DNA from: Candidatus Peribacteria bacterium | Lineage (GTDB): Bacteria; Patescibacteriota; Gracilibacteria; Peribacterales; Peribacteraceae | DNA: 64,000 bases | Assembly (NCBI GenBank): GCA_943350395.1 | Contig: CALRAD010000002.1 | Location: 1-64,000, forward strand | Reading direction: 5' to 3' | Shown: positions 1 through 64,000 of the stretch, in pieces | How the letters are laid out: the number at the start of each line of letters is the position of its first letter | Numbering within the stretch: the stretch's first letter is position 1 | Program-made: the position numbers and the translations under genes | The notes under the pieces: generated by a model | The model's input: the letters and a program-made list of their open reading frames with translations, nothing else | Database searches by the model: none | Told to the model about the DNA's origin: nothing

Positions 1-153
1 CACAACTTCATCGTTTGGCAGTGGCTGAACTGGTACAACTACGTTAAAAGCCATTCTGGCATGGGAATGGACAGAAGAACCCCTGCAGCCGTAGTCTATG
101 AATGCCTCACCAAGGAAAGTGTTACCCTAATGCTGCAACCTAACAACAAGTGA
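1..153 (+). CDS. Transposase/integrase core, C-terminal end (partial)
   Basis: The open frame enters from the left edge and stops at 151-153. The 50 visible residues read like the tail of a DDE integrase-core transposase (IS481/IS3-like). Typical features are the WLNWYNYVKSHSGMG stretch followed by R-TPAAV, matching the usual 'W-x-YN...RPH..LG..TP' end of that fold. The catalytic residues lie outside the window. The frame ends only 9 bases from the stop of the convergent isomerase-like gene, so a mobile element borders that gene. It could be an intact or a decayed transposase; the fragment cannot tell. The fold assignment is fairly sure and the family is not. Confidence 0.6.
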   Translation, partial: HNFIVWQWLNWYNYVKSHSGMGMDRRTPAAVVYECLTKESVTLMLQPNNK

Positions 154-162
154 CGGTTCGGG

Positions 163-1011
163 TTAGCTCCCGAGAATCAATTTCGCAGCGCTTTCGAGAT
201 CGCGGCGATAGTGCATCCCGAGGGTCGGGATGTACTCGAGGCCGACATGGCCTTGATACTCGGTTTCCCGAAGGGCGGCGAACGTCGCCTTCCAGTCGGT
301 GAACTGATGCCCGCGATTGATTTCACCGCGAACACAGTCATTCCCGTCACCGGCAACATGAATGTGGCCGATATGCCAGATATTTCGGCGCATCCACTCG
401 ACCATGTTGCCCAGAGACAATTGTCGCCGCCAGTGGTACATGTCAAACAGAACTTTGACGCGCGGCGAGTTCACCCGTCTCACAACGTCCAACGGGTAGT
501 TCGGATCGATGGCTTCGTAGTCGGGGTGGCATCGCCACCCCTTGCCGTACTCAGCTTCGTTTGGCACGACGACATCGTTCAGGTGTTCGAACATCATGAC
601 GGCTGTGGAGCCCGCCGTTTGTTCGAGCAGAAGATTGATGCCGTCGACGCAGTTTCCGATCGAGGTTTCGCGCGACTGATTGAGATCCTTCTTTCCGGAG
701 AAGCCGATGAAGGCATTGCAGACGCCGTCCGACGCTTCACATAGTGCGATCTGCCGCTTCGCTTCGTCGAGCACTTGCGGACGGTCTGCGACTCGGTTCC
801 AACCGATGTCGAATGGCGCACAACCGTCATAACTCAAGAGCGAGAGCGGGCAGGTCAGCTCCGAGTCCTTGAGCGCCGCCCAATGCTCGGGCGGCGTCAA
901 TTCGATGCCGACAACGCCCGCTTTCTTGGCGTTTGCCATCGCTGTCGCCGGATTCCACTTTGGGCCGAACTCTCCGGCGATGCACCACCACGTCCAATCG
1001 ATTTTGATCAT
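163..1011 (-). CDS. Sugar phosphate isomerase/epimerase, hydroxypyruvate isomerase-like
   Basis: A 282-residue protein of the xylose-isomerase-like TIM barrel family. Hydroxypyruvate isomerases of this fold interconvert hydroxypyruvate and tartronate semialdehyde in the cytosol. The landmarks run in order: MFEHLND (metal-binding Glu region), LFDMYHWRRQ, HIGHIHVAGDG, then GEINRGHQFTDW and YQGHVGLEYIPT at the end, the usual Hyi-type signature. The ORF track starts 38 codons earlier, but the barrel begins at MIKIDWTWW, so I start at 1011; TACGAG ends 7 bases upstream. The gene sits alone between a transposase tail and a stem-loop. Sugar-acid isomerases are unexpected in a streamlined CPR genome, so transfer is possible. 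The exact substrate is not predictable. Confidence 0.75.
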   Translation of the reverse strand: MIKIDWTWWCIAGEFGPKWNPATAMANAKKAGVVGIELTPPEHWAALKDSELTCPLSLLSYDGCAPFDIGWNRVADRPQVLDEAKRQIALCEASDGVCNAFIGFSGKKDLNQSRETSIGNCVDGINLLLEQTAGSTAVMMFEHLNDVVVPNEAEYGKGWRCHPDYEAIDPNYPLDVVRRVNSPRVKVLFDMYHWRRQLSLGNMVEWMRRNIWHIGHIHVAGDGNDCVRGEINRGHQFTDWKATFAALRETEYQGHVGLEYIPTLGMHYRRDLESAAKLILGS

Positions 1012-1079
1012 AATGCTTCTCGTAGCTCCCGAAAAAAGTTTTACATCACTGCTCGCGACGTGCGAGTCCAGCTGATGTG

Positions 1080-1128
1080 CCATTGCGGCAGACTGGATAC
1101 GCTCTGCATATCCACTATGCCGCAATGG
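1080..1128. repeat. Perfect 11-bp inverted repeat (stem-loop)
   Basis: CCATTGCGGCA at 1080-1090 is repeated inverted as TGCCGCAATGG at 1118-1128. A shorter inner pair, GGATA and TATCC, sits in the loop. On the plus strand TTTATTT follows, so it could terminate transcription coming from the transposase side. It could also be an end or remnant of a mobile element. The rest of 1012-1243 shows nothing I can name. Confidence 0.5.
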
Positions 1129-1243
1129 TTTATTTAACCGTCACCCGTGTTTCCAAAGACCGCTTCCTCTATGCAAAAGCACAGAGCGAGTGATTGTACT
1201 GTAAAAATAAAATGCGTCAATCCGCCTCATTCCAGTCGACTCT

Positions 1244-1477
1244 TCAGGCGCTTTCCCTCTGAAATGAGAGGTTGACAGCAAGACGAGTGGCACGCTCTAC
1301 CTTTATTTGTTCATGCCTGAAGCTGAGAGCTCCATCTCCTTCACACCATAAGTACTTCAGTCGTTCTCTGTGACGCTCGGAAGAACGTACTCGGTTGGAA
1401 TCCGGAACAATATGCATGGCATGTATGTCTTCTTCTGCTCGAGTTTCCATCATACTTCCTATTTTACTCTTCTCCAT
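1244..1477 (-). CDS. Small hypothetical protein, 77 aa
   Basis: A short charged open frame with no recognised domain. It contains a basic stretch (RVRSSERHRERLK) and one Cys. In its favour, the minus strand just upstream has TTGACA, 17 bases, then AAAATA, followed within about 10 bases by the paired ATG codons at 1453 and 1450. The real start may therefore be one of those internal Met codons rather than 1477. It lies 3' of the 16S gene on the same strand, where a 23S gene would normally be. It could be a spurious frame; no homologue is known to me. Confidence 0.35.
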   Translation of the reverse strand: MEKSKIGSMMETRAEEDIHAMHIVPDSNRVRSSERHRERLKYLWCEGDGALSFRHEQIKVERATRLAVNLSFQRESA

Positions 1478-1747
1478 ATTTTGTCAATTTTTTTCTATTC
1501 ACTCATACTATTCCTTGCGTAGATGCGCGAAGAAGCCAAGATTTTGGCACAACAAAAAGCTCCGAGTCACCCCATCGTGTAGTAGAGAGAAGAATATCCT
1601 TCCGAGCCTCGCACGCTTCGCAGTTTCCAGCATCCCCAGAGGGGAGAGGCTGAAGACTGAAAGCGAGGAGGGTGTCCTCGGACAATTGGCATAAATGAAT
1701 GATGGCACTCGACACTGGCCAGAGCATTCGCCAAGGATTAACTCCCT
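1478..1747. other. 16S 3' flank without tRNA or 23S
   Basis: About 270 bases between the small ORF and the end of the 16S gene. I see no tRNA, no 23S 5' end and no clear intrinsic terminator. The only structure is a weak hairpin, CGAGGA-GGGTG-TCCTCG, near 1665-1680. ORF-track entries here are short overlapping frames without support. Confidence 0.5.
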
Positions 1748-3218
<1,471 letters not shown>

Positions 3219-3461
3219 GAGATTTGCCCCCGTACCGGAAGCCCGAAGGCGACTGGTACAGGGATAGCTCTTAATAACTAGCGCATCGATTTTTTAGAGA
3301 GGGCGATGCATCCTCTTTATTTTCAAAGAAAATAGGTGGACTTCTTTTTCTCTACTACACGATGCTGTGAAGGAGCTTGTGCTGACGAGCGTTTAAGCTC
3401 CTCTTTCGAAGAGACAATCTACCAGCCATTACGAACGTACTGGTGTGCTCACAGCCGAGCC
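3219..3461 (-). other. 16S leader region
   Basis: About 240 bases between the proposed promoter and the mature 16S 5' end. It holds an inverted repeat, GGAGCTT/AAGCTCC (around 3372-3402), and a GCATCG/CGATGC pair near 3282-3308. Both could serve processing or antitermination. I see no coding potential; the ORF-track frames here overlap the leader and the start of the next gene. Confidence 0.5.
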
Positions 3462-3490
3462 ATCTTAGGAGTGAGGGTAGGGGTCGTCAA
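3462..3490 (-). promoter_or_regulatory. Candidate rRNA promoter
   Basis: Read on the minus strand: TTGACG, a 17-base spacer, then TAAGAT. This is the best -35/-10 pair upstream of the 16S gene and gives a leader of about 235 nt. It lies back to back with the start of the plus-strand gene at 3544. Confidence 0.55.
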
Positions 3491-3543
3491 GAGGGAAGGC
3501 GAAGTTTTTTGTACCCTCTGTCATCGATGTTACGATTCTCCCG

Positions 3544-5064
3544 ATGAGACGCATTTTTTCTCCCTCGATTCTCCCGTATTTAGCGGTGATTCTTTCCCTG
3601 TGCTTGGTCTGGCTCCTGCTTCTGCAACTTGAGAACCCCGTCTCGCTCGACGACGGGCTTCGGCATTTTGCGATGGCACGGTTGATGACCGAGCAAGGAA
3701 TAGGCACTGCAGAGTGGAGTCAGTTCTTTTCGCACGGATACTTTGCACATCACAGTGTCGATCCGTGGTTTCTTTCGAATCTTGCCTTCATCCCGCTTCT
3801 TTCTTTCGGGCCCGTTCTTGCACTGAAATTGTTCGCACTGTGTTCGGTGTTTTTGCTTCTCATTTCATTTCTGTATGCATGCTCAGTTTTTCGCGCATCG
3901 CCACTCGTGACTGCAGTCGGAATTGGGTTGCTCCTGTTTTTCGATCCGTCGTTCTTCTATCGCTTGCTCGTGGCACGTCCGTATGAACTTGTCACACCGT
4001 TTGCGGTGATCATCATTGCCGCCGCCATTTCGAAGCGTTCATTTCTGATCGGCATTGCACTAACGCTCTGTGTTCTTCTCTCGCAAATTTTTATTTTTCC
4101 TCTCCTCATCGCTTTACTTGCAGTCGCTTGGCGCATAAGTCTTCGCGATTGGCGCGAAGCCGGGACACTACTCTTCTGGATCTCTTTCGGCGTTCTCATC
4201 GGCTTCTGGCTGCACCCTGATTCTCTGGAGTATGTGCTCTACATGCATGATACGTTTCTCCGGATTCCTCTTCTCCCGGGCGTACGTCTCGGAGTCGAGA
4301 TGCAATCCGGATTCGTTCTCGGTTCCAGAGTAGTCGTTGTCCTTGGCATCCTCACACTGCTGCATGTCGTTCTCTTGAAAGAAGGCATGACCTACCGGAA
4401 GTATTTGCAGAGTGGTTTATTTTTTCTTGCAGCACTGACAGGGTTGTTCACTGTACTCTTCTTTTTCTGGGCGCGGTCGATCGATTTTCTCTGGCCGATC
4501 CTCATTCTCCTACTCGTTCTTTCACTCTCCGTTTCACCGGGTATTTTTTCACGCACGATCGCAGCGATGTTGCCGAGAAAATTTTGTCCGAGTTTGCGAA
4601 TCAGAGTGTTTGTCCTCTTCTTGCTTCTCAGTTCCGTATTTCTGGCGATGGCTTACACACTCACGGCAACCGATGCGGATCGATCTCTGGAGGTCTATGC
4701 TCAAGCACTGCAAAACATTCCCGCAGACAGCAGCATGCTCACAGTCGATTGGCATTTCTTTATGCCTGCGGTTCTCGTTCGTCCTGATCTGAAGTATGCA
4801 ACGGGTATTGATCCTTCTTATACATACCTCGATAACCCAAGAGTGCTCGAGCTCCTTGCATCACTCGGTACGCCAAAGTTCAAGTCGTCCCCGACCGAGA
4901 GCGATCTACGTGAGTGGCTTCAGAACATTCTTGCGCTGTATCCGTCTGACTATCTTGTGCTGTTTCGGAGCAAGCATGCGGCGGTGATTGATCAGTTCGA
5001 GAAGTCGGGTATGAAGGATCTCTCGAGGAGTGCAGAGGTTGCCGTATTTGCAAAAGAAACTTGA
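3544..5064 (+). CDS. Polytopic membrane protein, GT-C glycosyltransferase-like
   Basis: A 506-residue protein with about ten hydrophobic segments. After the first membrane helix comes an acidic loop, NPVSLDDGLRHFAMARLM, the position where GT-C glycosyltransferases (dolichol/undecaprenyl phosphate sugar donors) keep their catalytic Asp. A soluble C-terminal domain of about 120 residues follows the last helix. The likely role is transfer of a lipid-linked sugar outside the membrane, inferred from topology only. TACGAT ends 7 bases before the ATG, supporting this start. Its stop codon overlaps the -35 box of the rpsF promoter. It could also be a non-enzymatic membrane protein. Confidence 0.6.
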   Translation: MRRIFSPSILPYLAVILSLCLVWLLLLQLENPVSLDDGLRHFAMARLMTEQGIGTAEWSQFFSHGYFAHHSVDPWFLSNLAFIPLLSFGPVLALKLFALCSVFLLLISFLYACSVFRASPLVTAVGIGLLLFFDPSFFYRLLVARPYELVTPFAVIIIAAAISKRSFLIGIALTLCVLLSQIFIFPLLIALLAVAWRISLRDWREAGTLLFWISFGVLIGFWLHPDSLEYVLYMHDTFLRIPLLPGVRLGVEMQSGFVLGSRVVVVLGILTLLHVVLLKEGMTYRKYLQSGLFFLAALTGLFTVLFFFWARSIDFLWPILILLLVLSLSVSPGIFSRTIAAMLPRKFCPSLRIRVFVLFLLLSSVFLAMAYTLTATDADRSLEVYAQALQNIPADSSMLTVDWHFFMPAVLVRPDLKYATGIDPSYTYLDNPRVLELLASLGTPKFKSSPTESDLREWLQNILALYPSDYLVLFRSKHAAVIDQFEKSGMKDLSRSAEVAVFAKET

Positions 5065-5090
5065 CGGATTCTCTTCGTCTCGCGTACAGT
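5061..5090 (+). promoter_or_regulatory. Promoter of rpsF-rpsR
   Basis: TTGACG (5061-5066), 18 bases, TACAGT (5085-5090). The -35 box includes the stop codon of the preceding gene. It predicts a leader of about 50 nt for rpsF, one of the few genes here with a real 5' UTR. Confidence 0.6.
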
Positions 5091-5108
5091 CCGCCAGCTG
5101 ATTCCCTC

Positions 5109-5124
5109 CTCCCGATTCCGGGAG
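5109..5124 (+). promoter_or_regulatory. Hairpin in rpsF leader, candidate S6:S18 site
   Basis: CTCCCG-ATTC-CGGGAG forms a 6-bp stem in the rpsF leader and is followed by CAGGTTTTA. In many bacteria the S6:S18 dimer represses its own mRNA through a leader stem with an exposed CCG. Position and partner genes fit, but I cannot confirm the bulge geometry. A weak terminator for the upstream gene is the alternative. Confidence 0.35.
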
Positions 5125-5146
5125 CAGGTTTTACCCAAGAATCTCC

Positions 5147-5704
5147 ATGCCCACTCTTATTCCAAGCAACGAAGACGTCCGTGTCTACGAATTTGCCGTG
5201 ATGTACCAGCCTGATCTCGACCAGAAAGCCGAGTCGATTCTCCTCACGGAGATCGAAGGGCACTTTGCCGAGGCACAAGGAAAGCTCCTCTTCAAAGATC
5301 CTTGGAGCAGGCGCGGTCTTGCGTACAAAATCGCAGGCTACGATGAGGCGAAATTTGTCATCTACTATTACGAGCTTCCTCCCGCATCCATTCGCGAGCT
5401 CGATCGCCAGCTTCGTCTCCAAAAAGGAGTCCTCAGACACCTCATGCTGATCCCACCAAAGGGATATGAGGCTGTGAGTTTCGAGGCGAAGTACCAAGAT
5501 TGGTTGAAAAATCGCGAGACCATTGAAGATGTTCGCGCCCGCAAGCGTGAGGAAAAGACGAAGCAGACTGTTGTGGATCAGGCGAAGCGCGTCAGTAAGC
5601 GTCTCGAGACAAAAGCCAAAGACACCGCCAAGCCAGTTCTGAAGATGCAGGATATCGACTCGCAGCTCGACAAACTGATTGCCGACAGCGACCTGAAACT
5701 TTAA
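5147..5704 (+). CDS. rpsF: 30S ribosomal protein S6
   Basis: S6 binds S18 and 16S helices 22-23 in the platform of the small subunit. The N-terminal ~100 residues carry the S6 fold: VRVYEFAVMYQPDL, then the GRRGLAYKI-type strand (here SRRGLAYKIAGYDEAKFVIYY) and RLQKGVLRHLML. The usual length is 95-135 residues. This one is 185, with a charged Lys/Glu-rich tail (residues ~120-185) of unknown role. No Shine-Dalgarno precedes the ATG. It forms an operon with rpsR 25 bases downstream; the ssb gene often found between them is absent. Confidence 0.95.
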   Translation: MPTLIPSNEDVRVYEFAVMYQPDLDQKAESILLTEIEGHFAEAQGKLLFKDPWSRRGLAYKIAGYDEAKFVIYYYELPPASIRELDRQLRLQKGVLRHLMLIPPKGYEAVSFEAKYQDWLKNRETIEDVRARKREEKTKQTVVDQAKRVSKRLETKAKDTAKPVLKMQDIDSQLDKLIADSDLKL

Positions 5705-5729
5705 TTCCCCCACTTTTCCAACTCTGACC

Positions 5730-5960
5730 ATGGCCGTACAACAGAAGATCAAGCACGACATCAAGAAAGGCTGCGCGTTCGACCGTGAGGGCGTTGCGTA
5801 CTTTGATTACAAAGATTATCCGACACTCAAGCAGTACATCGACTACTTCGGAAACATCCGGAATCGTTACTACACAGGAGTGTGTCTCAAGCACCAGAAG
5901 ATGCTGAAGAACGCTATCGAGCGCGCGAGGTTCCTAGGAATCTTGTCCTACCGAAAGTAG
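5730..5960 (+). CDS. rpsR: 30S ribosomal protein S18
   Basis: A 76-residue S18, the binding partner of S6 in the small-subunit platform. Recognisable by DYKDYPTLKQYIDYFGNI, RNRYYTGVCLKHQKML and the basic end IERARFLGILSYRK. It has normal length and is co-transcribed with rpsF. Its last 27 bases overlap the 3' end of the convergent minus-strand gene. Confidence 0.96.
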   Translation: MAVQQKIKHDIKKGCAFDREGVAYFDYKDYPTLKQYIDYFGNIRNRYYTGVCLKHQKMLKNAIERARFLGILSYRK

Positions 5961-6299
5961 TTCGTCTGATGTAATTAGGAGAGTATTGTCAGGGCTTTTC
6001 GCTCTCTCTATCCATCGTGGAGAGAGAAGAGCGCTTGCCAAACCTTCATTGATCGTCACGGTCCCCGTTTGTGGACACTCTGGTATTGCTGCGATTCTTT
6101 CACGCACGAGTGAAATGAGAAACTCCCCATACTTTCTCACATCTTCTTCACTGAGTGGATACAGAGGTTCCCTTGCTTTTTCATTGAGTACCTTCCAGAG
6201 GTTCTCATCGTCTAGTGATTCCGATGATGGTGCTGTAACTGACATAAAGTAGTGCCGCAGTATGTCAAATAATTTGGAACTTGCAACTTCTTCTATCAT
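5934..6299 (-). CDS. Hypothetical protein, 121 aa
   Basis: A soluble, acidic protein with no domain I recognise. It lacks signal peptides and membrane segments. It sits between rpsR (27-base convergent overlap) and yebC (divergent). The minus strand shows TATACC ending 4 bases before the ATG at 6299; the internal Met at 6245 (MSVTAPSSE) is an alternative start. The -10 overlaps that of yebC, so the two genes probably share one symmetrical promoter. Codon use resembles its neighbours, which favours a real gene. Confidence 0.5.
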   Translation of the reverse strand: MIEEVASSKLFDILRHYFMSVTAPSSESLDDENLWKVLNEKAREPLYPLSEEDVRKYGEFLISLVRERIAAIPECPQTGTVTINEGLASALLSPRWIERAKSPDNTLLITSDELLSVGQDS

Positions 6300-6303
6300 T
6301 TGC

Positions 6304-6311
6304 GGTATAGT
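6304..6311. promoter_or_regulatory. Overlapping divergent -10 boxes (5934 gene / yebC)
   Basis: TATAGT on the plus strand (6306-6311) and TATACC on the minus strand (6309-6304) share four bases. Starts lie 9 bases away on the plus side and 4 on the minus side. Inferred from sequence only. Confidence 0.45.
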
Positions 6312-6320
6312 GCCGCCGCT

Positions 6321-7052
6321 ATGTCAGGGCACTCTAAATGGCACAATATTAAAGGCAAGAAAATGGCGACGGACGCCAAGCGTGGTAAAACGTACACGAA
6401 GTACGCACGCCTGATCGAGATTGCCGCACGCGAAGGAGGAGGCGATTTATCGAGCAACGTTCGTCTTCGCACGCTTGTCGATTCTGCGAAGTCCGAAAGC
6501 GTACCCAATGTGAATATCGATCGCGCGATCAAAAAAGGAACCGGAGAGCTGAAAGGTGATGCGATGGAGGAGGTCACCTACGAAGCCTATGGCCCAAGCG
6601 GCAGCGCATTCATTGTCGAGTGTCTTACGGATAATAAAAACAGAACACTGAGTAACGTGAAAGAAATTCTCAGCAAGAACGCCGGAAGATTTGCATCAAA
6701 CGGTTCGGTGCTGTGGATGTTTGAGCGTAAGGGTGTGGTTCTTGGAAAACTTGCAGAGGGCACGAGTGGGCTTTCTGAAGAGCTTGAACTTCTGCTCATC
6801 GACGCAGGTGCCGATGACATTCAGGAAAGCGAAGGACACATCAGAGTGCTGAGTGACAGCACCAAGTGGAGTCTTGTGCGTGATGTGCTCACCGCAAAAG
6901 GTGCCGCAGTTGAATCTGCAGGGCTTGAGTACATCGCAAAGCAGACCGCTCCGGTTGACGCTGATGCTCTGACGAAAGTCGAAGCACTGGTCGAAGCACT
7001 CGAGGAGGACGACGACGTGTCTGAGGTGCATACGAATGCAGTGCAGCACTGA
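6321..7052 (+). CDS. yebC: YebC/PmpR-family protein (TACO1-like)
   Basis: A 243-residue member of the YebC family. These proteins were long called transcription regulators, and more recent work links them to translation of difficult proline-rich sequences. The start MSGHSKWHNIKGKK is the family hallmark, so I begin at 6321 rather than the track's 6300. Further landmarks are GRFASNGSVLWMFERKG and the acidic C-terminal third ending in LEEDDDVSEVHTN. It has normal length. TATAGT ends 9 bases upstream. Confidence 0.93.
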   Translation: MSGHSKWHNIKGKKMATDAKRGKTYTKYARLIEIAAREGGGDLSSNVRLRTLVDSAKSESVPNVNIDRAIKKGTGELKGDAMEEVTYEAYGPSGSAFIVECLTDNKNRTLSNVKEILSKNAGRFASNGSVLWMFERKGVVLGKLAEGTSGLSEELELLLIDAGADDIQESEGHIRVLSDSTKWSLVRDVLTAKGAAVESAGLEYIAKQTAPVDADALTKVEALVEALEEDDDVSEVHTNAVQH

Positions 7053-7073
7053 AGTGTCCAGGCAACAGAGAAT

Positions 7074-7101
7074 TTGCATTTATTTATAATTAGTATATAA
7101 T
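7074..7101 (+). promoter_or_regulatory. Promoter of the 7112 gene
   Basis: TTGCAT (7074-7079), 16 bases, TATAAT (7096-7101), ending 10 bases before the ATG at 7112. The surrounding 30 bases are unusually AT-rich for this window. Confidence 0.6.
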
Positions 7102-7111
7102 ATCTATCAGT

Positions 7112-7621
7112 ATGAAGCATGAATTTGCAGCCTCTGGGCAAAGCGACCATCTGCATGGCAGACATCGCGATCTACCTCCTTCTCGACGCAACGATATGGA
7201 ACCAGATTTTCTGCCCGTCGACTTGAACGCATGGCAGGAAGATTTTCAGCCGGAATTTCGCGAATCAGCGGAACCTGTGACGGGTGCGGCTGACGTGCAG
7301 ACGAGCACGATTGAAACCAAGACCAAGCTTTTTCGCAGACAACATCAGTTTTTATTTGAGCTTTCATCACCGAATGAGTCTATGAAGTTTTCGAAATACC
7401 TTGCGGTCAGCAGAGCTGATTCCGGGAGAGGGTATACGTTGCAATTTCGAGACGTTCATCCCGCCGATGAAGAAGAAGGAATTGCAGAGAACGCGCAATT
7501 TTTCAGAAACCCGGAGGTTCTTATGGACATGAGAAGAGCAGAGTCGCCGCAGAAGGCACTCTTTGCCTTGCGGAAGTTTTTCAGAAAGAAGGGCATCGAT
7601 TTATTTCGCGTCAATAACTAG
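7112..7621 (+). CDS. Hypothetical protein, 169 aa
   Basis: Not recognised. The N-terminal ~75 residues are polar and probably disordered. The C-terminal ~95 are more ordered, with FRRQHQFLFELSS, SGRGYTLQFRDVHP and a basic end, ALRKFFRKKGIDLFRVNN. There is no signal peptide or membrane segment. A good promoter directly upstream and two strong palindromes downstream suggest a single-gene unit. Confidence 0.5.
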   Translation: MKHEFAASGQSDHLHGRHRDLPPSRRNDMEPDFLPVDLNAWQEDFQPEFRESAEPVTGAADVQTSTIETKTKLFRRQHQFLFELSSPNESMKFSKYLAVSRADSGRGYTLQFRDVHPADEEEGIAENAQFFRNPEVLMDMRRAESPQKALFALRKFFRKKGIDLFRVNN

Positions 7622-7638
7622 GAACTAGGAACGAGTAG

Positions 7639-7698
7639 AGACGCCCCGCTGGGGCGTCTAAGAGCGATCTTCATTGAGACGCGCGCACCGCGCGTCTC
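7639..7698. repeat. Two adjacent GC-rich palindromes
   Basis: First hairpin: AGACGCCCC-GCT-GGGGCGTCT (9-bp stem, 7639-7659). Second: GAGACGCGCG-CAC-CGCGCGTCTC (10-bp stem, 7676-7698). Both share the GAGACGC/GCGTCTC core and are REP-like. No T-run follows either, so they are not classical terminators, though they may block transcription read-through from both sides. Confidence 0.6.
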
Positions 7699-7782
7699 TA
7701 CCTATTCTGGAATGAAAGAAGGATATTCTATCCTCAGAACTCTGGACGGATCATTTCCTCCGCGTCTACACTGACTTTTCTC

Positions 7783-9504
7783 ATGCGTGCTTTTCAAGCT
7801 CTCCTCTCGGCTCTCTGGCGTTATGCCGGCAGTAACCGGAAAGTGGTGCTGAGCTACGCTTTTCTCTTCGTGCTCGGGAACACCGTGTGGCTCTTCGAGC
7901 CGTACGTTATCGGGAAAATCCTGAATGCGGTGCAGCAGTCGGGATCCGATCCGGATGCCATACCTTCCATCCTCAAGTCTCTCGCGATGCTCGTGTCACT
8001 GTCTGCGGGTTTCTGGCTCTTTCACGGACCCGCACGCATCCTCGAACGTACGACTGCATTTCATGCTCGCAGAGCATTCAAAGAACATCTGTTTTCCGTG
8101 ATTACGGCACTGCCGATCCAGTGGCACAAGAATCACCACTCCGGTCAGACGATCAATCGTATTTCCAAAGCGACGAACGCGCTCTTCAACTTTTCGCAGG
8201 ACGGATATCAGTTGATCGAAATGATCGTTCGACCGCTCGGAGCACTCGTCGCACTCACGATTCTCTTCCCGATGGCGGCTCTTGTCGCTGTTCTTGCGAT
8301 GTCCTTAGCATGTGCGATCGTTTTTTTCTTCGATCGTGTCCTGCTTCCGCTCTACGATCTCTTGAACGAGAAGGATCACTTCGTCGCGTCCGCGCTCCAT
8401 GATTACATCACGAATATTACGACAGTGATCACACTGCGACTCGAACAGCTGACGCAAACCGAACTCTATCAGCGCATGACGAGCTATTTTCCAGTCTACC
8501 GACGTGAGTGTCGCCTCAACGAAGGGAAATGGTTCATCGCGACGATGGCGATCTCCATCACCACTGCCGTGATCCTCGGTGGGTACGCCGTGCTTACACT
8601 CAAGTCCGGTGCGGTGCCCCTCATCGGTACATTCTTTATGCTCTACGAATACTTGCAACGCATTGGCGGCGCGTTCTACATGTTTGCATGGAAGTACAGC
8701 CAGGTCGTCGCGCAGTATGCTGACTTGAAATCCGTCGATCCGATTCTTGAGGCCGATCAAGCCGAGAAACATTTGCATTGCTCCATTGATCCCGAGTGGA
8801 AAACGATTGAGATCAAGAATCTCAACTTCACGTACAAAGATGAAGAGCGGTCGTCGGTTCATCATTTGAGGGATGTTTCGATGACGCTTCATCGCGGCAC
8901 GCGCATTGCGTTCGTCGGCGAGAGTGGCAGCGGGAAATCTACGTTGATGTCGCTGATTCGCGGTTTGCATGAAGCGGATTCCGGTGAAATTCTCTGTGAC
9001 GGTCACGTGCTTACACACGGTCTGAAGGATGTCGGATCCACAGTGACGCTTATTCCGCAGGAGCCCGAGATTTTCGAAAATACAATCGAGTACAACATCA
9101 CTCTCGATACGGATCAGGAGGCGAGCGAGCTTACGGAGGATGTCGAGCTGTCCCGTTTTGCATCCGTTGTTCAGAGACTTGCACACGGTCTCAAAACCAA
9201 TACCGCCGAGAAAGGCGTGAACTTGAGCGGCGGAGAGAAACAACGTCTTGCGCTCGCTCGTGGATTTTTCGCAGCGAAACGGAGTTCGATCATTCTGCTT
9301 GATGAACCGACAAGCTCCGTCGATCCCGTGAACGAACGTCATATCTACGAAAATATGATCAGGCGATTTGGTGATCGCTGTATCGTGTCGTCACTCCACA
9401 AACGGTATCTGCTTCCACTCTTCGATTACGTGTACGTTTTTGAATCAGGGAAGATCGTGGATGAGGGTACTCCGACAGAGATCGAGCCGAGGCTGAAGAG
9501 GTAA
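7783..9504 (+). CDS. ABC transporter, fused membrane and ATPase domains
   Basis: A 573-residue half-transporter that would act as a dimer to export a lipid, peptide or drug across the membrane. Residues ~20-310 form a six-helix type-1 exporter domain. Residues ~340-570 form the ATPase with Walker A GESGSGKST, Q-loop LIPQEPEIF, signature NLSGGEKQRLALARG, Walker B SSIILLDEPTSSVD and a switch His in SSLHKR. All catalytic residues are present. TACACT ends 10 bases before the ATG. It lies alone between palindromes and the convergent penicillin-binding protein gene. The substrate is unknown. Confidence 0.9.
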   Translation: MRAFQALLSALWRYAGSNRKVVLSYAFLFVLGNTVWLFEPYVIGKILNAVQQSGSDPDAIPSILKSLAMLVSLSAGFWLFHGPARILERTTAFHARRAFKEHLFSVITALPIQWHKNHHSGQTINRISKATNALFNFSQDGYQLIEMIVRPLGALVALTILFPMAALVAVLAMSLACAIVFFFDRVLLPLYDLLNEKDHFVASALHDYITNITTVITLRLEQLTQTELYQRMTSYFPVYRRECRLNEGKWFIATMAISITTAVILGGYAVLTLKSGAVPLIGTFFMLYEYLQRIGGAFYMFAWKYSQVVAQYADLKSVDPILEADQAEKHLHCSIDPEWKTIEIKNLNFTYKDEERSSVHHLRDVSMTLHRGTRIAFVGESGSGKSTLMSLIRGLHEADSGEILCDGHVLTHGLKDVGSTVTLIPQEPEIFENTIEYNITLDTDQEASELTEDVELSRFASVVQRLAHGLKTNTAEKGVNLSGGEKQRLALARGFFAAKRSSIILLDEPTSSVDPVNERHIYENMIRRFGDRCIVSSLHKRYLLPLFDYVYVFESGKIVDEGTPTEIEPRLKR

Positions 9505-9527
9505 GCTGCGTGTCAGTAGACCTGCGC

Positions 9528-12401
9528 TTACTCGAACGTGAACGTCACACTGTCTTCCGCCGTGTTGAAGTACGTATCGGTCACGATCACCTTGAAGATG
9601 TGAGTTCCTGATTGTTCGACGGTACGTGGAACACGCAGACTGCCTTCATACGGTGCAGCGTCAAAACTCCGGAGCGGCTTATCGTCGACGTAGAATTGCA
9701 CCAATGTCACGGGACTTGCGGAGCGTACGGAGACGACAGGCAGAAATGCCGGGTAGGTCACGACTCCGCCATTGCTCGGCGAAGAGATTGAGACGGAAGG
9801 TTTCTCTCCTCGCCCAGGTGTGAGTGCCGGGTCACACTCCGTTGTCGGTGCGAGAGGGAGCGGGAGAAGAGAGCCTGAATGATCGGGTGCAGCATTCCAA
9901 AGTTCCATCTGTTTTTTCGTCCAGTTCTGGAGATCTGTTTCCCATGTCGGCCAACGGTTCGGGAGTTCGCTTTTTGGCAAGAAGAACATTTGTTCTTCGA
10001 TTGCATCTTGCGGACACGCAGGAGAACTGAGAAGCCCCGTTACTTTGTCGACTTTTAAGACGACACACGCGGTGTCCTGTTCAGACGGCGTTTGCTCCGC
10101 GAGGAACAGGTCGGAACCCTGGAGGGCTGGTGGTGTGCAGACGGAGGCAAGCTTTCCAGAAAGCCTTGAGAGAAGAGGATTGGTCAGGTTCTCGGGGAGA
10201 ACGAAACTCGTCTTCGTATTCTCAAGTTTTCGATGTGCTTCGACCATGAAGTCATGCCAGATCGGAGCCGCAGTCGTTAAGCCATCCGCTTTTTCGAAGA
10301 GCGATTGGCTCGTGGCATTGCCGACCCACACGCCGGCAATGAGGTTTGGGGTGTATCCCATTGTCCATGTGCTCTCGGGACGTCGAAGAGTGCAATTTTT
10401 CTTGGTATCTCGTTCCAGACACTTGTTGCTTGTTCCAGTTTTCGCTGCGGCGGAGTAACCAGGCACTGAGAGAATGCTTTGCCAATATTCGTTCGGTCTC
10501 GCGGAAACGTCGCTGATCACTGAGGTGATCTCGGCTGTCAGACGTGCATCGACGACTTGGCGCGGCAACTCTTGTTTCGGAAGGTAGAGAATATTGCCGT
10601 CCTTATCCGTGATCTTGAGGAGCGACGTCATTGGACGGAATACTCCACCGTCTGCGATGGTTGCATATCCTTGAACCATCTCGGTGAGAGGCACCTCGGC
10701 GGCACCGATCGAGAGCGGCCATCCGTAGTCGTAGTCGGGATTGGATGCTCTCGTCATACTCTTCTGGTTTGCAGGTGTTGGCATCCCCATACGGCTTGCA
10801 AGAGAGAGGAGTGGTTCTTCACCACCTCCGAGAAAGAACGCTTTGATCGCCGGAATATTTCTCGATCCTCCGAGCGCTTTTCTCATGGTCGTGAGCCCCC
10901 AGAACGTACCGTCGTAGTTGCTCGGCTGATCGTCACCGAATTTTGTTGGAATGTCCCAGATCACCGAACCCGGACCGAACCCGGCTGCGAAGGCATTCAG
11001 ATAGGTGAAGACTTTAAAGCTCGATCCAGGCTGTCTTGGAGAAGCAGCCATGTCGATTTTTCCTTCGTGGTCTTCATCGGAGTAGTCGGTATTCCCCACG
11101 TATGCGACGACTTCGCGCGTCACAGGAGACAGAGCGACGAGTGCAATGTTATTAGCGCCAAAACGTTTTCGGATATCGTCTTTATGAGCAGCTACAACTT
11201 TCTCGGCAGCTTGCTGGAGTTTCCAATCGATTGTGGTCGTGATCCTGAGTCCTCCCTGCTCCAGAAAGCGGTCATCAATCCCAAGCAGTCCTTGCACCTG
11301 TTTTTGGATCCCAAGGACGAAGTGTGCGGCGCGTATGTTCTGACGGTCCGGAGCGAAGGTCATCGTTTTGATATCGCTCTGAGCTTTGTTGTATTCGTCC
11401 AAGCCGATCATTTTTTGATCCATCATATTCTTCAGGACCTGATCCGTTCGTCCTCCGACGTAGACTTTGACGGCTCCGCTTCCGATCGCCCGTCCCAGCA
11501 AACCTATTTTGACTTGGGAATCCTGGATCTGTGCGGTTGACGTGATGCTGCCGGCATCTATTTTTTTCCTGATCTCGGGAGACACTTCGGTGAAGCGGTG
11601 TAAGCCATAGGGGTTGAAGTAACTCGGTCTCTGCAGGAGGCCTGCGAGGACTGCAGATTGCGCAAGGCTCAGGTCTTTTGCTCCGATGCCGAAATAGTTT
11701 CGCGCTGCCTGCTCGATGCCGTAGGCGTTGTGGCCGAACGGGATCCAGTTCAAGTAGAGCTCGAGAAGCTGATCTTTGTTATACCGCTGTTCCAGTTGGC
11801 AGGCGAGCATCAGCTCTCTCACTTTTCTCACGATGCTGCGTTGCCGACCGACCAGTGCATTTTTTGCAAACTGCTGCGTGAGCGTGGAGCCGCCGGAACG
11901 AATGAAGAATCCCGGAGCGATTTGGCTGAGTGCCGCGCGCGCAAATCCCACGACGTCGAGACAGCCGCTTCTTGAGAAAAATCTTTCATCCTCGATCGCG
12001 ATGGCAGCTTTCTTCGCCATCGGATTGATCTGGTCGCCTTGCACGTACGTTCGATCTTGCTCGGAGAAAAGCCTGTAGAGTTCAACGCCGTTTCGATCCA
12101 AAATGACCGTGCTCTGTGACGGGAACATTGTCGCAGGATCGTCGATGTTCGGAAGCGTGAACCAGAAAATCGTCAGTGTGAGCATGCCCGCACATGCGAG
12201 TCCTCCCAATGTTTTCAACGCAAGCAAGCGCCATTCTTTTTTCTGTCTGGGCTTCCGTCCCCACGCCCCGATTGCTGCGAGCATGCCGGTCCATTTCCTG
12301 CGCAGGCCGGAAGCATTCGGCATCGAGGCTTTCCATCGTTTCTTCCGTTTCTTACTCTCTCCTTCGCCAATGGATCGCTTCGAAAAACCTAAGTCATTCA
12401 T
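9528..12401 (-). CDS. Penicillin-binding protein 1A-type, bifunctional
   Basis: A class A penicillin-binding protein that polymerises glycan strands and cross-links peptides in the wall. The 957 residues hold a basic cytoplasmic N-terminus, one membrane helix (~60-82), a GT51 domain (IEDERFFSRSGCLD, then SGGSTLTQQFAKN), and a transpeptidase with SxxK in PGSSFKVFTYL and KTGTSNK. A C-terminal Ig-like domain begins near PSVSISSPSNGG. The start MNDLGFSKR at 12401 is preferred over the track's 12458, because TACAAT (12415-12410) ends 8 bases upstream. The Ig-like tail may bind wall polymers or partners; that is inference. Confidence 0.93.
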   Translation of the reverse strand: MNDLGFSKRSIGEGESKKRKKRWKASMPNASGLRRKWTGMLAAIGAWGRKPRQKKEWRLLALKTLGGLACAGMLTLTIFWFTLPNIDDPATMFPSQSTVILDRNGVELYRLFSEQDRTYVQGDQINPMAKKAAIAIEDERFFSRSGCLDVVGFARAALSQIAPGFFIRSGGSTLTQQFAKNALVGRQRSIVRKVRELMLACQLEQRYNKDQLLELYLNWIPFGHNAYGIEQAARNYFGIGAKDLSLAQSAVLAGLLQRPSYFNPYGLHRFTEVSPEIRKKIDAGSITSTAQIQDSQVKIGLLGRAIGSGAVKVYVGGRTDQVLKNMMDQKMIGLDEYNKAQSDIKTMTFAPDRQNIRAAHFVLGIQKQVQGLLGIDDRFLEQGGLRITTTIDWKLQQAAEKVVAAHKDDIRKRFGANNIALVALSPVTREVVAYVGNTDYSDEDHEGKIDMAASPRQPGSSFKVFTYLNAFAAGFGPGSVIWDIPTKFGDDQPSNYDGTFWGLTTMRKALGGSRNIPAIKAFFLGGGEEPLLSLASRMGMPTPANQKSMTRASNPDYDYGWPLSIGAAEVPLTEMVQGYATIADGGVFRPMTSLLKITDKDGNILYLPKQELPRQVVDARLTAEITSVISDVSARPNEYWQSILSVPGYSAAAKTGTSNKCLERDTKKNCTLRRPESTWTMGYTPNLIAGVWVGNATSQSLFEKADGLTTAAPIWHDFMVEAHRKLENTKTSFVLPENLTNPLLSRLSGKLASVCTPPALQGSDLFLAEQTPSEQDTACVVLKVDKVTGLLSSPACPQDAIEEQMFFLPKSELPNRWPTWETDLQNWTKKQMELWNAAPDHSGSLLPLPLAPTTECDPALTPGRGEKPSVSISSPSNGGVVTYPAFLPVVSVRSASPVTLVQFYVDDKPLRSFDAAPYEGSLRVPRTVEQSGTHIFKVIVTDTYFNTAEDSVTFTFE

Positions 12402-12409
12402 GGACACGT

Positions 12410-12443
12410 ATTGTAGACGATTTCCTCTGATGTATGCTATACT
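12410..12443. promoter_or_regulatory. Divergent -10 boxes, PBP1A and pilin-like genes
   Basis: Minus strand TACAAT (12415-12410) sits 8 bases before the PBP start. Plus strand TATACT (12438-12443) sits 3 bases before the first ATG and 6 before the second ATG of the pilin-like gene. The intergenic space is under 50 bases. Confidence 0.5.
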
Positions 12444-12449
12444 GCAATG

Positions 12450-12770
12450 ATGCTTCAACGTTTGCTTGCCATCGCATTTCTCACGTTTTCACCGTACTTC
12501 GCTTCCGCGGCGCCTCTCATTGTCGATACGGGAGTGGACAGCAATGTGCCAACGATTCTTCAAGGCATCGTGAACGTGCTCCTTGGATGGAGCGGGCTTG
12601 CTGCAACGGGCCTCTTTCTTCTTGGGAGTATCATCATGGTGGGTTCGGGTGGCGAGGAAGCATTTCTTTCGGCAGGCAAGAAGATTATGAAAGCCGCTCT
12701 CATCGGTTTTGCCCTTATTCTTGGCTCATGGTTGATGTTGAGCACCGTGATTTTCTTCATCTCACTCTGA
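12450..12770 (+). CDS. VirB2/TrbC pilin-like small membrane protein
   Basis: A 106-residue protein with a signal peptide (LLAIAFLTFSPYFASA) followed by two hydrophobic helices. These are separated by a short basic loop containing GGEEAFLSAGKKIMKAA. This layout matches VirB2/TrbC pilins of type IV secretion systems and the small CPR proteins usually annotated as pilin. ATG codons lie at 12447 and 12450; the second is the better distance (6) from TATACT. It is followed after 2 bases by a TPR gene, so the two form an operon. The T4SS-like ATPase lies far away at 49.3 kb. Confidence 0.6.
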   Translation: MLQRLLAIAFLTFSPYFASAAPLIVDTGVDSNVPTILQGIVNVLLGWSGLAATGLFLLGSIIMVGSGGEEAFLSAGKKIMKAALIGFALILGSWLMLSTVIFFISL

Positions 12771-12772
12771 CG

Positions 12773-13363
12773 ATGCCCAATTCTTCCCGCGATTCCATCG
12801 AGCAGATTCTCGTCAAGGCGGAGGAGCTCAAGTTTGACGGAAAATATGCGGACGCACTTGCGTTACTTGAAGAGCTTTTAGTCATGGATCCGGACAATGT
12901 CACTGCTCTCGAGGAGCTTGCCGACAATGAATTGAGTCTCGGTCGTTACGAACGCGCCAAACTTGCCGCTGCACACGTTCTTCGCCTCAATAAGGACAGT
13001 TATACTGCGCACTACATTCTTGGTTTCATCGCATCACACTCAGAAGATTGGGATGCTTCGATCGTTGAATTGAAGATTGCGAATTCGCTCGAACAGAACA
13101 ATCCGGAGATTCTGCGATGCCTCGGATGGTCGCTGTTTTCAGCAGGCAAGAAGATCGAAGGCATGGTGACGCTCGAGCGAGCTCTCAATTTAGAAGAGCA
13201 GAATCCTCTCATTCTCTGCGATCTTGGCGTTGCGTGCTTGCGATCGAATGAATTTACGAAATCGAAAGCGCTTCTTAGTCGCGCGCTCGACATCGATCCT
13301 GCTAACAGTCGCGTGAAGGAATGCCTCGAGATGGTGAAGAGAATCGAGAAGCACACAGTATGA
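12773..13363 (+). CDS. Tetratricopeptide repeat protein
   Basis: A 196-residue soluble protein built of about five TPR helix pairs. Examples are YADALALLEELLVMDPDN, YERAKLAAAHVLRLNKDS, and EFTKSKALLSRALDIDPAN near the end. TPR arrays mediate protein-protein contacts. The long frame in the ORF track starting at 12434 is wrong; MPNSSRDS at 12773, just after the stop of the pilin-like gene, is the start. Its partner is unknown, but the pilin-like neighbour is a candidate. Confidence 0.8.
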   Translation: MPNSSRDSIEQILVKAEELKFDGKYADALALLEELLVMDPDNVTALEELADNELSLGRYERAKLAAAHVLRLNKDSYTAHYILGFIASHSEDWDASIVELKIANSLEQNNPEILRCLGWSLFSAGKKIEGMVTLERALNLEEQNPLILCDLGVACLRSNEFTKSKALLSRALDIDPANSRVKECLEMVKRIEKHTV

Positions 13364-13383
13364 AAATTCCAAAAACATAAATA

Positions 13384-13426
13384 CCAAATTCCAAGCACTG
13401 ATGCGTTCTTTTGGAATTTGGTTTTT
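13384..13426 (+). terminator. Terminator-like inverted repeat after the TPR gene
   Basis: CCAAATTCCAA (13384-13394) pairs with TTGGAATTTGG (13411-13421) and is followed by TTTTT. It is an 11-bp AT-rich stem with a 16-base loop. A further AAATTCCAAAAAC copy lies just upstream, so this may be a repeat family used as a terminator. Confidence 0.6.
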
Positions 13427-13468
13427 AGATTCTGGATTTTCCTGATTTTTAACATTCTCAATCTTCGC

Positions 13469-13474
13469 TATACT
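13469..13474 (+). promoter_or_regulatory. -10 box of ftsX
   Basis: TATACT followed by 7 bases and the ATG at 13482. It is a clean example of the leaderless layout seen through the window. Confidence 0.5.
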
Positions 13475-13481
13475 ATCCCCC

Positions 13482-14453
13482 ATGCCGACCAGCATGAAAT
13501 TGCCACTCTTTCTCAGTAGGGGAATCGCTCGGGGGATGAAGAATATTCTGCGTGAACACGGTTGGGGAACGTCGTTTGCTTCTCTCTTCGGTGTGCTGTT
13601 TCTCGGACAAATCCTGCTTCTCCTCGTTTTTGGCGTGCAGGGAGGACTTCGACTTCTTGAGGCGCAGACGGATTTGCGGCTACAGATTCTTGAAACCGCT
13701 AACGACAGTCAGATTCAGGATTTATTTCAAAACATACGACAATTGCCGATTGTCACCGATGTCGTCTACATCACGCGCGAACAGGCGTACGAACGTCAGA
13801 AGGCGCGTGATCCGGAGCTCGTCACATTTCTCGAAAAATTCGGCATTGAGAATCCGTTTCCGGAAACCATCGGCGTGAGACTTGGTCGTCTCACCGACTA
13901 CGGCGCGTTCGTTCAGTTCCTGCGTCAGCCGGTGTTTACGAAAGTCGTAAATCCGGAATTTCTGTCACAGACCACCGATCAACAAGAGCAGGTGTATCGA
14001 TTGATCGAAGCAGTGCGAAGCGGACAGTACATTCTTTTCTTTGTCGTAGCGCTCCTCATTGTCGCGATACTTTTTGTTGTGACCGAGCTGGTGCGGAGGC
14101 GAGTACTCTGCAAACGCGAAGAACTCTTCGTGGAACAGCTCGTCGGTGCGGACAGAACCACGATCATGATTCCCTTCTGCACCGAAATGATCTGCTTGCT
14201 CGGCGTCGCACTTTTCATCTCGTTCTTGCTTGCCGCGGGTGTGGTATGGTTTTTACCCGTATTCTTGCCCGTTCTTGGGAGCAGCGGTCTCTTCAGCGTT
14301 TGGTCGGTTGCGACTGTAAGCGAACTTCTGTCCTCACTCGTGTGGTTACTGCCACTCGAAATTACAGGAATCTTTTTCCTCGCAATCATCGGCACGATTC
14401 TTGCACTTCGCTCCGAGACATCGATGCAACTTTTGCCTCTTCTTCCGTCGTAA
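13482..14453 (+). CDS. ftsX: Cell division protein FtsX-like permease
   Basis: A 323-residue membrane protein. FtsX works with the ATPase FtsE at the division site to activate peptidoglycan hydrolases. There is one N-terminal helix (~28-50), then an extracellular domain with VVYITREQAYERQK and IENPFPETIGVRL, equivalent to the 'iskeeA...NPlp' region of FtsX. Three more helices in the C-terminal half complete the FtsX topology. No ftsE lies within this window, which is unusual because the two genes are normally adjacent. recO follows after 4 bases. Confidence 0.8.
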   Translation: MPTSMKLPLFLSRGIARGMKNILREHGWGTSFASLFGVLFLGQILLLLVFGVQGGLRLLEAQTDLRLQILETANDSQIQDLFQNIRQLPIVTDVVYITREQAYERQKARDPELVTFLEKFGIENPFPETIGVRLGRLTDYGAFVQFLRQPVFTKVVNPEFLSQTTDQQEQVYRLIEAVRSGQYILFFVVALLIVAILFVVTELVRRRVLCKREELFVEQLVGADRTTIMIPFCTEMICLLGVALFISFLLAAGVVWFLPVFLPVLGSSGLFSVWSVATVSELLSSLVWLLPLEITGIFFLAIIGTILALRSETSMQLLPLLPS

Positions 14454-14457
14454 CATC

Positions 14458-15207
14458 ATGCCGAAGTCTTGGACAGACGAAGCGATCGTGCTCAGAACGT
14501 ACAACGTCGGAGAGACGGATCGTTTCTGTCTTTTGCTGACGGAAAAGTTCGGACGCATCGCCGCCCGTGCCAACGGCGTGCGTCGGCTTCTCAGCCGCAG
14601 AGGGAGCGGCCTTCTTCCGCTCCATCGAGTAAGTGTCGTCTGCGAATTGCATTCGTTCGGTTGCACGATTGTCTCTGCATCCTGCCTCGATGCACATGCT
14701 CGAAGTTGGGAAAATCCTTCTGCGTTCGCCTGTGCCGAGCAGGGGATCGAACTACTGCTCAAGCTGACCGAAGAAGGCCCGCCGATGCCAAGGGTCTACC
14801 GTCTGACATCGGATTTTCTTGCCGCATGTTCACTTCCGCATGTTCACTGCTTCCCTCCACTGTTCACACTGAAGCTTCTTTCCATTCTCGGGCTCTGTCC
14901 GTCACTCACTCATTCCTCCGCAGATCATGCGTCGCTCGATGACGGTGAGCAGGTCGTACTTTCAAGAAGGTTTGGAGGTCTGGTGTCACTCGCCGATGAT
15001 CCTGCAGGTATTCGCCTGTCTGTTCCTCTTGTCGGCATTTTGCGGAACTGTCAGGGAATTTCTTTTGCAGATGTTCCGGTATTCTCCGATGCCCTTCTTG
15101 CCGAACTTACGCGTTTCGTTCAGGGCTTGCTCGGGAGCCAGCTAGGGCTCTCACTCAAGGCGCCCGGTATTCGGTTCGCCATGTCCTCCGCGGTGACTCC
15201 GATCTGA
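14458..15207 (+). CDS. recO: DNA repair protein RecO
   Basis: RecO helps load RecA onto SSB-coated single-stranded DNA in the RecFOR pathway. The 249-residue protein opens with the OB-fold signature EAIVLRTYNVGETDR, followed by LLTEKFGRIAARANGVRR, typical for the family. The C-terminal helical half is divergent and lacks an obvious four-Cys zinc site. The start MPKSW at 14458 follows the ftsX stop by 4 bases, so the two are co-transcribed. Its last 88 bases overlap the 3' end of the convergent vanW gene. Confidence 0.85.
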   Translation: MPKSWTDEAIVLRTYNVGETDRFCLLLTEKFGRIAARANGVRRLLSRRGSGLLPLHRVSVVCELHSFGCTIVSASCLDAHARSWENPSAFACAEQGIELLLKLTEEGPPMPRVYRLTSDFLAACSLPHVHCFPPLFTLKLLSILGLCPSLTHSSADHASLDDGEQVVLSRRFGGLVSLADDPAGIRLSVPLVGILRNCQGISFADVPVFSDALLAELTRFVQGLLGSQLGLSLKAPGIRFAMSSAVTPI

Positions 15208-16418
15208 AAGGTGAGCGGTCTCGCTTGATAGAATGAGTAGAAGTATTGCAGCACGGATCCGGAGCCCGGTGTTGTGATTGTTCGGTACCACATCGCTTTC
15301 ATGCCGTCGTGTTTTTCGCCCGCTTTCCTTTTTTCCCCTACGGGAATTTCCGTCGTGTACGAAATGAATTCATGCTCCGGCGCTTTCACTCTGTCGGTGA
15401 CGTACGGACCGAAGATTTCCGTCTTCCGATCATCTCGCGTCCCGTAGTAGATGTAGAAGGCGCGGTCATGCTTGTCGGTGAGTGTCTGCAAAAGGAGTGC
15501 TCCAGGCGTGTCATTCAAGAATTTCATGTCGACGTTCGGCGGGTAAATCGTCGCGTCTGTACCCTGCGGGCTGTAATAGCTTACGGCGTAGCTGTGATTC
15601 TTCCTCTGCACGATCGGCATACCGTACTCCCAGGGTCCGCGGTATGCGGTGGTGCTGACCTGACACAGACCTCCGCCGTAATCCGGGATTGTCGCATCGC
15701 CTTGAATCACGAGTTCTTTCCTGTATCCGGTTCGGTCGTTGACGGGTCCCAAGGTTTCATTGAATGAGAAGACCGATCCTTGAGGAATGAGATGACCGTT
15801 AAATTTCGAAACACCGACTCCGATATTGTGCCTCCTGTTGACCGGCGATTTCGCAAAGACGGATTCGCCGATCGTCACAACTTCTTTGATTCCGAGATTT
15901 CGGAGTTCCGGATCATTCACCGTGATTGTCGGCTGCGTTTCGGTGACAGGCAACTGTACGAAAGGAATGTCTTGATCAAGCGCGGTTTTCGTAAGCAGAG
16001 CCGCAAGCGGCAGATCGATGTCTCTTCCGGTGAGCCCGATACCCTGAAAAAGTATCTCCCCCGATGCGGATCTGCCGATCGTCACAGAACCTGCTTCGCG
16101 GTTGAGCACCGATCCGATATCACGGTCGATCGTTCTCATCATCGCTTCTGCGTTCCAGTCTGAAGATTGCTCTCTCGTCCAATCTTTCGCGATTGGTGTC
16201 TCCTTGCCGCAACTAAGGAAGCGTGCGGGAGGCACGGCTTCGATACCTCGATAGAACCAGCGTTCTTTCGGCATGCGCCACTCGGGATGCGCACTCACAG
16301 ACACTGTGAACAAATGGTGACCGTATGTGAATGTGACGGCGGGGGGAGCGGCATGCGCCAAGGCGGGTACGCCGCTCAGGACGATTGCAAGGGAGAGGAT
16401 TAGTTCGGACTTTTTCAT
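15120..16418 (-). CDS. VanW family protein, secreted
   Basis: A 432-residue protein with a signal peptide (LSLAIVLSGVPALAHA). The VanW domain occupies roughly residues 195-330: NIGVGVSKFNGHLIPQG, VFSFNETLGPVNDRTGY, GGGLCQVSTTAY and RKNHSYAVSYYSPQG. VanW proteins are common near envelope genes; the biochemical role is unsettled, with links to peptidoglycan. The N-terminal ~190 residues resemble the peptidoglycan-binding-like region that often precedes VanW. TACACT (16430-16425) ends 6 bases before the ATG. The 88-base overlap with recO means the two tails encode in both directions. Confidence 0.88.
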   Translation of the reverse strand: MKKSELILSLAIVLSGVPALAHAAPPAVTFTYGHHLFTVSVSAHPEWRMPKERWFYRGIEAVPPARFLSCGKETPIAKDWTREQSSDWNAEAMMRTIDRDIGSVLNREAGSVTIGRSASGEILFQGIGLTGRDIDLPLAALLTKTALDQDIPFVQLPVTETQPTITVNDPELRNLGIKEVVTIGESVFAKSPVNRRHNIGVGVSKFNGHLIPQGSVFSFNETLGPVNDRTGYRKELVIQGDATIPDYGGGLCQVSTTAYRGPWEYGMPIVQRKNHSYAVSYYSPQGTDATIYPPNVDMKFLNDTPGALLLQTLTDKHDRAFYIYYGTRDDRKTEIFGPYVTDRVKAPEHEFISYTTEIPVGEKRKAGEKHDGMKAMWYRTITTPGSGSVLQYFYSFYQARPLTFQIGVTAEDMANRIPGALSESPSWLPSKP

Positions 16419-16432
16419 GAGCGGAGTGTACG

Positions 16433-17002
16433 CTATTTCTTTCCCAACAGATCGTCGAGTGCCCTGTTGACGAGCAGGTCTGCCCGCGTGTTCTTTTCCC
16501 TGGGGATATAGACGAACGAGACGTGAGGAAAACCGCTCTTCAGAGCATTGATCTCCTGTATGAGCGGCGTGAACGTCGCCATCTTGACGCGGTACTCGCC
16601 GTTCAGTTGTTTCACGACCAGTTCGGAATCAAGATGGCAGATGAGATGGTTGGGATGAAACTCCGCGCCGATTCTCAGCCCCGTGATGAGTGCCTTATAT
16701 TCGGCGATATTGTTTGTTTCGACGCCGATGCACTCGCCGTACTCGCGGATGACTTCGTTCTTGAGAGGGTCGTAGAGGACACAGCCGACGGCTGCCTGCC
16801 CCGGGTTCCCCCGAGAGCCACCATCAGTGAAAAGATGCAGTGTTCCGCCAATTGCCAAGGGCTGCATCGTATCGTTTGGCACATGCGTGTCGAGTGCCTT
16901 CTTGACTGCCTCCGCGACAAATTCTGCTTGCTCGTGTGTGCCCTGGAACACTGCAGCAAGTTTTTTCTGGAGAGGGAGAGGGAGACGAACCACGCTCACC
17001 AT
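16433..17002 (-). CDS. RNase HI-like protein
   Basis: A type 1 RNase H fold, which cleaves the RNA strand of RNA-DNA hybrids. Acidic residues appear in order: LFTDGGSRGNPG, NNIAEYKAL, CHLDSELVVKQL and the final Asp in KNTRADLLVN, so the active site looks intact. An N-terminal ~55-residue extension precedes the fold. Its IREKN/RAD end resembles the reverse-transcriptase-like RnhA group. Met codons at 17029, 17023 and 17002 are possible; I chose 17002 because it avoids overlap with the upstream gene and has TAGAAT 5 bases before it. Confidence 0.85.
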   Translation of the reverse strand: MVSVVRLPLPLQKKLAAVFQGTHEQAEFVAEAVKKALDTHVPNDTMQPLAIGGTLHLFTDGGSRGNPGQAAVGCVLYDPLKNEVIREYGECIGVETNNIAEYKALITGLRIGAEFHPNHLICHLDSELVVKQLNGEYRVKMATFTPLIQEINALKSGFPHVSFVYIPREKNTRADLLVNRALDDLLGKK

Positions 17003-17010
17003 TCTACATT

Positions 17011-17586
17011 CTACGTTTTGCATGTACATGCATTACTGTTGCACACACAATTTTCTTCGATATCCAACTTAAATCTCCCTTCCCTGAAATCCACCGTCGA
17101 TCCCCCGATGCTCCAGAGCGTTTCCTTGGTTGCGATCAGCGAGACTCCTGCGATGCCTTTGCACCGAAACATCTTGTCGCTTTTCATCGGTTTTCCTGCA
17201 AACTCCATGCAGAAACCGCCGCTTCCGTCAGTCGTTACGCGAAGACAGACGGTTTTTTGTTTCTCTTTTTTTGCAATCAATTGCAGAGCTTTCGCTGCCT
17301 CTTTTGTGAGGATCAATGTTTCCGTTCGCGGGGGAGAGGCATCGATCAATTCTTGCATGTCCGTCACGAGATTTTCGACGTCGACATCCGTGAGTCCGTG
17401 ACTTTTCGCTCCCGATTCGAGAGAGTCCATCGTATTGAACGCACACTGGAAGCAGTGCAGCCCGTACTCAGCCAGAATATCGGCGGCCTTCGGATGCAAT
17501 GCGATGACGTCCATCACGTTCATATCGGCTTCCACTTTTGGCCGAAAAGACTTGGCAGCAGCCTTCGATTGTCGTGTGCGTGGCAT
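17011..17586 (-). CDS. DUF1858 - A-type Fe-S carrier (HesB/IscA-like) fusion
   Basis: A 191-residue two-domain protein. Residues ~20-85 match DUF1858, with MNVMDVIALHPKAADIL, EYGLHCFQCAF and SHGLTDVDVENLV. Residues ~88-185 resemble A-type carriers: LILTKEAAKALQLIAKKE, CLRVTTDGSGGFCMEFAG and FREGRFKLDIEE. A-type proteins carry Fe-S clusters using one Cys in the middle and a CxC near the end. Here the middle Cys is shifted (GGFC) and the tail reads CVCNSNACTCKT, so cluster ligation may differ. It is divergent from ctpA through a shared promoter. A sulfur/redox role is inferred. Confidence 0.75.
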   Translation of the reverse strand: MPRTRQSKAAAKSFRPKVEADMNVMDVIALHPKAADILAEYGLHCFQCAFNTMDSLESGAKSHGLTDVDVENLVTDMQELIDASPPRTETLILTKEAAKALQLIAKKEKQKTVCLRVTTDGSGGFCMEFAGKPMKSDKMFRCKGIAGVSLIATKETLWSIGGSTVDFREGRFKLDIEENCVCNSNACTCKT

Positions 17587-17594
17587 AGGTTCAG

Positions 17595-17602
17595 TCTATA
17601 CT
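17595..17602. promoter_or_regulatory. Symmetrical bidirectional -10, Fe-S fusion / ctpA
   Basis: The octamer TCTATACT contains TATACT on the plus strand (17597-17602) and TATAGA on the minus strand (17600-17595). Each lies exactly 8 bases from its start codon (17611 and 17586). The whole intergenic space is 24 bases, so both messages should be leaderless or nearly so. No clear -35 box on either side. Confidence 0.6.
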
Positions 17603-17610
17603 GATGTGCT

Positions 17611-18897
17611 ATGAAAATCCTGCGCTCTCTCGCTCTCGTTCTTCTTCCGCTTATCGCACTCGCACTCGGATGGCAGCTCGGTGCGAGTTACCAGATGAAA
17701 CACCTCACGAGCGAGCAGCAGCGAATTGCCGAACTGTTCAGCGTCTCGAGCGGTAGCGGGCAAACCGTGAAGGCGGATCCTGAGGAAGAGGTGGATATCA
17801 CGCTTCTCTGGAGCGTGTGGAGGCTTCTCTCCAAGCACTACCTTGAACCCGAGAAGCTTGAAACAAAATCGATGGTGTATGGCGCAGTCGGAGGTCTTGT
17901 CAGTGCCATTGGAGATCCCTATACGCTCTTCATGACGCCGCAGGATACGAAGATCTTCGAGAGTGCCTTAAGCGGAACACTCGAGGGTATCGGTGCGCAG
18001 CTCGATCTGAAAGATGGACATGTCCAAGTCGTTGCACCGATCAAAGGTTCCCCTGCGGAAAAGGCCGGATTGCAGCCGAAAGATCTCATTGTCAGCGTGG
18101 ACGGAAAATCTATCGAGGGGATGGCGCTCGAGAATGTTGTTGGCATGATTCGAGGTCCCAAAGGAACATCCGTCACTCTCGAAATTGTGCGAGGGTCGAA
18201 GCCGGGTTCGATGAAGATCACCGTCGAGCGCGACGCAATTCATATTCCGAGCGTGGAATCGAAAGTGATTGCGACCGCGACCGGGTCCATCGGATATGTC
18301 GCTCTCAACCAGTTTGGCGATGATTCCGTCGCAGAGCTCAAAAAGGCAATGACGTCGTTCCCGAAGGAAGGTCTCAAGGGAATAGTGCTCGATTTGCGAT
18401 TCAACGGCGGAGGATATCTGGACGGTGCTGTCGATCTTGTCTCGATGTTTCTGGAGTCGGGGGATGTCGTGACGGTCGAGCACAGGGAGAACGAACCCGA
18501 GATTCATCGGGTGACGGGTTCATCGATACTGCCGAAGATGCCTCTCGTCGTTCTCATCAACGGAGGATCCGCGAGTGCCTCAGAGATTGCGGCAGGAGCG
18601 CTGCAAGATCACAAGCGTGCAACGATTATCGGCGTGCAGAGCTTTGGCAAGGGCACGGTGCAGGAGATCATCGAGCTTCCGGGAGGCGCCAGCCTTCGGG
18701 TGACCGTTGCGCATTGGCTGACTCCTGCAGGGCAGGATCTCGGGAAGAAAGGTGTGACACCGGATATCGTCGTCGATCGCACCGTTGAGCAGTACCAGCA
18801 AGGCTACGATCCACAGCTACTGGCTGCAGAAGCGTGGCTGACCGAACACAGGGACGTGTCGGGAGGCAAAAAAACGGGTACGGGAAGCGTGAAGTAA
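17611..18897 (+). CDS. ctpA: C-terminal processing peptidase (S41), CtpA/Prc-like
   Basis: A 428-residue secreted or membrane-anchored protease that trims or degrades envelope proteins from the C-terminus. It has an N-terminal hydrophobic anchor (ALVLLPLIALALG), a helical region, a PDZ domain (~110-195) and an S41 domain. The nucleophile Ser lies in NGGSASASEIAAG (~residue 320), and the Lys of the Ser-Lys dyad in GVQSFGKGTVQEI. It has normal length. TATACT ends 8 bases before the ATG. Confidence 0.93.
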   Translation: MKILRSLALVLLPLIALALGWQLGASYQMKHLTSEQQRIAELFSVSSGSGQTVKADPEEEVDITLLWSVWRLLSKHYLEPEKLETKSMVYGAVGGLVSAIGDPYTLFMTPQDTKIFESALSGTLEGIGAQLDLKDGHVQVVAPIKGSPAEKAGLQPKDLIVSVDGKSIEGMALENVVGMIRGPKGTSVTLEIVRGSKPGSMKITVERDAIHIPSVESKVIATATGSIGYVALNQFGDDSVAELKKAMTSFPKEGLKGIVLDLRFNGGGYLDGAVDLVSMFLESGDVVTVEHRENEPEIHRVTGSSILPKMPLVVLINGGSASASEIAAGALQDHKRATIIGVQSFGKGTVQEIIELPGGASLRVTVAHWLTPAGQDLGKKGVTPDIVVDRTVEQYQQGYDPQLLAAEAWLTEHRDVSGGKKTGTGSVK

Positions 18898-18956
18898 GAT
18901 CGGGGCAATCCGCTGGCTTGCATGAGTGTGATTTGTCGCTAGAATTTCTCTCCTTT

Positions 18957-19214
18957 ATGGAAAAAGACTCTTTAATGATCGAATTACCAGTTCTCTCTGA
19001 AAGAGAAAGATGGGGGCTGGATTATGCCGATGCTGTTACGAAACAATGTCGTTCGGGGAGAGTCCCAGCCGATATAGAAGCTGGCTTGCGCAGATATGCA
19101 TTCAAATTTCTTTCAGGCACACAACTCGTTCCTGAAGATGAAGAGAGTATTTTAAAGCACATTCAACAGGTAATTGATGACGGAGGTTTCCCAGGGGGTA
19201 TAGATAAGGATTAG
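18957..19214 (+). CDS. Hypothetical protein, 85 aa
   Basis: A small acidic helical protein with no recognised domain; it contains SERERWGLDYADAVTKQ and SILKHIQQVIDDGG. The track's start at 18834 overlaps ctpA. The Met at 18957 has TTGCAT about 16 bases before TAGAAT (18940-18945), which ends 11 bases upstream, so I use it. It overlaps the ndk stop by 4 bases. Confidence 0.5.
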   Translation: MEKDSLMIELPVLSERERWGLDYADAVTKQCRSGRVPADIEAGLRRYAFKFLSGTQLVPEDEESILKHIQQVIDDGGFPGGIDKD

Positions 19215-19630
19215 TACTGAAACAACTCTTCATTTTTGAAGAATCGCTTCACCTCAACGACCGCTGTTTCAGGGCTGTCACTCGCGTGTGCGACATTGAT
19301 CATCACGTCCTTGCCAAACGTTGCACGAAGCGTGCCGGGAGCAGCTTTGCGGCTGTCGGTCACACCGAGCATCTCGCGCATTACGTTCACGATATCGTTT
19401 CCTTCGAGCACCATCGCGATCACCGGAATCGAACTCATAAATTTCTCGATCTCGGGGTAGAACGGCTTGTCTGCAACGTGTGCATAGTGCTCTTTCAGAA
19501 TTGCAGGCGTCAGTTGCATCATCTTGCATCCTCTAATCGTAAAACCTGCTTCTTCGAAGCGAGAAATCACTTTACCGCAGAATTTTCCGCTGACGGCATC
19601 GGGCTTGAGGAGGACGAGAGTGCGTTCCAT
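19211..19630 (-). CDS. ndk: Nucleoside diphosphate kinase
   Basis: Ndk transfers the gamma phosphate between nucleoside triphosphates and diphosphates through a phospho-His. The 139-residue protein opens with ERTLVLLKPDAV. The catalytic His lies in NVAHASDSPE (family: N-x-x-HGSDS; Gly is replaced by Ala). MREMLGVTDSRKAAPGTLR matches the nucleotide-binding segment. It has normal length and is convergent with the 85-aa gene, overlapping by 4 bases. Confidence 0.95.
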   Translation of the reverse strand: MERTLVLLKPDAVSGKFCGKVISRFEEAGFTIRGCKMMQLTPAILKEHYAHVADKPFYPEIEKFMSSIPVIAMVLEGNDIVNVMREMLGVTDSRKAAPGTLRATFGKDVMINVAHASDSPETAVVEVKRFFKNEELFQY

Positions 19631-19648
19631 AGGAGGGTGGTAGACCCT

Positions 19649-19672
19649 ACTTCGCTCCTAATGGAGCTACGC
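19649..19672. repeat. Short palindromic repeat, TTCG/TACG type
   Basis: ACTTCGCTCC-TAAT-GGAGCTACGCG. The GCTCC/GGAGC stem is flanked by TTC on one arm and TAC on the other. The same asymmetry is seen in the elements near 49.25, 51.67, 52.96, 53.24 and 53.39 kb. Confidence 0.45.
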
Positions 19673-19735
19673 GGGGCAGGAAAAGTAGTTGGATATCTTT
19701 TACAGGAGTAAGGGTGTTTTGACAACTGACCCCTC

Positions 19736-19873
19736 CGCCTCACCCCATCCCTCTCCCGCGCTGATGCTTGGGAGAGGGTGCGCTGATTTTCAGAAAAAAA
19801 TGTTCTGCAAAAAAATGACAGGGCTCCCCCTTCTCCCCAGCGCTAGCGGGAGAAGGGGCTAGGGGATGAGGCG
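19736..19873. repeat. Composite palindromic repeat, copy 1 (138 bp)
   Basis: The ends CGCCTCA/TGAGGCG are inverted. Inside are two hairpins, CCCTCTCCC...GGGAGAGGG and CCCCTTCTCC...GGAGAAGGGG. A second copy with the same layout lies at 31457-31584. It is non-coding, between ndk and the M16 gene. It may be a MITE- or REP-like element doubling as a terminator. The rest of 19631-19881 shows nothing else. Confidence 0.6.
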
Positions 19874-19881
19874 AAGGTGTT

Positions 19882-21141
19882 CTACGAAATCAGCTCCTCC
19901 AGTTTCTTCTCATCTTTCTCTTTCCCAATAACGACTAAGCGCAGACGGTCGGTTTGCAGCAGATTCTTGCCGAGTGCATTGACCTGCTCCAGTTCCACTT
20001 TCTCGATTTCCTCAAAGTACTCAGGAAGATCGCGCGTCTTCGGATACAGCAACTGCTGCTTTCCGAAGAAGTGAGCCCTTTCCTCACTGTCTTCCATTGA
20101 GAGCGTGATTTTTCCTTTCAGGAAATCTTTTGCTCTTCGCAACTCTTCTTTCGTGATGCCATCTTTTGCACACACATCATATTCATGACGGATTGCCGAG
20201 ATCGCTTCATGCAGTCTCGACTGATCCACACCCGCGCGTGTCGAGAGGAGTCCCGTGTCGAGATAGTTATCGGTCGAGGTCGAGATGTAGTAGCAGAGAC
20301 CTCGGGCTTCGCGAATATTCAGGAACATTCGAGAGCTCATCGAGCCGCCGAGAATCACAGAGAGAAGTTTGAGTGCGAAGTGATCACTATCGAGAGACGA
20401 GACAGCTTCCACTCCGAGTACGAGGTGTGCTTGCTCCGTCTGCTTGTTCGTCAATGTAATGCGCTTTCCCGTGTGTGGTTTTACCGCAACGAAATCCTGC
20501 TTCTTCTTGCCGCCAATCGCACCGAAATATTCCTGTCCGAGTTTCATTGCCTGCTTTTCATCGATATTCCCCGAGAAGGTCGCGACAAGATTGTCCGGCG
20601 TGTAGAGCTCATCTTTGTGTCTTTGGAAATCCGCCTGTTTCACAGATCGAATAAGCTCTTCCGTGCCGATCGTGTCCCATCCAAGCGGCTGGTCTCCGTA
20701 CACAAGTGTTTCAAAATCCCATCCTGCTTGATACATCGGTGTGTCTTGGTACATCCGGTACTCCTCAATGATCACGCCCCGCTCTTTCTCGATTTCATCC
20801 TCCGGGAATTTGGCATGCAGGAGCATGTCCGAGAGTACGGAGCAGGCGAGCTCGACTTTGTCCGCTGCGATCTTCACGTAGTAGCCCGCGTACTCTTTTC
20901 CTGTGAATGCGTTAAAGCTGCCTCCGACCGCATCGATTGCCATACTCACTTCGGCTGCCGTTTTGTACTTTTTGCCACCCTTGAAGAACATGTGCTCCAG
21001 AAAGTGACTGATCCCGCGCGTTTTCTGCACTTCGTATCTCGAACCTGCGCCTGCGAACACAAGAACTGTCACGCTGTCCGTACCGCTTGTCGGTGCGGTA
21101 AGGACGGGTAGGCCGGAATTGAGACGAGAGAGAGTGAACAT
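19882..21141 (-). CDS. M16 family zinc peptidase
   Basis: A 419-residue pitrilysin/insulinase-family protease, the single-chain size typical of bacterial PqqL/YmxG-like members. The inverted zinc motif HFLEH is at residues 46-50, with the third ligand Glu expected in EKERGVIIEEYRMY about 75 residues later. A second, non-catalytic half follows from about residue 190. Such enzymes degrade peptides inside a closed chamber formed by two halves. The catalytic residues look intact. It is divergent from the Rel gene through a palindromic promoter. The substrate is unknown. Confidence 0.9.
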   Translation of the reverse strand: MFTLSRLNSGLPVLTAPTSGTDSVTVLVFAGAGSRYEVQKTRGISHFLEHMFFKGGKKYKTAAEVSMAIDAVGGSFNAFTGKEYAGYYVKIAADKVELACSVLSDMLLHAKFPEDEIEKERGVIIEEYRMYQDTPMYQAGWDFETLVYGDQPLGWDTIGTEELIRSVKQADFQRHKDELYTPDNLVATFSGNIDEKQAMKLGQEYFGAIGGKKKQDFVAVKPHTGKRITLTNKQTEQAHLVLGVEAVSSLDSDHFALKLLSVILGGSMSSRMFLNIREARGLCYYISTSTDNYLDTGLLSTRAGVDQSRLHEAISAIRHEYDVCAKDGITKEELRRAKDFLKGKITLSMEDSEERAHFFGKQQLLYPKTRDLPEYFEEIEKVELEQVNALGKNLLQTDRLRLVVIGKEKDEKKLEELIS

Positions 21142-21151
21142 TGCGGGGGGG

Positions 21152-21161
21152 AGTGTACACT
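21152..21161. promoter_or_regulatory. Palindromic bidirectional -10, M16 / rel
   Basis: AGTGTACACT is a perfect 10-bp palindrome giving TACACT on both strands. The plus start (21168) is 6 bases away and the minus start (21141) 10 bases away. Confidence 0.6.
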
Positions 21162-21167
21162 ACTTTT

Positions 21168-22571
21168 ATGTCTGAGCCCCTGTTTCTCAGATCGCTCGAA
21201 CGGAAGGATGCAGATCGTCTGCAGACGGCTGTTCTGTTTGCGCGAAAGCATCTCGGATTTCTCGAACGAAGAAGCGGAGAGAGCTACGCGAAGAACGGTG
21301 AGGAAGTTGCGGAGACTCTGCTTGAAATCACAAAAGATCCCTCGCTCGTTGCCATTGCGCTTCTTCATGATCTTCCGGTGCTTCGAAATGGCGAGACCTT
21401 GCTTCTTGATGCACCGATCACGGATGACGAACGCATGCTTGTTCGTCGGATGCACTCTCTTCGCGGGCTGCACATCGATCTCGTGAAACAGGATCTCGAT
21501 CTCGTGATCGATGCGTTCATGCAGGAACCAAGACTTTTGCCACTTCGTATGGCGCACCGTCTTACGGATATTCGGCACCTGCAGCGGTTTTCGAAAACTG
21601 CACAACGAAAACTCGCGCGCGAGACGCTCCACATGTACGCAGCCCTTGCAGGGCGTCTTGGGATGCATGCATGGCGGCATGAGATGGAAGATGTGTGTTT
21701 TCGTTTTCTCAAGCCCGAAGCAGCAGGAAGTCTTGAGAAGGAATTTCAGCTTCACAAACGAAACGATACGCAGTGCCTAGATCACATTCAGACTTTTTTA
21801 CAAAAAAAACTGCAGAGTGCGGGGATCCATGCTTCGATGTCCGCACGCACGAAGTCTCTGTACTCGACATATCGGAAGATGATCGTGAAGAAGAGGCGTT
21901 TCGAGGAACTCACCGACCGTCTCGCTCTTCGCATTCTCGTTTCGACAATGGATGATTGCTACAGAACGCTCGGCATCGTCCATTCGTCGCTGCGTCCGAT
22001 GCCAGGGAAGCTCAAAGATTACATCGGTGCGCCGAAAGAGAATGGTTACCGTTCCATCCACACGGTGATCTATCCGCTCCCAGGAGTGACCGAGTATCCC
22101 GTAGAAATCCAGATCCGCACTTCGGAGATGCACGAGGAATGCGAATTCGGTCCTGCGAGACACGCTGATTATAAGAAATTTACGTACGTCTTGGGGTCTG
22201 CTATTGCTAGAGTCGATCTGTTTCGGAATTTGCAGAGTCTCAAACAACACACGCGTTCACCAAGTCAGTTCGAGACGGCACTTCGAACATACTTTCGTGA
22301 TGATCATGTTGCTCTTTTTGATCACAGGAATAATCTCTATCACTTAAGCAAACCTCTGACTGCGCTTGATTTCGTCTGTTCGGTGTATCCGAGTCGTGTG
22401 CGGACTCTGAGGGATATCAGGATCAACGGAAGGCTCCGTCCGATCGATACGTTGCTGCATGATGGTGATGCAATCGAGCCGTCTTTTGCAAAAACATCGC
22501 AGTGCAGCAGAGAGTGGTTAAAGGCGTGTCGCCATAGCACGGCGAGAGCGCTGTGTGCGTCATTCCTGTAG
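21168..22571 (+). CDS. RelA/SpoT-family (p)ppGpp synthetase with degenerate hydrolase domain
   Basis: A 467-residue stringent-response enzyme. The N-terminal HD domain (~20-170) keeps LLHD but has YAKNGEEVAE where hydrolases have a His-Pro. It also has RMAHRLTDIRHL where they have LADRLHN, so ppGpp hydrolysis is probably lost. The synthetase domain (~190-330) keeps SLYSTYRKM, LTDRLALRIL, KDYIGAPKENGYRSIHT and EIQIRTSEMHEECE, so it looks active. A TGS domain follows (LTALDFVCSVYPS) and no ACT domain is present. The start at 21168 has TACACT 6 bases upstream. It converges on the nitroreductase gene with 3 bases between. Confidence 0.88.
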   Translation: MSEPLFLRSLERKDADRLQTAVLFARKHLGFLERRSGESYAKNGEEVAETLLEITKDPSLVAIALLHDLPVLRNGETLLLDAPITDDERMLVRRMHSLRGLHIDLVKQDLDLVIDAFMQEPRLLPLRMAHRLTDIRHLQRFSKTAQRKLARETLHMYAALAGRLGMHAWRHEMEDVCFRFLKPEAAGSLEKEFQLHKRNDTQCLDHIQTFLQKKLQSAGIHASMSARTKSLYSTYRKMIVKKRRFEELTDRLALRILVSTMDDCYRTLGIVHSSLRPMPGKLKDYIGAPKENGYRSIHTVIYPLPGVTEYPVEIQIRTSEMHEECEFGPARHADYKKFTYVLGSAIARVDLFRNLQSLKQHTRSPSQFETALRTYFRDDHVALFDHRNNLYHLSKPLTALDFVCSVYPSRVRTLRDIRINGRLRPIDTLLHDGDAIEPSFAKTSQCSREWLKACRHSTARALCASFL

Positions 22572-22574
22572 TTT

Positions 22575-23159
22575 TTACTTCCACTTTCCTTGGAATACAA
22601 AACTGCTCTGCGTGTTTCTGGATCTCGGTGCTTTCTCGCGTGTCAGCAGTGCTTCCGGCAGTGTCGCGGGATCAGCCGGATAGCCGATCGCGATCATCGA
22701 GCCGGGTTCGAAATCAGCCGGAACCCCGAGTGCTTCATTGGCATGTGCGGTATCAAACCCCGCCATTTGATGAGAGTTCAGACCCATGGATGTGGCTTGC
22801 AATGTCAGTAAAGCACTTGCTGCTCCCAGATCATGGAGAGAGTGGCGGTTTTCCTTTCCGTTCTTTGCAAATGTTTTCTTCGCGAAGCTGATGATCAGGA
22901 GACCGGCATTTTTTGCCCAACTATTGCCTTCTGCCAAGAGCGATTCGAGCTTCTCGCGATCAGGATCTCCTTTCGATGCATAGACATACCGCCACGGTTG
23001 TTCGTTATAGCTGCTCTGCGCCCACCTTGCAGCCTCGAACAGAGACGTGATCATCTCCCCCTTCAGAGGGGTTGGCTCGAATGCGAGAGAGCTCCAGCGC
23101 TTCCCAATGATGTCGAGAATTGGCGCTTCAGTCGGGGTGAGTTTGTCGTGATAGCGCAT
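22575..23159 (-). CDS. Nitroreductase family protein
   Basis: A 194-residue FMN-dependent oxidoreductase of the nitroreductase fold, which reduces quinones, nitro compounds or flavins with NAD(P)H. Diagnostic segments are the N-terminal RWSSLAFEPTPL, then EAARWAQSSYNEQPWRYVYA (FMN-binding SS-x-x-QPW region), LQATSMGLNSHQM and a final RNTQSSFVF. It has normal length. It is divergent from rpmH. The physiological substrate cannot be predicted. Confidence 0.9.
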   Translation of the reverse strand: MRYHDKLTPTEAPILDIIGKRWSSLAFEPTPLKGEMITSLFEAARWAQSSYNEQPWRYVYASKGDPDREKLESLLAEGNSWAKNAGLLIISFAKKTFAKNGKENRHSLHDLGAASALLTLQATSMGLNSHQMAGFDTAHANEALGVPADFEPGSMIAIGYPADPATLPEALLTREKAPRSRNTQSSFVFQGKWK

Positions 23160-23252
23160 AGAAAGCAGGGGAAATCGTTTAGATCTTAACTAATTATTTT
23201 TGCCTTGCACAGCGAAGACGAACGAAGAGTCTTTTCCGGTCTCTCGATAGCC

Positions 23253-23282
23253 TTGACGGTTGGAGCAGATATTCTGTACCCT
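23253..23282 (+). promoter_or_regulatory. Promoter of rpmH
   Basis: TTGACG (23253-23258), 18 bases, TACCCT (23277-23282), ending 11 bases before the rpmH ATG. Confidence 0.5.
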
Positions 23283-23293
23283 CTCTTGGCTTT

Positions 23294-23437
23294 ATGCTTG
23301 GTAAGTTACGTTGGCGTCGGCGTCTACGCGTGCACGGTTTCCTTGCGCGCACTGCGACCAAGAACGGTCGCAGAGTGATGCGAAAGCGCAGAGCGCAGGG
23401 AAGAAAGCGCATAACAGTGCAGAAGAGGCTGAAGTAG
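23294..23437 (+). CDS. rpmH: 50S ribosomal protein L34 (absent from the ORF track)
   Basis: A 47-residue, strongly basic protein, too short for the supplied track. The core [17 protein letters not shown] followed by RRAQGRKRI matches the L34 signature HGF-x-x-R-x-x-T-x-x-GR-x-V-x-x-RR-x-x-GR. The N-terminus [11 protein letters not shown] differs from the usual KRT-x-QPS start. L34 sits near the peptide exit-tunnel entry region of the large subunit. It often lies beside dnaA and rnpA, but neither is present here. Confidence 0.9.
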
Positions 23438-23468
23438 ATAGATTGGTGTGGGTCGATGGGTTTTTTAA

Positions 23469-23557
23469 GATGAATCAAGAATTATGAAGTACGAATTAAG
23501 CACCTTGTTTCTCTCTAGGAAGAGTCATCATTCATAATTCGTACTTCATCATTCATC
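23469..23557. repeat. Long AT-rich inverted repeat
   Basis: ATGAAGTACGAATTA (23484-23498) pairs perfectly with TAATTCGTACTTCAT (23535-23549). Outer arms GATGAAT/ATTCATC extend it. The loop is about 36 bases. It resembles the AAATTCCAA-type inverted repeat at 13.4 kb in style and could end the rpmH transcript. Confidence 0.6.
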
Positions 23558-23592
23558 TCCGATTCGATGAAAGCTTCCTGTATACTCCGTCT

Positions 23593-23889
23593 GTGGTTTC
23601 CCTCAGAAAAGCCTCGGCAGCAGTCTTTTACCTTCTGGGTGCGCTGACGATCGTTGCGATCGTGCTGGTGAATCGCGGGATCGCGGTTGGTTCACTCTCA
23701 CTGTTTCTGAACGTTGTCGATTTACCGCTTCTTTTCATGGGAATACTGTTTGGCGGGAGCACGCTTGTTTCGAGTCTCAGTCGCGACAAAATATCACTGT
23801 CACTGACACTCGTTGTTTTTCTTCCCCTCCTGATCGCTTTCGGGTTCTTTGCGTGGATCAACTTTGCGATGCCGTTTGCGGAGGTGTAG
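23593..23889 (+). CDS. Small membrane protein, GTG start
   Basis: 98 residues with three hydrophobic segments (AVFYLLGALTIVAIVLV, VDLPLLFMGILFGGSTLV, LTLVVFLPLLIAFGFFAWI). No known family recognised. The start codon is GTG: TATACT (23581-23586) ends exactly 6 bases before it and no ATG is nearby. It is a single gene, convergent with the next. Confidence 0.65.
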   Translation: MVSLRKASAAVFYLLGALTIVAIVLVNRGIAVGSLSLFLNVVDLPLLFMGILFGGSTLVSSLSRDKISLSLTLVVFLPLLIAFGFFAWINFAMPFAEV

Positions 23890-23907
23890 AAATTGTGAGG
23901 AGAAAAT

Positions 23908-24300
23908 TTATCGTAAAAATATTCCCGAATCATCACGAAGGTTGATCGCTGAATCATCGTTGGAGAGCGCGCTGCCGGCCGATTGTTCCAATTCTTCGTC
24001 GATTCTTCGCTCAATGCTTCCTCGCAACAGATCGATTCTTGTCTGTGCTGCGCTCGAAAACTCTGGGTGAAGACCGATGACGTTCGGTATGTGATGCAAT
24101 GTCTCCTGCCATCCCATGGCAATCTCTTTTCTGACATTCATCGCTATGGGAATCAGTTCACGGAGGTCCAGGCACATCGTTTGTATTGCAACTAAAAATT
24201 GCTCTTCTGTTTCTGGTAGCACGGTAGCTTGCGAAAGAATCTCGCGAACCACAGCGGCTCCTTGCTGTTCGTATTCGGTATCGTCAAGCACGGAAGACAT
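23908..24300 (-). CDS. Hypothetical protein, 130 aa
   Basis: A soluble, acidic, helical protein with no recognised domain. Its C-terminal half is Glu/Asp/Ser-rich (RRIDEELEQSAGSAL). TATAGT (24312-24307) ends 6 bases before the ATG, which supports it as a real gene. No operon partner. Confidence 0.5.
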   Translation of the reverse strand: MSSVLDDTEYEQQGAAVVREILSQATVLPETEEQFLVAIQTMCLDLRELIPIAMNVRKEIAMGWQETLHHIPNVIGLHPEFSSAAQTRIDLLRGSIERRIDEELEQSAGSALSNDDSAINLRDDSGIFLR

Positions 24301-24339
24301 GGCATGACTATAGGAATAATTCTCGACTTGGCAAGGATT

Positions 24340-24891
24340 TCACCCCCTCGGTATCTCCACGCCTTTCTCCTCCGCCCCTAATTTTTTATTTGCATATCTT
24401 GCTGCGACGAACAAATAATCGCTCAATCGATTTACAATCATGATGATCGCCTTCGTGATCTCCTCTTTTTCATCCAGTTCAACGATCAGTCTCTCCGCAC
24501 GACGACAGATCGTCCGTGCGAAGTGTAACTCCGCACCTGCCTTGCTTCCTCCAGGAAGGATGAAACGTGTCAGTGGTGCCAATTCCACTTCAAGCGCGTC
24601 GATCCACTGTTCCATCTGCATCGCGGGTGCTTCGGTCATGCGGAGAATGTTCGCACTGCTTTCGAGAGGGGTCGCGAGATCGGCTCCGATTTGGAACAAG
24701 AGCGATTGAATGATTTCGATTTGTTTTGGTAGTGGCACAGGCAGATTTTTTTCTGCTGCAATCACGCCAAGGCAGGCATTCAGTTCGTCGAGTGACCCGT
24801 ATGCATGCAGTCGCAGTGCCGATTTTGCGACGCGCTGTCCACCGAAGAGCCCCGTTTTCCCCTTATCGCCGGTGCGAGTGTAGATTTTCAT
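24340..24891 (-). CDS. ATP:cob(I)alamin adenosyltransferase, PduO type
   Basis: A 183-residue enzyme that moves an adenosyl group from ATP to cobalamin. The start MKIYTRTGDKGKTGLFGGQR is the PduO-family ATP-binding signature. YGSLDELNACLG and the C-terminal RRAERLIVEL plus NRLSDYLFVAAR follow in the expected order. It starts at 24891, not 24912, with TACTAG ending 7 bases upstream. Cobalamin enzymes are uncommon in CPR. No cobalamin synthesis gene is in view, so it would act on salvaged cofactor. Confidence 0.9.
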   Translation of the reverse strand: MKIYTRTGDKGKTGLFGGQRVAKSALRLHAYGSLDELNACLGVIAAEKNLPVPLPKQIEIIQSLLFQIGADLATPLESSANILRMTEAPAMQMEQWIDALEVELAPLTRFILPGGSKAGAELHFARTICRRAERLIVELDEKEEITKAIIMIVNRLSDYLFVAARYANKKLGAEEKGVEIPRG

Positions 24892-24972
24892 ATGATAGCT
24901 AGTACGCGGCAAGCATGCCGCTCCCTTTGATGAAATAATGATAGAAAAAGGAGCGCGATGCTTCGCGCGGTT

Positions 24973-27342
24973 TCAGGATTTCTGCAATTCGGTGAGAACT
25001 TTCCCATGAATCTTCTCCACCTCTTCCTGTGTCAGCGTTCGGTCGGATGATCGATAGGTGAATCGCAGTGTCAGAGTTTTCAGCGCGTCTTTTTCGTAGA
25101 GGTGCACGGTCTCGATGCTTGTCAGGAGAGGATCGATGTTCTTCAGTGCTTTGAGGATCGTCTCATAATTCTTCTTCTCCGTCAGCGGCATGGTCTCGTC
25201 GAGAATGATTGCAGGGAAGACAGGAAGTGATTTCGCGATCGTTACGGTTGCCGGGAGAGGGAATAGCCGATGCAGTCCGAGTGTTGCGACGGCCGTTCTC
25301 TCGGGGAGCCCGAGGGAACTGAGGAGAAGAGGATGCAACTCGAAGAGATGTCCGATGAGCGTGTTGCCCACCAAAATCTCCGCGCTCCGTCCAACGTGCG
25401 CCACTCCCGGCATCGGAACCGAACCTTTGCGTAGAGTTGCCGTGTACCCGGCGCTCGCCAAAGCTCTCATGATGCCTGCTTTCGCGATGAGAAGAGGAGA
25501 ATTTTGCATCGTCGTTTTTCCGCGTGAAAGCACGGCGTATGTCAAGCCCGCGTGTTCGTCGTTCTTCCGAAACACATGACCCACTTCGTACACTTTGAGG
25601 ATTTCTGCACCATTTTTTTTGAGTTCGCCGGCTGCCGTTTCGACAAGCGAGGGCAGCAAGCTCGTCCGCATCAGCGACAGTTCTTCTCCGATTGGATTCT
25701 CGATCTTCACCGCTTCGGACGGATCCAGACGCCACCTCTTCAACTGTGCGGGACTTGTGAATGCGAGGTGCAGCATTTCAATTGCTCCCGCTTCCGACAG
25801 AGAATCTCGGATTGCATGCAGTTTCGTATCGCGAACAGGAGGCTCGATCGATGCTTCGGGCATGCTTGGAACGATCTCGGAGTATCCGTACACGCGTGCT
25901 ACTTCTTCTGCGATGTCTTGTACGTGTGTGAGGTCCCTGCGCCACGCCGGAGTCGTCACTGCGATTGCATCTTTTGGGATTGTTTTCACCGTGCAACCAA
26001 GATGAGCGAGGATTGTCTTGATGTTCGTCGAAGGAATATCAACTCCAATGAATTCCTGCAGCTTTTTTACATGTACGTTGATTACTTTCGGCTTCTCGTG
26101 TTTGCCCCATGTCACCGGCTTTGAACTCACGCATGATCCTTCCGAAAGTTCCAAAAATAATTCGACAGCGCGCATCAAACCGAAGTCTGCGGTGACAGGA
26201 AGGACGTCTTTTTCATAGACAGTCGCCGCATCGGTTCTGTGGCCCATGGCAATTACTGTTTTTCGCACGGACTTTGGATCAATGATGCCCGCCTGTAGGA
26301 AGATTTTGCGCGTCGTATTCTTCGTGGAAGTCCGAAGTCCCCCCATGACGCCGAAGAGATCGAAGATCCCGGCATCATCACTGATGACGATCGTTCCCTC
26401 AGGCAGGATTCTTTCGGCTTTGTCGAGCGTTGTTATTTTTTCGCCTTTCTTGCTCTTGCGGATTCGCAGCGTGCCTTTGAAATCATCCGCATCGAATGCG
26501 TGTAGCGGCATGCCTATCTCGACGAGGACGTAGTTCGTGATGTCGACGATGAGGTTGATCGGTCTCCAGCCGGTCGCAATCAGCCTTTTCTGCATCCACT
26601 CGGGTGACGGTCCGATGTTCTTGAGTGTCAGGAGACAGCCTCGGTAGTACGGAATCAGCTCTCCTGCGTCATTTTCAAGCGTGAACGGAGGATCGGTTTT
26701 CGGAAACACGCACGTGGGCATCGCGGGCTCTTTCTTCCACGTTGCAAGACCCATTGCGACGAGTTCCCTTGCGACACCAATCACCGAGAAGAGATCTGGG
26801 CGATTGGTAATCGCATGATTGTCGATATGGAAAATGACATCGGTGAGCCCGAGCGCTTCGCGAAGGGGAGCACCAACGTTGTATTCACCTCGAGTGAGAT
26901 CCGCAATCGGTCTGCTGCCATCCTCCGGCTTTGATGGAAAGAGAGCTTCGATTTCCACTTCTTCGGCTGCACAGATCATGCCTTCACTTTCTTCGCCGCG
27001 GATTTTCACTTTCTGAAGCGTCACTAATTCTTTGCCGCCAGCTTTCACCGTTGCGCCGACATGCGCTAATGCAACAAGCATTCCTTGCCTCAGATTGGTT
27101 CCTCCACAGACGACATGCTTCGTGCCTTGATCCGTTTCGAGCGTGCAAACAGAGAGCTTGTCGGCATTCGGGTGTTTATTCAGCGTGAGAATTTTGGCAA
27201 CGACACAGTTCTCCATCAGTGAGCCAAGCTCCGTCACCTCATCCACTTCGCCCATGCCGCGTGTCATGCGATCTGCGATCACTGCAGGATCTGTTTCGCT
27301 CCAGTCGATAAAATCTGAGAGCCAATTGCGAGAGATCTTCAT
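24973..27342 (-). CDS. pheT: Phenylalanyl-tRNA synthetase beta subunit
   Basis: The 789-residue beta chain of the PheST tetramer. Domains in order are an N-terminal EMAP/tRNA-binding OB fold (ENCVVAKILTLNKHPNADKL), the B3/B4 editing region, B5 (HVKKLQEFIGVDI), the core ADVHAL-equivalent (DLTHVQDIAEEVARVYGY) and the C-terminal ferredoxin-like anticodon-binding domain (TEKKNYETILKALK). The start at 27342 has TATTCT ending 6 bases upstream. The alpha subunit gene pheS, normally adjacent, is not here. Confidence 0.95.
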   Translation of the reverse strand: MKISRNWLSDFIDWSETDPAVIADRMTRGMGEVDEVTELGSLMENCVVAKILTLNKHPNADKLSVCTLETDQGTKHVVCGGTNLRQGMLVALAHVGATVKAGGKELVTLQKVKIRGEESEGMICAAEEVEIEALFPSKPEDGSRPIADLTRGEYNVGAPLREALGLTDVIFHIDNHAITNRPDLFSVIGVARELVAMGLATWKKEPAMPTCVFPKTDPPFTLENDAGELIPYYRGCLLTLKNIGPSPEWMQKRLIATGWRPINLIVDITNYVLVEIGMPLHAFDADDFKGTLRIRKSKKGEKITTLDKAERILPEGTIVISDDAGIFDLFGVMGGLRTSTKNTTRKIFLQAGIIDPKSVRKTVIAMGHRTDAATVYEKDVLPVTADFGLMRAVELFLELSEGSCVSSKPVTWGKHEKPKVINVHVKKLQEFIGVDIPSTNIKTILAHLGCTVKTIPKDAIAVTTPAWRRDLTHVQDIAEEVARVYGYSEIVPSMPEASIEPPVRDTKLHAIRDSLSEAGAIEMLHLAFTSPAQLKRWRLDPSEAVKIENPIGEELSLMRTSLLPSLVETAAGELKKNGAEILKVYEVGHVFRKNDEHAGLTYAVLSRGKTTMQNSPLLIAKAGIMRALASAGYTATLRKGSVPMPGVAHVGRSAEILVGNTLIGHLFELHPLLLSSLGLPERTAVATLGLHRLFPLPATVTIAKSLPVFPAIILDETMPLTEKKNYETILKALKNIDPLLTSIETVHLYEKDALKTLTLRFTYRSSDRTLTQEEVEKIHGKVLTELQKS

Positions 27343-27402
27343 GAGTACAGAATACTCCTGTGCTACACTATCCTCCACTTACTTCTTTTCTCTCCTCGTT
27401 CT

Positions 27403-27675
27403 ATGGCTATCCTCAGTAAGAAGCATGCAGGATGTTCCACGAGCTGCACGGTCGGCAAGTGGATCGTTTGCCTGCTCCTTCTTCTCGTCGCCGTCGCGGC
27501 ACTCGTTGGCGTCTATCAGACGCATGTGATCGTCGGCACCGATCCGGCGCGTTTTGCGATTCAGTTCGGTTCCACATCGGGCTCACTCTCGATCCTTGCT
27601 TTCGTTGTTGCCGTGATGGCGTGGGGCAAGAAGATGTCTTGCTGCATGAGTGGCACCTGCGAGGTGTGTAAATAA
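27403..27675 (+). CDS. Small membrane protein with Cys-rich tail
   Basis: 90 residues with two hydrophobic helices (WIVCLLLLLVAVAALVGVY and LSILAFVVAVMAW). Cysteines flank both ends: CSTSC before the first helix and CCMSGTCEVC at the end. The latter could bind a metal or form disulfides. Not a family I recognise. TACACT lies about 34 bases upstream, and an intrinsic terminator follows the stop directly. Confidence 0.6.
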   Translation: MAILSKKHAGCSTSCTVGKWIVCLLLLLVAVAALVGVYQTHVIVGTDPARFAIQFGSTSGSLSILAFVVAVMAWGKKMSCCMSGTCEVCK

Positions 27676-27691
27676 TGTATGAATGATAAAG

Positions 27692-27722
27692 AGACGCTCT
27701 GATTTCTGGGGCGTCTTTTTTT
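27692..27722 (+). terminator. Intrinsic terminator
   Basis: AGACGC...GCGTCT stem (27692-27697 / 27711-27716) followed by seven T. It ends the 27403 gene. Confidence 0.75.
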
Positions 27723-27723
27723 G

Positions 27724-27813
27724 TGGCGGAGAGGGGGAGATTCGAACTCCCGAGACCCTTTCAGGTCTACTCGCTTTCCAAGCGAGCGCACTAGGCCACT
27801 ATGCGACCTCTCC
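27724..27813 (-). tRNA. tRNA-Ser(GGA)
   Basis: A 90-nt class II tRNA. The acceptor GGAGAGG pairs with CCTCTCC, followed by G and an encoded CCA. The anticodon stem-loop CTCGC-TTGGAAA-GCGAG gives anticodon GGA (reads UCC and UCU). A long variable arm and GTTCGAATC T-loop are present. Confidence 0.95.
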
Positions 27814-27839
27814 GTAGTTCTCAGGATGATGCAGAAGGA

Positions 27840-27887
27840 TCAATGCTCGCTTGCGAGCGGTACTCTATGCCACTATGCGACCTCTCC
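27840..27887 (-). pseudogene. Truncated tRNA-Ser remnant
   Basis: Directly upstream of tRNA-Ser, the minus strand repeats its 5' part: GGAGAGGTCGCATAGTGGC, then a D-arm with changes, then CGCTCGC-AAGCGAGC. That is the anticodon stem with most of the loop deleted. The variable arm, T arm and 3' acceptor are missing. The rest of 27888-27952 holds nothing recognisable. Confidence 0.75.
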
Positions 27888-27952
27888 GTATCATGCGACG
27901 GATAGTGAACACTGAATACGGGTTTCCCACAAGGGCAGGGGCGAGGCGCTTC

Positions 27953-29329
27953 CTATTTCTTCTTTAGTGAAAACCTCACCATGAATTGTCGGATTCTTCC
28001 GATCTTCGACGGAGAAGCAGGGGCGGCAAGAAGGTCTTTCCTCATTTGCCATCCGAGTCCCGCGTAGAGGAAGAAGAAAATGACGATGCCTGACGCAATG
28101 AAGACATCAAGCATCGGGAATTGGTCGAAGACCGCACGATCGATCCATCCCGCATGGAGCCATCCGAGGAAATTGAGATACACGAAGGCGGAGATCAAAA
28201 TGTACAGTCTTGCGGATTTCGCATTCAGGAATGCAACGACGAATCCGAGTGGGAGGAGTGCGAAGTCGTAGCGCTCGTGCATTTGCGTGTTCCAGAGGAA
28301 GAATCCGTAGATGCTGAAAGCAGCGGCGAAGAAAATGACGGGGAGCGTCTCTCTCGTCTTCGGTGAAGGTTTGAGGAAGCGCCAGAAAAGGATGATTCCG
28401 TAGAGACAACTGAGGAACCACAAGTTCAAACCGATCTTTTGGTAGGATCCGATTCCGAAGAGGATCTCGGTATCGTGCATGTTCCCCGCCGCGTCGCCGT
28501 ACATCGACCACCAGAAATTGTATGCGGCGCTCGAGACGCTGTCGTAGAATCCGACACTTGTCGTGTAGATATTGAAGACGTCCTTTAATGCTCCTTGCCA
28601 CCAGAACGGAGTGAGTACGAGGACAGTTGCGATACATCCTCCGAGGAATATTTTTACAGCGTTTCTCCAGCCGTTTTTGAGTGCAAGAATGACGAAGAGG
28701 GGCAGACAGGCGGCTGCTTGCAATTTCGTCAGCAGTGCCAGCGCCATACTAAAGCCCGAGATCATCGGGAAGCCGTACGCGAACGCACCGAAGGCGCCCA
28801 CGAGGAACATCGAATAGATGCTGTCAGTTTGTCCCCAGTGCGCGCTTAAGTGAAACGTTGCAGGATGAAAAGCATAGAGTGCTCCCGCAGCGATGCCGAG
28901 CCAAAGATTTCTTTTCCAGAATCCGATGAGAAGTCCGAGCAAGATAGCCGTGAGAAGGTCTGCGATGATTGCCGGCAGCTTGATGATCGTCTGAAATGCC
29001 GGTGCATCGATGTCCAGTGACGGTGAGAGCGTGCGTTGATAGATCCAGCCGGCTGAGTAAAAAGAGAGGATGCCGACCGGCGGATAGTTCGGAAGCATGC
29101 TGCCCTTCAATTGCTGTGTGTAGGATTTCCCGGGTCCCAAGATGACGGCACTGTAGGACCACCCTTTATTCGTACCGACATCGAAGCCGTAGCCTTCGCT
29201 CGGCGATAACCACAGTCGGAGCGTCAGCGCGAGGGCGAAGATCACGATGACAATCACTACCGCCCACCATCCTCTTTGATTTGCCTCCGGACTTTTGCGC
29301 AATGTTTTTTGTATCGGAAGAATCGGCAT
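27953..29329 (-). CDS. GT-C family glycosyltransferase, membrane
   Basis: A 458-residue polytopic protein with about ten helices. GT-C enzymes use lipid-phosphate sugars on the outer face of the membrane. It resembles mannosyltransferase-type GT-C enzymes: an acidic first loop (GYGFDVGTNKGWSYSAV), AHWGQTDSIYSMFLVG, and NTQMHERYDFALLPLGF, equivalent to the H-E-K/R-Y motif of ALG6/PIG-M-like families. The start MPILPIQK at 29329 is chosen over the track's 29365; TACACT ends 11 bases upstream. Its neighbour is a dolichyl-phosphate-sugar synthase-like GT2, a logical donor-making partner. Confidence 0.8.
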   Translation of the reverse strand: MPILPIQKTLRKSPEANQRGWWAVVIVIVIFALALTLRLWLSPSEGYGFDVGTNKGWSYSAVILGPGKSYTQQLKGSMLPNYPPVGILSFYSAGWIYQRTLSPSLDIDAPAFQTIIKLPAIIADLLTAILLGLLIGFWKRNLWLGIAAGALYAFHPATFHLSAHWGQTDSIYSMFLVGAFGAFAYGFPMISGFSMALALLTKLQAAACLPLFVILALKNGWRNAVKIFLGGCIATVLVLTPFWWQGALKDVFNIYTTSVGFYDSVSSAAYNFWWSMYGDAAGNMHDTEILFGIGSYQKIGLNLWFLSCLYGIILFWRFLKPSPKTRETLPVIFFAAAFSIYGFFLWNTQMHERYDFALLPLGFVVAFLNAKSARLYILISAFVYLNFLGWLHAGWIDRAVFDQFPMLDVFIASGIVIFFFLYAGLGWQMRKDLLAAPASPSKIGRIRQFMVRFSLKKK

Positions 29330-29381
29330 GAATGTCTTCCAGTGTACATGTTTTTGGAATCTCATACTCGTTCTACTTCTG

Positions 29382-30059
29382 TCATATATTCTTCAATGCC
29401 CAAAGTTCTCGGAACATTCGGAGAATCACGCCGAGATTTGCACCCGTCTGCGTTCCAAATTCTCTCTTTGCATGCGGTACGTCGACGACGACCCATGGAA
29501 TGTCGGCTTTCTGTGCTCGATAGAACATTTCGGCATTGATGAGAGCGCCTGTGGAGTGTGTCGGACGCGTACGATTCCATACGTCTTTCGTGAAGACCTT
29601 CATTGCACAGTTGATGTCCCTGACCCAGATGCCGAGCACCACCCAGCTGAGAAGACCAAATAATTTTGCGTTCAGTTTCCGGATGAACGGATCGGCGCGC
29701 TTTCGCCTGCGACCGGTGATGAAGGAAGCTTCGGAAAGTTTTGGCAGCAGCAGATCGAAATCTTTCGCCTTGAATTGCCCGTCACTGTCCATATAGCCGA
29801 TGACGTCGCCTCTTGCGGCATCACACCCGGATCTTACAGCCGCTCCGTAGCCTCTGTTTTTTTCGTGCGTGACGATTTGAAGCTGCGGAATTTCTTGTGC
29901 AAGTTTTTCAAGGACCTTCCCCGTTCCGTCTTTCGATCCGTCATTAACGACGACGATTTCCCACTCGACGTCTTTCGTCATGAGCCATGCCTGCGTCTCG
30001 CGCAGCGTGCGTTCGATATTCAGTTCTTCGTTGAAAGCCGGCATCACGATGGAAAGCAT
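29382..30059 (-). CDS. Family 2 glycosyltransferase, polyprenyl-phosphate type
   Basis: A 225-residue GT2 of the dolichyl-phosphate mannose/glucose synthase type, making polyprenyl-phosphate sugar for GT-C enzymes. MLSIVMPAFNEELNIERTL is the nucleotide-sugar-binding start. VVNDGSKDGT and YMDSDGQFKAKDFD (DxD-type metal motif) follow, then ITGRRRKRADPF. No C-terminal membrane helices. TACAAT (30073-30068) ends 8 bases before the ATG at 30059; the track's 20 extra N-terminal residues are artefact. It is probably expressed with the downstream GT-C gene. Confidence 0.88.
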   Translation of the reverse strand: MLSIVMPAFNEELNIERTLRETQAWLMTKDVEWEIVVVNDGSKDGTGKVLEKLAQEIPQLQIVTHEKNRGYGAAVRSGCDAARGDVIGYMDSDGQFKAKDFDLLLPKLSEASFITGRRRKRADPFIRKLNAKLFGLLSWVVLGIWVRDINCAMKVFTKDVWNRTRPTHSTGALINAEMFYRAQKADIPWVVVDVPHAKREFGTQTGANLGVILRMFRELWALKNI

Positions 30060-30078
30060 CGAGCTGCATTGTAACAAG

Positions 30079-30111
30079 AAAAAACCCCGAGCACAGCATG
30101 CGCGGGGTTTT
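30079..30111 (-). terminator. Intrinsic terminator after the DUF4383-like gene
   Basis: AAAACCCCG/CGGGGTTTT (9-bp stem, 30081-30089 and 30103-30111). On the minus strand it is followed by a T run. It lies just upstream of the GT2 promoter. Confidence 0.75.
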
Positions 30112-30127
30112 GCAGTCACGGAGTGAT

Positions 30128-30478
30128 CTATTTTCCGCTTCCGAGGCCCACGACAAGACAGGCTGCTGAGATCGCGAGGTGCAAGTAATTGTCCGCTTCA
30201 TTTGCATGGAAGAAGCCAAGAATTTCTCCACCCATCATGAATCCGAGGATCGCCACGACGCCGTAGACGAGTCCGAAGATGATGAGGAACGTGCGGGAGG
30301 CAGATTGGCTTGAATTGAACGCGAAGAGCCCAATGAGGCCGCTTGCGAGGTGAACGATGTTGTGTGTCGTGTTCACTTCGAATATCAGGAGCATGCCGGG
30401 GACGAAGAAACCCGCGACACCGACGAGGGTGAGCACAAGACCCAGTATGCCGGTGAGGGGTTTCACGAGAAGGTTCAT
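30128..30478 (-). CDS. DUF4383-like membrane protein
   Basis: 116 residues with four hydrophobic segments. The pattern HNIVHLASGLIGLFAF in the middle and NEADNYLHLAISAACLVVG at the end matches DUF4383: a histidine in helix 2 and D-N-x-LH in helix 4. The function is unknown. The real start is MNLLVKPLTG at 30478; the track's longer frame runs back through rpmB. A strong terminator follows. Confidence 0.75.
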   Translation of the reverse strand: MNLLVKPLTGILGLVLTLVGVAGFFVPGMLLIFEVNTTHNIVHLASGLIGLFAFNSSQSASRTFLIIFGLVYGVVAILGFMMGGEILGFFHANEADNYLHLAISAACLVVGLGSGK

Positions 30479-30525
30479 GAAAGAAGGAGGGAAGGAATAG
30501 ATTAAGGAATATCCTACCCCTTCAC

Positions 30526-30726
30526 TTACGCAGCTTGCAATTGCTTCGCGAGCGTTCTGAGATACGCAGTCGATACTTTCATCGTCACGTATTTGCCGGT
30601 TTTGCGATCCAAGATGCGCTTCTTCTGGATATTCGCACGGTACGTTCTGCGTGTTGCGCGCTTGGAATGGCTTCGGTTGTTGCCCGTCGAGCCTTTTTTG
30701 CCGGTCATGGAACACATTCTGGACAT
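30526..30726 (-). CDS. rpmB: 50S ribosomal protein L28
   Basis: A 66-residue L28: MSRMCSMTGKKGSTGNN followed by SHSKRATRRTYRANIQK, then YVTMKVSTAYLRTL. It matches the family pattern C-x-x-TGK-x-x-x-x-GN-x-x-SH...R-x-x-x-NLQ. L28 belongs to the large subunit. The start at 30726 is taken instead of the track's 30765. It is divergent from the M50 protease gene. Confidence 0.92.
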   Translation of the reverse strand: MSRMCSMTGKKGSTGNNRSHSKRATRRTYRANIQKKRILDRKTGKYVTMKVSTAYLRTLAKQLQAA

Positions 30727-30785
30727 GAGCCAAAGGACTTTACAAGGAGGGTGAGATTCCGTCAATGCTTCTGTACACTGTTTCC

Positions 30786-31457
30786 ATGCAGGAGATCCTC
30801 AATCCACCATTTATCATTGCAATTCTCATCGCACTCACCGTACATGAGTGGGCGCATGCATACGTTGCCGATCGTCTTGGGGATCATACGGCGCGCGATT
30901 TGGGTCGACTGACGCTGAATCCGATTGCGCATCTGGATCCGCTCGGGACACTGATGTTTTTCCTCGTGCACTTCGGTTGGGGCAAGCCTGTCCCGATCGA
31001 TCCTCGGAATTTCCGAAATATTCGCAGAGACAGCGCCCTTGTGTCTCTTGCAGGTCCTCTCTCGAATCTGGTTCTTGCGATTGTCGCGTTCGTTCTTCTT
31101 CTCCTCATCGCTCCGCAGATCATGCACGTCGCGGCGAGCGAGGAACTACTCATGACCCATGGAGCAGGGGAGAGACTGCAGGCATTCCTCACACAAGTTC
31201 TCACTAATTCACTGTTCATCAATCTCGGACTCATGGCATTCAACCTGTTGCCGATCGCTCCTCTCGATGGATCGAAAATTCTCGAAGCGTTTATTCCCTA
31301 TCAATATTCAGAGGCGTACGACACTTTTATGGATCGCGGTCCGATGATCCTGATCGGACTTCTCGTTCTTGAACGCGCACTTGGAATACCGATTCTCATC
31401 ACGTGGATTTCTTTCATCATGGACGGGGTGCTTGGGGTGATGATGATGTTGACGTAA
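30786..31457 (+). CDS. Site-2 protease-like M50 zinc metalloprotease
   Basis: A 223-residue intramembrane protease that cuts membrane proteins within the bilayer. It has the zinc motif HEWAH at residues 20-24 and the second motif NLLPIAPLDGSKIL with the Asp ligand. There are about five membrane segments, with DPLGTLMFFLVHFGWGKPVP between them. It belongs to the short, PDZ-less group common in CPR. The start MQEILNPP at 30786 has TACACT ending 6 bases upstream; the track start lies before that -10 box. Confidence 0.92.
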   Translation: MQEILNPPFIIAILIALTVHEWAHAYVADRLGDHTARDLGRLTLNPIAHLDPLGTLMFFLVHFGWGKPVPIDPRNFRNIRRDSALVSLAGPLSNLVLAIVAFVLLLLIAPQIMHVAASEELLMTHGAGERLQAFLTQVLTNSLFINLGLMAFNLLPIAPLDGSKILEAFIPYQYSEAYDTFMDRGPMILIGLLVLERALGIPILITWISFIMDGVLGVMMMLT

Positions 31458-31584
31458 CGGTCCTCACTCCGGCTCTGCGGAGCCACCTCTCTCCATTGGC
31501 TGGAGAGAGGAAAGTTTGTATTGAGAAAGGTACGGGCTCCCCCTTCTCCGGCATACGGAGAAGGGGTTAGGGGATGAGGACCGT
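31457..31584. repeat. Composite palindromic repeat, copy 2 (128 bp)
   Basis: ACGGTCCTCA (31457-31466) and TGAGGACCGT (31575-31584) are perfect inverted ends. Inside are CTCTCTCC/GGAGAGAG and CCCCTTCTCC/GGAGAAGGGG hairpins, as in copy 1 at 19736-19873. It fills the whole space between the M50 stop and the first TrmB stop. Confidence 0.65.
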
Positions 31585-32339
31585 CACTTCGCCACGAATG
31601 CAGTCGCCCCGAGCCATGCCAAATCGAATACTGCTTTCATCGTGCGTGCGAACGTTGGGCTTTCGACGATGAGCCCCAAAAGTTCATCTGTATTGAGGGA
31701 AACGATACCGACGGAGTTTCCGAAGATGAGGACTTCGTTCTCAAACAGGAACTGATTTTTGTTCACGAGCAGAATTTCGATGAGGTTTGCATCGTACTTT
31801 TCCGGTAAAAATGTATCGAGCACGTGCACAGTCTCGACGGTGGTGGGGGAGAGGTAGCGGGTTTTAATGCCTTTCTTCAATTTCGTTTGTGTGTAATTTC
31901 GAAAGAAGTCCGGAAAGAACTCAGTGACATTCTTGAGGTTCGTGTAGCCGAGGATCTCACGCTTCGCCGTGAGAGATTCCGTGAAGACTTTCTCCACACC
32001 GTCCCTTCCTTCGTAGAACCTGATCTTCGGCTTGAATGCCGACGTTGAAATCAACGATTTCAGTTCCGGCATCAGACTCCGCGCCATATTCATTCGTTCT
32101 TCCGTAATTCGTACGAGTTGCTCAGGGGGTTCCGGAGCAAAACACTTCACTCCGTTCTTGTTGTACTGACTCAGGAGTTTTTTCTGCAGAAGGTTGTCGA
32201 TGGTGTAGTAGCAGCTTACGCGGTTCGCACCAGCCTTCCGTGCGATGATCGACACCGGTCCGCCGCCGATTTCGAGGCAAGCGAGGTAAACGCGCGCCTC
32301 TTCGTCACTCAAGCCGATCTTTAAGAGTTCCGTGATCAT
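31584..32339 (-). CDS. TrmB-family transcriptional regulator 1
   Basis: A 251-residue regulator. The winged-helix domain spans ~1-80: LLKIGLSDEEARVYLACLE, VSIIARKAGANRVSCYYTI, LLQKKLLSQY. The TrmB-type C-terminal sensor region starts near KIRFYEGRDGVEKVFTESL. TrmB proteins usually bind sugars or other small ligands and repress or activate neighbouring genes. It is divergent from the four-gene cysteine-rich block A-D, so that block is its probable target. TATAAT (32354-32349) ends 9 bases before the ATG. The ligand is unknown. Confidence 0.85.
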   Translation of the reverse strand: MITELLKIGLSDEEARVYLACLEIGGGPVSIIARKAGANRVSCYYTIDNLLQKKLLSQYNKNGVKCFAPEPPEQLVRITEERMNMARSLMPELKSLISTSAFKPKIRFYEGRDGVEKVFTESLTAKREILGYTNLKNVTEFFPDFFRNYTQTKLKKGIKTRYLSPTTVETVHVLDTFLPEKYDANLIEILLVNKNQFLFENEVLIFGNSVGIVSLNTDELLGLIVESPTFARTMKAVFDLAWLGATAFVAK

Positions 32340-32523
32340 TCACCCTGTATTATACCTGTGTTGTCGAATTTTTTCTACAGTATTTTACTATCAATAAATG
32401 GCTTAATATAAACAAAATATAAGAAAAATAATATTGAGTGTTGGACGCATTTTGCGAAGTATGGGATAGTGTAGTCGTCATCGAAAGGGACGCACAACGT
32501 CCAAGTTTCCCCTAATTTTTCAT
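32340..32523. promoter_or_regulatory. Regulatory region, TrmB1 / cysteine-rich A-D
   Basis: A 184-base AT-rich gap. Minus-strand TATAAT is at 32354-32349 for TrmB1. On the plus side TTGGACG (32441-32447) is repeated inverted as CGTCCAA (32498-32504), and GGACG-CACAA-CGTCC forms a hairpin at 32488-32502, about 20 bases before gene A. A weak GATAGT box lies at about 32465-32470, giving a short leader containing the hairpin. This is a candidate operator or attenuator. Confidence 0.45.
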
Positions 32524-34182
32524 ATGAAAAATATTTGCACCCAATGCTCGGCACACTTCGAAATCACAAGTGAAGATCAGCGCCTCCTGAAGCTCTTCGA
32601 TGTTCCGGATCCGAAGACCTGTCCCGATTGCCGTCTGCAGCGACGACTCTGTGAACGCAACACACGAAGCTTGTATTACAGAAAATGTGATCTGACCGGG
32701 AAGCAGATCATCTCCCAATACAATACCGACTGCGTGTTTCCCGTGTACGGCATCGATGCCTGGCTCAGTGATCAGTGGGATGGACTCACGTACGGTCGTT
32801 CATTCGATTTCAGCAGACCGTTCTTCGAGCAGTTCCATGAACTTTTGAATGTCACTCCGCATCTCGCGCTCTTCAATACGCCAGGAACAATGGAGAACAG
32901 CGATTATAATAACTGCACAGGGTACCTCAAAAACTGCTATCTGATCTGCGAGAGCGATATCTGTGAGGACTCCTACTACAGCAACCTCCTCAAGAAATCG
33001 AAAGATCTGATGGACTGCTCGGTGTGTTACGAGTGTGAGCGCTGCTACGAGTGTATTGACTGTACCGGCTGTCATACAGTGCTCTTCAGTCAGGATTGCC
33101 AGCAGTGCAGCGATGGATTCTTCCTGAAATACTGTCACGGCTGCAAAGACTGCATCGGCTGCATGAATCAGAGAAACAAGCAGTACATGATCTGTAATCA
33201 GCAGTACTCGAAAGAGGAGTACGAGAAGTATAAGAAGGAGTTTGCACTCGATACGCGCAGCGGACTACTGAAGCTTGCAGAGCAATGCGATACGTTCTTC
33301 GCGACTCAGCCGCACCGCGCACTTGATATTCAGCGAAGCGAAGGGTGCACCGGTGACCGTATCTACGACTGCAAGAACGCCGTGCATTGTTTCGACGTGA
33401 AAGATCTCGAGGATTGCAGGCATTGCCAGAGACTCTCGCTCACGTGCAAGACGTGCATGGACTTCAACTCATGGGGTCAGAATAGTGAGCTCGTGTACCA
33501 GTGCTCCGCCTGCGGGGACCGAACCTATAACACCAAATTCTGCTCGACCTGTATCACACTGAAGGACTGCGAGTACTGCTTCGAGTGCACGACGTCATCA
33601 GATCTCTTCGGCTGTGTTGGACTCAAGCATGCGCGTTTCTGCATCTTCAACGTGCAGTATACGGAAGAGGAGTATCGCGTTCTGCGTGCGAAGATCATCG
33701 AGCACATGAAGAAGGGTAGCGACTACGGTGAATATTTCCCTATGTCACTCTGTGCTTTCGCCTACAACGAAACATTTGCACCGGATCTGTTTCCGATGAC
33801 AAAAGAAGAGGTACTCGCACGCGGCTGGCGCTGGTACGAACACAGGGAAACAGAGAAGCAGTACATGGGTGCGGACGTCACGCTTCCGGAAACGATCGGT
33901 GAAGTTTCCGATGATCTCTGCAAGCAGATACTGCTGTGCAAGGCGACAGGAAAGCCCTACAAGATTATTCCCCAGGAACTAAAATTTTATCGTTCCATGG
34001 ACCTCCCCGTGCCATTCCTTTGCCCTGACGAACGTCACCGTCTGCGGATCACTAAAAGAAATCCTTATAAGCTCTTCACGCGCGAGTGTGCGAAGTGCAA
34101 GAAGCAGACGGAGACAACATACGCACCCGAGAGAGCAGAGATTATTTATTGTGAGGATTGCTACCTTTCCACTGTCTACTGA
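32524..34182 (+). CDS. Cysteine-rich array protein A (module 1)
   Basis: 552 residues with 50 Cys by my count (9%). There is no signal peptide or membrane helix, so it is probably cytoplasmic. Order: an N-terminal zinc-ribbon-like CTQC (5, 8) ... CPDCRLQRR (33, 36), then KCDLTGKQIIS. Next come WLSDQWDGLTYGRSFDF and RPFFEQFHEL, then a first Cys-dense core ending in NQQYSKEEY. A second Cys-dense core ends in NVQYTEEEY. A conserved YNET..P block and IIPQELKFYR follow, and the protein closes with a CAKC...YCEDC ribbon. Seven Cys occur at every third residue in the first core. Function unknown; metal binding is the obvious inference. Confidence 0.8.
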   Translation: MKNICTQCSAHFEITSEDQRLLKLFDVPDPKTCPDCRLQRRLCERNTRSLYYRKCDLTGKQIISQYNTDCVFPVYGIDAWLSDQWDGLTYGRSFDFSRPFFEQFHELLNVTPHLALFNTPGTMENSDYNNCTGYLKNCYLICESDICEDSYYSNLLKKSKDLMDCSVCYECERCYECIDCTGCHTVLFSQDCQQCSDGFFLKYCHGCKDCIGCMNQRNKQYMICNQQYSKEEYEKYKKEFALDTRSGLLKLAEQCDTFFATQPHRALDIQRSEGCTGDRIYDCKNAVHCFDVKDLEDCRHCQRLSLTCKTCMDFNSWGQNSELVYQCSACGDRTYNTKFCSTCITLKDCEYCFECTTSSDLFGCVGLKHARFCIFNVQYTEEEYRVLRAKIIEHMKKGSDYGEYFPMSLCAFAYNETFAPDLFPMTKEEVLARGWRWYEHRETEKQYMGADVTLPETIGEVSDDLCKQILLCKATGKPYKIIPQELKFYRSMDLPVPFLCPDERHRLRITKRNPYKLFTRECAKCKKQTETTYAPERAEIIYCEDCYLSTVY

Positions 34183-35864
34183 TGAAAAAAATCTGCCTTC
34201 ACTGTTCAGCGAAGTTTGAGATCCCGGAGGACGATCTTCTCTTCTTCGAGAAAGTCTCACCGATCTTTGCCGGCAAAAAAGAACTGATCCCACCCCCGAC
34301 TCTGTGTCCTGACTGTCGTCAGCAGAGACGTCTTGCGTGGAGGAACGAGAAGCGGCTCTACCACCGGAAGTGTGATCTCACGGGGAAGCAGATCCTCTCG
34401 ATTTATGCTCCCGATTCGCCGTACACGGTCTACGATCACCGTGAGTGGTACACGGATAAGTGGGATCCACATGATTATGGACGCGAGTTCGATTTTTCAC
34501 GTCCGTTCTTCGAGCAATTTGGGGAACTTCTTCTCAAAACTCCGATGCGTTCGGTGAATCTGCAGGCTGAGAATGAGAATTGCGAGTACACGAACCTGAC
34601 GACCAGAAACAGGAACTGCTATCTGGTTTTCGCAGCGAACGATAACGAGGATTGCTACTATTGCATGTACATTCACAGGAGCAAGAACTTGATCGATTGC
34701 TTCTTCGTTTTCGACAGTGAGCTCTGTTACGAGTGTGTCGACTGCGAGCACTGTTACGATCTGCGTCACAGTCAATATTGCGAGACATGCAGCGAATCGG
34801 AGATGCTTTTTGCCTGTCGCGGCTGCAAAAATTGTTTCGGCTGCGTAAACCTCACCAACAAGGAATATCATTTGTTCAATCAGAAGATGGACAAAGAGAG
34901 TTATCTCCAAGCGGTTGCCGATATTCGCTGTAGCAGAGAAATGTTCGAGCGTGCGAAGGAAGAATTTATGAAACTTCGTCTTTCACTACCTCATAAAGAA
35001 TATGCGGGACTCAGTAATGAAAATGTCAGCGGAGATCACTTGAATCACTGCAAGAACGTGAAGCAGTCCTTCGACTGCACTTACGACGAAGATTGCTCGT
35101 ACTGCACATGGCTTCACCAATGCAGGGAATGTAGAGACTGTTACGCATGGGGGATACCTGGGGAGCTTGGGTACGAAAATCACCTGATCGGAAACGGCTT
35201 CTACAATGTCCGGTTCAGCGAATCGTGCTGGAATAACGTCAGGGATCTTCTGTACTGCCGCTACTGCCTCGACGGTTCACACGACTGCTTCGGTTGCAAC
35301 GGTCTTCGTGCCGGTTCGTACTGCATTCTCAATAAGCAGTACACAAAAGAGGAGTACGAGAGACTGGTGCCGAAGATTATCGAACATATGCGCAGTACGG
35401 GTGAGTACGGCGAATTCTTACCAGCAACACTTTCTCCGTATGCCTACAACGAAACTGTTGCGCAAGAATATTTTCCGCTCTCCAAAGAAATCGCGGAAAA
35501 ACAGGGTCTTCGCTGGAGACCGGAAGATCCGGAAGAGAAGAAGTACTTGGGTCCGAAGATAGAAGTACCGTGGTCGGTGAGTGATGTCAGCGATGATATT
35601 TGCAAACAGATTCTGATCTGTGAGGTCACGGGCAGACCGTATAAGATCATTCCTCAGGAATTGAAGTTCTACCGCGAGCGAGGGATTCCGCTCCCGCTTC
35701 GGTGTTTCGATCAACGTCATGCAGATCGCAGAGCGCTCAGGAACCCACGAAAAATCTGGACTCGTGCGTGTGCAAAATGTAGCAAGGAAATCCAGACGAC
35801 GTACAGCCCCGAGCGACCGGAGACTGTCTACTGCGAGCAGTGTTACCTTGAAGCCGTTTACTAA
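34182..35864 (+). CDS. Cysteine-rich array protein B (module 1)
   Basis: 560 residues with about 41 Cys, paralogue of A. It starts within the stop of A (TGATG), so translation is probably coupled. It has the longer N-terminal loop between ribbon halves (VSPIFAGKKELIPPPTLCPDC), then KCDLTGKQILS, YTDKWDPHDYGREFDF and RPFFEQFGELL. The first core repeat ends in the divergent NQKMDKESY, the second in the canonical NKQYTKEEY. The C-terminal ribbon is CAKCSKEIQTTYSPERPE plus YCEQC. The last ~60 bases are almost identical to those of C. Function unknown. Confidence 0.8.
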   Translation: MKKICLHCSAKFEIPEDDLLFFEKVSPIFAGKKELIPPPTLCPDCRQQRRLAWRNEKRLYHRKCDLTGKQILSIYAPDSPYTVYDHREWYTDKWDPHDYGREFDFSRPFFEQFGELLLKTPMRSVNLQAENENCEYTNLTTRNRNCYLVFAANDNEDCYYCMYIHRSKNLIDCFFVFDSELCYECVDCEHCYDLRHSQYCETCSESEMLFACRGCKNCFGCVNLTNKEYHLFNQKMDKESYLQAVADIRCSREMFERAKEEFMKLRLSLPHKEYAGLSNENVSGDHLNHCKNVKQSFDCTYDEDCSYCTWLHQCRECRDCYAWGIPGELGYENHLIGNGFYNVRFSESCWNNVRDLLYCRYCLDGSHDCFGCNGLRAGSYCILNKQYTKEEYERLVPKIIEHMRSTGEYGEFLPATLSPYAYNETVAQEYFPLSKEIAEKQGLRWRPEDPEEKKYLGPKIEVPWSVSDVSDDICKQILICEVTGRPYKIIPQELKFYRERGIPLPLRCFDQRHADRRALRNPRKIWTRACAKCSKEIQTTYSPERPETVYCEQCYLEAVY

Positions 35865-37510
35865 TGCAAAAATCTTGCACCCACTGCTCGGCTCACTTCA
35901 CTCTCGACACTGTCGATGAGGATTTCTTTGGAAGAATCGATATGCCGCTTCCATCGGATTGTCCTAATTGCCGCAGACAGCGGCGTTTGATGTTCCGGAA
36001 CTTTTTCAACCTCTACCACCGCACATGCGATCTAAGCGGTAAGAAAATTATTTCGATGTTCGACACGGACGTTCCATTCCCCGTCTACGAAATGCACGAG
36101 TGGTGGAGCGACAAGTGGGACGGTCTTGCGTACGGGAAAAATCCGGACTTCGAAAAACCATTCTTTGATCAAGTCGCGGTGTTGCATCGGACGGTTCCGC
36201 GCATGTCGATCGCCAATGCGCAGTGTGAGAATACCGACTACTGCAATATGGCCAATGAAAGCCGCAATTGTTATCTCGTCTTCGGGAATGTCGGCAACGA
36301 AGACTGTGCGTACGGACATATTGTCTGGAAGTCGAAGGATCTGTTTGACTGTCTCTACTGTTACAAGTGTCAGCTCTGTTACGAATGCATCGACTGCGTC
36401 GAATGTTACGGACTTACATTCTCGCGTGACTGTGACAACTGTTCCTCTTCTTCATTTCTGGTGCACTGTGTCGGTTGCAGCGACTGTTTCGGGTGCGTTG
36501 GGCTTCAGCACAAGACACATCACATCTTCAATCAGCCGTATTCCAAAGAAGAGTATGCGGCAAAAATTGCGGAGCTCCGTTTCGACGCTCACGAAACAAT
36601 TGCGTGGGCAAAAAGTCAGGTCGCGGTCCTCGTCGGCAAAGAAATCGTGAAGGTGTATCACGGATTCAACTCCGAGAATGTGACCGGAGACTATCTCTAC
36701 CACTGCAAGAACATTGTGGACGGTTATGATCTCAAGAATTGCGAGGACTGCCGTCACTGTGCGACCCTCGACGGATACAAGGATTGTCACGATTCCAATT
36801 TTTCCGCGAAGATCGGGGAACTTTGCTTCAATTGTCTCACGTCCTACGGGCATACCGTTCTCTGTTGCCAGGGTTGTATGAGCCCCTCAAGCAATATCGC
36901 GTACTGCGATAGCTGTTTCAACTGCAAAGATTGCTTCGGCTGCGTTGGTCTGAAGAGTAAGCAATATTGCATCCTGAACAAGCAGTATGCGAAAGAGGAG
37001 TATCAAGCTTTGCGTGAGAAATTGATCGAGCATATGCGAAATACAAGTGAGTGGGGTCACTTCTTCCCGCATGCACTCAGTCCGTTTGCCTACAATGAGA
37101 CAATCGCGTTCCAATACTTTCCACTGACCCGTGAGGAAGTCCTCGCGCGCGGCTGGCGATGGAAAGATACGGAATCAACGGCTGAGCAATACCTTGGTCC
37201 GGTTGTCGCTGTGCCATCGTCCATTCACGATGTATCGGATGACATCACGAAGCAGATTCTCCTCTGCGAGGTCACCAAAAAACCTTTCAAAATCATTCCG
37301 CAAGAACTTGCATTCTATAAACGAATGAATATTCCGGTTCCGCGAAAATGTTTCGATCAGCGGCACAGAGAACGCATGGCGCTTCGTAATCCCCGCAGAC
37401 TTTGGCAAAGGCAGTGTGCGAAGTGCTCGAAAGAAATCCAGACGACGTACAGCCCCGAGCGACCGGAGACTGTCTACTGCGAACAGTGTTACCTCGAAAC
37501 CGTCTATTAA
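35864..37510 (+). CDS. Cysteine-rich array protein C (module 1)
   Basis: 548 residues; overlaps the stop of B by one base (TAATG). Short N-terminal ribbon loop (DMPLPSDCPNC, Cys pair intact), TCDLSGKKIIS, WWSDKWDGLAYGKNPDF. First core: CYKCQLCYECIDCVECYG ending in NQPYSKEEY; second core ending in NKQYAKEEY. SPFAYNETIAFQYFPLTREE and IIPQELAFYKRM follow, then the C-terminal CAKC...YCEQC ribbon. In this copy the middle of the second core (SSNIAYCDSC) differs from its siblings. Function unknown. Confidence 0.8.
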   Translation: MQKSCTHCSAHFTLDTVDEDFFGRIDMPLPSDCPNCRRQRRLMFRNFFNLYHRTCDLSGKKIISMFDTDVPFPVYEMHEWWSDKWDGLAYGKNPDFEKPFFDQVAVLHRTVPRMSIANAQCENTDYCNMANESRNCYLVFGNVGNEDCAYGHIVWKSKDLFDCLYCYKCQLCYECIDCVECYGLTFSRDCDNCSSSSFLVHCVGCSDCFGCVGLQHKTHHIFNQPYSKEEYAAKIAELRFDAHETIAWAKSQVAVLVGKEIVKVYHGFNSENVTGDYLYHCKNIVDGYDLKNCEDCRHCATLDGYKDCHDSNFSAKIGELCFNCLTSYGHTVLCCQGCMSPSSNIAYCDSCFNCKDCFGCVGLKSKQYCILNKQYAKEEYQALREKLIEHMRNTSEWGHFFPHALSPFAYNETIAFQYFPLTREEVLARGWRWKDTESTAEQYLGPVVAVPSSIHDVSDDITKQILLCEVTKKPFKIIPQELAFYKRMNIPVPRKCFDQRHRERMALRNPRRLWQRQCAKCSKEIQTTYSPERPETVYCEQCYLETVY

Positions 37511-37512
37511 CC

Positions 37513-39189
37513 ATGCAACGATCCTGCACCCACTGCTCGGCATCGTTTGGGATCAGCAAGGATGATCTTCAGTTTTACGACGATATCTCGCCCGTCTTCG
37601 GTGACAAAAAATGCGCAATCCCTCCGCCGACGCTCTGTCCTGCATGTAGATTCCAGAGGCGCCTCCTGATGCGCAATGACCGACATCTCTATCATCGAAA
37701 AAGTTCACTTTCAGGGAAGCAGATCATCTCTATTTACGCTCCGGAGAAAGAATTCCCTGTGTACGACCAGGACGAATGGTGGAGTGATCGGTGGGATCCA
37801 AAGGCATACGGAAGAGACATCGATTTCTCGAAGCCTTTCTACGATCAGGTACAGGAACTTCGACTCACGGTACCGCGAATTTCACTTCTGACGACCGGAG
37901 TTGAGAACAGTTACTACACGAACCATGCGCTTTTTCTGAAGAACTGTTATCTCGTCTTCGGTGGCGGTCATGACGAAGACTGCATGTTCAGTAATTATAT
38001 TTCATTCTCAAAAGATACACTCGACGGGCTTTGCTTATACTCATGTGAGCGATGCTACGAAGGCGTTTCGTCGCAACGCTGCTACGAATGTCTCTGGTTC
38101 ATGAATTGCCGCGACTGTACGTCGTGTCTGATGATCGAAGATTGCGAATCCTGCAAAAACTGTATCGGCTGTTTCGGTCTACATCGTAAAGAGTATTGCA
38201 TTCTCAATAACTTCGTCGGCAAGGAAGGCTTCGAAAAAATGCAACGCGAGCTTCTGCCGCTCACGCACGGCAAGATCGACGCACTTCGAGAGCGTTTCGA
38301 TGCGTTGAAGGCAACACTCCCGCATCGAAGCGCACATACATACGCATCAGAAAACTGCACCGGTGATGCCGTTTATAACAGTAAGAACAGTTTCGATTGT
38401 TTCGATGTTACGGACTGCGAGGACTGCAAGCACATTGCTTTCACACCGAAAGGAATCAGGAGTCAGGATGCGACGTTCACTTCTCCTGATGGTGTCGACC
38501 ATAACTACTTCGTCGGTTCCACGGTCGGTGCTCCGCGCTCGGCGTTCACGTTCATGGTGTGGTACGGCAGCGATGTGTATTGCTCAATCGAATGTCATCA
38601 CTGCCAAAATTGTTTCGGCTGCGCAGGGCTACGGAATGCGAAGCACTGCATTCTCAATAAGCAGTACACAAAAGAGCAGTACGACGAGCTGGTGCCGAAG
38701 ATCATTGAGCAGATGAAGAAGTTCGGGGAGTGGGGCGAGTTCTTTCCTCTCGATCTGTGTCCGTACGGCTACAACGAAACAAATGCTGTCGATTATTTTC
38801 CGCTCACCAAAGAGCAGGCACTCGCGCATGGATTTTCGTGGCGCGATGAGTCCGATCAGCAGGAGACATACCTCGGGCCGAAGCCGGAGATCCCTGAGAC
38901 GATTACCGATGTCGGCGATGACATCTGCACCAAGATTCTCGTCTGTGAAGCCACCGGCAGGCCCTTTAAGATCATTCCGCAGGAACTAAAGTTCTACCGA
39001 AGCATGGGACTCCCGCTTCCGAAGCGCTGCTTCGATGAGCGTCATAAAGACAGGATTCTTCGGAGAAACCCGAGGAAGCTTTGGGCACGCGATTGCGCCA
39101 AATGCAAAGAAGAAATGCAGACGACGTACTCTCCCGAAAAACCGCAAATCGTGTATTGCGAGCGTTGCTATCTTGAAACAGTCTACTAA
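37513..39189 (+). CDS. Cysteine-rich array protein D (module 1, last gene)
   Basis: 558 residues, 2 bases after the stop of C; the track's longer start runs back into C. N-terminal CTHC...CPACRFQRR with the long loop (VFGDKKCAIPPPTLC). The usual KCDLTGKQ is KSSLSGKQIIS here, so that Cys is lost. The second core is the least Cys-dense of the family (GIRSQDATFTSPDGVDHN), but NKQYTKEQY and GEFFPLDLCPYGYNET are kept. The C-terminal ribbon is CAKCKEEMQTTYSPEKPQ plus YCERC. It is convergent with TrmB2, 8 bases apart. Confidence 0.8.
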   Translation: MQRSCTHCSASFGISKDDLQFYDDISPVFGDKKCAIPPPTLCPACRFQRRLLMRNDRHLYHRKSSLSGKQIISIYAPEKEFPVYDQDEWWSDRWDPKAYGRDIDFSKPFYDQVQELRLTVPRISLLTTGVENSYYTNHALFLKNCYLVFGGGHDEDCMFSNYISFSKDTLDGLCLYSCERCYEGVSSQRCYECLWFMNCRDCTSCLMIEDCESCKNCIGCFGLHRKEYCILNNFVGKEGFEKMQRELLPLTHGKIDALRERFDALKATLPHRSAHTYASENCTGDAVYNSKNSFDCFDVTDCEDCKHIAFTPKGIRSQDATFTSPDGVDHNYFVGSTVGAPRSAFTFMVWYGSDVYCSIECHHCQNCFGCAGLRNAKHCILNKQYTKEQYDELVPKIIEQMKKFGEWGEFFPLDLCPYGYNETNAVDYFPLTKEQALAHGFSWRDESDQQETYLGPKPEIPETITDVGDDICTKILVCEATGRPFKIIPQELKFYRSMGLPLPKRCFDERHKDRILRRNPRKLWARDCAKCKEEMQTTYSPEKPQIVYCERCYLETVY

Positions 39190-39197
39190 TCAAAACG

Positions 39198-40034
39198 TCA
39201 TTTCTTTTTATTGATCGGAGCGAAGCCCTCCGAAGCCCCGCCGCTGCGGGGCGCAGGATGGGTCTTCGTCGCCTGCAGCCACAGTGACTCGAAGAACATT
39301 CTGAACGTATCGGCAAAATTCTTGTTTTCGATTTTGACAATCGTCAATTCATCGTCATACGCAAATAATGCGACGGTATCTTCAAAAATAACCATCTCGG
39401 ACATGAATTGCATACTTTTTGGAAGCAGGCGGACTTCGTACTCGTCATCTTGCGGTATCTCTGTGATGTATCTGCGTGCACCGGCGTTGTCGACGAAGAG
39501 TTCGCGACCGCGAAGACGTTGTTGACTTCCGAAAAGCATCGGGACGACGTTGCTTCCGAATGAATTGAACATCATTTCCGAATTGAAGAATGCGCAGAAG
39601 CCGTTCTGCAGTAGAACGTCCCTGTACACCTGCTTCATTCCGTCGAGACCATGCAGTGTCGTCACACGCGGCGACCCTACGTAGTTCGGTGTCAGCGTTT
39701 TTAGGAGCGGCAATGCACCTTCTAAAAGTGTCTGCGTTTCCTTCCACTCCTGCTCACGGTTCTTTGCGTAGTGCACAAGTCGGTGCGGGGGCTCGGCGAC
39801 GAATTGGAGAACTTTTCCCTGTTCGACGTGTGAAACCAAACCTTTTTCTTCAAGGCTCTGAAGCACGAGGTACGTATGACTTCGCGATTGTTTTGCGGCG
39901 CGTGCAATATTACTCACGCGTCCTGCTTTCATTGTGAGAAGTGCGAGATACACTTCTGATTCTTTCTCATCAAGTCCTGCACGTTTCAGTAGCGGGCGTA
40001 TCGCGGTACCGGAGTACGAAGGTCGATCGTTCAT
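39198..40034 (-). CDS. TrmB-family transcriptional regulator 2
   Basis: 278 residues. The winged helix (~12-90) has LLKRAGLDEKESEVYLALL, VSNIARAAKQSRSHTYLVL and EEKGLVSHVEQGK. The sensor region includes PRVTTLHGLDGMKQVYRDVL. The C-terminal ~25 residues are Pro/Gly-rich (THPAPRSGGASEGFAP) and look like a palindromic repeat read through at the gene end. It is divergent from E-F. A perfect 8-6-8 palindrome covers its -10 box, suggesting autoregulation. Confidence 0.83.
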   Translation of the reverse strand: MNDRPSYSGTAIRPLLKRAGLDEKESEVYLALLTMKAGRVSNIARAAKQSRSHTYLVLQSLEEKGLVSHVEQGKVLQFVAEPPHRLVHYAKNREQEWKETQTLLEGALPLLKTLTPNYVGSPRVTTLHGLDGMKQVYRDVLLQNGFCAFFNSEMMFNSFGSNVVPMLFGSQQRLRGRELFVDNAGARRYITEIPQDDEYEVRLLPKSMQFMSEMVIFEDTVALFAYDDELTIVKIENKNFADTFRMFFESLWLQATKTHPAPRSGGASEGFAPINKKK

Positions 40035-40035
40035 A

Positions 40036-40057
40036 TTTGTCTAAAAGTATAGACAAA
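40036..40057. promoter_or_regulatory. Palindromic operator candidate over the TrmB2 promoter
   Basis: TTTGTCTA-AAAGTA-TAGACAAA. The minus-strand -10 TATACT (40051-40046) lies inside it. A dimeric regulator bound here would block its own gene and could influence E-F, 90 bases away. Confidence 0.55.
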
Positions 40058-40131
40058 ATTGATTTATAAGTACAGTAAGCCCTTTATAGAGAGAAAAAAA
40101 GCTATCTGTTCTTTTCAGACGAAATACACGA

Positions 40132-40143
40132 TACTGATCAGTA
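40132..40143. promoter_or_regulatory. 12-bp palindrome at the gene E promoter/start
   Basis: TACTGATCAGTA, perfect. It overlaps the -10 GATACT (40130-40135), and its last A is the first base of the gene E ATG. An operator at the transcription start is likely if the message is leaderless. Confidence 0.5.
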
Positions 40144-41825
40144 TGCACAACGCACATACCTGCCAGCAGTGTCAGACATCCTTCTCCGTCACTGACGAAG
40201 ACCGAAAATTTCTCGATATGCTCTCTCCGATCATCGGCGGAATGAAACAGAACTTGCCCGAACCGACGATGTGCCCCGATTGCCGACTGCAGCGTCGTAT
40301 GGCGTGCGTGAATCAGCTCAGTCTCTATGAGCGCACATGCGACTTAACGGGTGCATCGGTCATCTCCAATATAAGACCGGGCTCTCCCTATAAGGTCTAC
40401 CGACAGGAGGATTGGCACAGCGACAAGTGGGACGCGCTCGAGTACGGAAAGGAATTTGATTTTTCGCGTCCATTCTTTGATCAGTGGCAGGAGCTCTGTT
40501 TGGCAGTTCCCCGCCCGAGCCTCTTTACCGGTTACGAATTCGATGAGAACTGCGCGTATACGAATCACGCAGGGAAGAACAAGAACTGCTACATGATCTT
40601 TGACTCTGACGAGAACCGCGACTGTTACTACAGTTACAGTATCAACCAGTGCGAAAACTGCTGCGACTGTTTCCGTGTCCGTAAGAGCGAGCTGTGTTAC
40701 GAATGTGTTGATTGTGTGCGTTGCTACGGTTCGTCGTATTTGCAGGATTGCGACAACTGCTCGAGTTCGCTCTTTCTCAAGAATTGCACAGGCTGCAAAG
40801 ACTGTCTTATGTGCAGCAACATGAAGAACAAACAGTTTTGTATCGAAAATAAGCAGTACACCGAAGCAGAATTCCATGCGACACGCGATTTGCTTCGTAC
40901 ACGGAGTGCTCTCTGCTCTGCACAGGAACGTTTCCGTGCACTCAAGCTGGAGTATCCGCAGAAGTACATGCACGGAGTGCAGAATGAAGATGTTCTTGGT
41001 GATTATCTTGTCGGCTGCAAGAATGCACAGTTTTGCTTCGACAGCGAAGATCTCTGGGATTGCCGATACGTGTATCAGGGCTTTATGCCGCTTAAGAATT
41101 GCATGGATATTCAGGAGTGTGGGGATGGCGAACTTCTCTACGAGTGTTCGGTCATGGGCTACGACATCCATAGTTCTCTCTTCTGCAGTCACGTGCTCGC
41201 AAGTGTCAGCGAGATGATCTATTGCTCGCTCTGTCCGCACAGCAAAAATTGTTTCGGCTGTATCGGTGTACAGCGCAAGCAGTACTGCATTCTCAATAAG
41301 CAGTACACGAAAGAGGAATATGAAGCACTTGTACCGAGAATCATTGAACATATGCGAAAGTCTCGCGAGTATGGCGAGTTCTTACCTGTCAGCGTTTCGA
41401 CATATGCTTACAACGAATCGCTCGCGATGGATTACTACCCGATGACGAAGCAAGATGTAGAGAGCAGAGGATGGAAGTGGCTGGATGACGAAAGAAAGAA
41501 TCGCAAAGAAGCTTCTGCGGTTGCATTGCCTGAAAGTATTGCAGAAGCAGACGATGATCTTCTGAAGAACGTCCTGACATGCAGGACCTCAAAGAAGCAG
41601 TACAAGATTACTGCGCAGGAGCTCAAGTTCTACCGTCAGATCGGTGTGCCCGTTCCGGATGAGTGTTTCTTTGAGCGTCACAAAGGTCGTATGACACTCA
41701 GGAACAAGAGAACGCTTTATGAGAGGATCTGCGGCAAGTGTTCGAAGTCGATCCAGACAACGTATGGTCCGGATCGGCCGGAGCAGGTGTACTGCGAAGA
41801 GTGCTATCTGGAAGCACTGACATGA
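40143..41825 (+). CDS. Cysteine-rich array protein E (module 2)
   Basis: 560 residues. The start MHNAHTCQQCQTSF at 40143 has GATACT ending 7 bases upstream; the track's extra 28 residues are non-coding promoter. N-terminal ribbon CQQC...CPDCRLQRR, TCDLTGASVIS, WHSDKWDALEYGKEFDF. First core CFRVRKSELCYECVDCVRC ending in NKQYTEAEF; second core ending in NKQYTKEEY. The C-terminal region diverges (DDDLLKNVLTCRTSKKQYKIT) before the CGKCSKSIQTTYGPDRPE plus YCEEC ribbon. First gene of module 2. Confidence 0.8.
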   Translation: MHNAHTCQQCQTSFSVTDEDRKFLDMLSPIIGGMKQNLPEPTMCPDCRLQRRMACVNQLSLYERTCDLTGASVISNIRPGSPYKVYRQEDWHSDKWDALEYGKEFDFSRPFFDQWQELCLAVPRPSLFTGYEFDENCAYTNHAGKNKNCYMIFDSDENRDCYYSYSINQCENCCDCFRVRKSELCYECVDCVRCYGSSYLQDCDNCSSSLFLKNCTGCKDCLMCSNMKNKQFCIENKQYTEAEFHATRDLLRTRSALCSAQERFRALKLEYPQKYMHGVQNEDVLGDYLVGCKNAQFCFDSEDLWDCRYVYQGFMPLKNCMDIQECGDGELLYECSVMGYDIHSSLFCSHVLASVSEMIYCSLCPHSKNCFGCIGVQRKQYCILNKQYTKEEYEALVPRIIEHMRKSREYGEFLPVSVSTYAYNESLAMDYYPMTKQDVESRGWKWLDDERKNRKEASAVALPESIAEADDDLLKNVLTCRTSKKQYKITAQELKFYRQIGVPVPDECFFERHKGRMTLRNKRTLYERICGKCSKSIQTTYGPDRPEQVYCEECYLEALT

Positions 41826-41842
41826 TAGTGCCTCAAGCGTGT

Positions 41843-41848
41843 TACAAT
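41843..41848 (+). promoter_or_regulatory. -10 box of gene F
   Basis: TACAAT, 8 bases before the ATG at 41857, in the 31-base gap after E. Gene F may therefore be transcribed on its own as well as with E. Confidence 0.45.
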
Positions 41849-41856
41849 TCCGCTCC

Positions 41857-43557
41857 ATGCAACGAATCTGTATCAACAGCTGGTGTGCCGAGGCATTCGA
41901 GATCACTGACGACGATCTTGCTTGCTACAAGAAGCTTGCTCCGGTGATTGGCGGGCAGACCCATGAATTACCTCTTCCAGATTTCTGTTTTTCCTGCCGT
42001 TTGCAGCGCAGACTTGCGTTCTACAACAGTCGGTCTCTCTACAAACGAATATGCGATTTCTCGGGGAAACAGGTTGTCTCGGTCTTCTCTCCGGATAAAC
42101 CTTTTAAGGTGTACGACAAAGATATCTGGTTCAGCGATGCATGGAATCCGCTCTCTTACGGACGTGATTTCGATTTCGACCGTCCGTTTTTTTCGCAATT
42201 CAGAGAACTCATGGAAGCAGTGCCTCAGCTTGCGATCACACACTTTGGCTGGGAGAACATCAATAGTGAGTTCACGAATGATAATTACAAGATCAAGAAT
42301 TGCTATCTGACGTTCGATGGCGAGCAGGCCGAGGATTGTTATTACCTGCATTCATTCGTGATGGATAAAAATTGTGTCGACGGGGTTCATCTGATGCTTT
42401 CGGAGCTTTGCTACGAGTGCGTGCACTGCACGCAGTGCTATGCACTGAGGTTTGCGCGATACTCCAACAACTGCAGCGACAGCGAGTTTCTCCGTGATTG
42501 CATTGGGTGTAAGAACTGCTTCGGCTGCGCGAATCTGAGGCAGAAACAGTACTGCATCTGGAACGAACAGAAGACGAAGCAGGAGTACGAAACGTTCTTG
42601 CAGTCATTCGAATCAAGTTCGCATGACGTTGTACAGGCAATGCGGAAAAAGGCGGAAGACTTCTTCAGCCGTCAGCCCGTGAAGAGTATGCGCGGCGAGC
42701 AGAATCAGAATGTTGTCGGAGACAATATGAATCAGTCGAAGAACGCGCACTGGTGTTTCGATTGTTACAATCAGGAAGACTGCCGCTACACGACGAACTG
42801 CATGATGCCAGCGAAAGATCTCTTCGACGTGCATGTGTGGGGTGATGGGCTCGAGCTCGCCTATGATTGCTGTGTCATCGGTGCCGACTCGCGCGAATTA
42901 TTTTTCGATTACGCAGTCGCATCGAATTGCACGGATATTCTCTATTCGACCTACTGCAGTCAGGGTTGCTCGCATTGCTTCGGTTGCGTAGGGCTGCGGC
43001 GTTCCAAGTATTGTATCTTCAATCAGCAGTATTCCGAAGAAGAGTACGGGAAACTTGTGAACAGAATAATCGATCACATGCGCCAGGCAGGGGAGTGGGG
43101 GCGATTCTTTCCTTCAGAATATTCGTTCTTTGGGTACAACGAGACGATGGCGCAGACGTTCTTCCCGCTGACGAAAGAAGAATGCAAGAAGCGCGGCTAC
43201 CGGTGGTGCGACTACGAAGCAGCAATCGAAGCAACGAGAACGATTCCTGCTGCGCAGTTACCGGATAACAGTGCCGATATTCCGGATGACATCCTGAACT
43301 GGGCGATCGTGTGCGAAGTCAGCAAGAAACCATTCAAGATTATCAAGCAAGAGCTCGATTTCTATCGTACCCATCGCTTGTCGATTCCAAGACGGCACCC
43401 GAATCAGCGGCATTTTGACCGGTACGCTCTCAAAAATCCCTTCAAGCTCTTCGATCGAACGTGTGCGAAGTGCTCGAAAGCGATTCAGACAAGTTATGCG
43501 CCCGACCGCCCCGAAATTGTGTATTGCGAGGAGTGCTACCTAAAGGAGGTGTATTAA
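41857..43557 (+). CDS. Cysteine-rich array protein F (module 2)
   Basis: 566 residues. The N-terminal pair is spaced differently (CINSWC instead of CxxC), and the second pair is CFSCRLQRR. ICDFSGKQVVS and WFSDAWNPLSYGRDFDF follow. First core ends in NEQKTKQEY, second in NQQYSEEEY. The C-terminal part belongs to a second subtype shared with G and H: IPDDILNWAIVCEVSKKPFKI, then CAKCSKAIQTSYAPDRPE plus YCEEC. Start at MQRICINSW, supported by TACAAT. It converges on TrmB3 with 3 bases between. Confidence 0.8.
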   Translation: MQRICINSWCAEAFEITDDDLACYKKLAPVIGGQTHELPLPDFCFSCRLQRRLAFYNSRSLYKRICDFSGKQVVSVFSPDKPFKVYDKDIWFSDAWNPLSYGRDFDFDRPFFSQFRELMEAVPQLAITHFGWENINSEFTNDNYKIKNCYLTFDGEQAEDCYYLHSFVMDKNCVDGVHLMLSELCYECVHCTQCYALRFARYSNNCSDSEFLRDCIGCKNCFGCANLRQKQYCIWNEQKTKQEYETFLQSFESSSHDVVQAMRKKAEDFFSRQPVKSMRGEQNQNVVGDNMNQSKNAHWCFDCYNQEDCRYTTNCMMPAKDLFDVHVWGDGLELAYDCCVIGADSRELFFDYAVASNCTDILYSTYCSQGCSHCFGCVGLRRSKYCIFNQQYSEEEYGKLVNRIIDHMRQAGEWGRFFPSEYSFFGYNETMAQTFFPLTKEECKKRGYRWCDYEAAIEATRTIPAAQLPDNSADIPDDILNWAIVCEVSKKPFKIIKQELDFYRTHRLSIPRRHPNQRHFDRYALKNPFKLFDRTCAKCSKAIQTSYAPDRPEIVYCEECYLKEVY

Positions 43558-43560
43558 AGT

Positions 43561-44340
43561 TTATTCTTTCAATCCTTGCATCGGCTGCTTGTCGGCACTC
43601 GCCCCCTTCCATGCGAGTTCAAAGACAGCACGCTCGGTCTTCGTGTAGACGGAACTCTCGATGATCATGCCAATGAGTTCATTCGGATTGAGTGACAAAA
43701 TTGCCGCACGGTCGTTGTAGAATGTGATCTGATACTCGAAGGGTGCCGAAGCAGGATCCACGAATAGCACTTCCACGAGGTACGTATGGAATCCCTGCGG
43801 ATAACAGTGACCAAGATGACGGAGTCCTTCGTTGGAATGCGGCGAAAGGAAGCGCGTTCGGATACGTCTCTCGAGTTTCTGATTCGCGTAGTGGATGAGT
43901 TCGTTCTCAGGGAGCACGCTCGGAAGTGCACCGAAATCCGTGTAGCCGATAATCTCATGCTCGGCATTCAGCGTGTCTTCGAGGACGTTTCTGATCCCTT
44001 CAGTTCCTTCGTAGTACTGGATCTTCGGCTTGTAGGCGAGTGCATGGGTCATCGAGAGAAGTTCAGGCAGAATTTTCTCCGCACGCTCGAGTTTCTGTTG
44101 CTGCTTCCGGACGAGAATACGCGGGTCTTCTGCTGAGAAGTGACGAACATTGTTTTTGGAGAATTGCGAGATCAGTCCTTTCGATGTCAGTCCTTCCAGA
44201 ATTTTATAACACACCACGCGGTGCACTCCCGCCTGCTTCGCGATCGCACTGACGTACGATCCGCCGAGTTCAAGCAGTGCGATATACACTTTCGCTTCGT
44301 CGTCGCTTAAGCCGAGTTCGATCAAGTCAGAAGATTTCAT
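43561..44340 (-). CDS. TrmB-family transcriptional regulator 3
   Basis: 259 residues. Winged helix: SDLIELGLSDDEAKVYIALLE, VSAIAKQAGVHRVVCYKILE, LTSKGLISQFSKNNVRHF. The sensor region starts at KIQYYEGTEGIRNVLEDTL. It is most similar to regulator 1, which shares SQ(Y/F)-x-KN and C-x-x-I in the same places. It is divergent from gene G. TATTAC (44353-44348) ends 7 bases before the ATG and lies inside an inverted repeat. Confidence 0.85.
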   Translation of the reverse strand: MKSSDLIELGLSDDEAKVYIALLELGGSYVSAIAKQAGVHRVVCYKILEGLTSKGLISQFSKNNVRHFSAEDPRILVRKQQQKLERAEKILPELLSMTHALAYKPKIQYYEGTEGIRNVLEDTLNAEHEIIGYTDFGALPSVLPENELIHYANQKLERRIRTRFLSPHSNEGLRHLGHCYPQGFHTYLVEVLFVDPASAPFEYQITFYNDRAAILSLNPNELIGMIIESSVYTKTERAVFELAWKGASADKQPMQGLKE

Positions 44341-44342
44341 GC

Positions 44343-44378
44343 TTGTTGTAATAAAATTACTACAAATAGAATATTCTA
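44343..44378. promoter_or_regulatory. Operator candidates, TrmB3 / gene G
   Basis: TTGTTGTAAT-AAA-ATTACTACAA (44343-44365, one mismatch) covers the TrmB3 -10. A separate perfect palindrome, TAGAATATTCTA, follows at 44367-44378. Both sit between the regulator and gene G. Confidence 0.55.
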
Positions 44379-44429
44379 ATAATATGGCTTCTGTAAAGCA
44401 AGATATAGATCTTTATCTTTTTGAGTGTA

Positions 44430-44457
44430 TTGACTACTTTACATTTATGACTAGGAT
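44430..44457 (+). promoter_or_regulatory. Promoter of gene G
   Basis: TTGACT (44430-44435), 16 bases, TAGGAT (44452-44457), then 7 bases to the ATG at 44465. One of the few complete -35/-10 pairs with a leaderless layout in the array. Confidence 0.6.
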
Positions 44458-44464
44458 GACTTGC

Positions 44465-46156
44465 ATGCAAACCTTCTGCGCCTCCTGCGCTCTGTCATTC
44501 ACGGTCATGGATGACGATCTTGCGTTCTACGATCAAGTTTCGCCGATCTTCGGAGGGAAGAAATATGGCATCCCTCCACCAACGCTTTGTCCGGATTGCA
44601 GACAGCAGAGGCGACTCAGCATCGTGAATGAAAGAAATTTTTATACAACCACATGCGGCCTCTGTAAAAAACGAACGATGACTGAGCATCCTTCGGAGAG
44701 CGGCAAGACAGTTTATTGTCGAGATTGCTGGTTCAGCGATCGTTGGGACAGCTGTTCGTATGGCAAGGACGTCGATTTCACACAACCGATTTTTCCTCAG
44801 ATTTTAGAGCTCGTTCGCTCTGTTCCTGCGCTCAACTTGCTTGCCGAAGGAACGAACGTGAACTCGGATTACATTCACTATGCAGGATACGCAAAGAATT
44901 GTTACTTGATCATGCATGCGGACTTCTGCGAGGACTGTTACTACGGATACGGTTTCAAGAAGAACACGAGCTGTGTCGACGGATTTTATAATCTGAGTTG
45001 CCAGCTCTGCTACGACTGCGTCGATGTGCACAGTTGTTACGGACTGAAGGGATCTCAGGACTGTGTAAACTGTTCCTCTTCCGCTTTCCTCCGCGACTGC
45101 ATCGGTTGCAAGAACTGTTTTCTCTGTGCGGGGCTACGCAACAAAGAATATTGTTTTGAGAACGAGCAGCTCAGCAAAGCTGACTACGAGGCGAGAGTGG
45201 CTGCGATCGATCTTTCATCCTACAGGCAGTACCAAGGATGCAAGGTGAAGAGAGCGGAGGTTGAGAAGAATCATCCTTTCAAACAACTCCACACGCACAA
45301 TCTCGAAAACTGCTCGGGCGACTATCTCCAGAATTGCAAAGACACGCAGTGCAGTTTCGATTGCGAGGATGTCGAGCGCGGTAAATTTCTCTATCAGGTC
45401 GTGACCGGAGCCAAGAATGTCTATGATATTTATCAATACGGTTTGAATCTTCGGGAGTCCTACGAATGTTCCATTGCTGGCACAGAAAGTTACGGGATTC
45501 GCTTCACACACAATGCGCATAACAGTTGTGCAGAACTTCTGTACTGTTGGTACATTCAGACATCGAAAAACTGTTTTGGTTGCGTCAATATGAATCGAAA
45601 GCAGTATTGCATCTTCAACAAGCAGTACACGAAGCAGCAGTACGAGGAACTTGTACCCAAGATTATCGACTACATGAAGAAAACAGGCGAGTGGGGAGAG
45701 TTTTTTCCGACGACCTTTTCGCCATTCGGGTATAACAAGTCGTCTGCACAGATGTATTACCCGCTGACGAAAGCCGAGGCGCTGAAGCGCGGTTGGAAGT
45801 GGGATGACAGCAAAGAGGAGCCTCCGGTTGTGTCAAAAATCATCGCTGCCTCGATGCTTCCGGATGCGATCACGGATATTCCCGATGACATTTTGAACTG
45901 GGCGGTGGAATGCGAGGTGACAAATAAGCCCTATAAAATCACACCGCAGGAACTCCGGTTCTACCGCGAGCAGAATCTTCCGGTTCCGAGGCGATGTCCC
46001 GACCAGCGTCATCTCGATCGATTTGCACAGCGCAATCCGAGAAAGTTCTTCGATCGTCCCTGCGCAAAATGCAAAAAAGCAATTCGGACAACATATAGTC
46101 CTGAGGAGCCCGAAACAGTCTATTGCGAGGAGTGCTATCTCACCTCCGTTTACTAA
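44465..46156 (+). CDS. Cysteine-rich array protein G (module 3)
   Basis: 563 residues starting MQTFCASCALSF; the track's 42 extra N-terminal residues lie upstream of the promoter. N-terminal ribbon CASC...CPDCRQQRR. Where the siblings have KCDLTGKQIIS...VYD, this copy has TTCGLCKKRTMTEHP...VYCRDCWFSDRWD, a complete extra CxxC-CxxC ribbon. First core ends in NEQLSKADY, second in NKQYTKQQY. The C-terminal subtype is IPDDILNWAVECEVTNKPYKI, then CAKCKKAIRTTYSPEEPE plus YCEEC. Only cysteine-rich gene of its module. Confidence 0.8.
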   Translation: MQTFCASCALSFTVMDDDLAFYDQVSPIFGGKKYGIPPPTLCPDCRQQRRLSIVNERNFYTTTCGLCKKRTMTEHPSESGKTVYCRDCWFSDRWDSCSYGKDVDFTQPIFPQILELVRSVPALNLLAEGTNVNSDYIHYAGYAKNCYLIMHADFCEDCYYGYGFKKNTSCVDGFYNLSCQLCYDCVDVHSCYGLKGSQDCVNCSSSAFLRDCIGCKNCFLCAGLRNKEYCFENEQLSKADYEARVAAIDLSSYRQYQGCKVKRAEVEKNHPFKQLHTHNLENCSGDYLQNCKDTQCSFDCEDVERGKFLYQVVTGAKNVYDIYQYGLNLRESYECSIAGTESYGIRFTHNAHNSCAELLYCWYIQTSKNCFGCVNMNRKQYCIFNKQYTKQQYEELVPKIIDYMKKTGEWGEFFPTTFSPFGYNKSSAQMYYPLTKAEALKRGWKWDDSKEEPPVVSKIIAASMLPDAITDIPDDILNWAVECEVTNKPYKITPQELRFYREQNLPVPRRCPDQRHLDRFAQRNPRKFFDRPCAKCKKAIRTTYSPEEPETVYCEECYLTSVY

Positions 46157-46907
46157 TCTTCGGCTCCGGCAGCAAATCCCACATCATCTTCCACCAGATG
46201 CGATAACTCGCCGCGAGGCGGGGGCTCACCATCACGAAGATCGTGAGATCGTCTTCCAGTTTTCCGAATCCGAGTCCTGTGAACGTTACGACATGATCAC
46301 CGAAAACTTCGATCGCGGACTCTGATGTGTATTTCTTCGGTGCAAATTTATACGGCTTGCCGACGGCTTCGGGCACATGAGGCACTTTCTCCTGCACTTC
46401 CCAGTCAAAGATGTGATGAAATTTCATTTTCTTCTTCTTTGCCTCGGTCAGAAACCATTTCGTGAACGTCTCCAGCCGTGGATCGAACCAACCGCCCTTC
46501 GCGCCGAACTCGTACATATCTTCGCCGACTTTCAGTGCCTCACGCAGAAAGTTTTTCATTCCCTCGACGCCTTTATAGATGTACGCGCGCTGCACGGCAC
46601 GTTGCGATCGATACGTCGAAAAGAGCTCGGGGAGTGCCTTATCGAGCAGGCGTTCTTTCTCTTTCACAAGCTCCATCAGCTTTCCCGGTTCTACTGCTTC
46701 GTAGACGGTTTCTCCCTGGCTGAAGACCTCTGATACAAGCCCCTTTTCGATAAGTCTATGCACTGCATCGTACGCATTGCGGCGATGGACCCCTGAGCGT
46801 AGTGCAATCGTCGACACGCCGGAACCTCCGAATGTCAGGAGTGCTTCGTAAATGCGCGCTTCATTCGGAGAGAGACCGAGTTCTTGGAAGAGTTCTGCAT
46901 GCAACAT
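46140..46907 (-). CDS. TrmB-family transcriptional regulator 4
   Basis: 255 residues. Winged helix LFQELGLSPNEARIYEALL, VSTIALRSGVHRRNAYDAVH, LIEKGLVSEVFSQGE. The sensor region includes RAYIYKGVEGMKNFLREAL. Met codons at 46913 and 46907 are possible. TATACT (46920-46915) ends 7 bases before 46907 but only 1 before 46913, so I use 46907. Its tail overlaps the end of gene G by 17 bases. It is divergent from the 47011-H unit. Confidence 0.83.
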   Translation of the reverse strand: MLHAELFQELGLSPNEARIYEALLTFGGSGVSTIALRSGVHRRNAYDAVHRLIEKGLVSEVFSQGETVYEAVEPGKLMELVKEKERLLDKALPELFSTYRSQRAVQRAYIYKGVEGMKNFLREALKVGEDMYEFGAKGGWFDPRLETFTKWFLTEAKKKKMKFHHIFDWEVQEKVPHVPEAVGKPYKFAPKKYTSESAIEVFGDHVVTFTGLGFGKLEDDLTIFVMVSPRLAASYRIWWKMMWDLLPEPKISKRR

Positions 46908-46977
46908 AGACATCAGTATAGCAGATTGTGGTGATAACTGCCACCTTATGGTGATCTATGCTACTCATTTGAAATTC

Positions 46978-46984
46978 CTATAAT
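46978..46984 (+). promoter_or_regulatory. Possible -10 of the 47011-H operon
   Basis: TATAAT lies about 27 bases before the ATG at 47011. An overlapping alternative, TTGACA-17-TCTAAT, would place the start of transcription inside the gene. A GGTG...CACC inverted repeat (about 46930-46945) lies between this and the TrmB4 -10. Confidence 0.35.
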
Positions 46985-47010
46985 TGACACAGTTTCCTAA
47001 TCATTCTCTA

Positions 47011-47502
47011 ATGACTACAGAATCTTCTCGCAACCCGGCTGAAGCAAAAGCTATGATGCTGTATTTCACTGACCTGCTGGGTCAGGGATGGGAAGGTCGA
47101 CTCTATCACCTGTTGAATGCGGGGAGTGTATTTGCAGGTGCTCGAAATGTAACTACTGCCGAAGAGGCAATGGCCTATTCTGAAAGTTTACTTTCACAAG
47201 TGCCGACGGAGGAAAAAGATATGATTGCTTCCTATGTGAAAAGTATGTGTGGAGAAGGCAGAAATGTCGTATTTCTCGCTAACCCAACGATTGTTTATGG
47301 CAACGCTGAATTTCATTTATTCGGTGCTCGGCACCAGAATGTGGGAAGCGTGAATCTGTTCTCTCTTCCCTTGGTTCGATTCAGAACTATATGCGAATTG
47401 AGGGGTTGGCAGGAGCCGGAAGCTGACGCAGGTAGTCCAATCGATTCTGCGAAGCAGGAGGAACGAAGAAAGCTGGATCAATTATTTTCCTCTCTCCGAT
47501 GA
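47011..47502 (+). CDS. Hypothetical protein coupled to gene H, 163 aa
   Basis: Not recognised. A soluble protein with one Cys near the middle: MMLYFTDLLGQGWEGRLYHL, SLLSQVPTEEKDMIASYVK, a more beta-like middle (VVFLANPTIVYGNAEFHLFG) and a charged helical end. Its stop overlaps the start of cysteine-rich gene H by 4 bases (ATGA), which implies translational coupling. It is the only gene in the array that is neither a cysteine-rich paralogue nor a regulator, and so may be a partner of H. Confidence 0.6.
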   Translation: MTTESSRNPAEAKAMMLYFTDLLGQGWEGRLYHLLNAGSVFAGARNVTTAEEAMAYSESLLSQVPTEEKDMIASYVKSMCGEGRNVVFLANPTIVYGNAEFHLFGARHQNVGSVNLFSLPLVRFRTICELRGWQEPEADAGSPIDSAKQEERRKLDQLFSSLR

Positions 47503-49226
47503 ATGCAATCTGCTCCCTCTGTTCGGCTCCGTTTGAAATCACGCAAGACGATCTTGCATGCTACGAAAAAGTTTCCCCTGTGTTTGCAGGAAAAACCTTT
47601 ACGATTCCACCCCCGACTCGTTGCCCCGATTGCAGGAACAGACGTCGAATGAGCTGGCGTAATGATCGGTATTTCTACAAAAGGAAATGTGATCTCACCG
47701 GTGAAAATTTTCTTTCGATCTTTCCGGCGGACTCGCCCTATGTCGTCTATAAACCGAGCGCTTGGTACAGCGACAAGTGGGATCCTATGGAGTATGGTCG
47801 TTCCTTCGATTTTTCCTGTCCGTTTTTTGAGCAACTTGAGGAACTGATGCGGATTGTGCCGCAGATCGGCATTGACGTCATCAATTGCGAGAATTCGGAG
47901 TATTGCAACTACTGCGGGGATGATAAGAATTGCTATCTCGATATCGCGGGAGAGGGGAACGAAGACTGTTACTTCAATCTATTCATCAAGCACTGCACGA
48001 ATTGTGCTGACTGCACATTCTGCTATCACAGCACGCTGTGTTACGAGTGTATCAACTGCTATAACAGTTACAGCTGTAGATTCAGTCAGTATCTCGAGAA
48101 CTGTAATGACTGTATTGGCTGCTTCGATTGCAAAGGCACGAAGGATTGTGCGTTTTCTGTGAATTTGCGCGGCAAACAGTATCAGATTTTCAATGTGCAG
48201 TACGAGAAAGCAGAGTACGAGCGCAGGATTCAAGAAATGCGTCTGGATACTTTTAGCGGATGGCAGTCTGCAGGGGGGCAGTGGCAGACATTCCGCATCG
48301 AGAAAGGCATCTACAGAGACATGTACACGCTCAATTGTCAGAACTGCAACGGAAATGACATTCAGAATTCGAAGAATTGCAGCGCCGCGTTTAATGTTCT
48401 CAATTGCGAGGACAGCAGCTACCTCAGTGACGTGCTCGATGCACGCGATTGCCGCGATCTCAACTACTCACTCTATAAACCGGAATGCAGCTACGAACTC
48501 TGCAGTACCTTGGCTCTTACATTCTCTGCATTCAACATGGCTTCGCACTACTCAAGCAACATTTTTTACTGTCAGAAAGTGAATCACTGTAAGAATCTTT
48601 TCGGTTGCATCGGTTTTGCACTCGGGCAGAAGCAGTATTGCATTCTCAATAAGCAGTACACGAAAGCAGAGTACGAAGATCTGGTGCCGAAGATCATCGA
48701 ACATATGAGAAACGATGGTGGCGGTGCCATGAACCGTGCGAGCGGAGCGAGCTCTGGTTCATGGGGCGAATTCTTTCCGGAAACGATCAGTCAGTACGCG
48801 TACAACGAAACAGTCGCGCAGGAATATTATCCTCTGTCCCGCGATGAAGTGACGAGTCGTGGTTGGAAGTGGCGGGAACAGATTGATGAAATGCCGAAAG
48901 TTGAGAGAGTCATCGAGGCATCGAAGCTTCCGGAAACGATCGCTGATATTCCCGATGATATTTTGAATTGGGCGATTCGATGCGAAGCGACCAATCGTCC
49001 GTTCAAGATCATCAGGCAGGAATTGGAGTTCTACCGGAATTTGCAGTTGCCGATTCCGCGTGTGCACCCCGATGAGCGTCACCGACAGAGGATGATCCGG
49101 AGAAACCCGCGAACACTCTGGGATCGTGTCTGTACAAAATGCAAGAAGGCGATCAGAACGACGTATGCACCCGATAGGCCGGAGATCGTGTATTGCGAAT
49201 CTTGTTATCTTGAAACAGTCTATTGA
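47499..49226 (+). CDS. Cysteine-rich array protein H (module 4)
   Basis: 575 residues, the longest member. N-terminal CSLC...CPDCRNRRR with the long loop, KCDLTGENFLS, WYSDKWDPMEYGRSFDF. The first core has CYECINCYNSYSC and ends in NVQYEKAEY; the second ends in NKQYTKAEY. Between that and GEFFPETISQYAYNET it carries an extra Gly/Ala/Ser-rich insert (GGGAMNRASGASSGS). The C-terminal subtype matches F and G: IPDDILNWAIRCEATNRPFKI, then CTKCKKAIRTTYAPDRPE plus YCESC. Last gene of the array. Confidence 0.8.
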   Translation: MNAICSLCSAPFEITQDDLACYEKVSPVFAGKTFTIPPPTRCPDCRNRRRMSWRNDRYFYKRKCDLTGENFLSIFPADSPYVVYKPSAWYSDKWDPMEYGRSFDFSCPFFEQLEELMRIVPQIGIDVINCENSEYCNYCGDDKNCYLDIAGEGNEDCYFNLFIKHCTNCADCTFCYHSTLCYECINCYNSYSCRFSQYLENCNDCIGCFDCKGTKDCAFSVNLRGKQYQIFNVQYEKAEYERRIQEMRLDTFSGWQSAGGQWQTFRIEKGIYRDMYTLNCQNCNGNDIQNSKNCSAAFNVLNCEDSSYLSDVLDARDCRDLNYSLYKPECSYELCSTLALTFSAFNMASHYSSNIFYCQKVNHCKNLFGCIGFALGQKQYCILNKQYTKAEYEDLVPKIIEHMRNDGGGAMNRASGASSGSWGEFFPETISQYAYNETVAQEYYPLSRDEVTSRGWKWREQIDEMPKVERVIEASKLPETIADIPDDILNWAIRCEATNRPFKIIRQELEFYRNLQLPIPRVHPDERHRQRMIRRNPRTLWDRVCTKCKKAIRTTYAPDRPEIVYCESCYLETVY

Positions 49227-49232
49227 ATATCT

Positions 49233-49309
49233 CCAGCGCGGCCTTCCAGGCCGCGTCGCAGCCAGCAGCCTTCGCTAAGGCTATGGCCGCCAGGGGATGG
49301 CTGCGCTGG
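49233..49309. repeat. Palindromic element after the array
   Basis: CCAGCGC (49233-49239) and GCGCTGG (49303-49309) are inverted ends. Inside are GCGGCCTTCCAGGCCGC and the core AGCCTTCGCTAAGGCTATGGCCG, which resembles the inserts at 52.96 and 53.39 kb. The rest of the 118-base gap carries only the promoter of the next gene. Confidence 0.55.
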
Positions 49310-49329
49310 CAAAAACGCCCATTATGCGC

Positions 49330-49335
49330 TATAAT
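49330..49335 (+). promoter_or_regulatory. -10 of the VirD4-like gene
   Basis: TATAAT, 9 bases before the ATG at 49345. Confidence 0.5.
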
Positions 49336-49344
49336 TAGCTCTTA

Positions 49345-51600
49345 ATGGCCACTTCTACACTCCGCTACTTCCACGTCGTGGTTCCGCAGGGGACCGAAGG
49401 CAACAAAAAACTGGAATCCAAGTTCCATGAGTTGCTCGTGAATATGCGTAATACCTTCACGGGACGCAGAGTGGGTCTCGAGTTCTACGGTGTCGGGCAG
49501 TACACCTACTTCTTTGTCGTTGTAGAAGAGAATCTTCTTGAAACTGTTGAAGGGTTAATTTACGCGACGTTTCCCGAAGCAGAGATTAAAGAAGTCCAAG
49601 ACTACACGCTTGGGGTCGACCCGAGCACGCACGCCATCGCAGGCGCAACACTCACACTGCATCATTCCGATATCTATCCGATCAAGACGTATGACGAATT
49701 CGAGGAGGATAGCTTGAGCCGCGTGTTCTCCGTGATCTCGAAAATCAGTACGGGCGATCAGGTTTTCGTACAGATCATCGCTGAGCCGCAAGATGATACG
49801 GCGTTCTATCACTTCATCCGGAACGTGATGATTTGGATTGCCGACTTCAAACACTTCTTCTCGATTCGCGATCGCGTGCGTGCCGGAGGCAGGAAGAGCA
49901 TTCAACCGCTGCGGCATAAGAAAGCGCATGAGAAAGCCGCAATCAAGCCGTTTCGTGTGAGTATCCGCTGCGCATATGTGAGTAACGATGTTGCTTCTGC
50001 GAAGCGAAAACTCATTGCCATTACTTCAAGTTTTTCTCAATTTAACGATAAAGATATCAATGAATTTCATGCCAGTGATGTAAAACCGAAAGCGATTGGC
50101 AAATTTCTTGAGCAGTATCGGCTGCGCACGCACGCTGCAACAAATTATATTTTGAGTGCGAAAGAAGTCGCAACGCTCTATCACCTGCCGAATGCCGATG
50201 AAGTTCCGCACATCGTCCACGTGCTTGCACGCAAGTCCGATCCGCCGCAGGATCTGCCGAAAGCAGGGGAGAGCGATGTGAGTGCGTTCGGTGTCACGAA
50301 CTACCACAATAACTTCGTGCCGTTCGGCATTCGCAGAGCGGATCGTCGCCGTCATCTCTATACGGTCGGTAAATCCGGTTCCGGAAAAAGCAAAATGCTG
50401 GAGCTTCTGATCAATGCTGATATTCAAAATGGTGAAGGAATCGCCGTCATCGACCCGCACGGAGACCTGATCGACAACATCATGCGGTATATTCCGGCAC
50501 ATCGCATCAACGATGTTGTGTTGCTGGACCCGAGCGATATTACTTTCCCGATTGCCTTCAATCCGCTCGAGAAAGTGCCGGAGGAACAGAAGATGCAGGT
50601 GACGATCGGCTTCCTGCAGATCTTCAAGAAGTTGTTTGGCAGCAACTGGTCGGATCGCCTTGAGCACGTGCTCCGCTACACCACGCTCGCTCTCCTCGAT
50701 AGTCCGAATACAACCGTTCTCTCGATTCTCAAGATGCTCACGGACAAAAACTACCGCCAGAAGATAGTTTCCCGCATTCAGGATTCCGTTGTGAAGAGCT
50801 TCTGGGTTTCGGAATTTGCCGCATGGAGCGAGAAGTTCGATGCCGATGCCATTACGCCGCTTCTGAACAAGGTCGGACAGTTCGTCGCGACCAATATGAT
50901 CAGAAACATGATCGGGCAGCCGATCACGAAGTTTGATATCCGAGAGATCATGGACAAGAAGAAAATTCTTCTCATGAAAGTCAGTAAAGGACTTCTTGGT
51001 GAAGAGAACTCATCCTTAATTGGTGCAATGTTTATCACCAAGCTCTATCAGGCTGCGATGAGCAGAGCCGATACGCCGGAAGATCAGCGTACGGATTTCT
51101 ATTTGTATGTTGATGAGTTCCAGAACTTTGCAACAGATACGTTCACCGAAATTCTTTCGGAAGCACGCAAATATCGCCTAAACCTGACGATTGCGCACCA
51201 GTATATGGGGCAGCTGTCGGATACTGTCAGAAAAACCGTGTTCGGAAACGTCGGATCGATGATCAGCTTTAGAGTCGGCGCTGAAGACGCAGCGATTTTG
51301 TCTGAGGAATACAATCCCGTCTTCAAAGAACGTGACATCATCAACCTCGGAGTTCGTGAGTTCTACATCAAAATGTCCGTAAATGGCGAATTGCGAGAAG
51401 CTTTCTCGGGCCGTACGCTCGATGCCCCGCGTGTGGAATATGACAACACGGAAGCGATCATCGCAGCCTCACGAAAAAAGTACTGTATGCCGCGCGCCGA
51501 CGTTGAGACGATGCTGAAGCAGTGGGACGAAGCCGCAAGCGCTCCACCGAAGCCGGAGGAGATTGATCAGAGTGAGGTGTTTGAGGAGCCGCTCATATAG
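49345..51600 (+). CDS. Type IV secretion VirD4/TraG-like ATPase
   Basis: A 751-residue soluble ATPase of the HerA/FtsK-like group. Walker A TVGKSGSGKSKM is at ~342-351, then IAVIDPHGDLIDNI, and a Walker B-like FYLYVDEFQNFATD at ~583-596. The C-terminal TLDAPR and acidic tail resemble TraD/TraG-type coupling proteins. The N-terminal ~320 residues have no membrane helices. CPR genomes often carry such ATPases together with VirB2-like pilins (one lies at 12.45 kb), and roles in DNA uptake or pili have been suggested. The function here is inferred. Confidence 0.8.
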   Translation: MATSTLRYFHVVVPQGTEGNKKLESKFHELLVNMRNTFTGRRVGLEFYGVGQYTYFFVVVEENLLETVEGLIYATFPEAEIKEVQDYTLGVDPSTHAIAGATLTLHHSDIYPIKTYDEFEEDSLSRVFSVISKISTGDQVFVQIIAEPQDDTAFYHFIRNVMIWIADFKHFFSIRDRVRAGGRKSIQPLRHKKAHEKAAIKPFRVSIRCAYVSNDVASAKRKLIAITSSFSQFNDKDINEFHASDVKPKAIGKFLEQYRLRTHAATNYILSAKEVATLYHLPNADEVPHIVHVLARKSDPPQDLPKAGESDVSAFGVTNYHNNFVPFGIRRADRRRHLYTVGKSGSGKSKMLELLINADIQNGEGIAVIDPHGDLIDNIMRYIPAHRINDVVLLDPSDITFPIAFNPLEKVPEEQKMQVTIGFLQIFKKLFGSNWSDRLEHVLRYTTLALLDSPNTTVLSILKMLTDKNYRQKIVSRIQDSVVKSFWVSEFAAWSEKFDADAITPLLNKVGQFVATNMIRNMIGQPITKFDIREIMDKKKILLMKVSKGLLGEENSSLIGAMFITKLYQAAMSRADTPEDQRTDFYLYVDEFQNFATDTFTEILSEARKYRLNLTIAHQYMGQLSDTVRKTVFGNVGSMISFRVGAEDAAILSEEYNPVFKERDIINLGVREFYIKMSVNGELREAFSGRTLDAPRVEYDNTEAIIAASRKKYCMPRADVETMLKQWDEAASAPPKPEEIDQSEVFEEPLI

Positions 51601-51604
51601 TGAA

Positions 51605-51624
51605 AGAAAACCTAGCGGTTTTCT
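51605..51624. terminator. Hairpin after the VirD4-like gene
   Basis: AGAAAACC-TAGC-GGTTTTCT, 8-bp stem, 5 bases after the stop. No T run follows, so termination is uncertain. Confidence 0.35.
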
Positions 51625-51653
51625 CTCACTGGCTCTCTTTCCCTTTTATTGGA

Positions 51654-51696
51654 GCAGCTCCAGCATTGGGGCCCGCGAGACCCAATGCTTCGCTGC
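51654..51696. repeat. Stem-loop repeat, TTCG type
   Basis: GCAGC-TCCA-GCATTGGG ... CCCAATGC-TTC-GCTGC: an 8-bp inner and 5-bp outer stem with an asymmetrical internal loop. It lies between the VirD4-like gene and the -10 box of the next gene. Confidence 0.4.
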
Positions 51697-51721
51697 GGAT
51701 TTTTTGTTGTACAATGGAGGC

Positions 51722-52243
51722 ATGGCTTTATTGGCGGAACAGTTAGTGGAAGAATGGCTGAATCGACAGGGGTTCTTTACGATACGAGGTTGTAAAATTG
51801 GAGTACAAGAAATCGATCTTCTTGCTGTGCGAATTGCCGGAAAAAATCCCGAGTGTCGGCACATTGAAGTTCAGGCATCTGTCAGACCCGTTTCGTATGT
51901 AACCGGTGTTTCTAAGTCATTGCAGAAATCCAGTGGAAGAAAGTCTGGAAGTGCTAAAAAGCGTTCTGATGAAGAGCTGCAGGAATGCGTTCAAGAGTGG
52001 GTAAAGAAAAAATTCTTGTTACCGATAAAACAAGCAATGCGTGATTCTTTGGCGCAAGCATTATGGAGCTACGAATTAGTCGTGCATCAAGTTAAATATC
52101 CAGAGGAACTGTGTGTCATTGAAAATCATGGAGTGAAGATTCATCGTCTATCAGAGATCATTAAAGATTTAAAAACTGCTTCAAAAAAGCATATCGTTGC
52201 CGGTGCAGGAGGAACTGATTTTGTTGATCTTCTGTATTTATAA
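51722..52243 (+). CDS. PD-(D/E)xK nuclease-like protein
   Basis: 173 residues. The first half reads like a restriction-endonuclease fold: AEQLVEEWLNRQGFFTI, then CKIGVQEIDLLAVRI and RHIEVQAS. The E-I-D ... E-V-Q pair replaces the more common D ... E-x-K. The second half is basic and helical. The track's start at 51563 overlaps the previous gene; MALLAEQLV at 51722 has TACAAT ending 6 bases upstream. It could act on DNA or be a repair or modification accessory. No methylase is nearby. The family is tentative. Confidence 0.55.
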   Translation: MALLAEQLVEEWLNRQGFFTIRGCKIGVQEIDLLAVRIAGKNPECRHIEVQASVRPVSYVTGVSKSLQKSSGRKSGSAKKRSDEELQECVQEWVKKKFLLPIKQAMRDSLAQALWSYELVVHQVKYPEELCVIENHGVKIHRLSEIIKDLKTASKKHIVAGAGGTDFVDLLYL

Positions 52244-52318
52244 GTTCTAAAGTTGCTCATCAAAAAGCAACGGAGCTTCTATTGATTCTTATTTCACAGG
52301 GTGTACAATCATCCACCT

Positions 52319-53210
52319 ATGGACACTTCCTCACTCCCAGAAAGTCGCATTGCGATCTTCCATGACAAACAGATTCGAAAGATATTACATAACAATGAAT
52401 GGTGGTTCTCTATTGTCGATATTGTCAGCGCACTGACGGATACGAGCAATCCTCGTGATTACTGGTACAAGATGAAAATTCGTGTGCAGACGGAGGATGG
52501 GGCGGAGTTGTCGACATTCTGTCGACAACTGAAATTGCAGTCAGCAGATGGGAAAATGTATGAGACAGACTGCGCAAACACCGAGAATGTTCTTCGTATT
52601 ATCCAATCGATTCCATCACCGAAGGCAGAGCCCTTTAAGCGTTGGCTTGCGAAGGTAGGGTATGAACGCGTGCAGGAGATCGAGGATCCGGAGCTTGCGA
52701 CAAAACGTACTCGTGCTTTGTACAAAGCAAAAGGTTATCCGGACGATTGGATCGAGAAACGCATGCGCGGGATTGCCGTGCGTGAACAACTGACCGGCGA
52801 ATGGAAGAATCGGGGTGTGCAAGAAGGACTCGAGTATTCGATTCTGACGGCAGAAATTTCGAAGGCAGCATTCGGGATCACACCTGCTGAATACAAAGAG
52901 AAGAAAGGACTGAAGCGTGAAAACTTACGGGATCACCCACCTTCGCCCTTTACTATTCTAGCCGTTTGTAAGGCTACGGTGGGCAGGCATGAATGGTCTT
53001 GAACTTATTTTCACAATGCTTGGCGAAGCGGCAACGACGGAGATCGCACAGGCAAAGGATGCGCAGGGCTTTCATCAGAATAAAACTGCTGCGAAGAAAG
53101 GCGGCACGATTGCAGGAGACGCGCGGAAGAAGCTTGAGATCGAGAGTGGGAAACCTGTCGTTTCTAAAGAAAATTATCTTGGGATTTCAAAAAATAAGAT
53201 TTTGCCATAA
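52319..53210 (+). pseudogene. dinD: DinD-like (Bro-N) gene split by a 52-base insert
   Basis: Two frames together rebuild a DinD/Bro-N protein. Part 1 (52319-52936) has DKQIRKILHNNEWWFSIVDI, then ELATKRTRALYKAKGYPDDW, and runs to GLKRENLRDH. Part 2 (52989-53210) continues with MNGLELIFTMLGEAATTEIA, QAKDAQGFHQNKTAAKKGG and PVVSKENYL, as in DinD. The 52-base palindromic insert between them shifts the frame, so part 1 ends in nonsense at 53002. DinD in E. coli is SOS-induced and affects RecA. Part 2 begins with an ATG, so two half-proteins are possible. TACAAT ends 9 bases before 52319. Confidence 0.8.
52937..52988. repeat. 52-bp palindromic insertion inside dinD
   Basis: The ends CCACCTTCGCC and GGCTACGGTGG are inverted with a TTCG/TAGC-type mismatch. 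The right half matches the core in the 49.25-kb and 53.39-kb elements (AAGGCTACGG). Removing it rejoins the dinD frame exactly at H-M. Confidence 0.7.
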
Positions 53211-53230
53211 TCAAAGTCAGGCAAAATCTC

Positions 53231-53256
53231 GGCGTAGCTCCCGCGGGAGCGAAGCC
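53231..53256. repeat. Palindromic repeat beside tRNA-Thr
   Basis: GGC-GTA-GCTCCCGCGGGAGC-GAA-GCC, with the same TTCG/TACG arm asymmetry. It sits 4 bases from the encoded CCA of tRNA-Thr. Confidence 0.5.
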
Positions 53257-53259
53257 GGA

Positions 53260-53334
<75 letters not shown>

Positions 53335-53359
53335 ATAGTGCGAACGGATTGAAATGATC

Positions 53360-53415
53360 GTGCTCTACTCCTGCTTGTCGGCCGTAGCCTCGGCGAAGGC
53401 TGGAGCTAAGACGGC
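53360..53415 (-). pseudogene. tRNA-Thr 5'-half copy with insert in the D loop
   Basis: The minus strand repeats GCCGTCTTAGCTC, then a 32-base insert (53371-53402, CAGCCTTCGCCGAGGCTACGG core), then GAGTAGAGCAC, and stops there. The flank GCGAACGGA is also found beside the true gene, so the duplication includes upstream sequence. Confidence 0.75.
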
Positions 53416-53485
53416 ATGAATAACGCGAACGGAGCCTGCAGATTCTCGGTGCAGAAGCCCAAAATGTCAATTCTCGGTATCTTCT

Positions 53486-53920
53486 TCAGTTCCCGAGGAA
53501 GTAGAACGCTGTCCCGCTGAGTTTCTTGATTGCATCCGGACGGTAGTCCAACATTTTCATGCCGACGAAGACCATGCGAATGTCACGCTCTTCGATGAGA
53601 GCGGACAGGTTGTCTTCGAGCTGCCCCTGCTTTGAGATCAGTTCGAAGTGAATGTCCGAATTCCCTCGCTCTTTGAGATTGCTTTCCATCTGTGAAAACA
53701 GCCGCTCGGCCCTCTCCGCAATGTCTTGGACGTAGGCATCGGAATACTTTTTTTCAGGACAATGGAGGATGAGGACGTGTTCGATTCTGTTATGTCGCGC
53801 ATAGTTTGTCACCTCTTGCAGGCGGTCTTCGAAGGAGTAGCCGCGTGAGCAGAGCACCACAGCTGCGGCTGCTTGATTTGCGACGGAAGCCTGTGGAGTG
53901 CTGACAGAGGGGGAGAGCAT
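53486..53920 (-). CDS. UspA-like protein
   Basis: 144 residues with an alpha/beta universal-stress fold: AAAVVLCSRGYSFEDRLQEV, EHVLILHCPEKKYSDAYV, a long helix, HFELISKQGQLEDNLSALIEE, RMVFVGMKMLDY. The usual ATP-binding G-x-x-G-x-x-x-x-G(S/T) is not clear. It lies just downstream of the permease, whose own C-terminal domain is similar. CATAAT (53933-53928) ends 7 bases before the ATG. The role may be sensing or gating for the permease. Confidence 0.6.
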   Translation of the reverse strand: MLSPSVSTPQASVANQAAAAVVLCSRGYSFEDRLQEVTNYARHNRIEHVLILHCPEKKYSDAYVQDIAERAERLFSQMESNLKERGNSDIHFELISKQGQLEDNLSALIEERDIRMVFVGMKMLDYRPDAIKKLSGTAFYFLGN

Positions 53921-53965
53921 GTTTCCTATTATGCACGGACAAAGGCAGGGAGCAAGCCGTTCTTC

Positions 53966-55753
53966 TTACTCGAAGATGATGCGTGCACCACCGAGTGAGT
54001 CATATTCGAACTCATGATGATGATGGATAGAACCGATGAGGATGCGATTCTTTCGGATATCGAGCTCTTTCGAGATCTCGTCGATTGCCTCTGGTCCGAA
54101 TGTCATATTTTTGCTGATCAGGCTGATTCTGAAGTGAGGGAAGAAACCCGCTTTCTGAAGAACGGGGATCGTTTCTCTGATGCTCTCAAAGACTTTTTGA
54201 GACTCGGCACTTCCGTTGTTGCAGTGAACGAGGATGATGTTCCATCCGGTCTCGTTGCGATCGATGTACTGCAGAATGGGACGTAGACGTTCCACTTTAT
54301 GAATGAATGCGACGAATTTTCCTTCCGTGAGATCGCTGAAGTGCCGTTCGATGTATCGGTGAAGTTTCGGAAAATTTTTCCGCGTCAGCCTCTGGAGGAA
54401 CTTGATGATGTAGTCCTGATAGATGACGAGCAGAACGATCGTCACTGCAGGAATGAAGTAAATTTCGAAGAACGTGAGGTTCCGGGGATCAATGCGGATG
54501 TTCCCGAGCATTCCGAACAGCGTCGAGAGCAGCGCAACAATGACGGCGAAGAATGGAGCACGATATGTTCGTTTCAGGTCTGAGCGCGTTTCTCGAAGGA
54601 TCAAGTTGCCGAGAGCAAACAAGCTCATGACTCCGAGGAAGGCGATGGTATAGACTCCAGCAAGAGAGAGAAGATCTCCTCCCGTCATCAAGAGAATAGA
54701 GCTGCAGAGGAGGAAGAAGCTCAGGACGATCCTCGGGAACGAGCCTTTTTTATTTTCTTTTCCAAAGTAAGCGGGGATGCACGCATCGCCGCTCATGCGA
54801 TGCATAAGGCCAGATACTCCGACATACGACGTGAGAACCGCACCGGAGAGAACGAGGAAGGCATTGATTACAACCAGGTACACAAAATAGGTTCCGCCGA
54901 TCACGCCTGCCGCGTCCGCAAGGAGGAAGTCTTTGGCTGACGTGATCGATTCGTACGGCATCACATTCAGGACAACGAGCGCGATCAGAGGATTGAAGAT
55001 CACGACGCCGAGAAGCATATTGCGAAGGGTCAGGCGAAACACGCCCTTCTTCTGTTCTTCGACAAAGTTCGCGGAGCTCTCGAATCCGGAGACACCGAGG
55101 AGGGAGGCGGAGAATGCGAGATAGAGTGTCAGCATCATGCCGCCTTTTTCCTGGAAAATGAGATTCGTTCTGGCAAAATTTTCCAAAAAGAACGAGGGTT
55201 CGTTTCCAAAGTAATAGAAGGCACCGAGCACAAGGAATAAGACCATCGTTGCAATATGTGTAACGAAGATGCCAAAGGCTACTCTTGCCGAATCCTTGAT
55301 GCCGGAGATCACGAGGAGTGCAAAAAATGCCAGAAGCACAATTGTTGCCTGAATGACCGGTTCCGGGAGATAGGCACTGTGCGGAAACACGACAGAAAGG
55401 GGGAAACTTCGGTTGAGGTATTCCATGCCCACTTTTGCCGAAATCACCGCGGTTGCGATGTACGAGAGGAACGTCATGACGCCGGCGCATGCCGCCACGG
55501 TTTTCGAGGTGCCATTGAGGAGGCAGTTGTAGGCTCCTCCGTTCACCGGAAGTGCTTCGACAACTTCCGTATATACTTTTTTATAGAGAAAGAGGATGAA
55601 CCCGATGAAAAGCAGGACGAGAGGCGCATACACGCCTGCGAAGAGGATTGCGATGCCGGAGACATAGAGACACGAGCTTAAGATGTCGTTTCCGCAGATG
55701 GCCGTTGCGTATGCTTGGCCGAGTTTTACGTGTTGATGAGCGGGCTTTTGCAT
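53966..55753 (-). CDS. APC-superfamily permease with C-terminal USP-like domain
   Basis: A 595-residue transporter. Residues 1-450 hold about 12 helices of the amino acid-polyamine-organocation fold: QAYATAICGNDILSSCLYVSG near the start and EALPVNGGAYNCLLN next, typical of the family. Residues ~470-595 form a soluble alpha/beta domain (ERLRPILQYIDRN, WNIILVHCNNGSAES, FRISLISKNMTFGPEAIDEI), similar to the neighbouring USP-like protein. It could import amino acids, which fits an organism with few synthesis pathways. The substrate is unknown. Confidence 0.85.
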   Translation of the reverse strand: MQKPAHQHVKLGQAYATAICGNDILSSCLYVSGIAILFAGVYAPLVLLFIGFILFLYKKVYTEVVEALPVNGGAYNCLLNGTSKTVAACAGVMTFLSYIATAVISAKVGMEYLNRSFPLSVVFPHSAYLPEPVIQATIVLLAFFALLVISGIKDSARVAFGIFVTHIATMVLFLVLGAFYYFGNEPSFFLENFARTNLIFQEKGGMMLTLYLAFSASLLGVSGFESSANFVEEQKKGVFRLTLRNMLLGVVIFNPLIALVVLNVMPYESITSAKDFLLADAAGVIGGTYFVYLVVINAFLVLSGAVLTSYVGVSGLMHRMSGDACIPAYFGKENKKGSFPRIVLSFFLLCSSILLMTGGDLLSLAGVYTIAFLGVMSLFALGNLILRETRSDLKRTYRAPFFAVIVALLSTLFGMLGNIRIDPRNLTFFEIYFIPAVTIVLLVIYQDYIIKFLQRLTRKNFPKLHRYIERHFSDLTEGKFVAFIHKVERLRPILQYIDRNETGWNIILVHCNNGSAESQKVFESIRETIPVLQKAGFFPHFRISLISKNMTFGPEAIDEISKELDIRKNRILIGSIHHHHEFEYDSLGGARIIFE

Positions 55754-55846
55754 GAAGAGTTAGTGAAAATAATAGTATGACAAAGTAATAAGTTTCGCGT
55801 GTTCTAGCGTTGGTCTTTCGGAAAATCAAGGGTCTAAGGTCTCGGT

Positions 55847-56254
55847 TCATCTGGGTTCAAGCATTTGGGTCCATGACAGCATTTCCTTACCGACATGTTT
55901 CCGGATGGCATTCTTTAAGGTATGGAGGCAAAGCAGAGCACACTTGGTTCGTCTCGTACCGACAGGAACACCGAGAAGTTGCTTCACGTGCTCCGGTTCC
56001 AAATGATCCGCTTTCTCGAGAGGCATCCCGATCAGCTCTTCCGAGAGCATCGACATCGCCGCCTGCGAAATCGCACAGCCGGTGCCTGACCATGAGAGTG
56101 CGGTGATTTTTTTGCCTTCGATCCGGAGTTGCAGCGTCAGCTCGTCGCCACAGCTTGCGTTGATCTCATGATGCTCGACCGAGGGCTTCTCTAAAGGCTC
56201 TTTGCCACGTGGGCTTCTGAAGTGGTCGAGAATGTTTTCGGCGTAGAGGTCCAT
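55847..56254 (-). CDS. sufU: Fe-S cluster scaffold SufU (IscU-like)
   Basis: A 135-residue SufU/NifU_N protein that receives sulfur from SufS and passes it on. The ligands are present: Cys in HEINASCGDEL, Cys in WSGTGCAISQA and Cys in TRRTKCALLCLHTL. The start MDLYAENILDHFRSPRG is typical. It follows sufS by 53 bases on the same strand. SufB, SufC and SufD genes are not in this window. Confidence 0.93.
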   Translation of the reverse strand: MDLYAENILDHFRSPRGKEPLEKPSVEHHEINASCGDELTLQLRIEGKKITALSWSGTGCAISQAAMSMLSEELIGMPLEKADHLEPEHVKQLLGVPVGTRRTKCALLCLHTLKNAIRKHVGKEMLSWTQMLEPR

Positions 56255-56307
56255 AGAAAGGAGGCAGACGAAGCAAAAGAATGAAAGGAGTGAAAGGATA
56301 GACGTAC

Positions 56308-57537
56308 TTATTTTCTGAATCGTTTCTGCGCAGCAATGATTTCTTCGATACAGCGATCAATTTCTTCTTCGGTGTTGTAGACGGCGACCGACAATCTCGT
56401 CGAGGCCGTCACACCGAGATACTTGTGCAGTATCTGCGTACAGTGATGTCCTGCGCGGAGACAAATGCCTTTTTGACCAAGGAGTTCTGTACAATCATGA
56501 GGATGAATTCCGTCAACGGTGAAACTGACACAGCCGAGAAGATCATTGCCTGAGGTCGGACCCAAAATCTTCAAGTCTTTCACGCTCTCAAGTTTTTTGC
56601 GTGCGTATGCGAGCACATGTTTCGTCTGCGCGCGCATCGGATCGACACCGATCGATTCCATCCATTCGATTGCCGATCCAAGACCGATCGCATCAGCGAT
56701 GCTCGGAGTCCCCGCTTCGAATTTTCTTGGAAGTTCCGCCGGCACAAAGCCGTCCCGATCGACCGATGCGATCATGTCGCCGCCTCCGAGAAATGTAGGC
56801 ATGGACTGAAGAAGTTCCTGCTTGCCATAGAGCACGCCGATGCCGGTTGGGCCATAGATTTTATGGCCGGAGAATGCGAGGAAGTCGATGTCGAGTTCTT
56901 GAACATCGATCGTTGCGTGCGCGATCAGCTGCGCTGCGTCGATCAAAACTTTTGCGCCCGCCTCATGCGCGAGCGAGATGATGTCTTGGAGCGGCGTTCG
57001 GATGCCAAGCACGTTACTGAGCCCCGTGATGCTCACGAGTTTTGTTTTCTTTTTCTTGAGAATATTTTTGAGTGATCCAAGATCCGGTCGTCCGTCTTCC
57101 TGCAGTTCAATCCAATCGATCGTTGTTCCTTGTCTCTTTGAAAGCTGCATCCACGGGATGATGTTGCTGTGATGCTCAAGAAGGGAGAGTGCGATTCCGT
57201 CATCTTTTTTCAAGAGTTCTCCGTACGATCTTGCGACAAGATTGATCGATTCTGTCGCGTTTCTGGTGAAGATGATTTCTTGTGGTGATGCGGCACCGAT
57301 GAAACGGGAGACGATGCTTCTCGCATTTTCATATGCCACGGTCGCCTCCTCGGCGAGCGGGTGCATTCCGCGATTGATATTCGCATTGTGCTCGGCGTAG
57401 AACTGCTCAAGGCGATCAAGAACTGCCTGCGGTTTTTGCGTTGTCGCCGCATTGTCGAGATAGGCGACGGGTCTTTCTTCTCGAAGTTTTTTAAGAAAGG
57501 GGAACTGCCGACGGATGACGTCTGTATCCAGATTCAT
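56308..57537 (-). CDS. sufS: Cysteine desulfurase SufS
   Basis: A 409-residue PLP-dependent class II desulfurase that releases sulfur from cysteine. YLDNAATTQKPQAVL opens the protein, VSITGLSNVLG lies mid-protein and FSGHKIYGPTGIGVLYGK contains the PLP lysine. RAGHHCTQILHKYLG holds the active-site Cys. TATACT (57551-57546) ends 8 bases before the ATG. It is divergent from the large membrane protein at 57588 and forms an operon with sufU. Confidence 0.95.
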   Translation of the reverse strand: MNLDTDVIRRQFPFLKKLREERPVAYLDNAATTQKPQAVLDRLEQFYAEHNANINRGMHPLAEEATVAYENARSIVSRFIGAASPQEIIFTRNATESINLVARSYGELLKKDDGIALSLLEHHSNIIPWMQLSKRQGTTIDWIELQEDGRPDLGSLKNILKKKKTKLVSITGLSNVLGIRTPLQDIISLAHEAGAKVLIDAAQLIAHATIDVQELDIDFLAFSGHKIYGPTGIGVLYGKQELLQSMPTFLGGGDMIASVDRDGFVPAELPRKFEAGTPSIADAIGLGSAIEWMESIGVDPMRAQTKHVLAYARKKLESVKDLKILGPTSGNDLLGCVSFTVDGIHPHDCTELLGQKGICLRAGHHCTQILHKYLGVTASTRLSVAVYNTEEEIDRCIEEIIAAQKRFRK

Positions 57538-57587
57538 GGATGTTCAGTATAGCGCGAAAGCGGCCTTCGCTGTACGCTACTCGCACT

Positions 57588-60491
57588 ATGACCCAGCGCA
57601 CCGTTGTCACACTCAGTTCAGCTCTTTTCCTTACGGCTTTGCTTTGGGGCGGATACACCTTGCTCGTGTATCTCGGTATCCCGATTCACGCTCTTGTGTA
57701 CGCACTGCCTTCCGACGTCGATTCCATCGGGATCGCCTGTGGAGGAGCGGCAAGCATCGGAACGTATCTGTGCCGAGGATCAGCATTTCTTGCGCCTTTT
57801 GTTATCGCACTGTTCCAAATGGCAAGTCCGTTTTGGCTCTATATCTTCTTGTCACTTCTTGTGTACGGCGGTTTTCTCCTCGTGAACGGATACAGGACGG
57901 GATATTTCGAGCTTCGACTCACAGTTCGTCCGATCTATTTTGTCGCAGCATTCGCACTGTCGGTCTGGCTGATTGCGACGACGTTGTCCATCGGCACGTT
58001 CTACAATGCCAATACGCCTCCCGAGCAGATGGTGGCCGATCAAGACGGGCAAAAAATACTGCAGCCGTTTCGACGTTTCTACGAGCCGCTCCCTCAGGTG
58101 TACGGAGGTGTCGGACCCCAGGGCATGGCGGAGTTGCAAGCGAATTATCAGTCGCTTCTGAGTCGCGGATGTCTGACGATGTATGGGACGACGATGAACG
58201 GTGCGAAAATTTATGATCTCAGTTTCTTCTGCATGCAGCAGAGCTTCTTCAGTCGCGTCGGCCTGCAATTCCTCATGATTCTCCTCTTTATTCTCAACCT
58301 CTTGGTTCTCGGACGATTGATTCTGCAGAAAATTCTTCGCATTCGCGATCTGCACCCTCTCCTGATGCTAGTCTTTGCGATCGGCCTCGGAGCACTCGGT
58401 TGGGTGTCGATTCTTTGGACTCTGTCGATCTTTGGCCTGCTCAAGACCACGCTCATCAGGGTGCTGTTCTTTGGCATGCCGCTCGTTCTCTTCACTGAAA
58501 CGATCGCATGGGCGAAAGCTTCGTGGAACGATACGTTTTCGTTCGATGTTGATTGGAAAGACGTATTCCCACTTCTTGTTTGGCTCCTGATTTCCTACCT
58601 CGCTCTCAATTTCTTGAATGTTTTGAGGCCATTTCCGATCGGTTGGGATGATCTTGGCAGTTACCTGAATCGTCCTCGTCTCCTTGCGAGCTACGGTTCG
58701 TTCATCGCATCCATGGCGCAGTTCCAGTGGGAGTACCTCACGTCACTCGGATTCGTGCTCTTCGGATACGACAGCTGGAACGGATCCACATTTGCGATGC
58801 TCATCAACTGGACTGCGGGGCTCTTTGCCGTGGTCAGCGTGTATGTCTTCGGACGCCTGTACTTCGGTCGAGGACGTGGCGTACTCGCTGCCATCTTCTA
58901 CTATTTCTTGCCGATGACGGGACATTTTTCCTTTGCCGACATGAAGATCGACAACGCGGTGTTCTTCGTGAGCACACTCTCGCTTCTTGCCGCATTCGTC
59001 GCGCTTTTCCCGCCGCAACAACTTCAAAAGGATAACGATCAGCCGTCCCGGTCGCTCCTCCTCGTCTCCGGTTTGCTTGCGGGGTTCGCGTTCGCCATCA
59101 AGCCGACGGCGGTCTTGTCGATCCTGATGATTCAGTCGGTGCTGACCGGTGCTCTGCTCGGACCGATCGGGTTTACGGGCATGACAATTGTCGGTTTCGG
59201 GATTCTGCAGTACTTCGGTCCGCTCAATATCACGCAGGTTGCTGAGCGTGCACTTCTCGGTTTGTCCGTTTCACAATCTGCCGCAGCGCTCTCCACCCTC
59301 TTCGTCGGCCTTCTCGTCTTAGCCTACGCACTGTGGAAGAAGAAGCTTCTGCTGCGTTCGTTTGCGTTGTCGTTCGGTGCGTTTACACTTGGCATTTGTA
59401 TCGCATCCGCCGCCTGGATGCTGCATAACGGTTCGATTGCGGGACGGTACACTCCTTCGAAAATGCTCACCGCGCAGGATCTCACCGCGCCGCAAGTTTT
59501 TTACATGCAGAAAGAAGAGATCGATGCCATGTCTTTCCCGCCGACCGTTCCGGTGCGTTTTCTGACGCCGGATCTCAAACTCGACCCCGAAAATCCGCTG
59601 TGCAAAACATCGGCGCGTACCGAAGAGCTCGATCGTTACTGGGGCTTCGGCTCAGGATTGACGCATTACATCACGCTCCCGTGGAGGCAGGTCATGAATA
59701 TCGATTCGTTCGGATACTACGTCACGTTGGTGCCAGCACTCCTACTGTTCCCACTCGCGCTGCTTTTGCCTTTCTTTTGGTCTCCGGAGCGTAAGTGGCT
59801 TCGGCTTCTGTTTGCAGGAACGTTTGTTTTTCTCGTTCAGTGGGTGCTCGTGGCAAACGGCATCGCGTGGTACGGCATCGGGATGTTCCTCGGATTCGCA
59901 ATGCTTCTCGAAGCGTTCATCGTCTATGCGCCCGATGCGCCCAATCGTTCCCTTTTCTCGTTCTTTCTTACGATGAGCATCATCGTGTGTTTGGTGAATC
60001 GTTTGTGGCAGTTCGATACGCAAAAGAATATTTTTGAGTATCCTCTCGGCAAAGTGAATGCGACAAGCCTCCGAGAAATTACGATTCCCGCCTACGATGA
60101 CATCAGGGAGAGCGTGGTTTCCCGTCATGAAACACTGACCGACACGCCGTACACGTATCGCATCGGAACATTCATTTCGTACTTCATCCCGAAGAACAGA
60201 GAAATTTTGCCGCTCGCCGATCATCAGCTCATGTTCTTCAACTGCTTGAATCAGGAGCGAGATCATCTTCTTACACTGAGACGTCTCAAGGCACTTGGGT
60301 TCAACAGCATCATCTTCGATACGAATACGCAGACGATCGAGAAAGATCAAAACGGTTCGCTGCATCAGAAGGTGAATGCGTTTCTCGATTTTGCCAACGA
60401 TGCGAGATTGGGACTCAATATCATCGTCAATGATCCGGGTAACGGTATCGCCTATATCTTGCTTCCGACCGGCACGGGCGCTGTGCAATAA
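57588..60491 (+). CDS. Large polytopic membrane protein, GT-C-like
   Basis: 967 residues with about 15-18 hydrophobic helices. A GT-C-like luminal stretch, RPFPIGWDDLGSYLNRPRLL, carries an acidic pair after a helix. YFLPMTGHFSFADMKIDNAVFF resembles the middle of oligosaccharyl or protein glycosyltransferases. The C-terminal ~250 residues are mainly soluble. The track start (57540) overlaps the sufS promoter; MTQRTVV at 57588 has TACGCT ending 9 bases upstream. It leads the glycosyltransferase operon, so it probably acts on an envelope glycan. No exact family. Confidence 0.6.
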   Translation: MTQRTVVTLSSALFLTALLWGGYTLLVYLGIPIHALVYALPSDVDSIGIACGGAASIGTYLCRGSAFLAPFVIALFQMASPFWLYIFLSLLVYGGFLLVNGYRTGYFELRLTVRPIYFVAAFALSVWLIATTLSIGTFYNANTPPEQMVADQDGQKILQPFRRFYEPLPQVYGGVGPQGMAELQANYQSLLSRGCLTMYGTTMNGAKIYDLSFFCMQQSFFSRVGLQFLMILLFILNLLVLGRLILQKILRIRDLHPLLMLVFAIGLGALGWVSILWTLSIFGLLKTTLIRVLFFGMPLVLFTETIAWAKASWNDTFSFDVDWKDVFPLLVWLLISYLALNFLNVLRPFPIGWDDLGSYLNRPRLLASYGSFIASMAQFQWEYLTSLGFVLFGYDSWNGSTFAMLINWTAGLFAVVSVYVFGRLYFGRGRGVLAAIFYYFLPMTGHFSFADMKIDNAVFFVSTLSLLAAFVALFPPQQLQKDNDQPSRSLLLVSGLLAGFAFAIKPTAVLSILMIQSVLTGALLGPIGFTGMTIVGFGILQYFGPLNITQVAERALLGLSVSQSAAALSTLFVGLLVLAYALWKKKLLLRSFALSFGAFTLGICIASAAWMLHNGSIAGRYTPSKMLTAQDLTAPQVFYMQKEEIDAMSFPPTVPVRFLTPDLKLDPENPLCKTSARTEELDRYWGFGSGLTHYITLPWRQVMNIDSFGYYVTLVPALLLFPLALLLPFFWSPERKWLRLLFAGTFVFLVQWVLVANGIAWYGIGMFLGFAMLLEAFIVYAPDAPNRSLFSFFLTMSIIVCLVNRLWQFDTQKNIFEYPLGKVNATSLREITIPAYDDIRESVVSRHETLTDTPYTYRIGTFISYFIPKNREILPLADHQLMFFNCLNQERDHLLTLRRLKALGFNSIIFDTNTQTIEKDQNGSLHQKVNAFLDFANDARLGLNIIVNDPGNGIAYILLPTGTGAVQ

Positions 60492-60518
60492 CCCGGAATT
60501 CGGTATACTGCGTCGCTT

Positions 60519-61187
60519 ATGAAGCTTGCGATTGTCATTCCGGCTTACAACGAAGCGACGCGCATTGCGGCTGTGGTCCGTGGCGCCAAAGCACATTCTC
60601 CAGACGTGTTCGTGGTCGTCGACGGATCGACCGACGGAACAGGCGACGTTGCGCGAAGCGAGGGTGCGCGAGTGCTTGAGCATGTGGAAAATTGCGGTGC
60701 AGGAGCGGCGACGATGACGGGGATTGAAGCGGTGCGCCGCCTCGGATTTGATACGGTCATCACACTCGATGCCGACGGTCAGCATGATGTTTCCGACATT
60801 CCGCGCCTTCTTCAGGCGCTTCAGGAGAAGCATGCGGATCTCGTGATCGGGAACCGCTTTGGCCGGAAGAACAACATTCCGATGATCCGCCGGATCGCCA
60901 ACGGCATCGGCAACGCCGTCACATTCGCCGTGACCGGAATTTTTCTGCCCGACACGCAATGCGGCTTCAAGGTTTTCGGACCGAAGGCGCTCGCCGAGCT
61001 CGATCTCAAAATGTCCGGTTTCGAATTCTGCACGGAGATCATCAGGGAAGCCGCAAGGAAGCGATGGAAAATTGTCTCCGTACCTTCGAAAGTGGTGTAT
61101 TCTGAGTACACGCTTGCTAAAGGTCAGTCCTTTGCGAGCGGCATCCAAACTGCCTGTAAGATCCTCCTTCGTACCTTCCTCCGATGA
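60519..61187 (+). CDS. Family 2 glycosyltransferase
   Basis: A 222-residue GT2 of the polyprenyl-phosphate sugar synthase type. LAIVIPAYNEATRIAAVV, VVVDGSTDGTGDVA, ITLDADGQHDVSDIPRL (DxD) and VIGNRFGRKN are all in place. CGFKVFGPKALAEL follows, as in DPM1-like enzymes. TATACT (60504-60509) ends 9 bases before the ATG. Its stop overlaps the DUF2304 start by 4 bases. It probably supplies lipid-linked sugar to the GT-C-like protein upstream. Confidence 0.9.
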   Translation: MKLAIVIPAYNEATRIAAVVRGAKAHSPDVFVVVDGSTDGTGDVARSEGARVLEHVENCGAGAATMTGIEAVRRLGFDTVITLDADGQHDVSDIPRLLQALQEKHADLVIGNRFGRKNNIPMIRRIANGIGNAVTFAVTGIFLPDTQCGFKVFGPKALAELDLKMSGFEFCTEIIREAARKRWKIVSVPSKVVYSEYTLAKGQSFASGIQTACKILLRTFLR

Positions 61188-61561
61188 TCCCAATGGAATT
61201 TACCCCGTATCAGGTCGTTGTGCCGCTCTTCGGTGGGCTGATGATCGCGTATGCGTGGAATCTTGTGTTGCGTCAGAAGAAGACGGTATGGGAGGGGGTG
61301 CTCTGGACGGTGTTCTGGTCTTCCGTCGCATATATTTCTCTCGTGCCGAGCAGTCTTCAAACGCTCAGTACGCTCACAGGTATTAAGAAGAACGAGAATG
61401 CTGCGACGATTACGGCGATCGGTGTCATTTTCTTTATTCTGTTCTATTTGATCATGCGTCTTGAGGAGCTGGAACAGCGGGTCGTGAAGGTCGTTCGGGA
61501 GAGGGCGCTCAAAGATGCGGGGATCGCTTCGCATGATGAACGATCGGAGAAGCATTCATAA
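61184..61561 (+). CDS. DUF2304 membrane protein
   Basis: 125 residues with three helices and a charged C-terminal tail. YAWNLVLRQKKTVWEGVLW, FWSSVAYISLVPSSLQTL and FILFYLIMRLEELEQRVVKV fit DUF2304, which is commonly encoded beside a family 2 glycosyltransferase, exactly as here (4-base overlap). A role as a membrane partner of that enzyme is inferred. Confidence 0.8.
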   Translation: MIPMEFTPYQVVVPLFGGLMIAYAWNLVLRQKKTVWEGVLWTVFWSSVAYISLVPSSLQTLSTLTGIKKNENAATITAIGVIFFILFYLIMRLEELEQRVVKVVRERALKDAGIASHDERSEKHS

Positions 61562-61569
61562 CTTTCGTC

Positions 61570-62685
61570 ATGAAGACCATTCTCCTCGTCAGTCCGTATT
61601 GGAAAGAAGACCATCGTTGGATGGTGAGCTCGGTGAAACTGGCGGAGCTTTGGCAGAGGATCGGGTATCGGGTGGTTGTTCTCTGTATGGGAAGCCCCGG
61701 AGTGACGAAGATCAGCGACACGCTTGAGATTCATCGCCTCAAAGATTTTTTCCTGAAGGATCCTTGGAATTACGGTATTGCATTCGGCTTTAGCGGCTAT
61801 GCGCTGAGGCTTGCCAAGCGAGAGTGCCCCGACATTGTCATCGTCAACAAAGTCTTGTTCTGGAGTTCGATGGCGCTTCTTCGTCTCCGTCTTGCGGGCT
61901 ACAGAGTGCTTCTCACCACGGACGCTCTGGTTGGGATCACCTGGTGGCCGCGCGGGAGGGTCGCAAAAATCTGTGCGGCGATCTATGCGTGGACGCTCGG
62001 CTGGTTGATTTTGAAATGTGCGACAAAGATCGTGTTCTTCCATCCGCAACCTCCTGCCATCCTGAGGCGACTTGGCATTGCGAAGAATTCGGATGTTATT
62101 CCGACGGGGATTGATCCTGCAGGCTATGGTTTGGGGGTAAGAAATTCCTCCTCCGCCGTGACTGTCACCTATATTGGTCGTCTTGAATCGGTGAAAGGCG
62201 CGGACGATTTTGTCGCTTCGGCTCTTTCGGTCAAAAAAGCACACCCCGAGCTTTCGCTTCAGGTTGTCGGTTGGTATGCGCCGAATCATACGCTTGTCAC
62301 TGCTCACGCTGCAGAGGTTTCTTTTACGGGACTTCGAAAAGACATCCCAGAGATATTGGCCGCAACGGATATTTTCGTCTTGCCGAGTTATTCCGAAGGC
62401 CTCAGCAATGCACTTATGGAAGCCATGGCATCGGGTTGCGCCTGCATCGCAAGCGACGTCGGCGGCAATCGTTTCCTGATCCAGAACGGCGTCTCTGGCT
62501 TCCTGTTTCCGGCTGGCGACAGGGAAGCCCTTGCGGGACACATCCGTCGTCTTGTCGAAGATGCTTCGAAAAGAATGTCGCTCGGTCTGCAGGCGAGAAA
62601 GAGGATTGACGATGTGTTCAGTTGGCAGAAAGTATCGGAGCAGTATCGTACGCTCTTTGACCGATGGATTTCCTCCCGCTTATGA
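61570..62685 (+). CDS. Family 4 glycosyltransferase
   Basis: A 371-residue GT-B enzyme transferring sugar from a nucleotide donor. Donor-binding landmarks: VTYIGRLESVKGADDFV, SFTGLRKDIPEILAATDIFVLPSYSEGLSNALMEAMA (E-x7-E motif) and GCACIASDVGGNRFL. Nine bases after DUF2304, same strand, so it is in the operon. Its stop overlaps the next start by 4 bases. Acceptor unknown. Confidence 0.92.
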   Translation: MKTILLVSPYWKEDHRWMVSSVKLAELWQRIGYRVVVLCMGSPGVTKISDTLEIHRLKDFFLKDPWNYGIAFGFSGYALRLAKRECPDIVIVNKVLFWSSMALLRLRLAGYRVLLTTDALVGITWWPRGRVAKICAAIYAWTLGWLILKCATKIVFFHPQPPAILRRLGIAKNSDVIPTGIDPAGYGLGVRNSSSAVTVTYIGRLESVKGADDFVASALSVKKAHPELSLQVVGWYAPNHTLVTAHAAEVSFTGLRKDIPEILAATDIFVLPSYSEGLSNALMEAMASGCACIASDVGGNRFLIQNGVSGFLFPAGDREALAGHIRRLVEDASKRMSLGLQARKRIDDVFSWQKVSEQYRTLFDRWISSRL

Positions 62686-63746
62686 AAAAGAAGATCGTAT
62701 ATCTGTCGGCATTTCTCTCGCCATTTCGGAGCGGTGCCGAGGCGATGGTTGAAGAAGTGTCGCAGAGACTTTCGGCGGATTTCGACATCACTATTGTGAC
62801 AGCGAGGCTTTCAAGAACGCTTCCGAGACGAGACATCCTCGGGGGTGATGTGCACATTGTTCGCGTTGGGGTTGGATGTTCGATCGATAAATATCTTTTC
62901 CCGTTTCTTGCTCCGTTTGCCGTGCGTTCTCTCAAGCCAAATATCATTCATGCCGTCCTCGAGTCGTATGCGGGCCTGGCACTTGTGTTTTGTACATTTA
63001 TTGTGCCGCGCGCGAAGCGCATTCTGACACTGCAGAGCACCAACACGAGCTTTTTTCTCGGCCCGATTCATCGCAGTGCACAGAGGATGACAGGCATCAG
63101 CACGGTGCTTCTTGAGCGTGCAAAAAAATACTGCACTGCAGACGTCATGCTTATTCCCAATGGCATCGATCTCTCGGGCATCGATGAAGCGTGCTCGTTT
63201 CATGCGAAGGACTCTGGTCTTGTGCTGTTCGTGGGCCGTCTCGAACCGATGAAAGGAGTTGATACGTTGCTGAGAGCTTTCGCCAAAGCAATCAAAGGCT
63301 TGGATCCTTCCATTCGTTTACGTATTGTTGGGAGCGGATCACTTCAGAATTCATTGCAACAATTGGCTTCGGAACTGGAGATCGATCATCGCGTTCTGTT
63401 TACCGGGAGGATTGTCGGAAAAGCAATTTTCGATGAGTACGCGAGAGCAGAAATTTTCTGCGGATTGTCTCGAAGCGAGGCGCTTGGGAACGTATTTCTG
63501 GAGGCTGCGGCAGCGGGTTGCGCTGTTCTCGCCACGAATGTCGGAGGTATTCCCGAGATCGTGCAGGATTCCGTGAGTGGGGTACTGGTTCCCGCAGACG
63601 ACATCGATGCTGCCGCATCTGCACTGCGAACCCTTCTCGGAGATCCGTCACTTCGAGCAAGACTCTCCAGCAATGCGAAGCGAACGGCAAAGCAGTATGA
63701 CTGGAGCGGGATTTCGAAGCTTTACAGAGATCTCTACCGCGGGTAG
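62682..63746 (+). CDS. Family 4 glycosyltransferase
   Basis: A 354-residue GT-B enzyme, paralogous in type to the previous gene. LVLFVGRLEPMKGVDTLLRAF, VLFTGRIVGKAIFDEYARAEIF and LSRSEALGNVFLEAAAAGCAVLATNVGGIPEI show the donor site with the E-x7-E pattern. The start MKKKIVYLSAFLS overlaps the preceding stop (ATGA); the track's start 18 bases earlier is not needed. Last gene of the operon. Confidence 0.92.
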   Translation: MKKKIVYLSAFLSPFRSGAEAMVEEVSQRLSADFDITIVTARLSRTLPRRDILGGDVHIVRVGVGCSIDKYLFPFLAPFAVRSLKPNIIHAVLESYAGLALVFCTFIVPRAKRILTLQSTNTSFFLGPIHRSAQRMTGISTVLLERAKKYCTADVMLIPNGIDLSGIDEACSFHAKDSGLVLFVGRLEPMKGVDTLLRAFAKAIKGLDPSIRLRIVGSGSLQNSLQQLASELEIDHRVLFTGRIVGKAIFDEYARAEIFCGLSRSEALGNVFLEAAAAGCAVLATNVGGIPEIVQDSVSGVLVPADDIDAAASALRTLLGDPSLRARLSSNAKRTAKQYDWSGISKLYRDLYRG

Positions 63747-63773
63747 AAAACCCGCTCCTGTTTATCCTTGTTT

Positions 63774-64000
63774 CTAGCGTCGCATCACGGCGATTTCATG
63801 CACTGCTTCCACGCAGGTTTCCAGACTGTCATTGACGATCAGATGGTCGAACAGATGCGCATGATCGTCGAATGCTCGGAGATCGGCTTCGGCAATCTTT
63901 AGTCGTTCCTCGATCTGCTCTTCCGTATCTCGTCCCCGAGTGCGAAGTCTGTGGAGCAGTGCGGAAAGCATGCTGCGGCGCGAGTGCCCCGGTGGCAGCA
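63774..64000 (-). CDS. gmk: Guanylate kinase (C-terminal part, truncated by window)
   Basis: The frame runs off the right edge; 75 residues are visible. LPPGHSRRSMLSALLHRLRTRGRDTEEQIEERL and DHLIVNDSLETCVEAVHEI match the end of guanylate kinase, which phosphorylates GMP to GDP. The P-loop lies outside the window. It is convergent with the glycosyltransferase operon, 27 bases apart. Confidence 0.88.
   Translation of the reverse strand, partial: LPPGHSRRSMLSALLHRLRTRGRDTEEQIEERLKIAEADLRAFDDHAHLFDHLIVNDSLETCVEAVHEIAVMRR

Follow-up and report, generated by a model that had tools for sequence, protein, structure and literature searches.

A family of cysteine-rich proteins encoded by a tandem array in a Candidatus Peribacteria bacterium, in which two solenoids per chain lie between zinc domains, is linked to one particular type of VirD4/HerA-like ATPase. 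This link is well supported, resting as it does on fixed gene linkage, on co-occurrence among related genomes and on one natural fusion, and it suggests that ultra-small bacteria possess a motor-and-partner system not yet described. The window analysed here is a stretch of 64,000 nucleotides, within which eight paralogs, A to H, lie between 32524 and 49226, A being the first. In the reading preferred here, for which the chance is put at a little short of even, the solenoid proteins are partner or adaptor subunits of a soluble VirD4/HerA-type ring motor and are deployed in sets under the control of TrmB-like regulators.

Domain plan and predicted fold of protein A

Protein A is organised as follows, with positions given in the window and residues in the protein.

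32524..34182, forward strand: protein A, 552 aa, zinc domain-solenoid-solenoid-zinc domain
32524..32763, forward strand: N-terminal zinc domain, aa 1-80 (hhalign, column counts)
32884..33210, forward strand: solenoid core 1, aa 121-229, about nine 12-residue coils
33016..33072, forward strand: run of seven Cys at spacing 3, aa 165-183
33196..33222, forward strand: NQQYSKEEY, aa 225-233, end of solenoid 1 and start of its C-terminal helix
33322..33663, forward strand: solenoid core 2, aa 267-380, homologous to core 1 (hhalign)
33649..33675, forward strand: NVQYTEEEY, aa 376-384, end of solenoid 2 and start of its C-terminal helix
33904..34179, forward strand: C-terminal zinc domain, aa 461-552, homologous to the N-terminal one

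The initial annotation had described two cysteine-dense cores in one chain, each ending in the same short signature, and had interpreted them as an internal duplication. The comparison of profiles bears this out, the two cores (aa 116-236 and 268-392 of A, with profiles built from 127 relatives) matching one another in hhalign with an E value of 5.8e-35 and a probability of 99.9%, and as single sequences they align in BLASTP at E 1e-5. The zinc domains at the two ends of A are also homologous to each other (hhalign probability 99.8%, E 1.2e-27) and the plan of the protein is therefore zinc domain-solenoid-solenoid-zinc domain. The duplication is wider than had been proposed, the zinc ends being doubled too; the cores also have a 12-residue period, and A is the first of eight tandem paralogs. 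Both signatures, NQQYSKEEY and NVQYTEEEY, are present in A, and in the model each solenoid ends, and a C-terminal helix begins, at the shared form N-x-Q-Y-x-x-E-E-Y, DSSP placing the helices that follow at residues 230-240 and 381-397. It had further been claimed that a GC-x-x-C run precedes both signatures; this holds for the first (GCKDCIGC) but not for the second, before which there is only FGCVGL. The seven cysteines reported at intervals of three residues form an unbroken series at positions 165, 168, 171, 174, 177, 180 and 183 (DCSVCYECERCYECIDCTGC), compared with a longest run of five and a mean of 2.3 in 500 shuffles of A. Pairs of Cys at distance 3 in A lie 7.9 SD above the shuffles, an excess that is common to all eight paralogs, and the Cys content of the array family proteins is about 7%.

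Two structures had been suggested for this spacing, and it is the regular solenoid with a Cys ladder that the model favours. The AlphaFold2 prediction for A (pLDDT 90.1, pTM 0.89, from a 127-row alignment) shows both cores confidently as solenoids rather than as unrelated folds, with bridge residues at every third position, one residue past each lattice position. Core 1 can be written in 12-residue rows as CYLICESDICED / SYYSNLLKKSKD / LMDCSVCYECER / CYECIDCTGCHT / VLFSQDCQQCSD / GFFLKYCHGCKD / CIGCMNQRNKQY, in which the inward phases of the coil, 0, 3, 6 and 9, are small or hydrophobic and Asp and Asn are frequent at phase 11. Of the coil phases, 4, 5, 7 and 8 are the most variable. A Foldseek search of the PDB with A produced no match at E <= 0.001, the best being LpxD (E 7e-3, TM 0.07), so that the exact fold of the coil stays a prediction, and comparison of the solenoid fold with viral models produced no significant match. 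No Pfam or NCBIfam model covering the solenoid was found, nor was any prior description of the family found in the open literature.

The other suggested structure, a multinuclear metal cluster, was rejected for the cores because their Cys columns tolerate substitution and do not co-vary. Unlike the zinc columns, most of the Cys columns of the cores hold 25-88% Cys, and Ser, Thr, Val, Leu, Ala or Gly make up the remainder; there is no strong Cys co-variation between core columns at any offset (Cys 6 apart give a mean r of -0.13, and bonds are not readable from sequence); and the shorter solenoid homologs have Ser in place of most core Cys. Invariant Cys ligands, such as those of metallothionein and metal-thiolate cluster proteins, are absent from the cores. 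Since the core Cys are exchangeable and do not co-vary, metal clusters are unlikely, as are obligatory disulfides, and the simplest reading is that Cys is there to fill the solenoid interior as a small buried side chain.

The classical zinc sites of A sit in the terminal domains and not in the cores. Column counts show that Cys5, 8, 33 and 36 of the N-terminal domain are conserved at 95-99% and that its second site is degraded, and that Cys522, 525, 543 and 546 of the C-terminal domain are conserved at 98-100% and that its first site is eroded. In profile comparisons both ends match stand-alone zinc proteins of about 100 aa that exceed the cut-offs of PF13451 (zf_Tbcl) and PF23477 (zf_Tbcl_2), the figures for the N-terminal domain being a probability of 99.6 and an E value of 1e-23 in hhalign. 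On the array proteins themselves the zf_Tbcl and zf_Tbcl_2 models remain below the curated cut-off (best for A 23.6 bits versus 27), and the C-terminal domain of A gives subthreshold matches to PF23477/TIGR04272. The terminal domains presumably bind zinc. No hydrophobic N-terminus or membrane helix was seen in the hydropathy of the family proteins.

The array, its regulators and the adjoining ATPase

The other genes and the operator-like sites of the array are, in order of position:

31584..32339, reverse strand: TrmB-like regulator 1, divergent to A (PF01978, 26.9 bits, cut-off 25.6)
32362..32379, no strand assigned: operator-like dyad TGTCGAATTTTTTCTACA
34182..35864, forward strand: paralog B
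35864..37510, forward strand: paralog C
37510..39189, forward strand: paralog D
39198..40034, reverse strand: TrmB-like regulator 2, divergent to E (PF01978, 50 bits)
40038..40055, no strand assigned: operator-like dyad TGTCTAAAAGTATAGACA
40137..41825, forward strand: paralog E
41854..43557, forward strand: paralog F
43561..44340, reverse strand: TrmB-like regulator 3, divergent to G (PF01978, 51.8 bits)
44347..44364, no strand assigned: operator-like dyad TGTAATAAAATTACTACA
44462..46156, forward strand: paralog G
46140..46913, reverse strand: TrmB-like regulator 4 (PF01978, 57 bits)
47499..49226, forward strand: paralog H
49345..51600, forward strand: VirD4/HerA-like ATPase, 751 aa (PF02534, 35.4 bits, cut-off 20.1)

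The seven other paralogs of the array are 39-47% identical to A, and with two further members elsewhere in the genome the family numbers ten. The named best matches place the lineage in Peribacteria/Peregrinibacteria within Patescibacteria. Some family match was found in 41 of 58 relatives, with up to about 25 copies per genome in genomes of about 1.2 Mb, which is a heavy investment for reduced genomes, and an even sample of the phylum gave a match in 54 of 380, many of these being single modules only. Just eight of 149 members, in a sample biased towards close relatives of A, have their closest relative within their own genome, and A has counterparts of 70-71% identity in other genomes and no paralog above 47%, from which it follows that the paralogs are old and separately maintained. 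Family members also appear in records titled Micrarchaeota and Nitrospirota (L026 and L066), which are probably mis-binned Patescibacteria contigs, transfer being the alternative. Between TrmB-like regulator 4 and paralog H there is a 172-aa ORF (46984-47502) with no Pfam match.

The four regulators are interleaved with the array on the opposite strand, and all four exceed the PF01978 cut-off of 25.6 (26.9-57 bits). Across loci the TrmB-like neighbour was divergently upstream of family genes in 24 cases out of 29. Of 25 divergent intergenic regions, 19 contain an 18-bp dyad (TGT-N12-ACA, at least 6 of the 9 pairs formed), whereas 200 shuffles gave a mean of 0.41 and at most 3, although the count is descriptive because the motif had been noticed in the same regions before counting. 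When dyad spans of 12-24 were compared, 18 gave the 19 regions (0.13 expected) and the next best, 21, gave 8. No dyad was found in the region of the fourth regulator of the window, and the three that are present point to a division of the array into at least three blocks under separate control (A-D, E-F and G). The TrmB-like proteins would act on these by repression. The half-sites fall into the classes TGTAGA, TGTCTA and TGTTCTT (divergent regions of L034, L043, L079, L060 and L091 and of the window), which suggests that the various TrmB-like regulators differ in specificity.

The gene for the ATPase directly follows the paralog array. Above cut-off its product matches T4SS-DNA_transf (PF02534), TrwB_AAD_bind (PF10412; 23.7 versus 20.5 bits) and DUF87 (PF01935), and the fold of its model (pLDDT 81.5) matches VirB4, TrwB, HerA, HerA-NurA and HerA-DUF4297. 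No N-terminal membrane anchor or membrane helix was found in it, the maximum 19-residue hydropathy being 1.18. Homologs of the ATPase adjoin family genes in 30 loci, with a median gap of 88 bp. Among 39 relatives, 19 of the 20 that have full-length members carry the array-type ATPase, defined by at least 53% identity, and none of the 18 without such members does (Fisher 1.1e-9, a value that overstates independence since the relatives share ancestry). One genome (G017) was counted on a 190-aa ATPase fragment at a contig edge with 73% identity, and another (G040), whose form is split and whose ATPase is more distant, was left out of the count. In G001 (93% complete, 50 contigs) there are three family members and the array-type ATPase was not found, and in some genomes the ATPase and the listed members are on different contigs. 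All 39 relatives also have other VirD4-like genes, and the link with the solenoids is therefore specific to the array-type ATPase. The genome under study (G000) encodes three more VirD4-like ATPases (C6:58120-59691, C1:20919-22574 and C1:15354-16922), and their types occur in relatives both with and without the array.

Simpler forms of the same association occur in other genomes. Two of them (G242 and G040) encode the zinc protein and the double solenoid in distinct adjoining genes, with the ATPase nearby; in G040 translation places a stop between the zinc and the double-solenoid parts, giving two genes. A different class of the phylum, together with G385, has a single solenoid of about 232 aa that is homologous to the cores (probability 97.7%) and that lies directly after an ATPase of this type in 11 genomes, whilst in G328 ATPase and solenoid form one 629-aa ORF with the motor first and the solenoid C-terminal. 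The single solenoid is thus beside or fused to this type of ATPase in 12 of 12 genomes, and, given that adjacency and the one fusion, it is most likely the working partner of the adjoining or fused motor. The short solenoid proteins (L120-L123 and L160-L166) have an extra N-terminal part of about 100 aa with no Pfam match, which is partly missing in the fusion of L132.

Several other features of the window were noted. Between 49223 and 49345 there are GC-rich inverted repeats and then a TATAAT-like hexamer that ends 9 bases before the start of the ATPase, which may have its own, perhaps leaderless, promoter. The ORF after the ATPase (51563-52243, about 176-226 aa, start uncertain) has no Pfam match. 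It is followed by a Bro-N gene, phage antirepressor-like, at 52301-53002, which strongly matches the PADLOC candidate model PDC-S13 (E 3e-95) and adjoins a tRNA-Thr gene at 53260-53334. A phage or mobile origin of the array was rejected: there was no phage match, 2.9 million viral contigs gave one marginal edge match, and the window has no second copy of the 3' end of tRNA-Thr such as would mark an island. For RNA elements in the window Rfam gives only the tRNA.

A possible motor with solenoid partners and its rivals

An important consideration is how a single ATPase might work with so many solenoid proteins. The ATPase would be a soluble hexameric ring motor on which the solenoid proteins dock; in the natural fusion the solenoid follows the motor domain on its C-terminal side. 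One variable face of the solenoid would be presented to the substrate, and the variable phases 4, 5, 7 and 8 would suit such a face, with the conserved faces meeting the motor or packing within the protein. The paralogs would be kept as an old and distinct set from which the cell expresses subsets, these being selected by dedicated TrmB-like regulators acting on the 18-bp dyads. Double duplication, 12-residue period, predicted fold and ancient paralogy have been computed, as have the linkage and co-occurrence with the ATPase, the fusion and the conserved dyads; physical docking, the hexamer, substrate choice and substrate identity we infer from them, together with the adaptor role. With up to about 25 solenoid proteins for one motor, the solenoids might also be its substrates or act independently of it. 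A broader proposal, of a Patescibacteria machine that consists of one cytosolic VirD4/HerA-type motor, 1 to about 25 zinc-tipped Cys-laddered adaptors and TrmB-like repressors, is possible but on balance rather doubtful; were it true, at least part of the phylum's many orphan VirD4-like ATPases would be explained.

It is unlikely, though worth serious attention, that the solenoids are instead export substrates (effectors or surface proteins), with the ATPase as coupling protein for a type IV channel directed towards the host. VirD4-like ATPases are the classical coupling proteins, T4SS are known in Patescibacteria (PMC12102498), there is a distant VirB4-like match elsewhere in the genome, and the family proteins, whose copy number varies up to 25 per genome, resemble type IV substrates in having no N-terminal signal. 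However, the other class has one solenoid per motor, adjacent and once fused, and export of the solenoids by the motor fits poorly with a fusion and 1:1 operons. Furthermore the array ATPase has no predicted membrane helix, the neighbourhood of the array showed no T4SS gene, and the paralogs are ancient, conserved genes that do not turn over rapidly.

Somewhat more improbable still is a role in nucleic-acid processing, in which the ATPase would pump DNA in the manner of HerA and the zinc-tipped solenoids would bind or process DNA or RNA, the part that NurA or DUF4297 plays for HerA, possibly in defence. The HerA, HerA-NurA and HerA-DUF4297 fold matches of the ATPase and the treble-clef-like zinc modules in each family protein favour this reading. 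Against it, the cores carry an acidic charge (median -5 and -4), the solenoid revealed no conserved motif of nuclease type, and a defence system was rejected, there being no convincing PADLOC match for the family proteins. There is very little likelihood that the proteins form a disulfide-braced extracellular beta-helix, either an adhesin or an ice-binding protein like that of beetles: the inward spacing (2, 5, 8, 11 of 12) is that of TmAFP (PMC8038014) and large extracellular Cys-rich proteins have been reported for Peribacteria (PMC4736985), but those run to about 1,655 aa and for the most part carry signal peptides according to the published description, whereas the array proteins have neither signal peptide nor membrane helix, carry zinc domains, have a cytosolic ATPase partner and no TxT ice-binding column, and their Cys 6 apart, the spacing of the TmAFP disulfide pairs, do not co-vary. 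A metal-thiolate cluster or metal/redox store, with a row of metal ions on Cys i, i+3 and i+6, would make use of the high Cys content, the lattice runs of up to seven Cys and the free thiols that a cytosolic location favours, but is similarly far from probable given the column substitutions, the lack of pairwise co-variation (mean r -0.13 at offset 6) and the dominance of Ser in homologous solenoids.

Comparison with known systems

The array ATPase shares Pfam domains and fold with the VirD4/TrwB coupling ATPases and with HerA, all of the FtsK-HerA superfamily. Unlike VirD4 and HerA, it has no membrane helix, and its partners are solenoids and not a relaxase, virB genes, NurA or DUF4297. NurA and DUF4297 are operon partners of HerA, so that partnered motors of this superfamily are already known, but a solenoid partner for such motors, and a repertoire of them, appears to be new. 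A survey of Patescibacteria in 2025 counted 5,713 VirD4-like ATPases in 2,918 genomes, only 148 of them near virB4, noted that thousands of such genes away from virB4 have no known function, and allowed for the exaptation of these ATPases to other functions (PMC12102498). For a subset of the orphan VirD4-like ATPases a specific partner can now be named, in one case naturally fused to the motor, which makes the question of exaptation testable.

Both ends of the family proteins are homologous to the small zinc proteins zf_Tbcl (PF13451) and zf_Tbcl_2 (PF23477, TIGR04272), from which they differ in being fused to solenoids and in keeping only one of the two sites intact at each end. Within the same lineage, Ca. 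Peribacter riflensis encodes large extracellular Cys-rich proteins with a mean length of 1,655 aa, most of them with signal peptides, and these resemble the array family in their Cys-richness and clustered genes (PMC4736985); proteins of about 550 aa without a signal peptide are set apart from them, as far as the published description extends. In the beetle antifreeze protein TmAFP the inward-facing residues of each 12-residue coil are those at positions 2, 5, 8 and 11 (PMC8038014). TmAFP and DhbAFP, right-handed beta-helices with the repeat TCTxSxNCxxAx, have the same 12-residue coil with an inward residue at every third position, and share with the cores of A an interior of Cys, Ser and Ala (PMC8038014). 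Unlike TmAFP, the array family shows no sign of a disulfide pattern in its sequences and no TxT face, is cytosolic and zinc-flanked, and has two solenoids per chain. The resemblance is best regarded as a likeness in design, homology not being implied, and the Cys/Ser-laddered 12-residue coil may represent a bacterial parallel of the beetle antifreeze beta-helix, one that would lack its disulfides.
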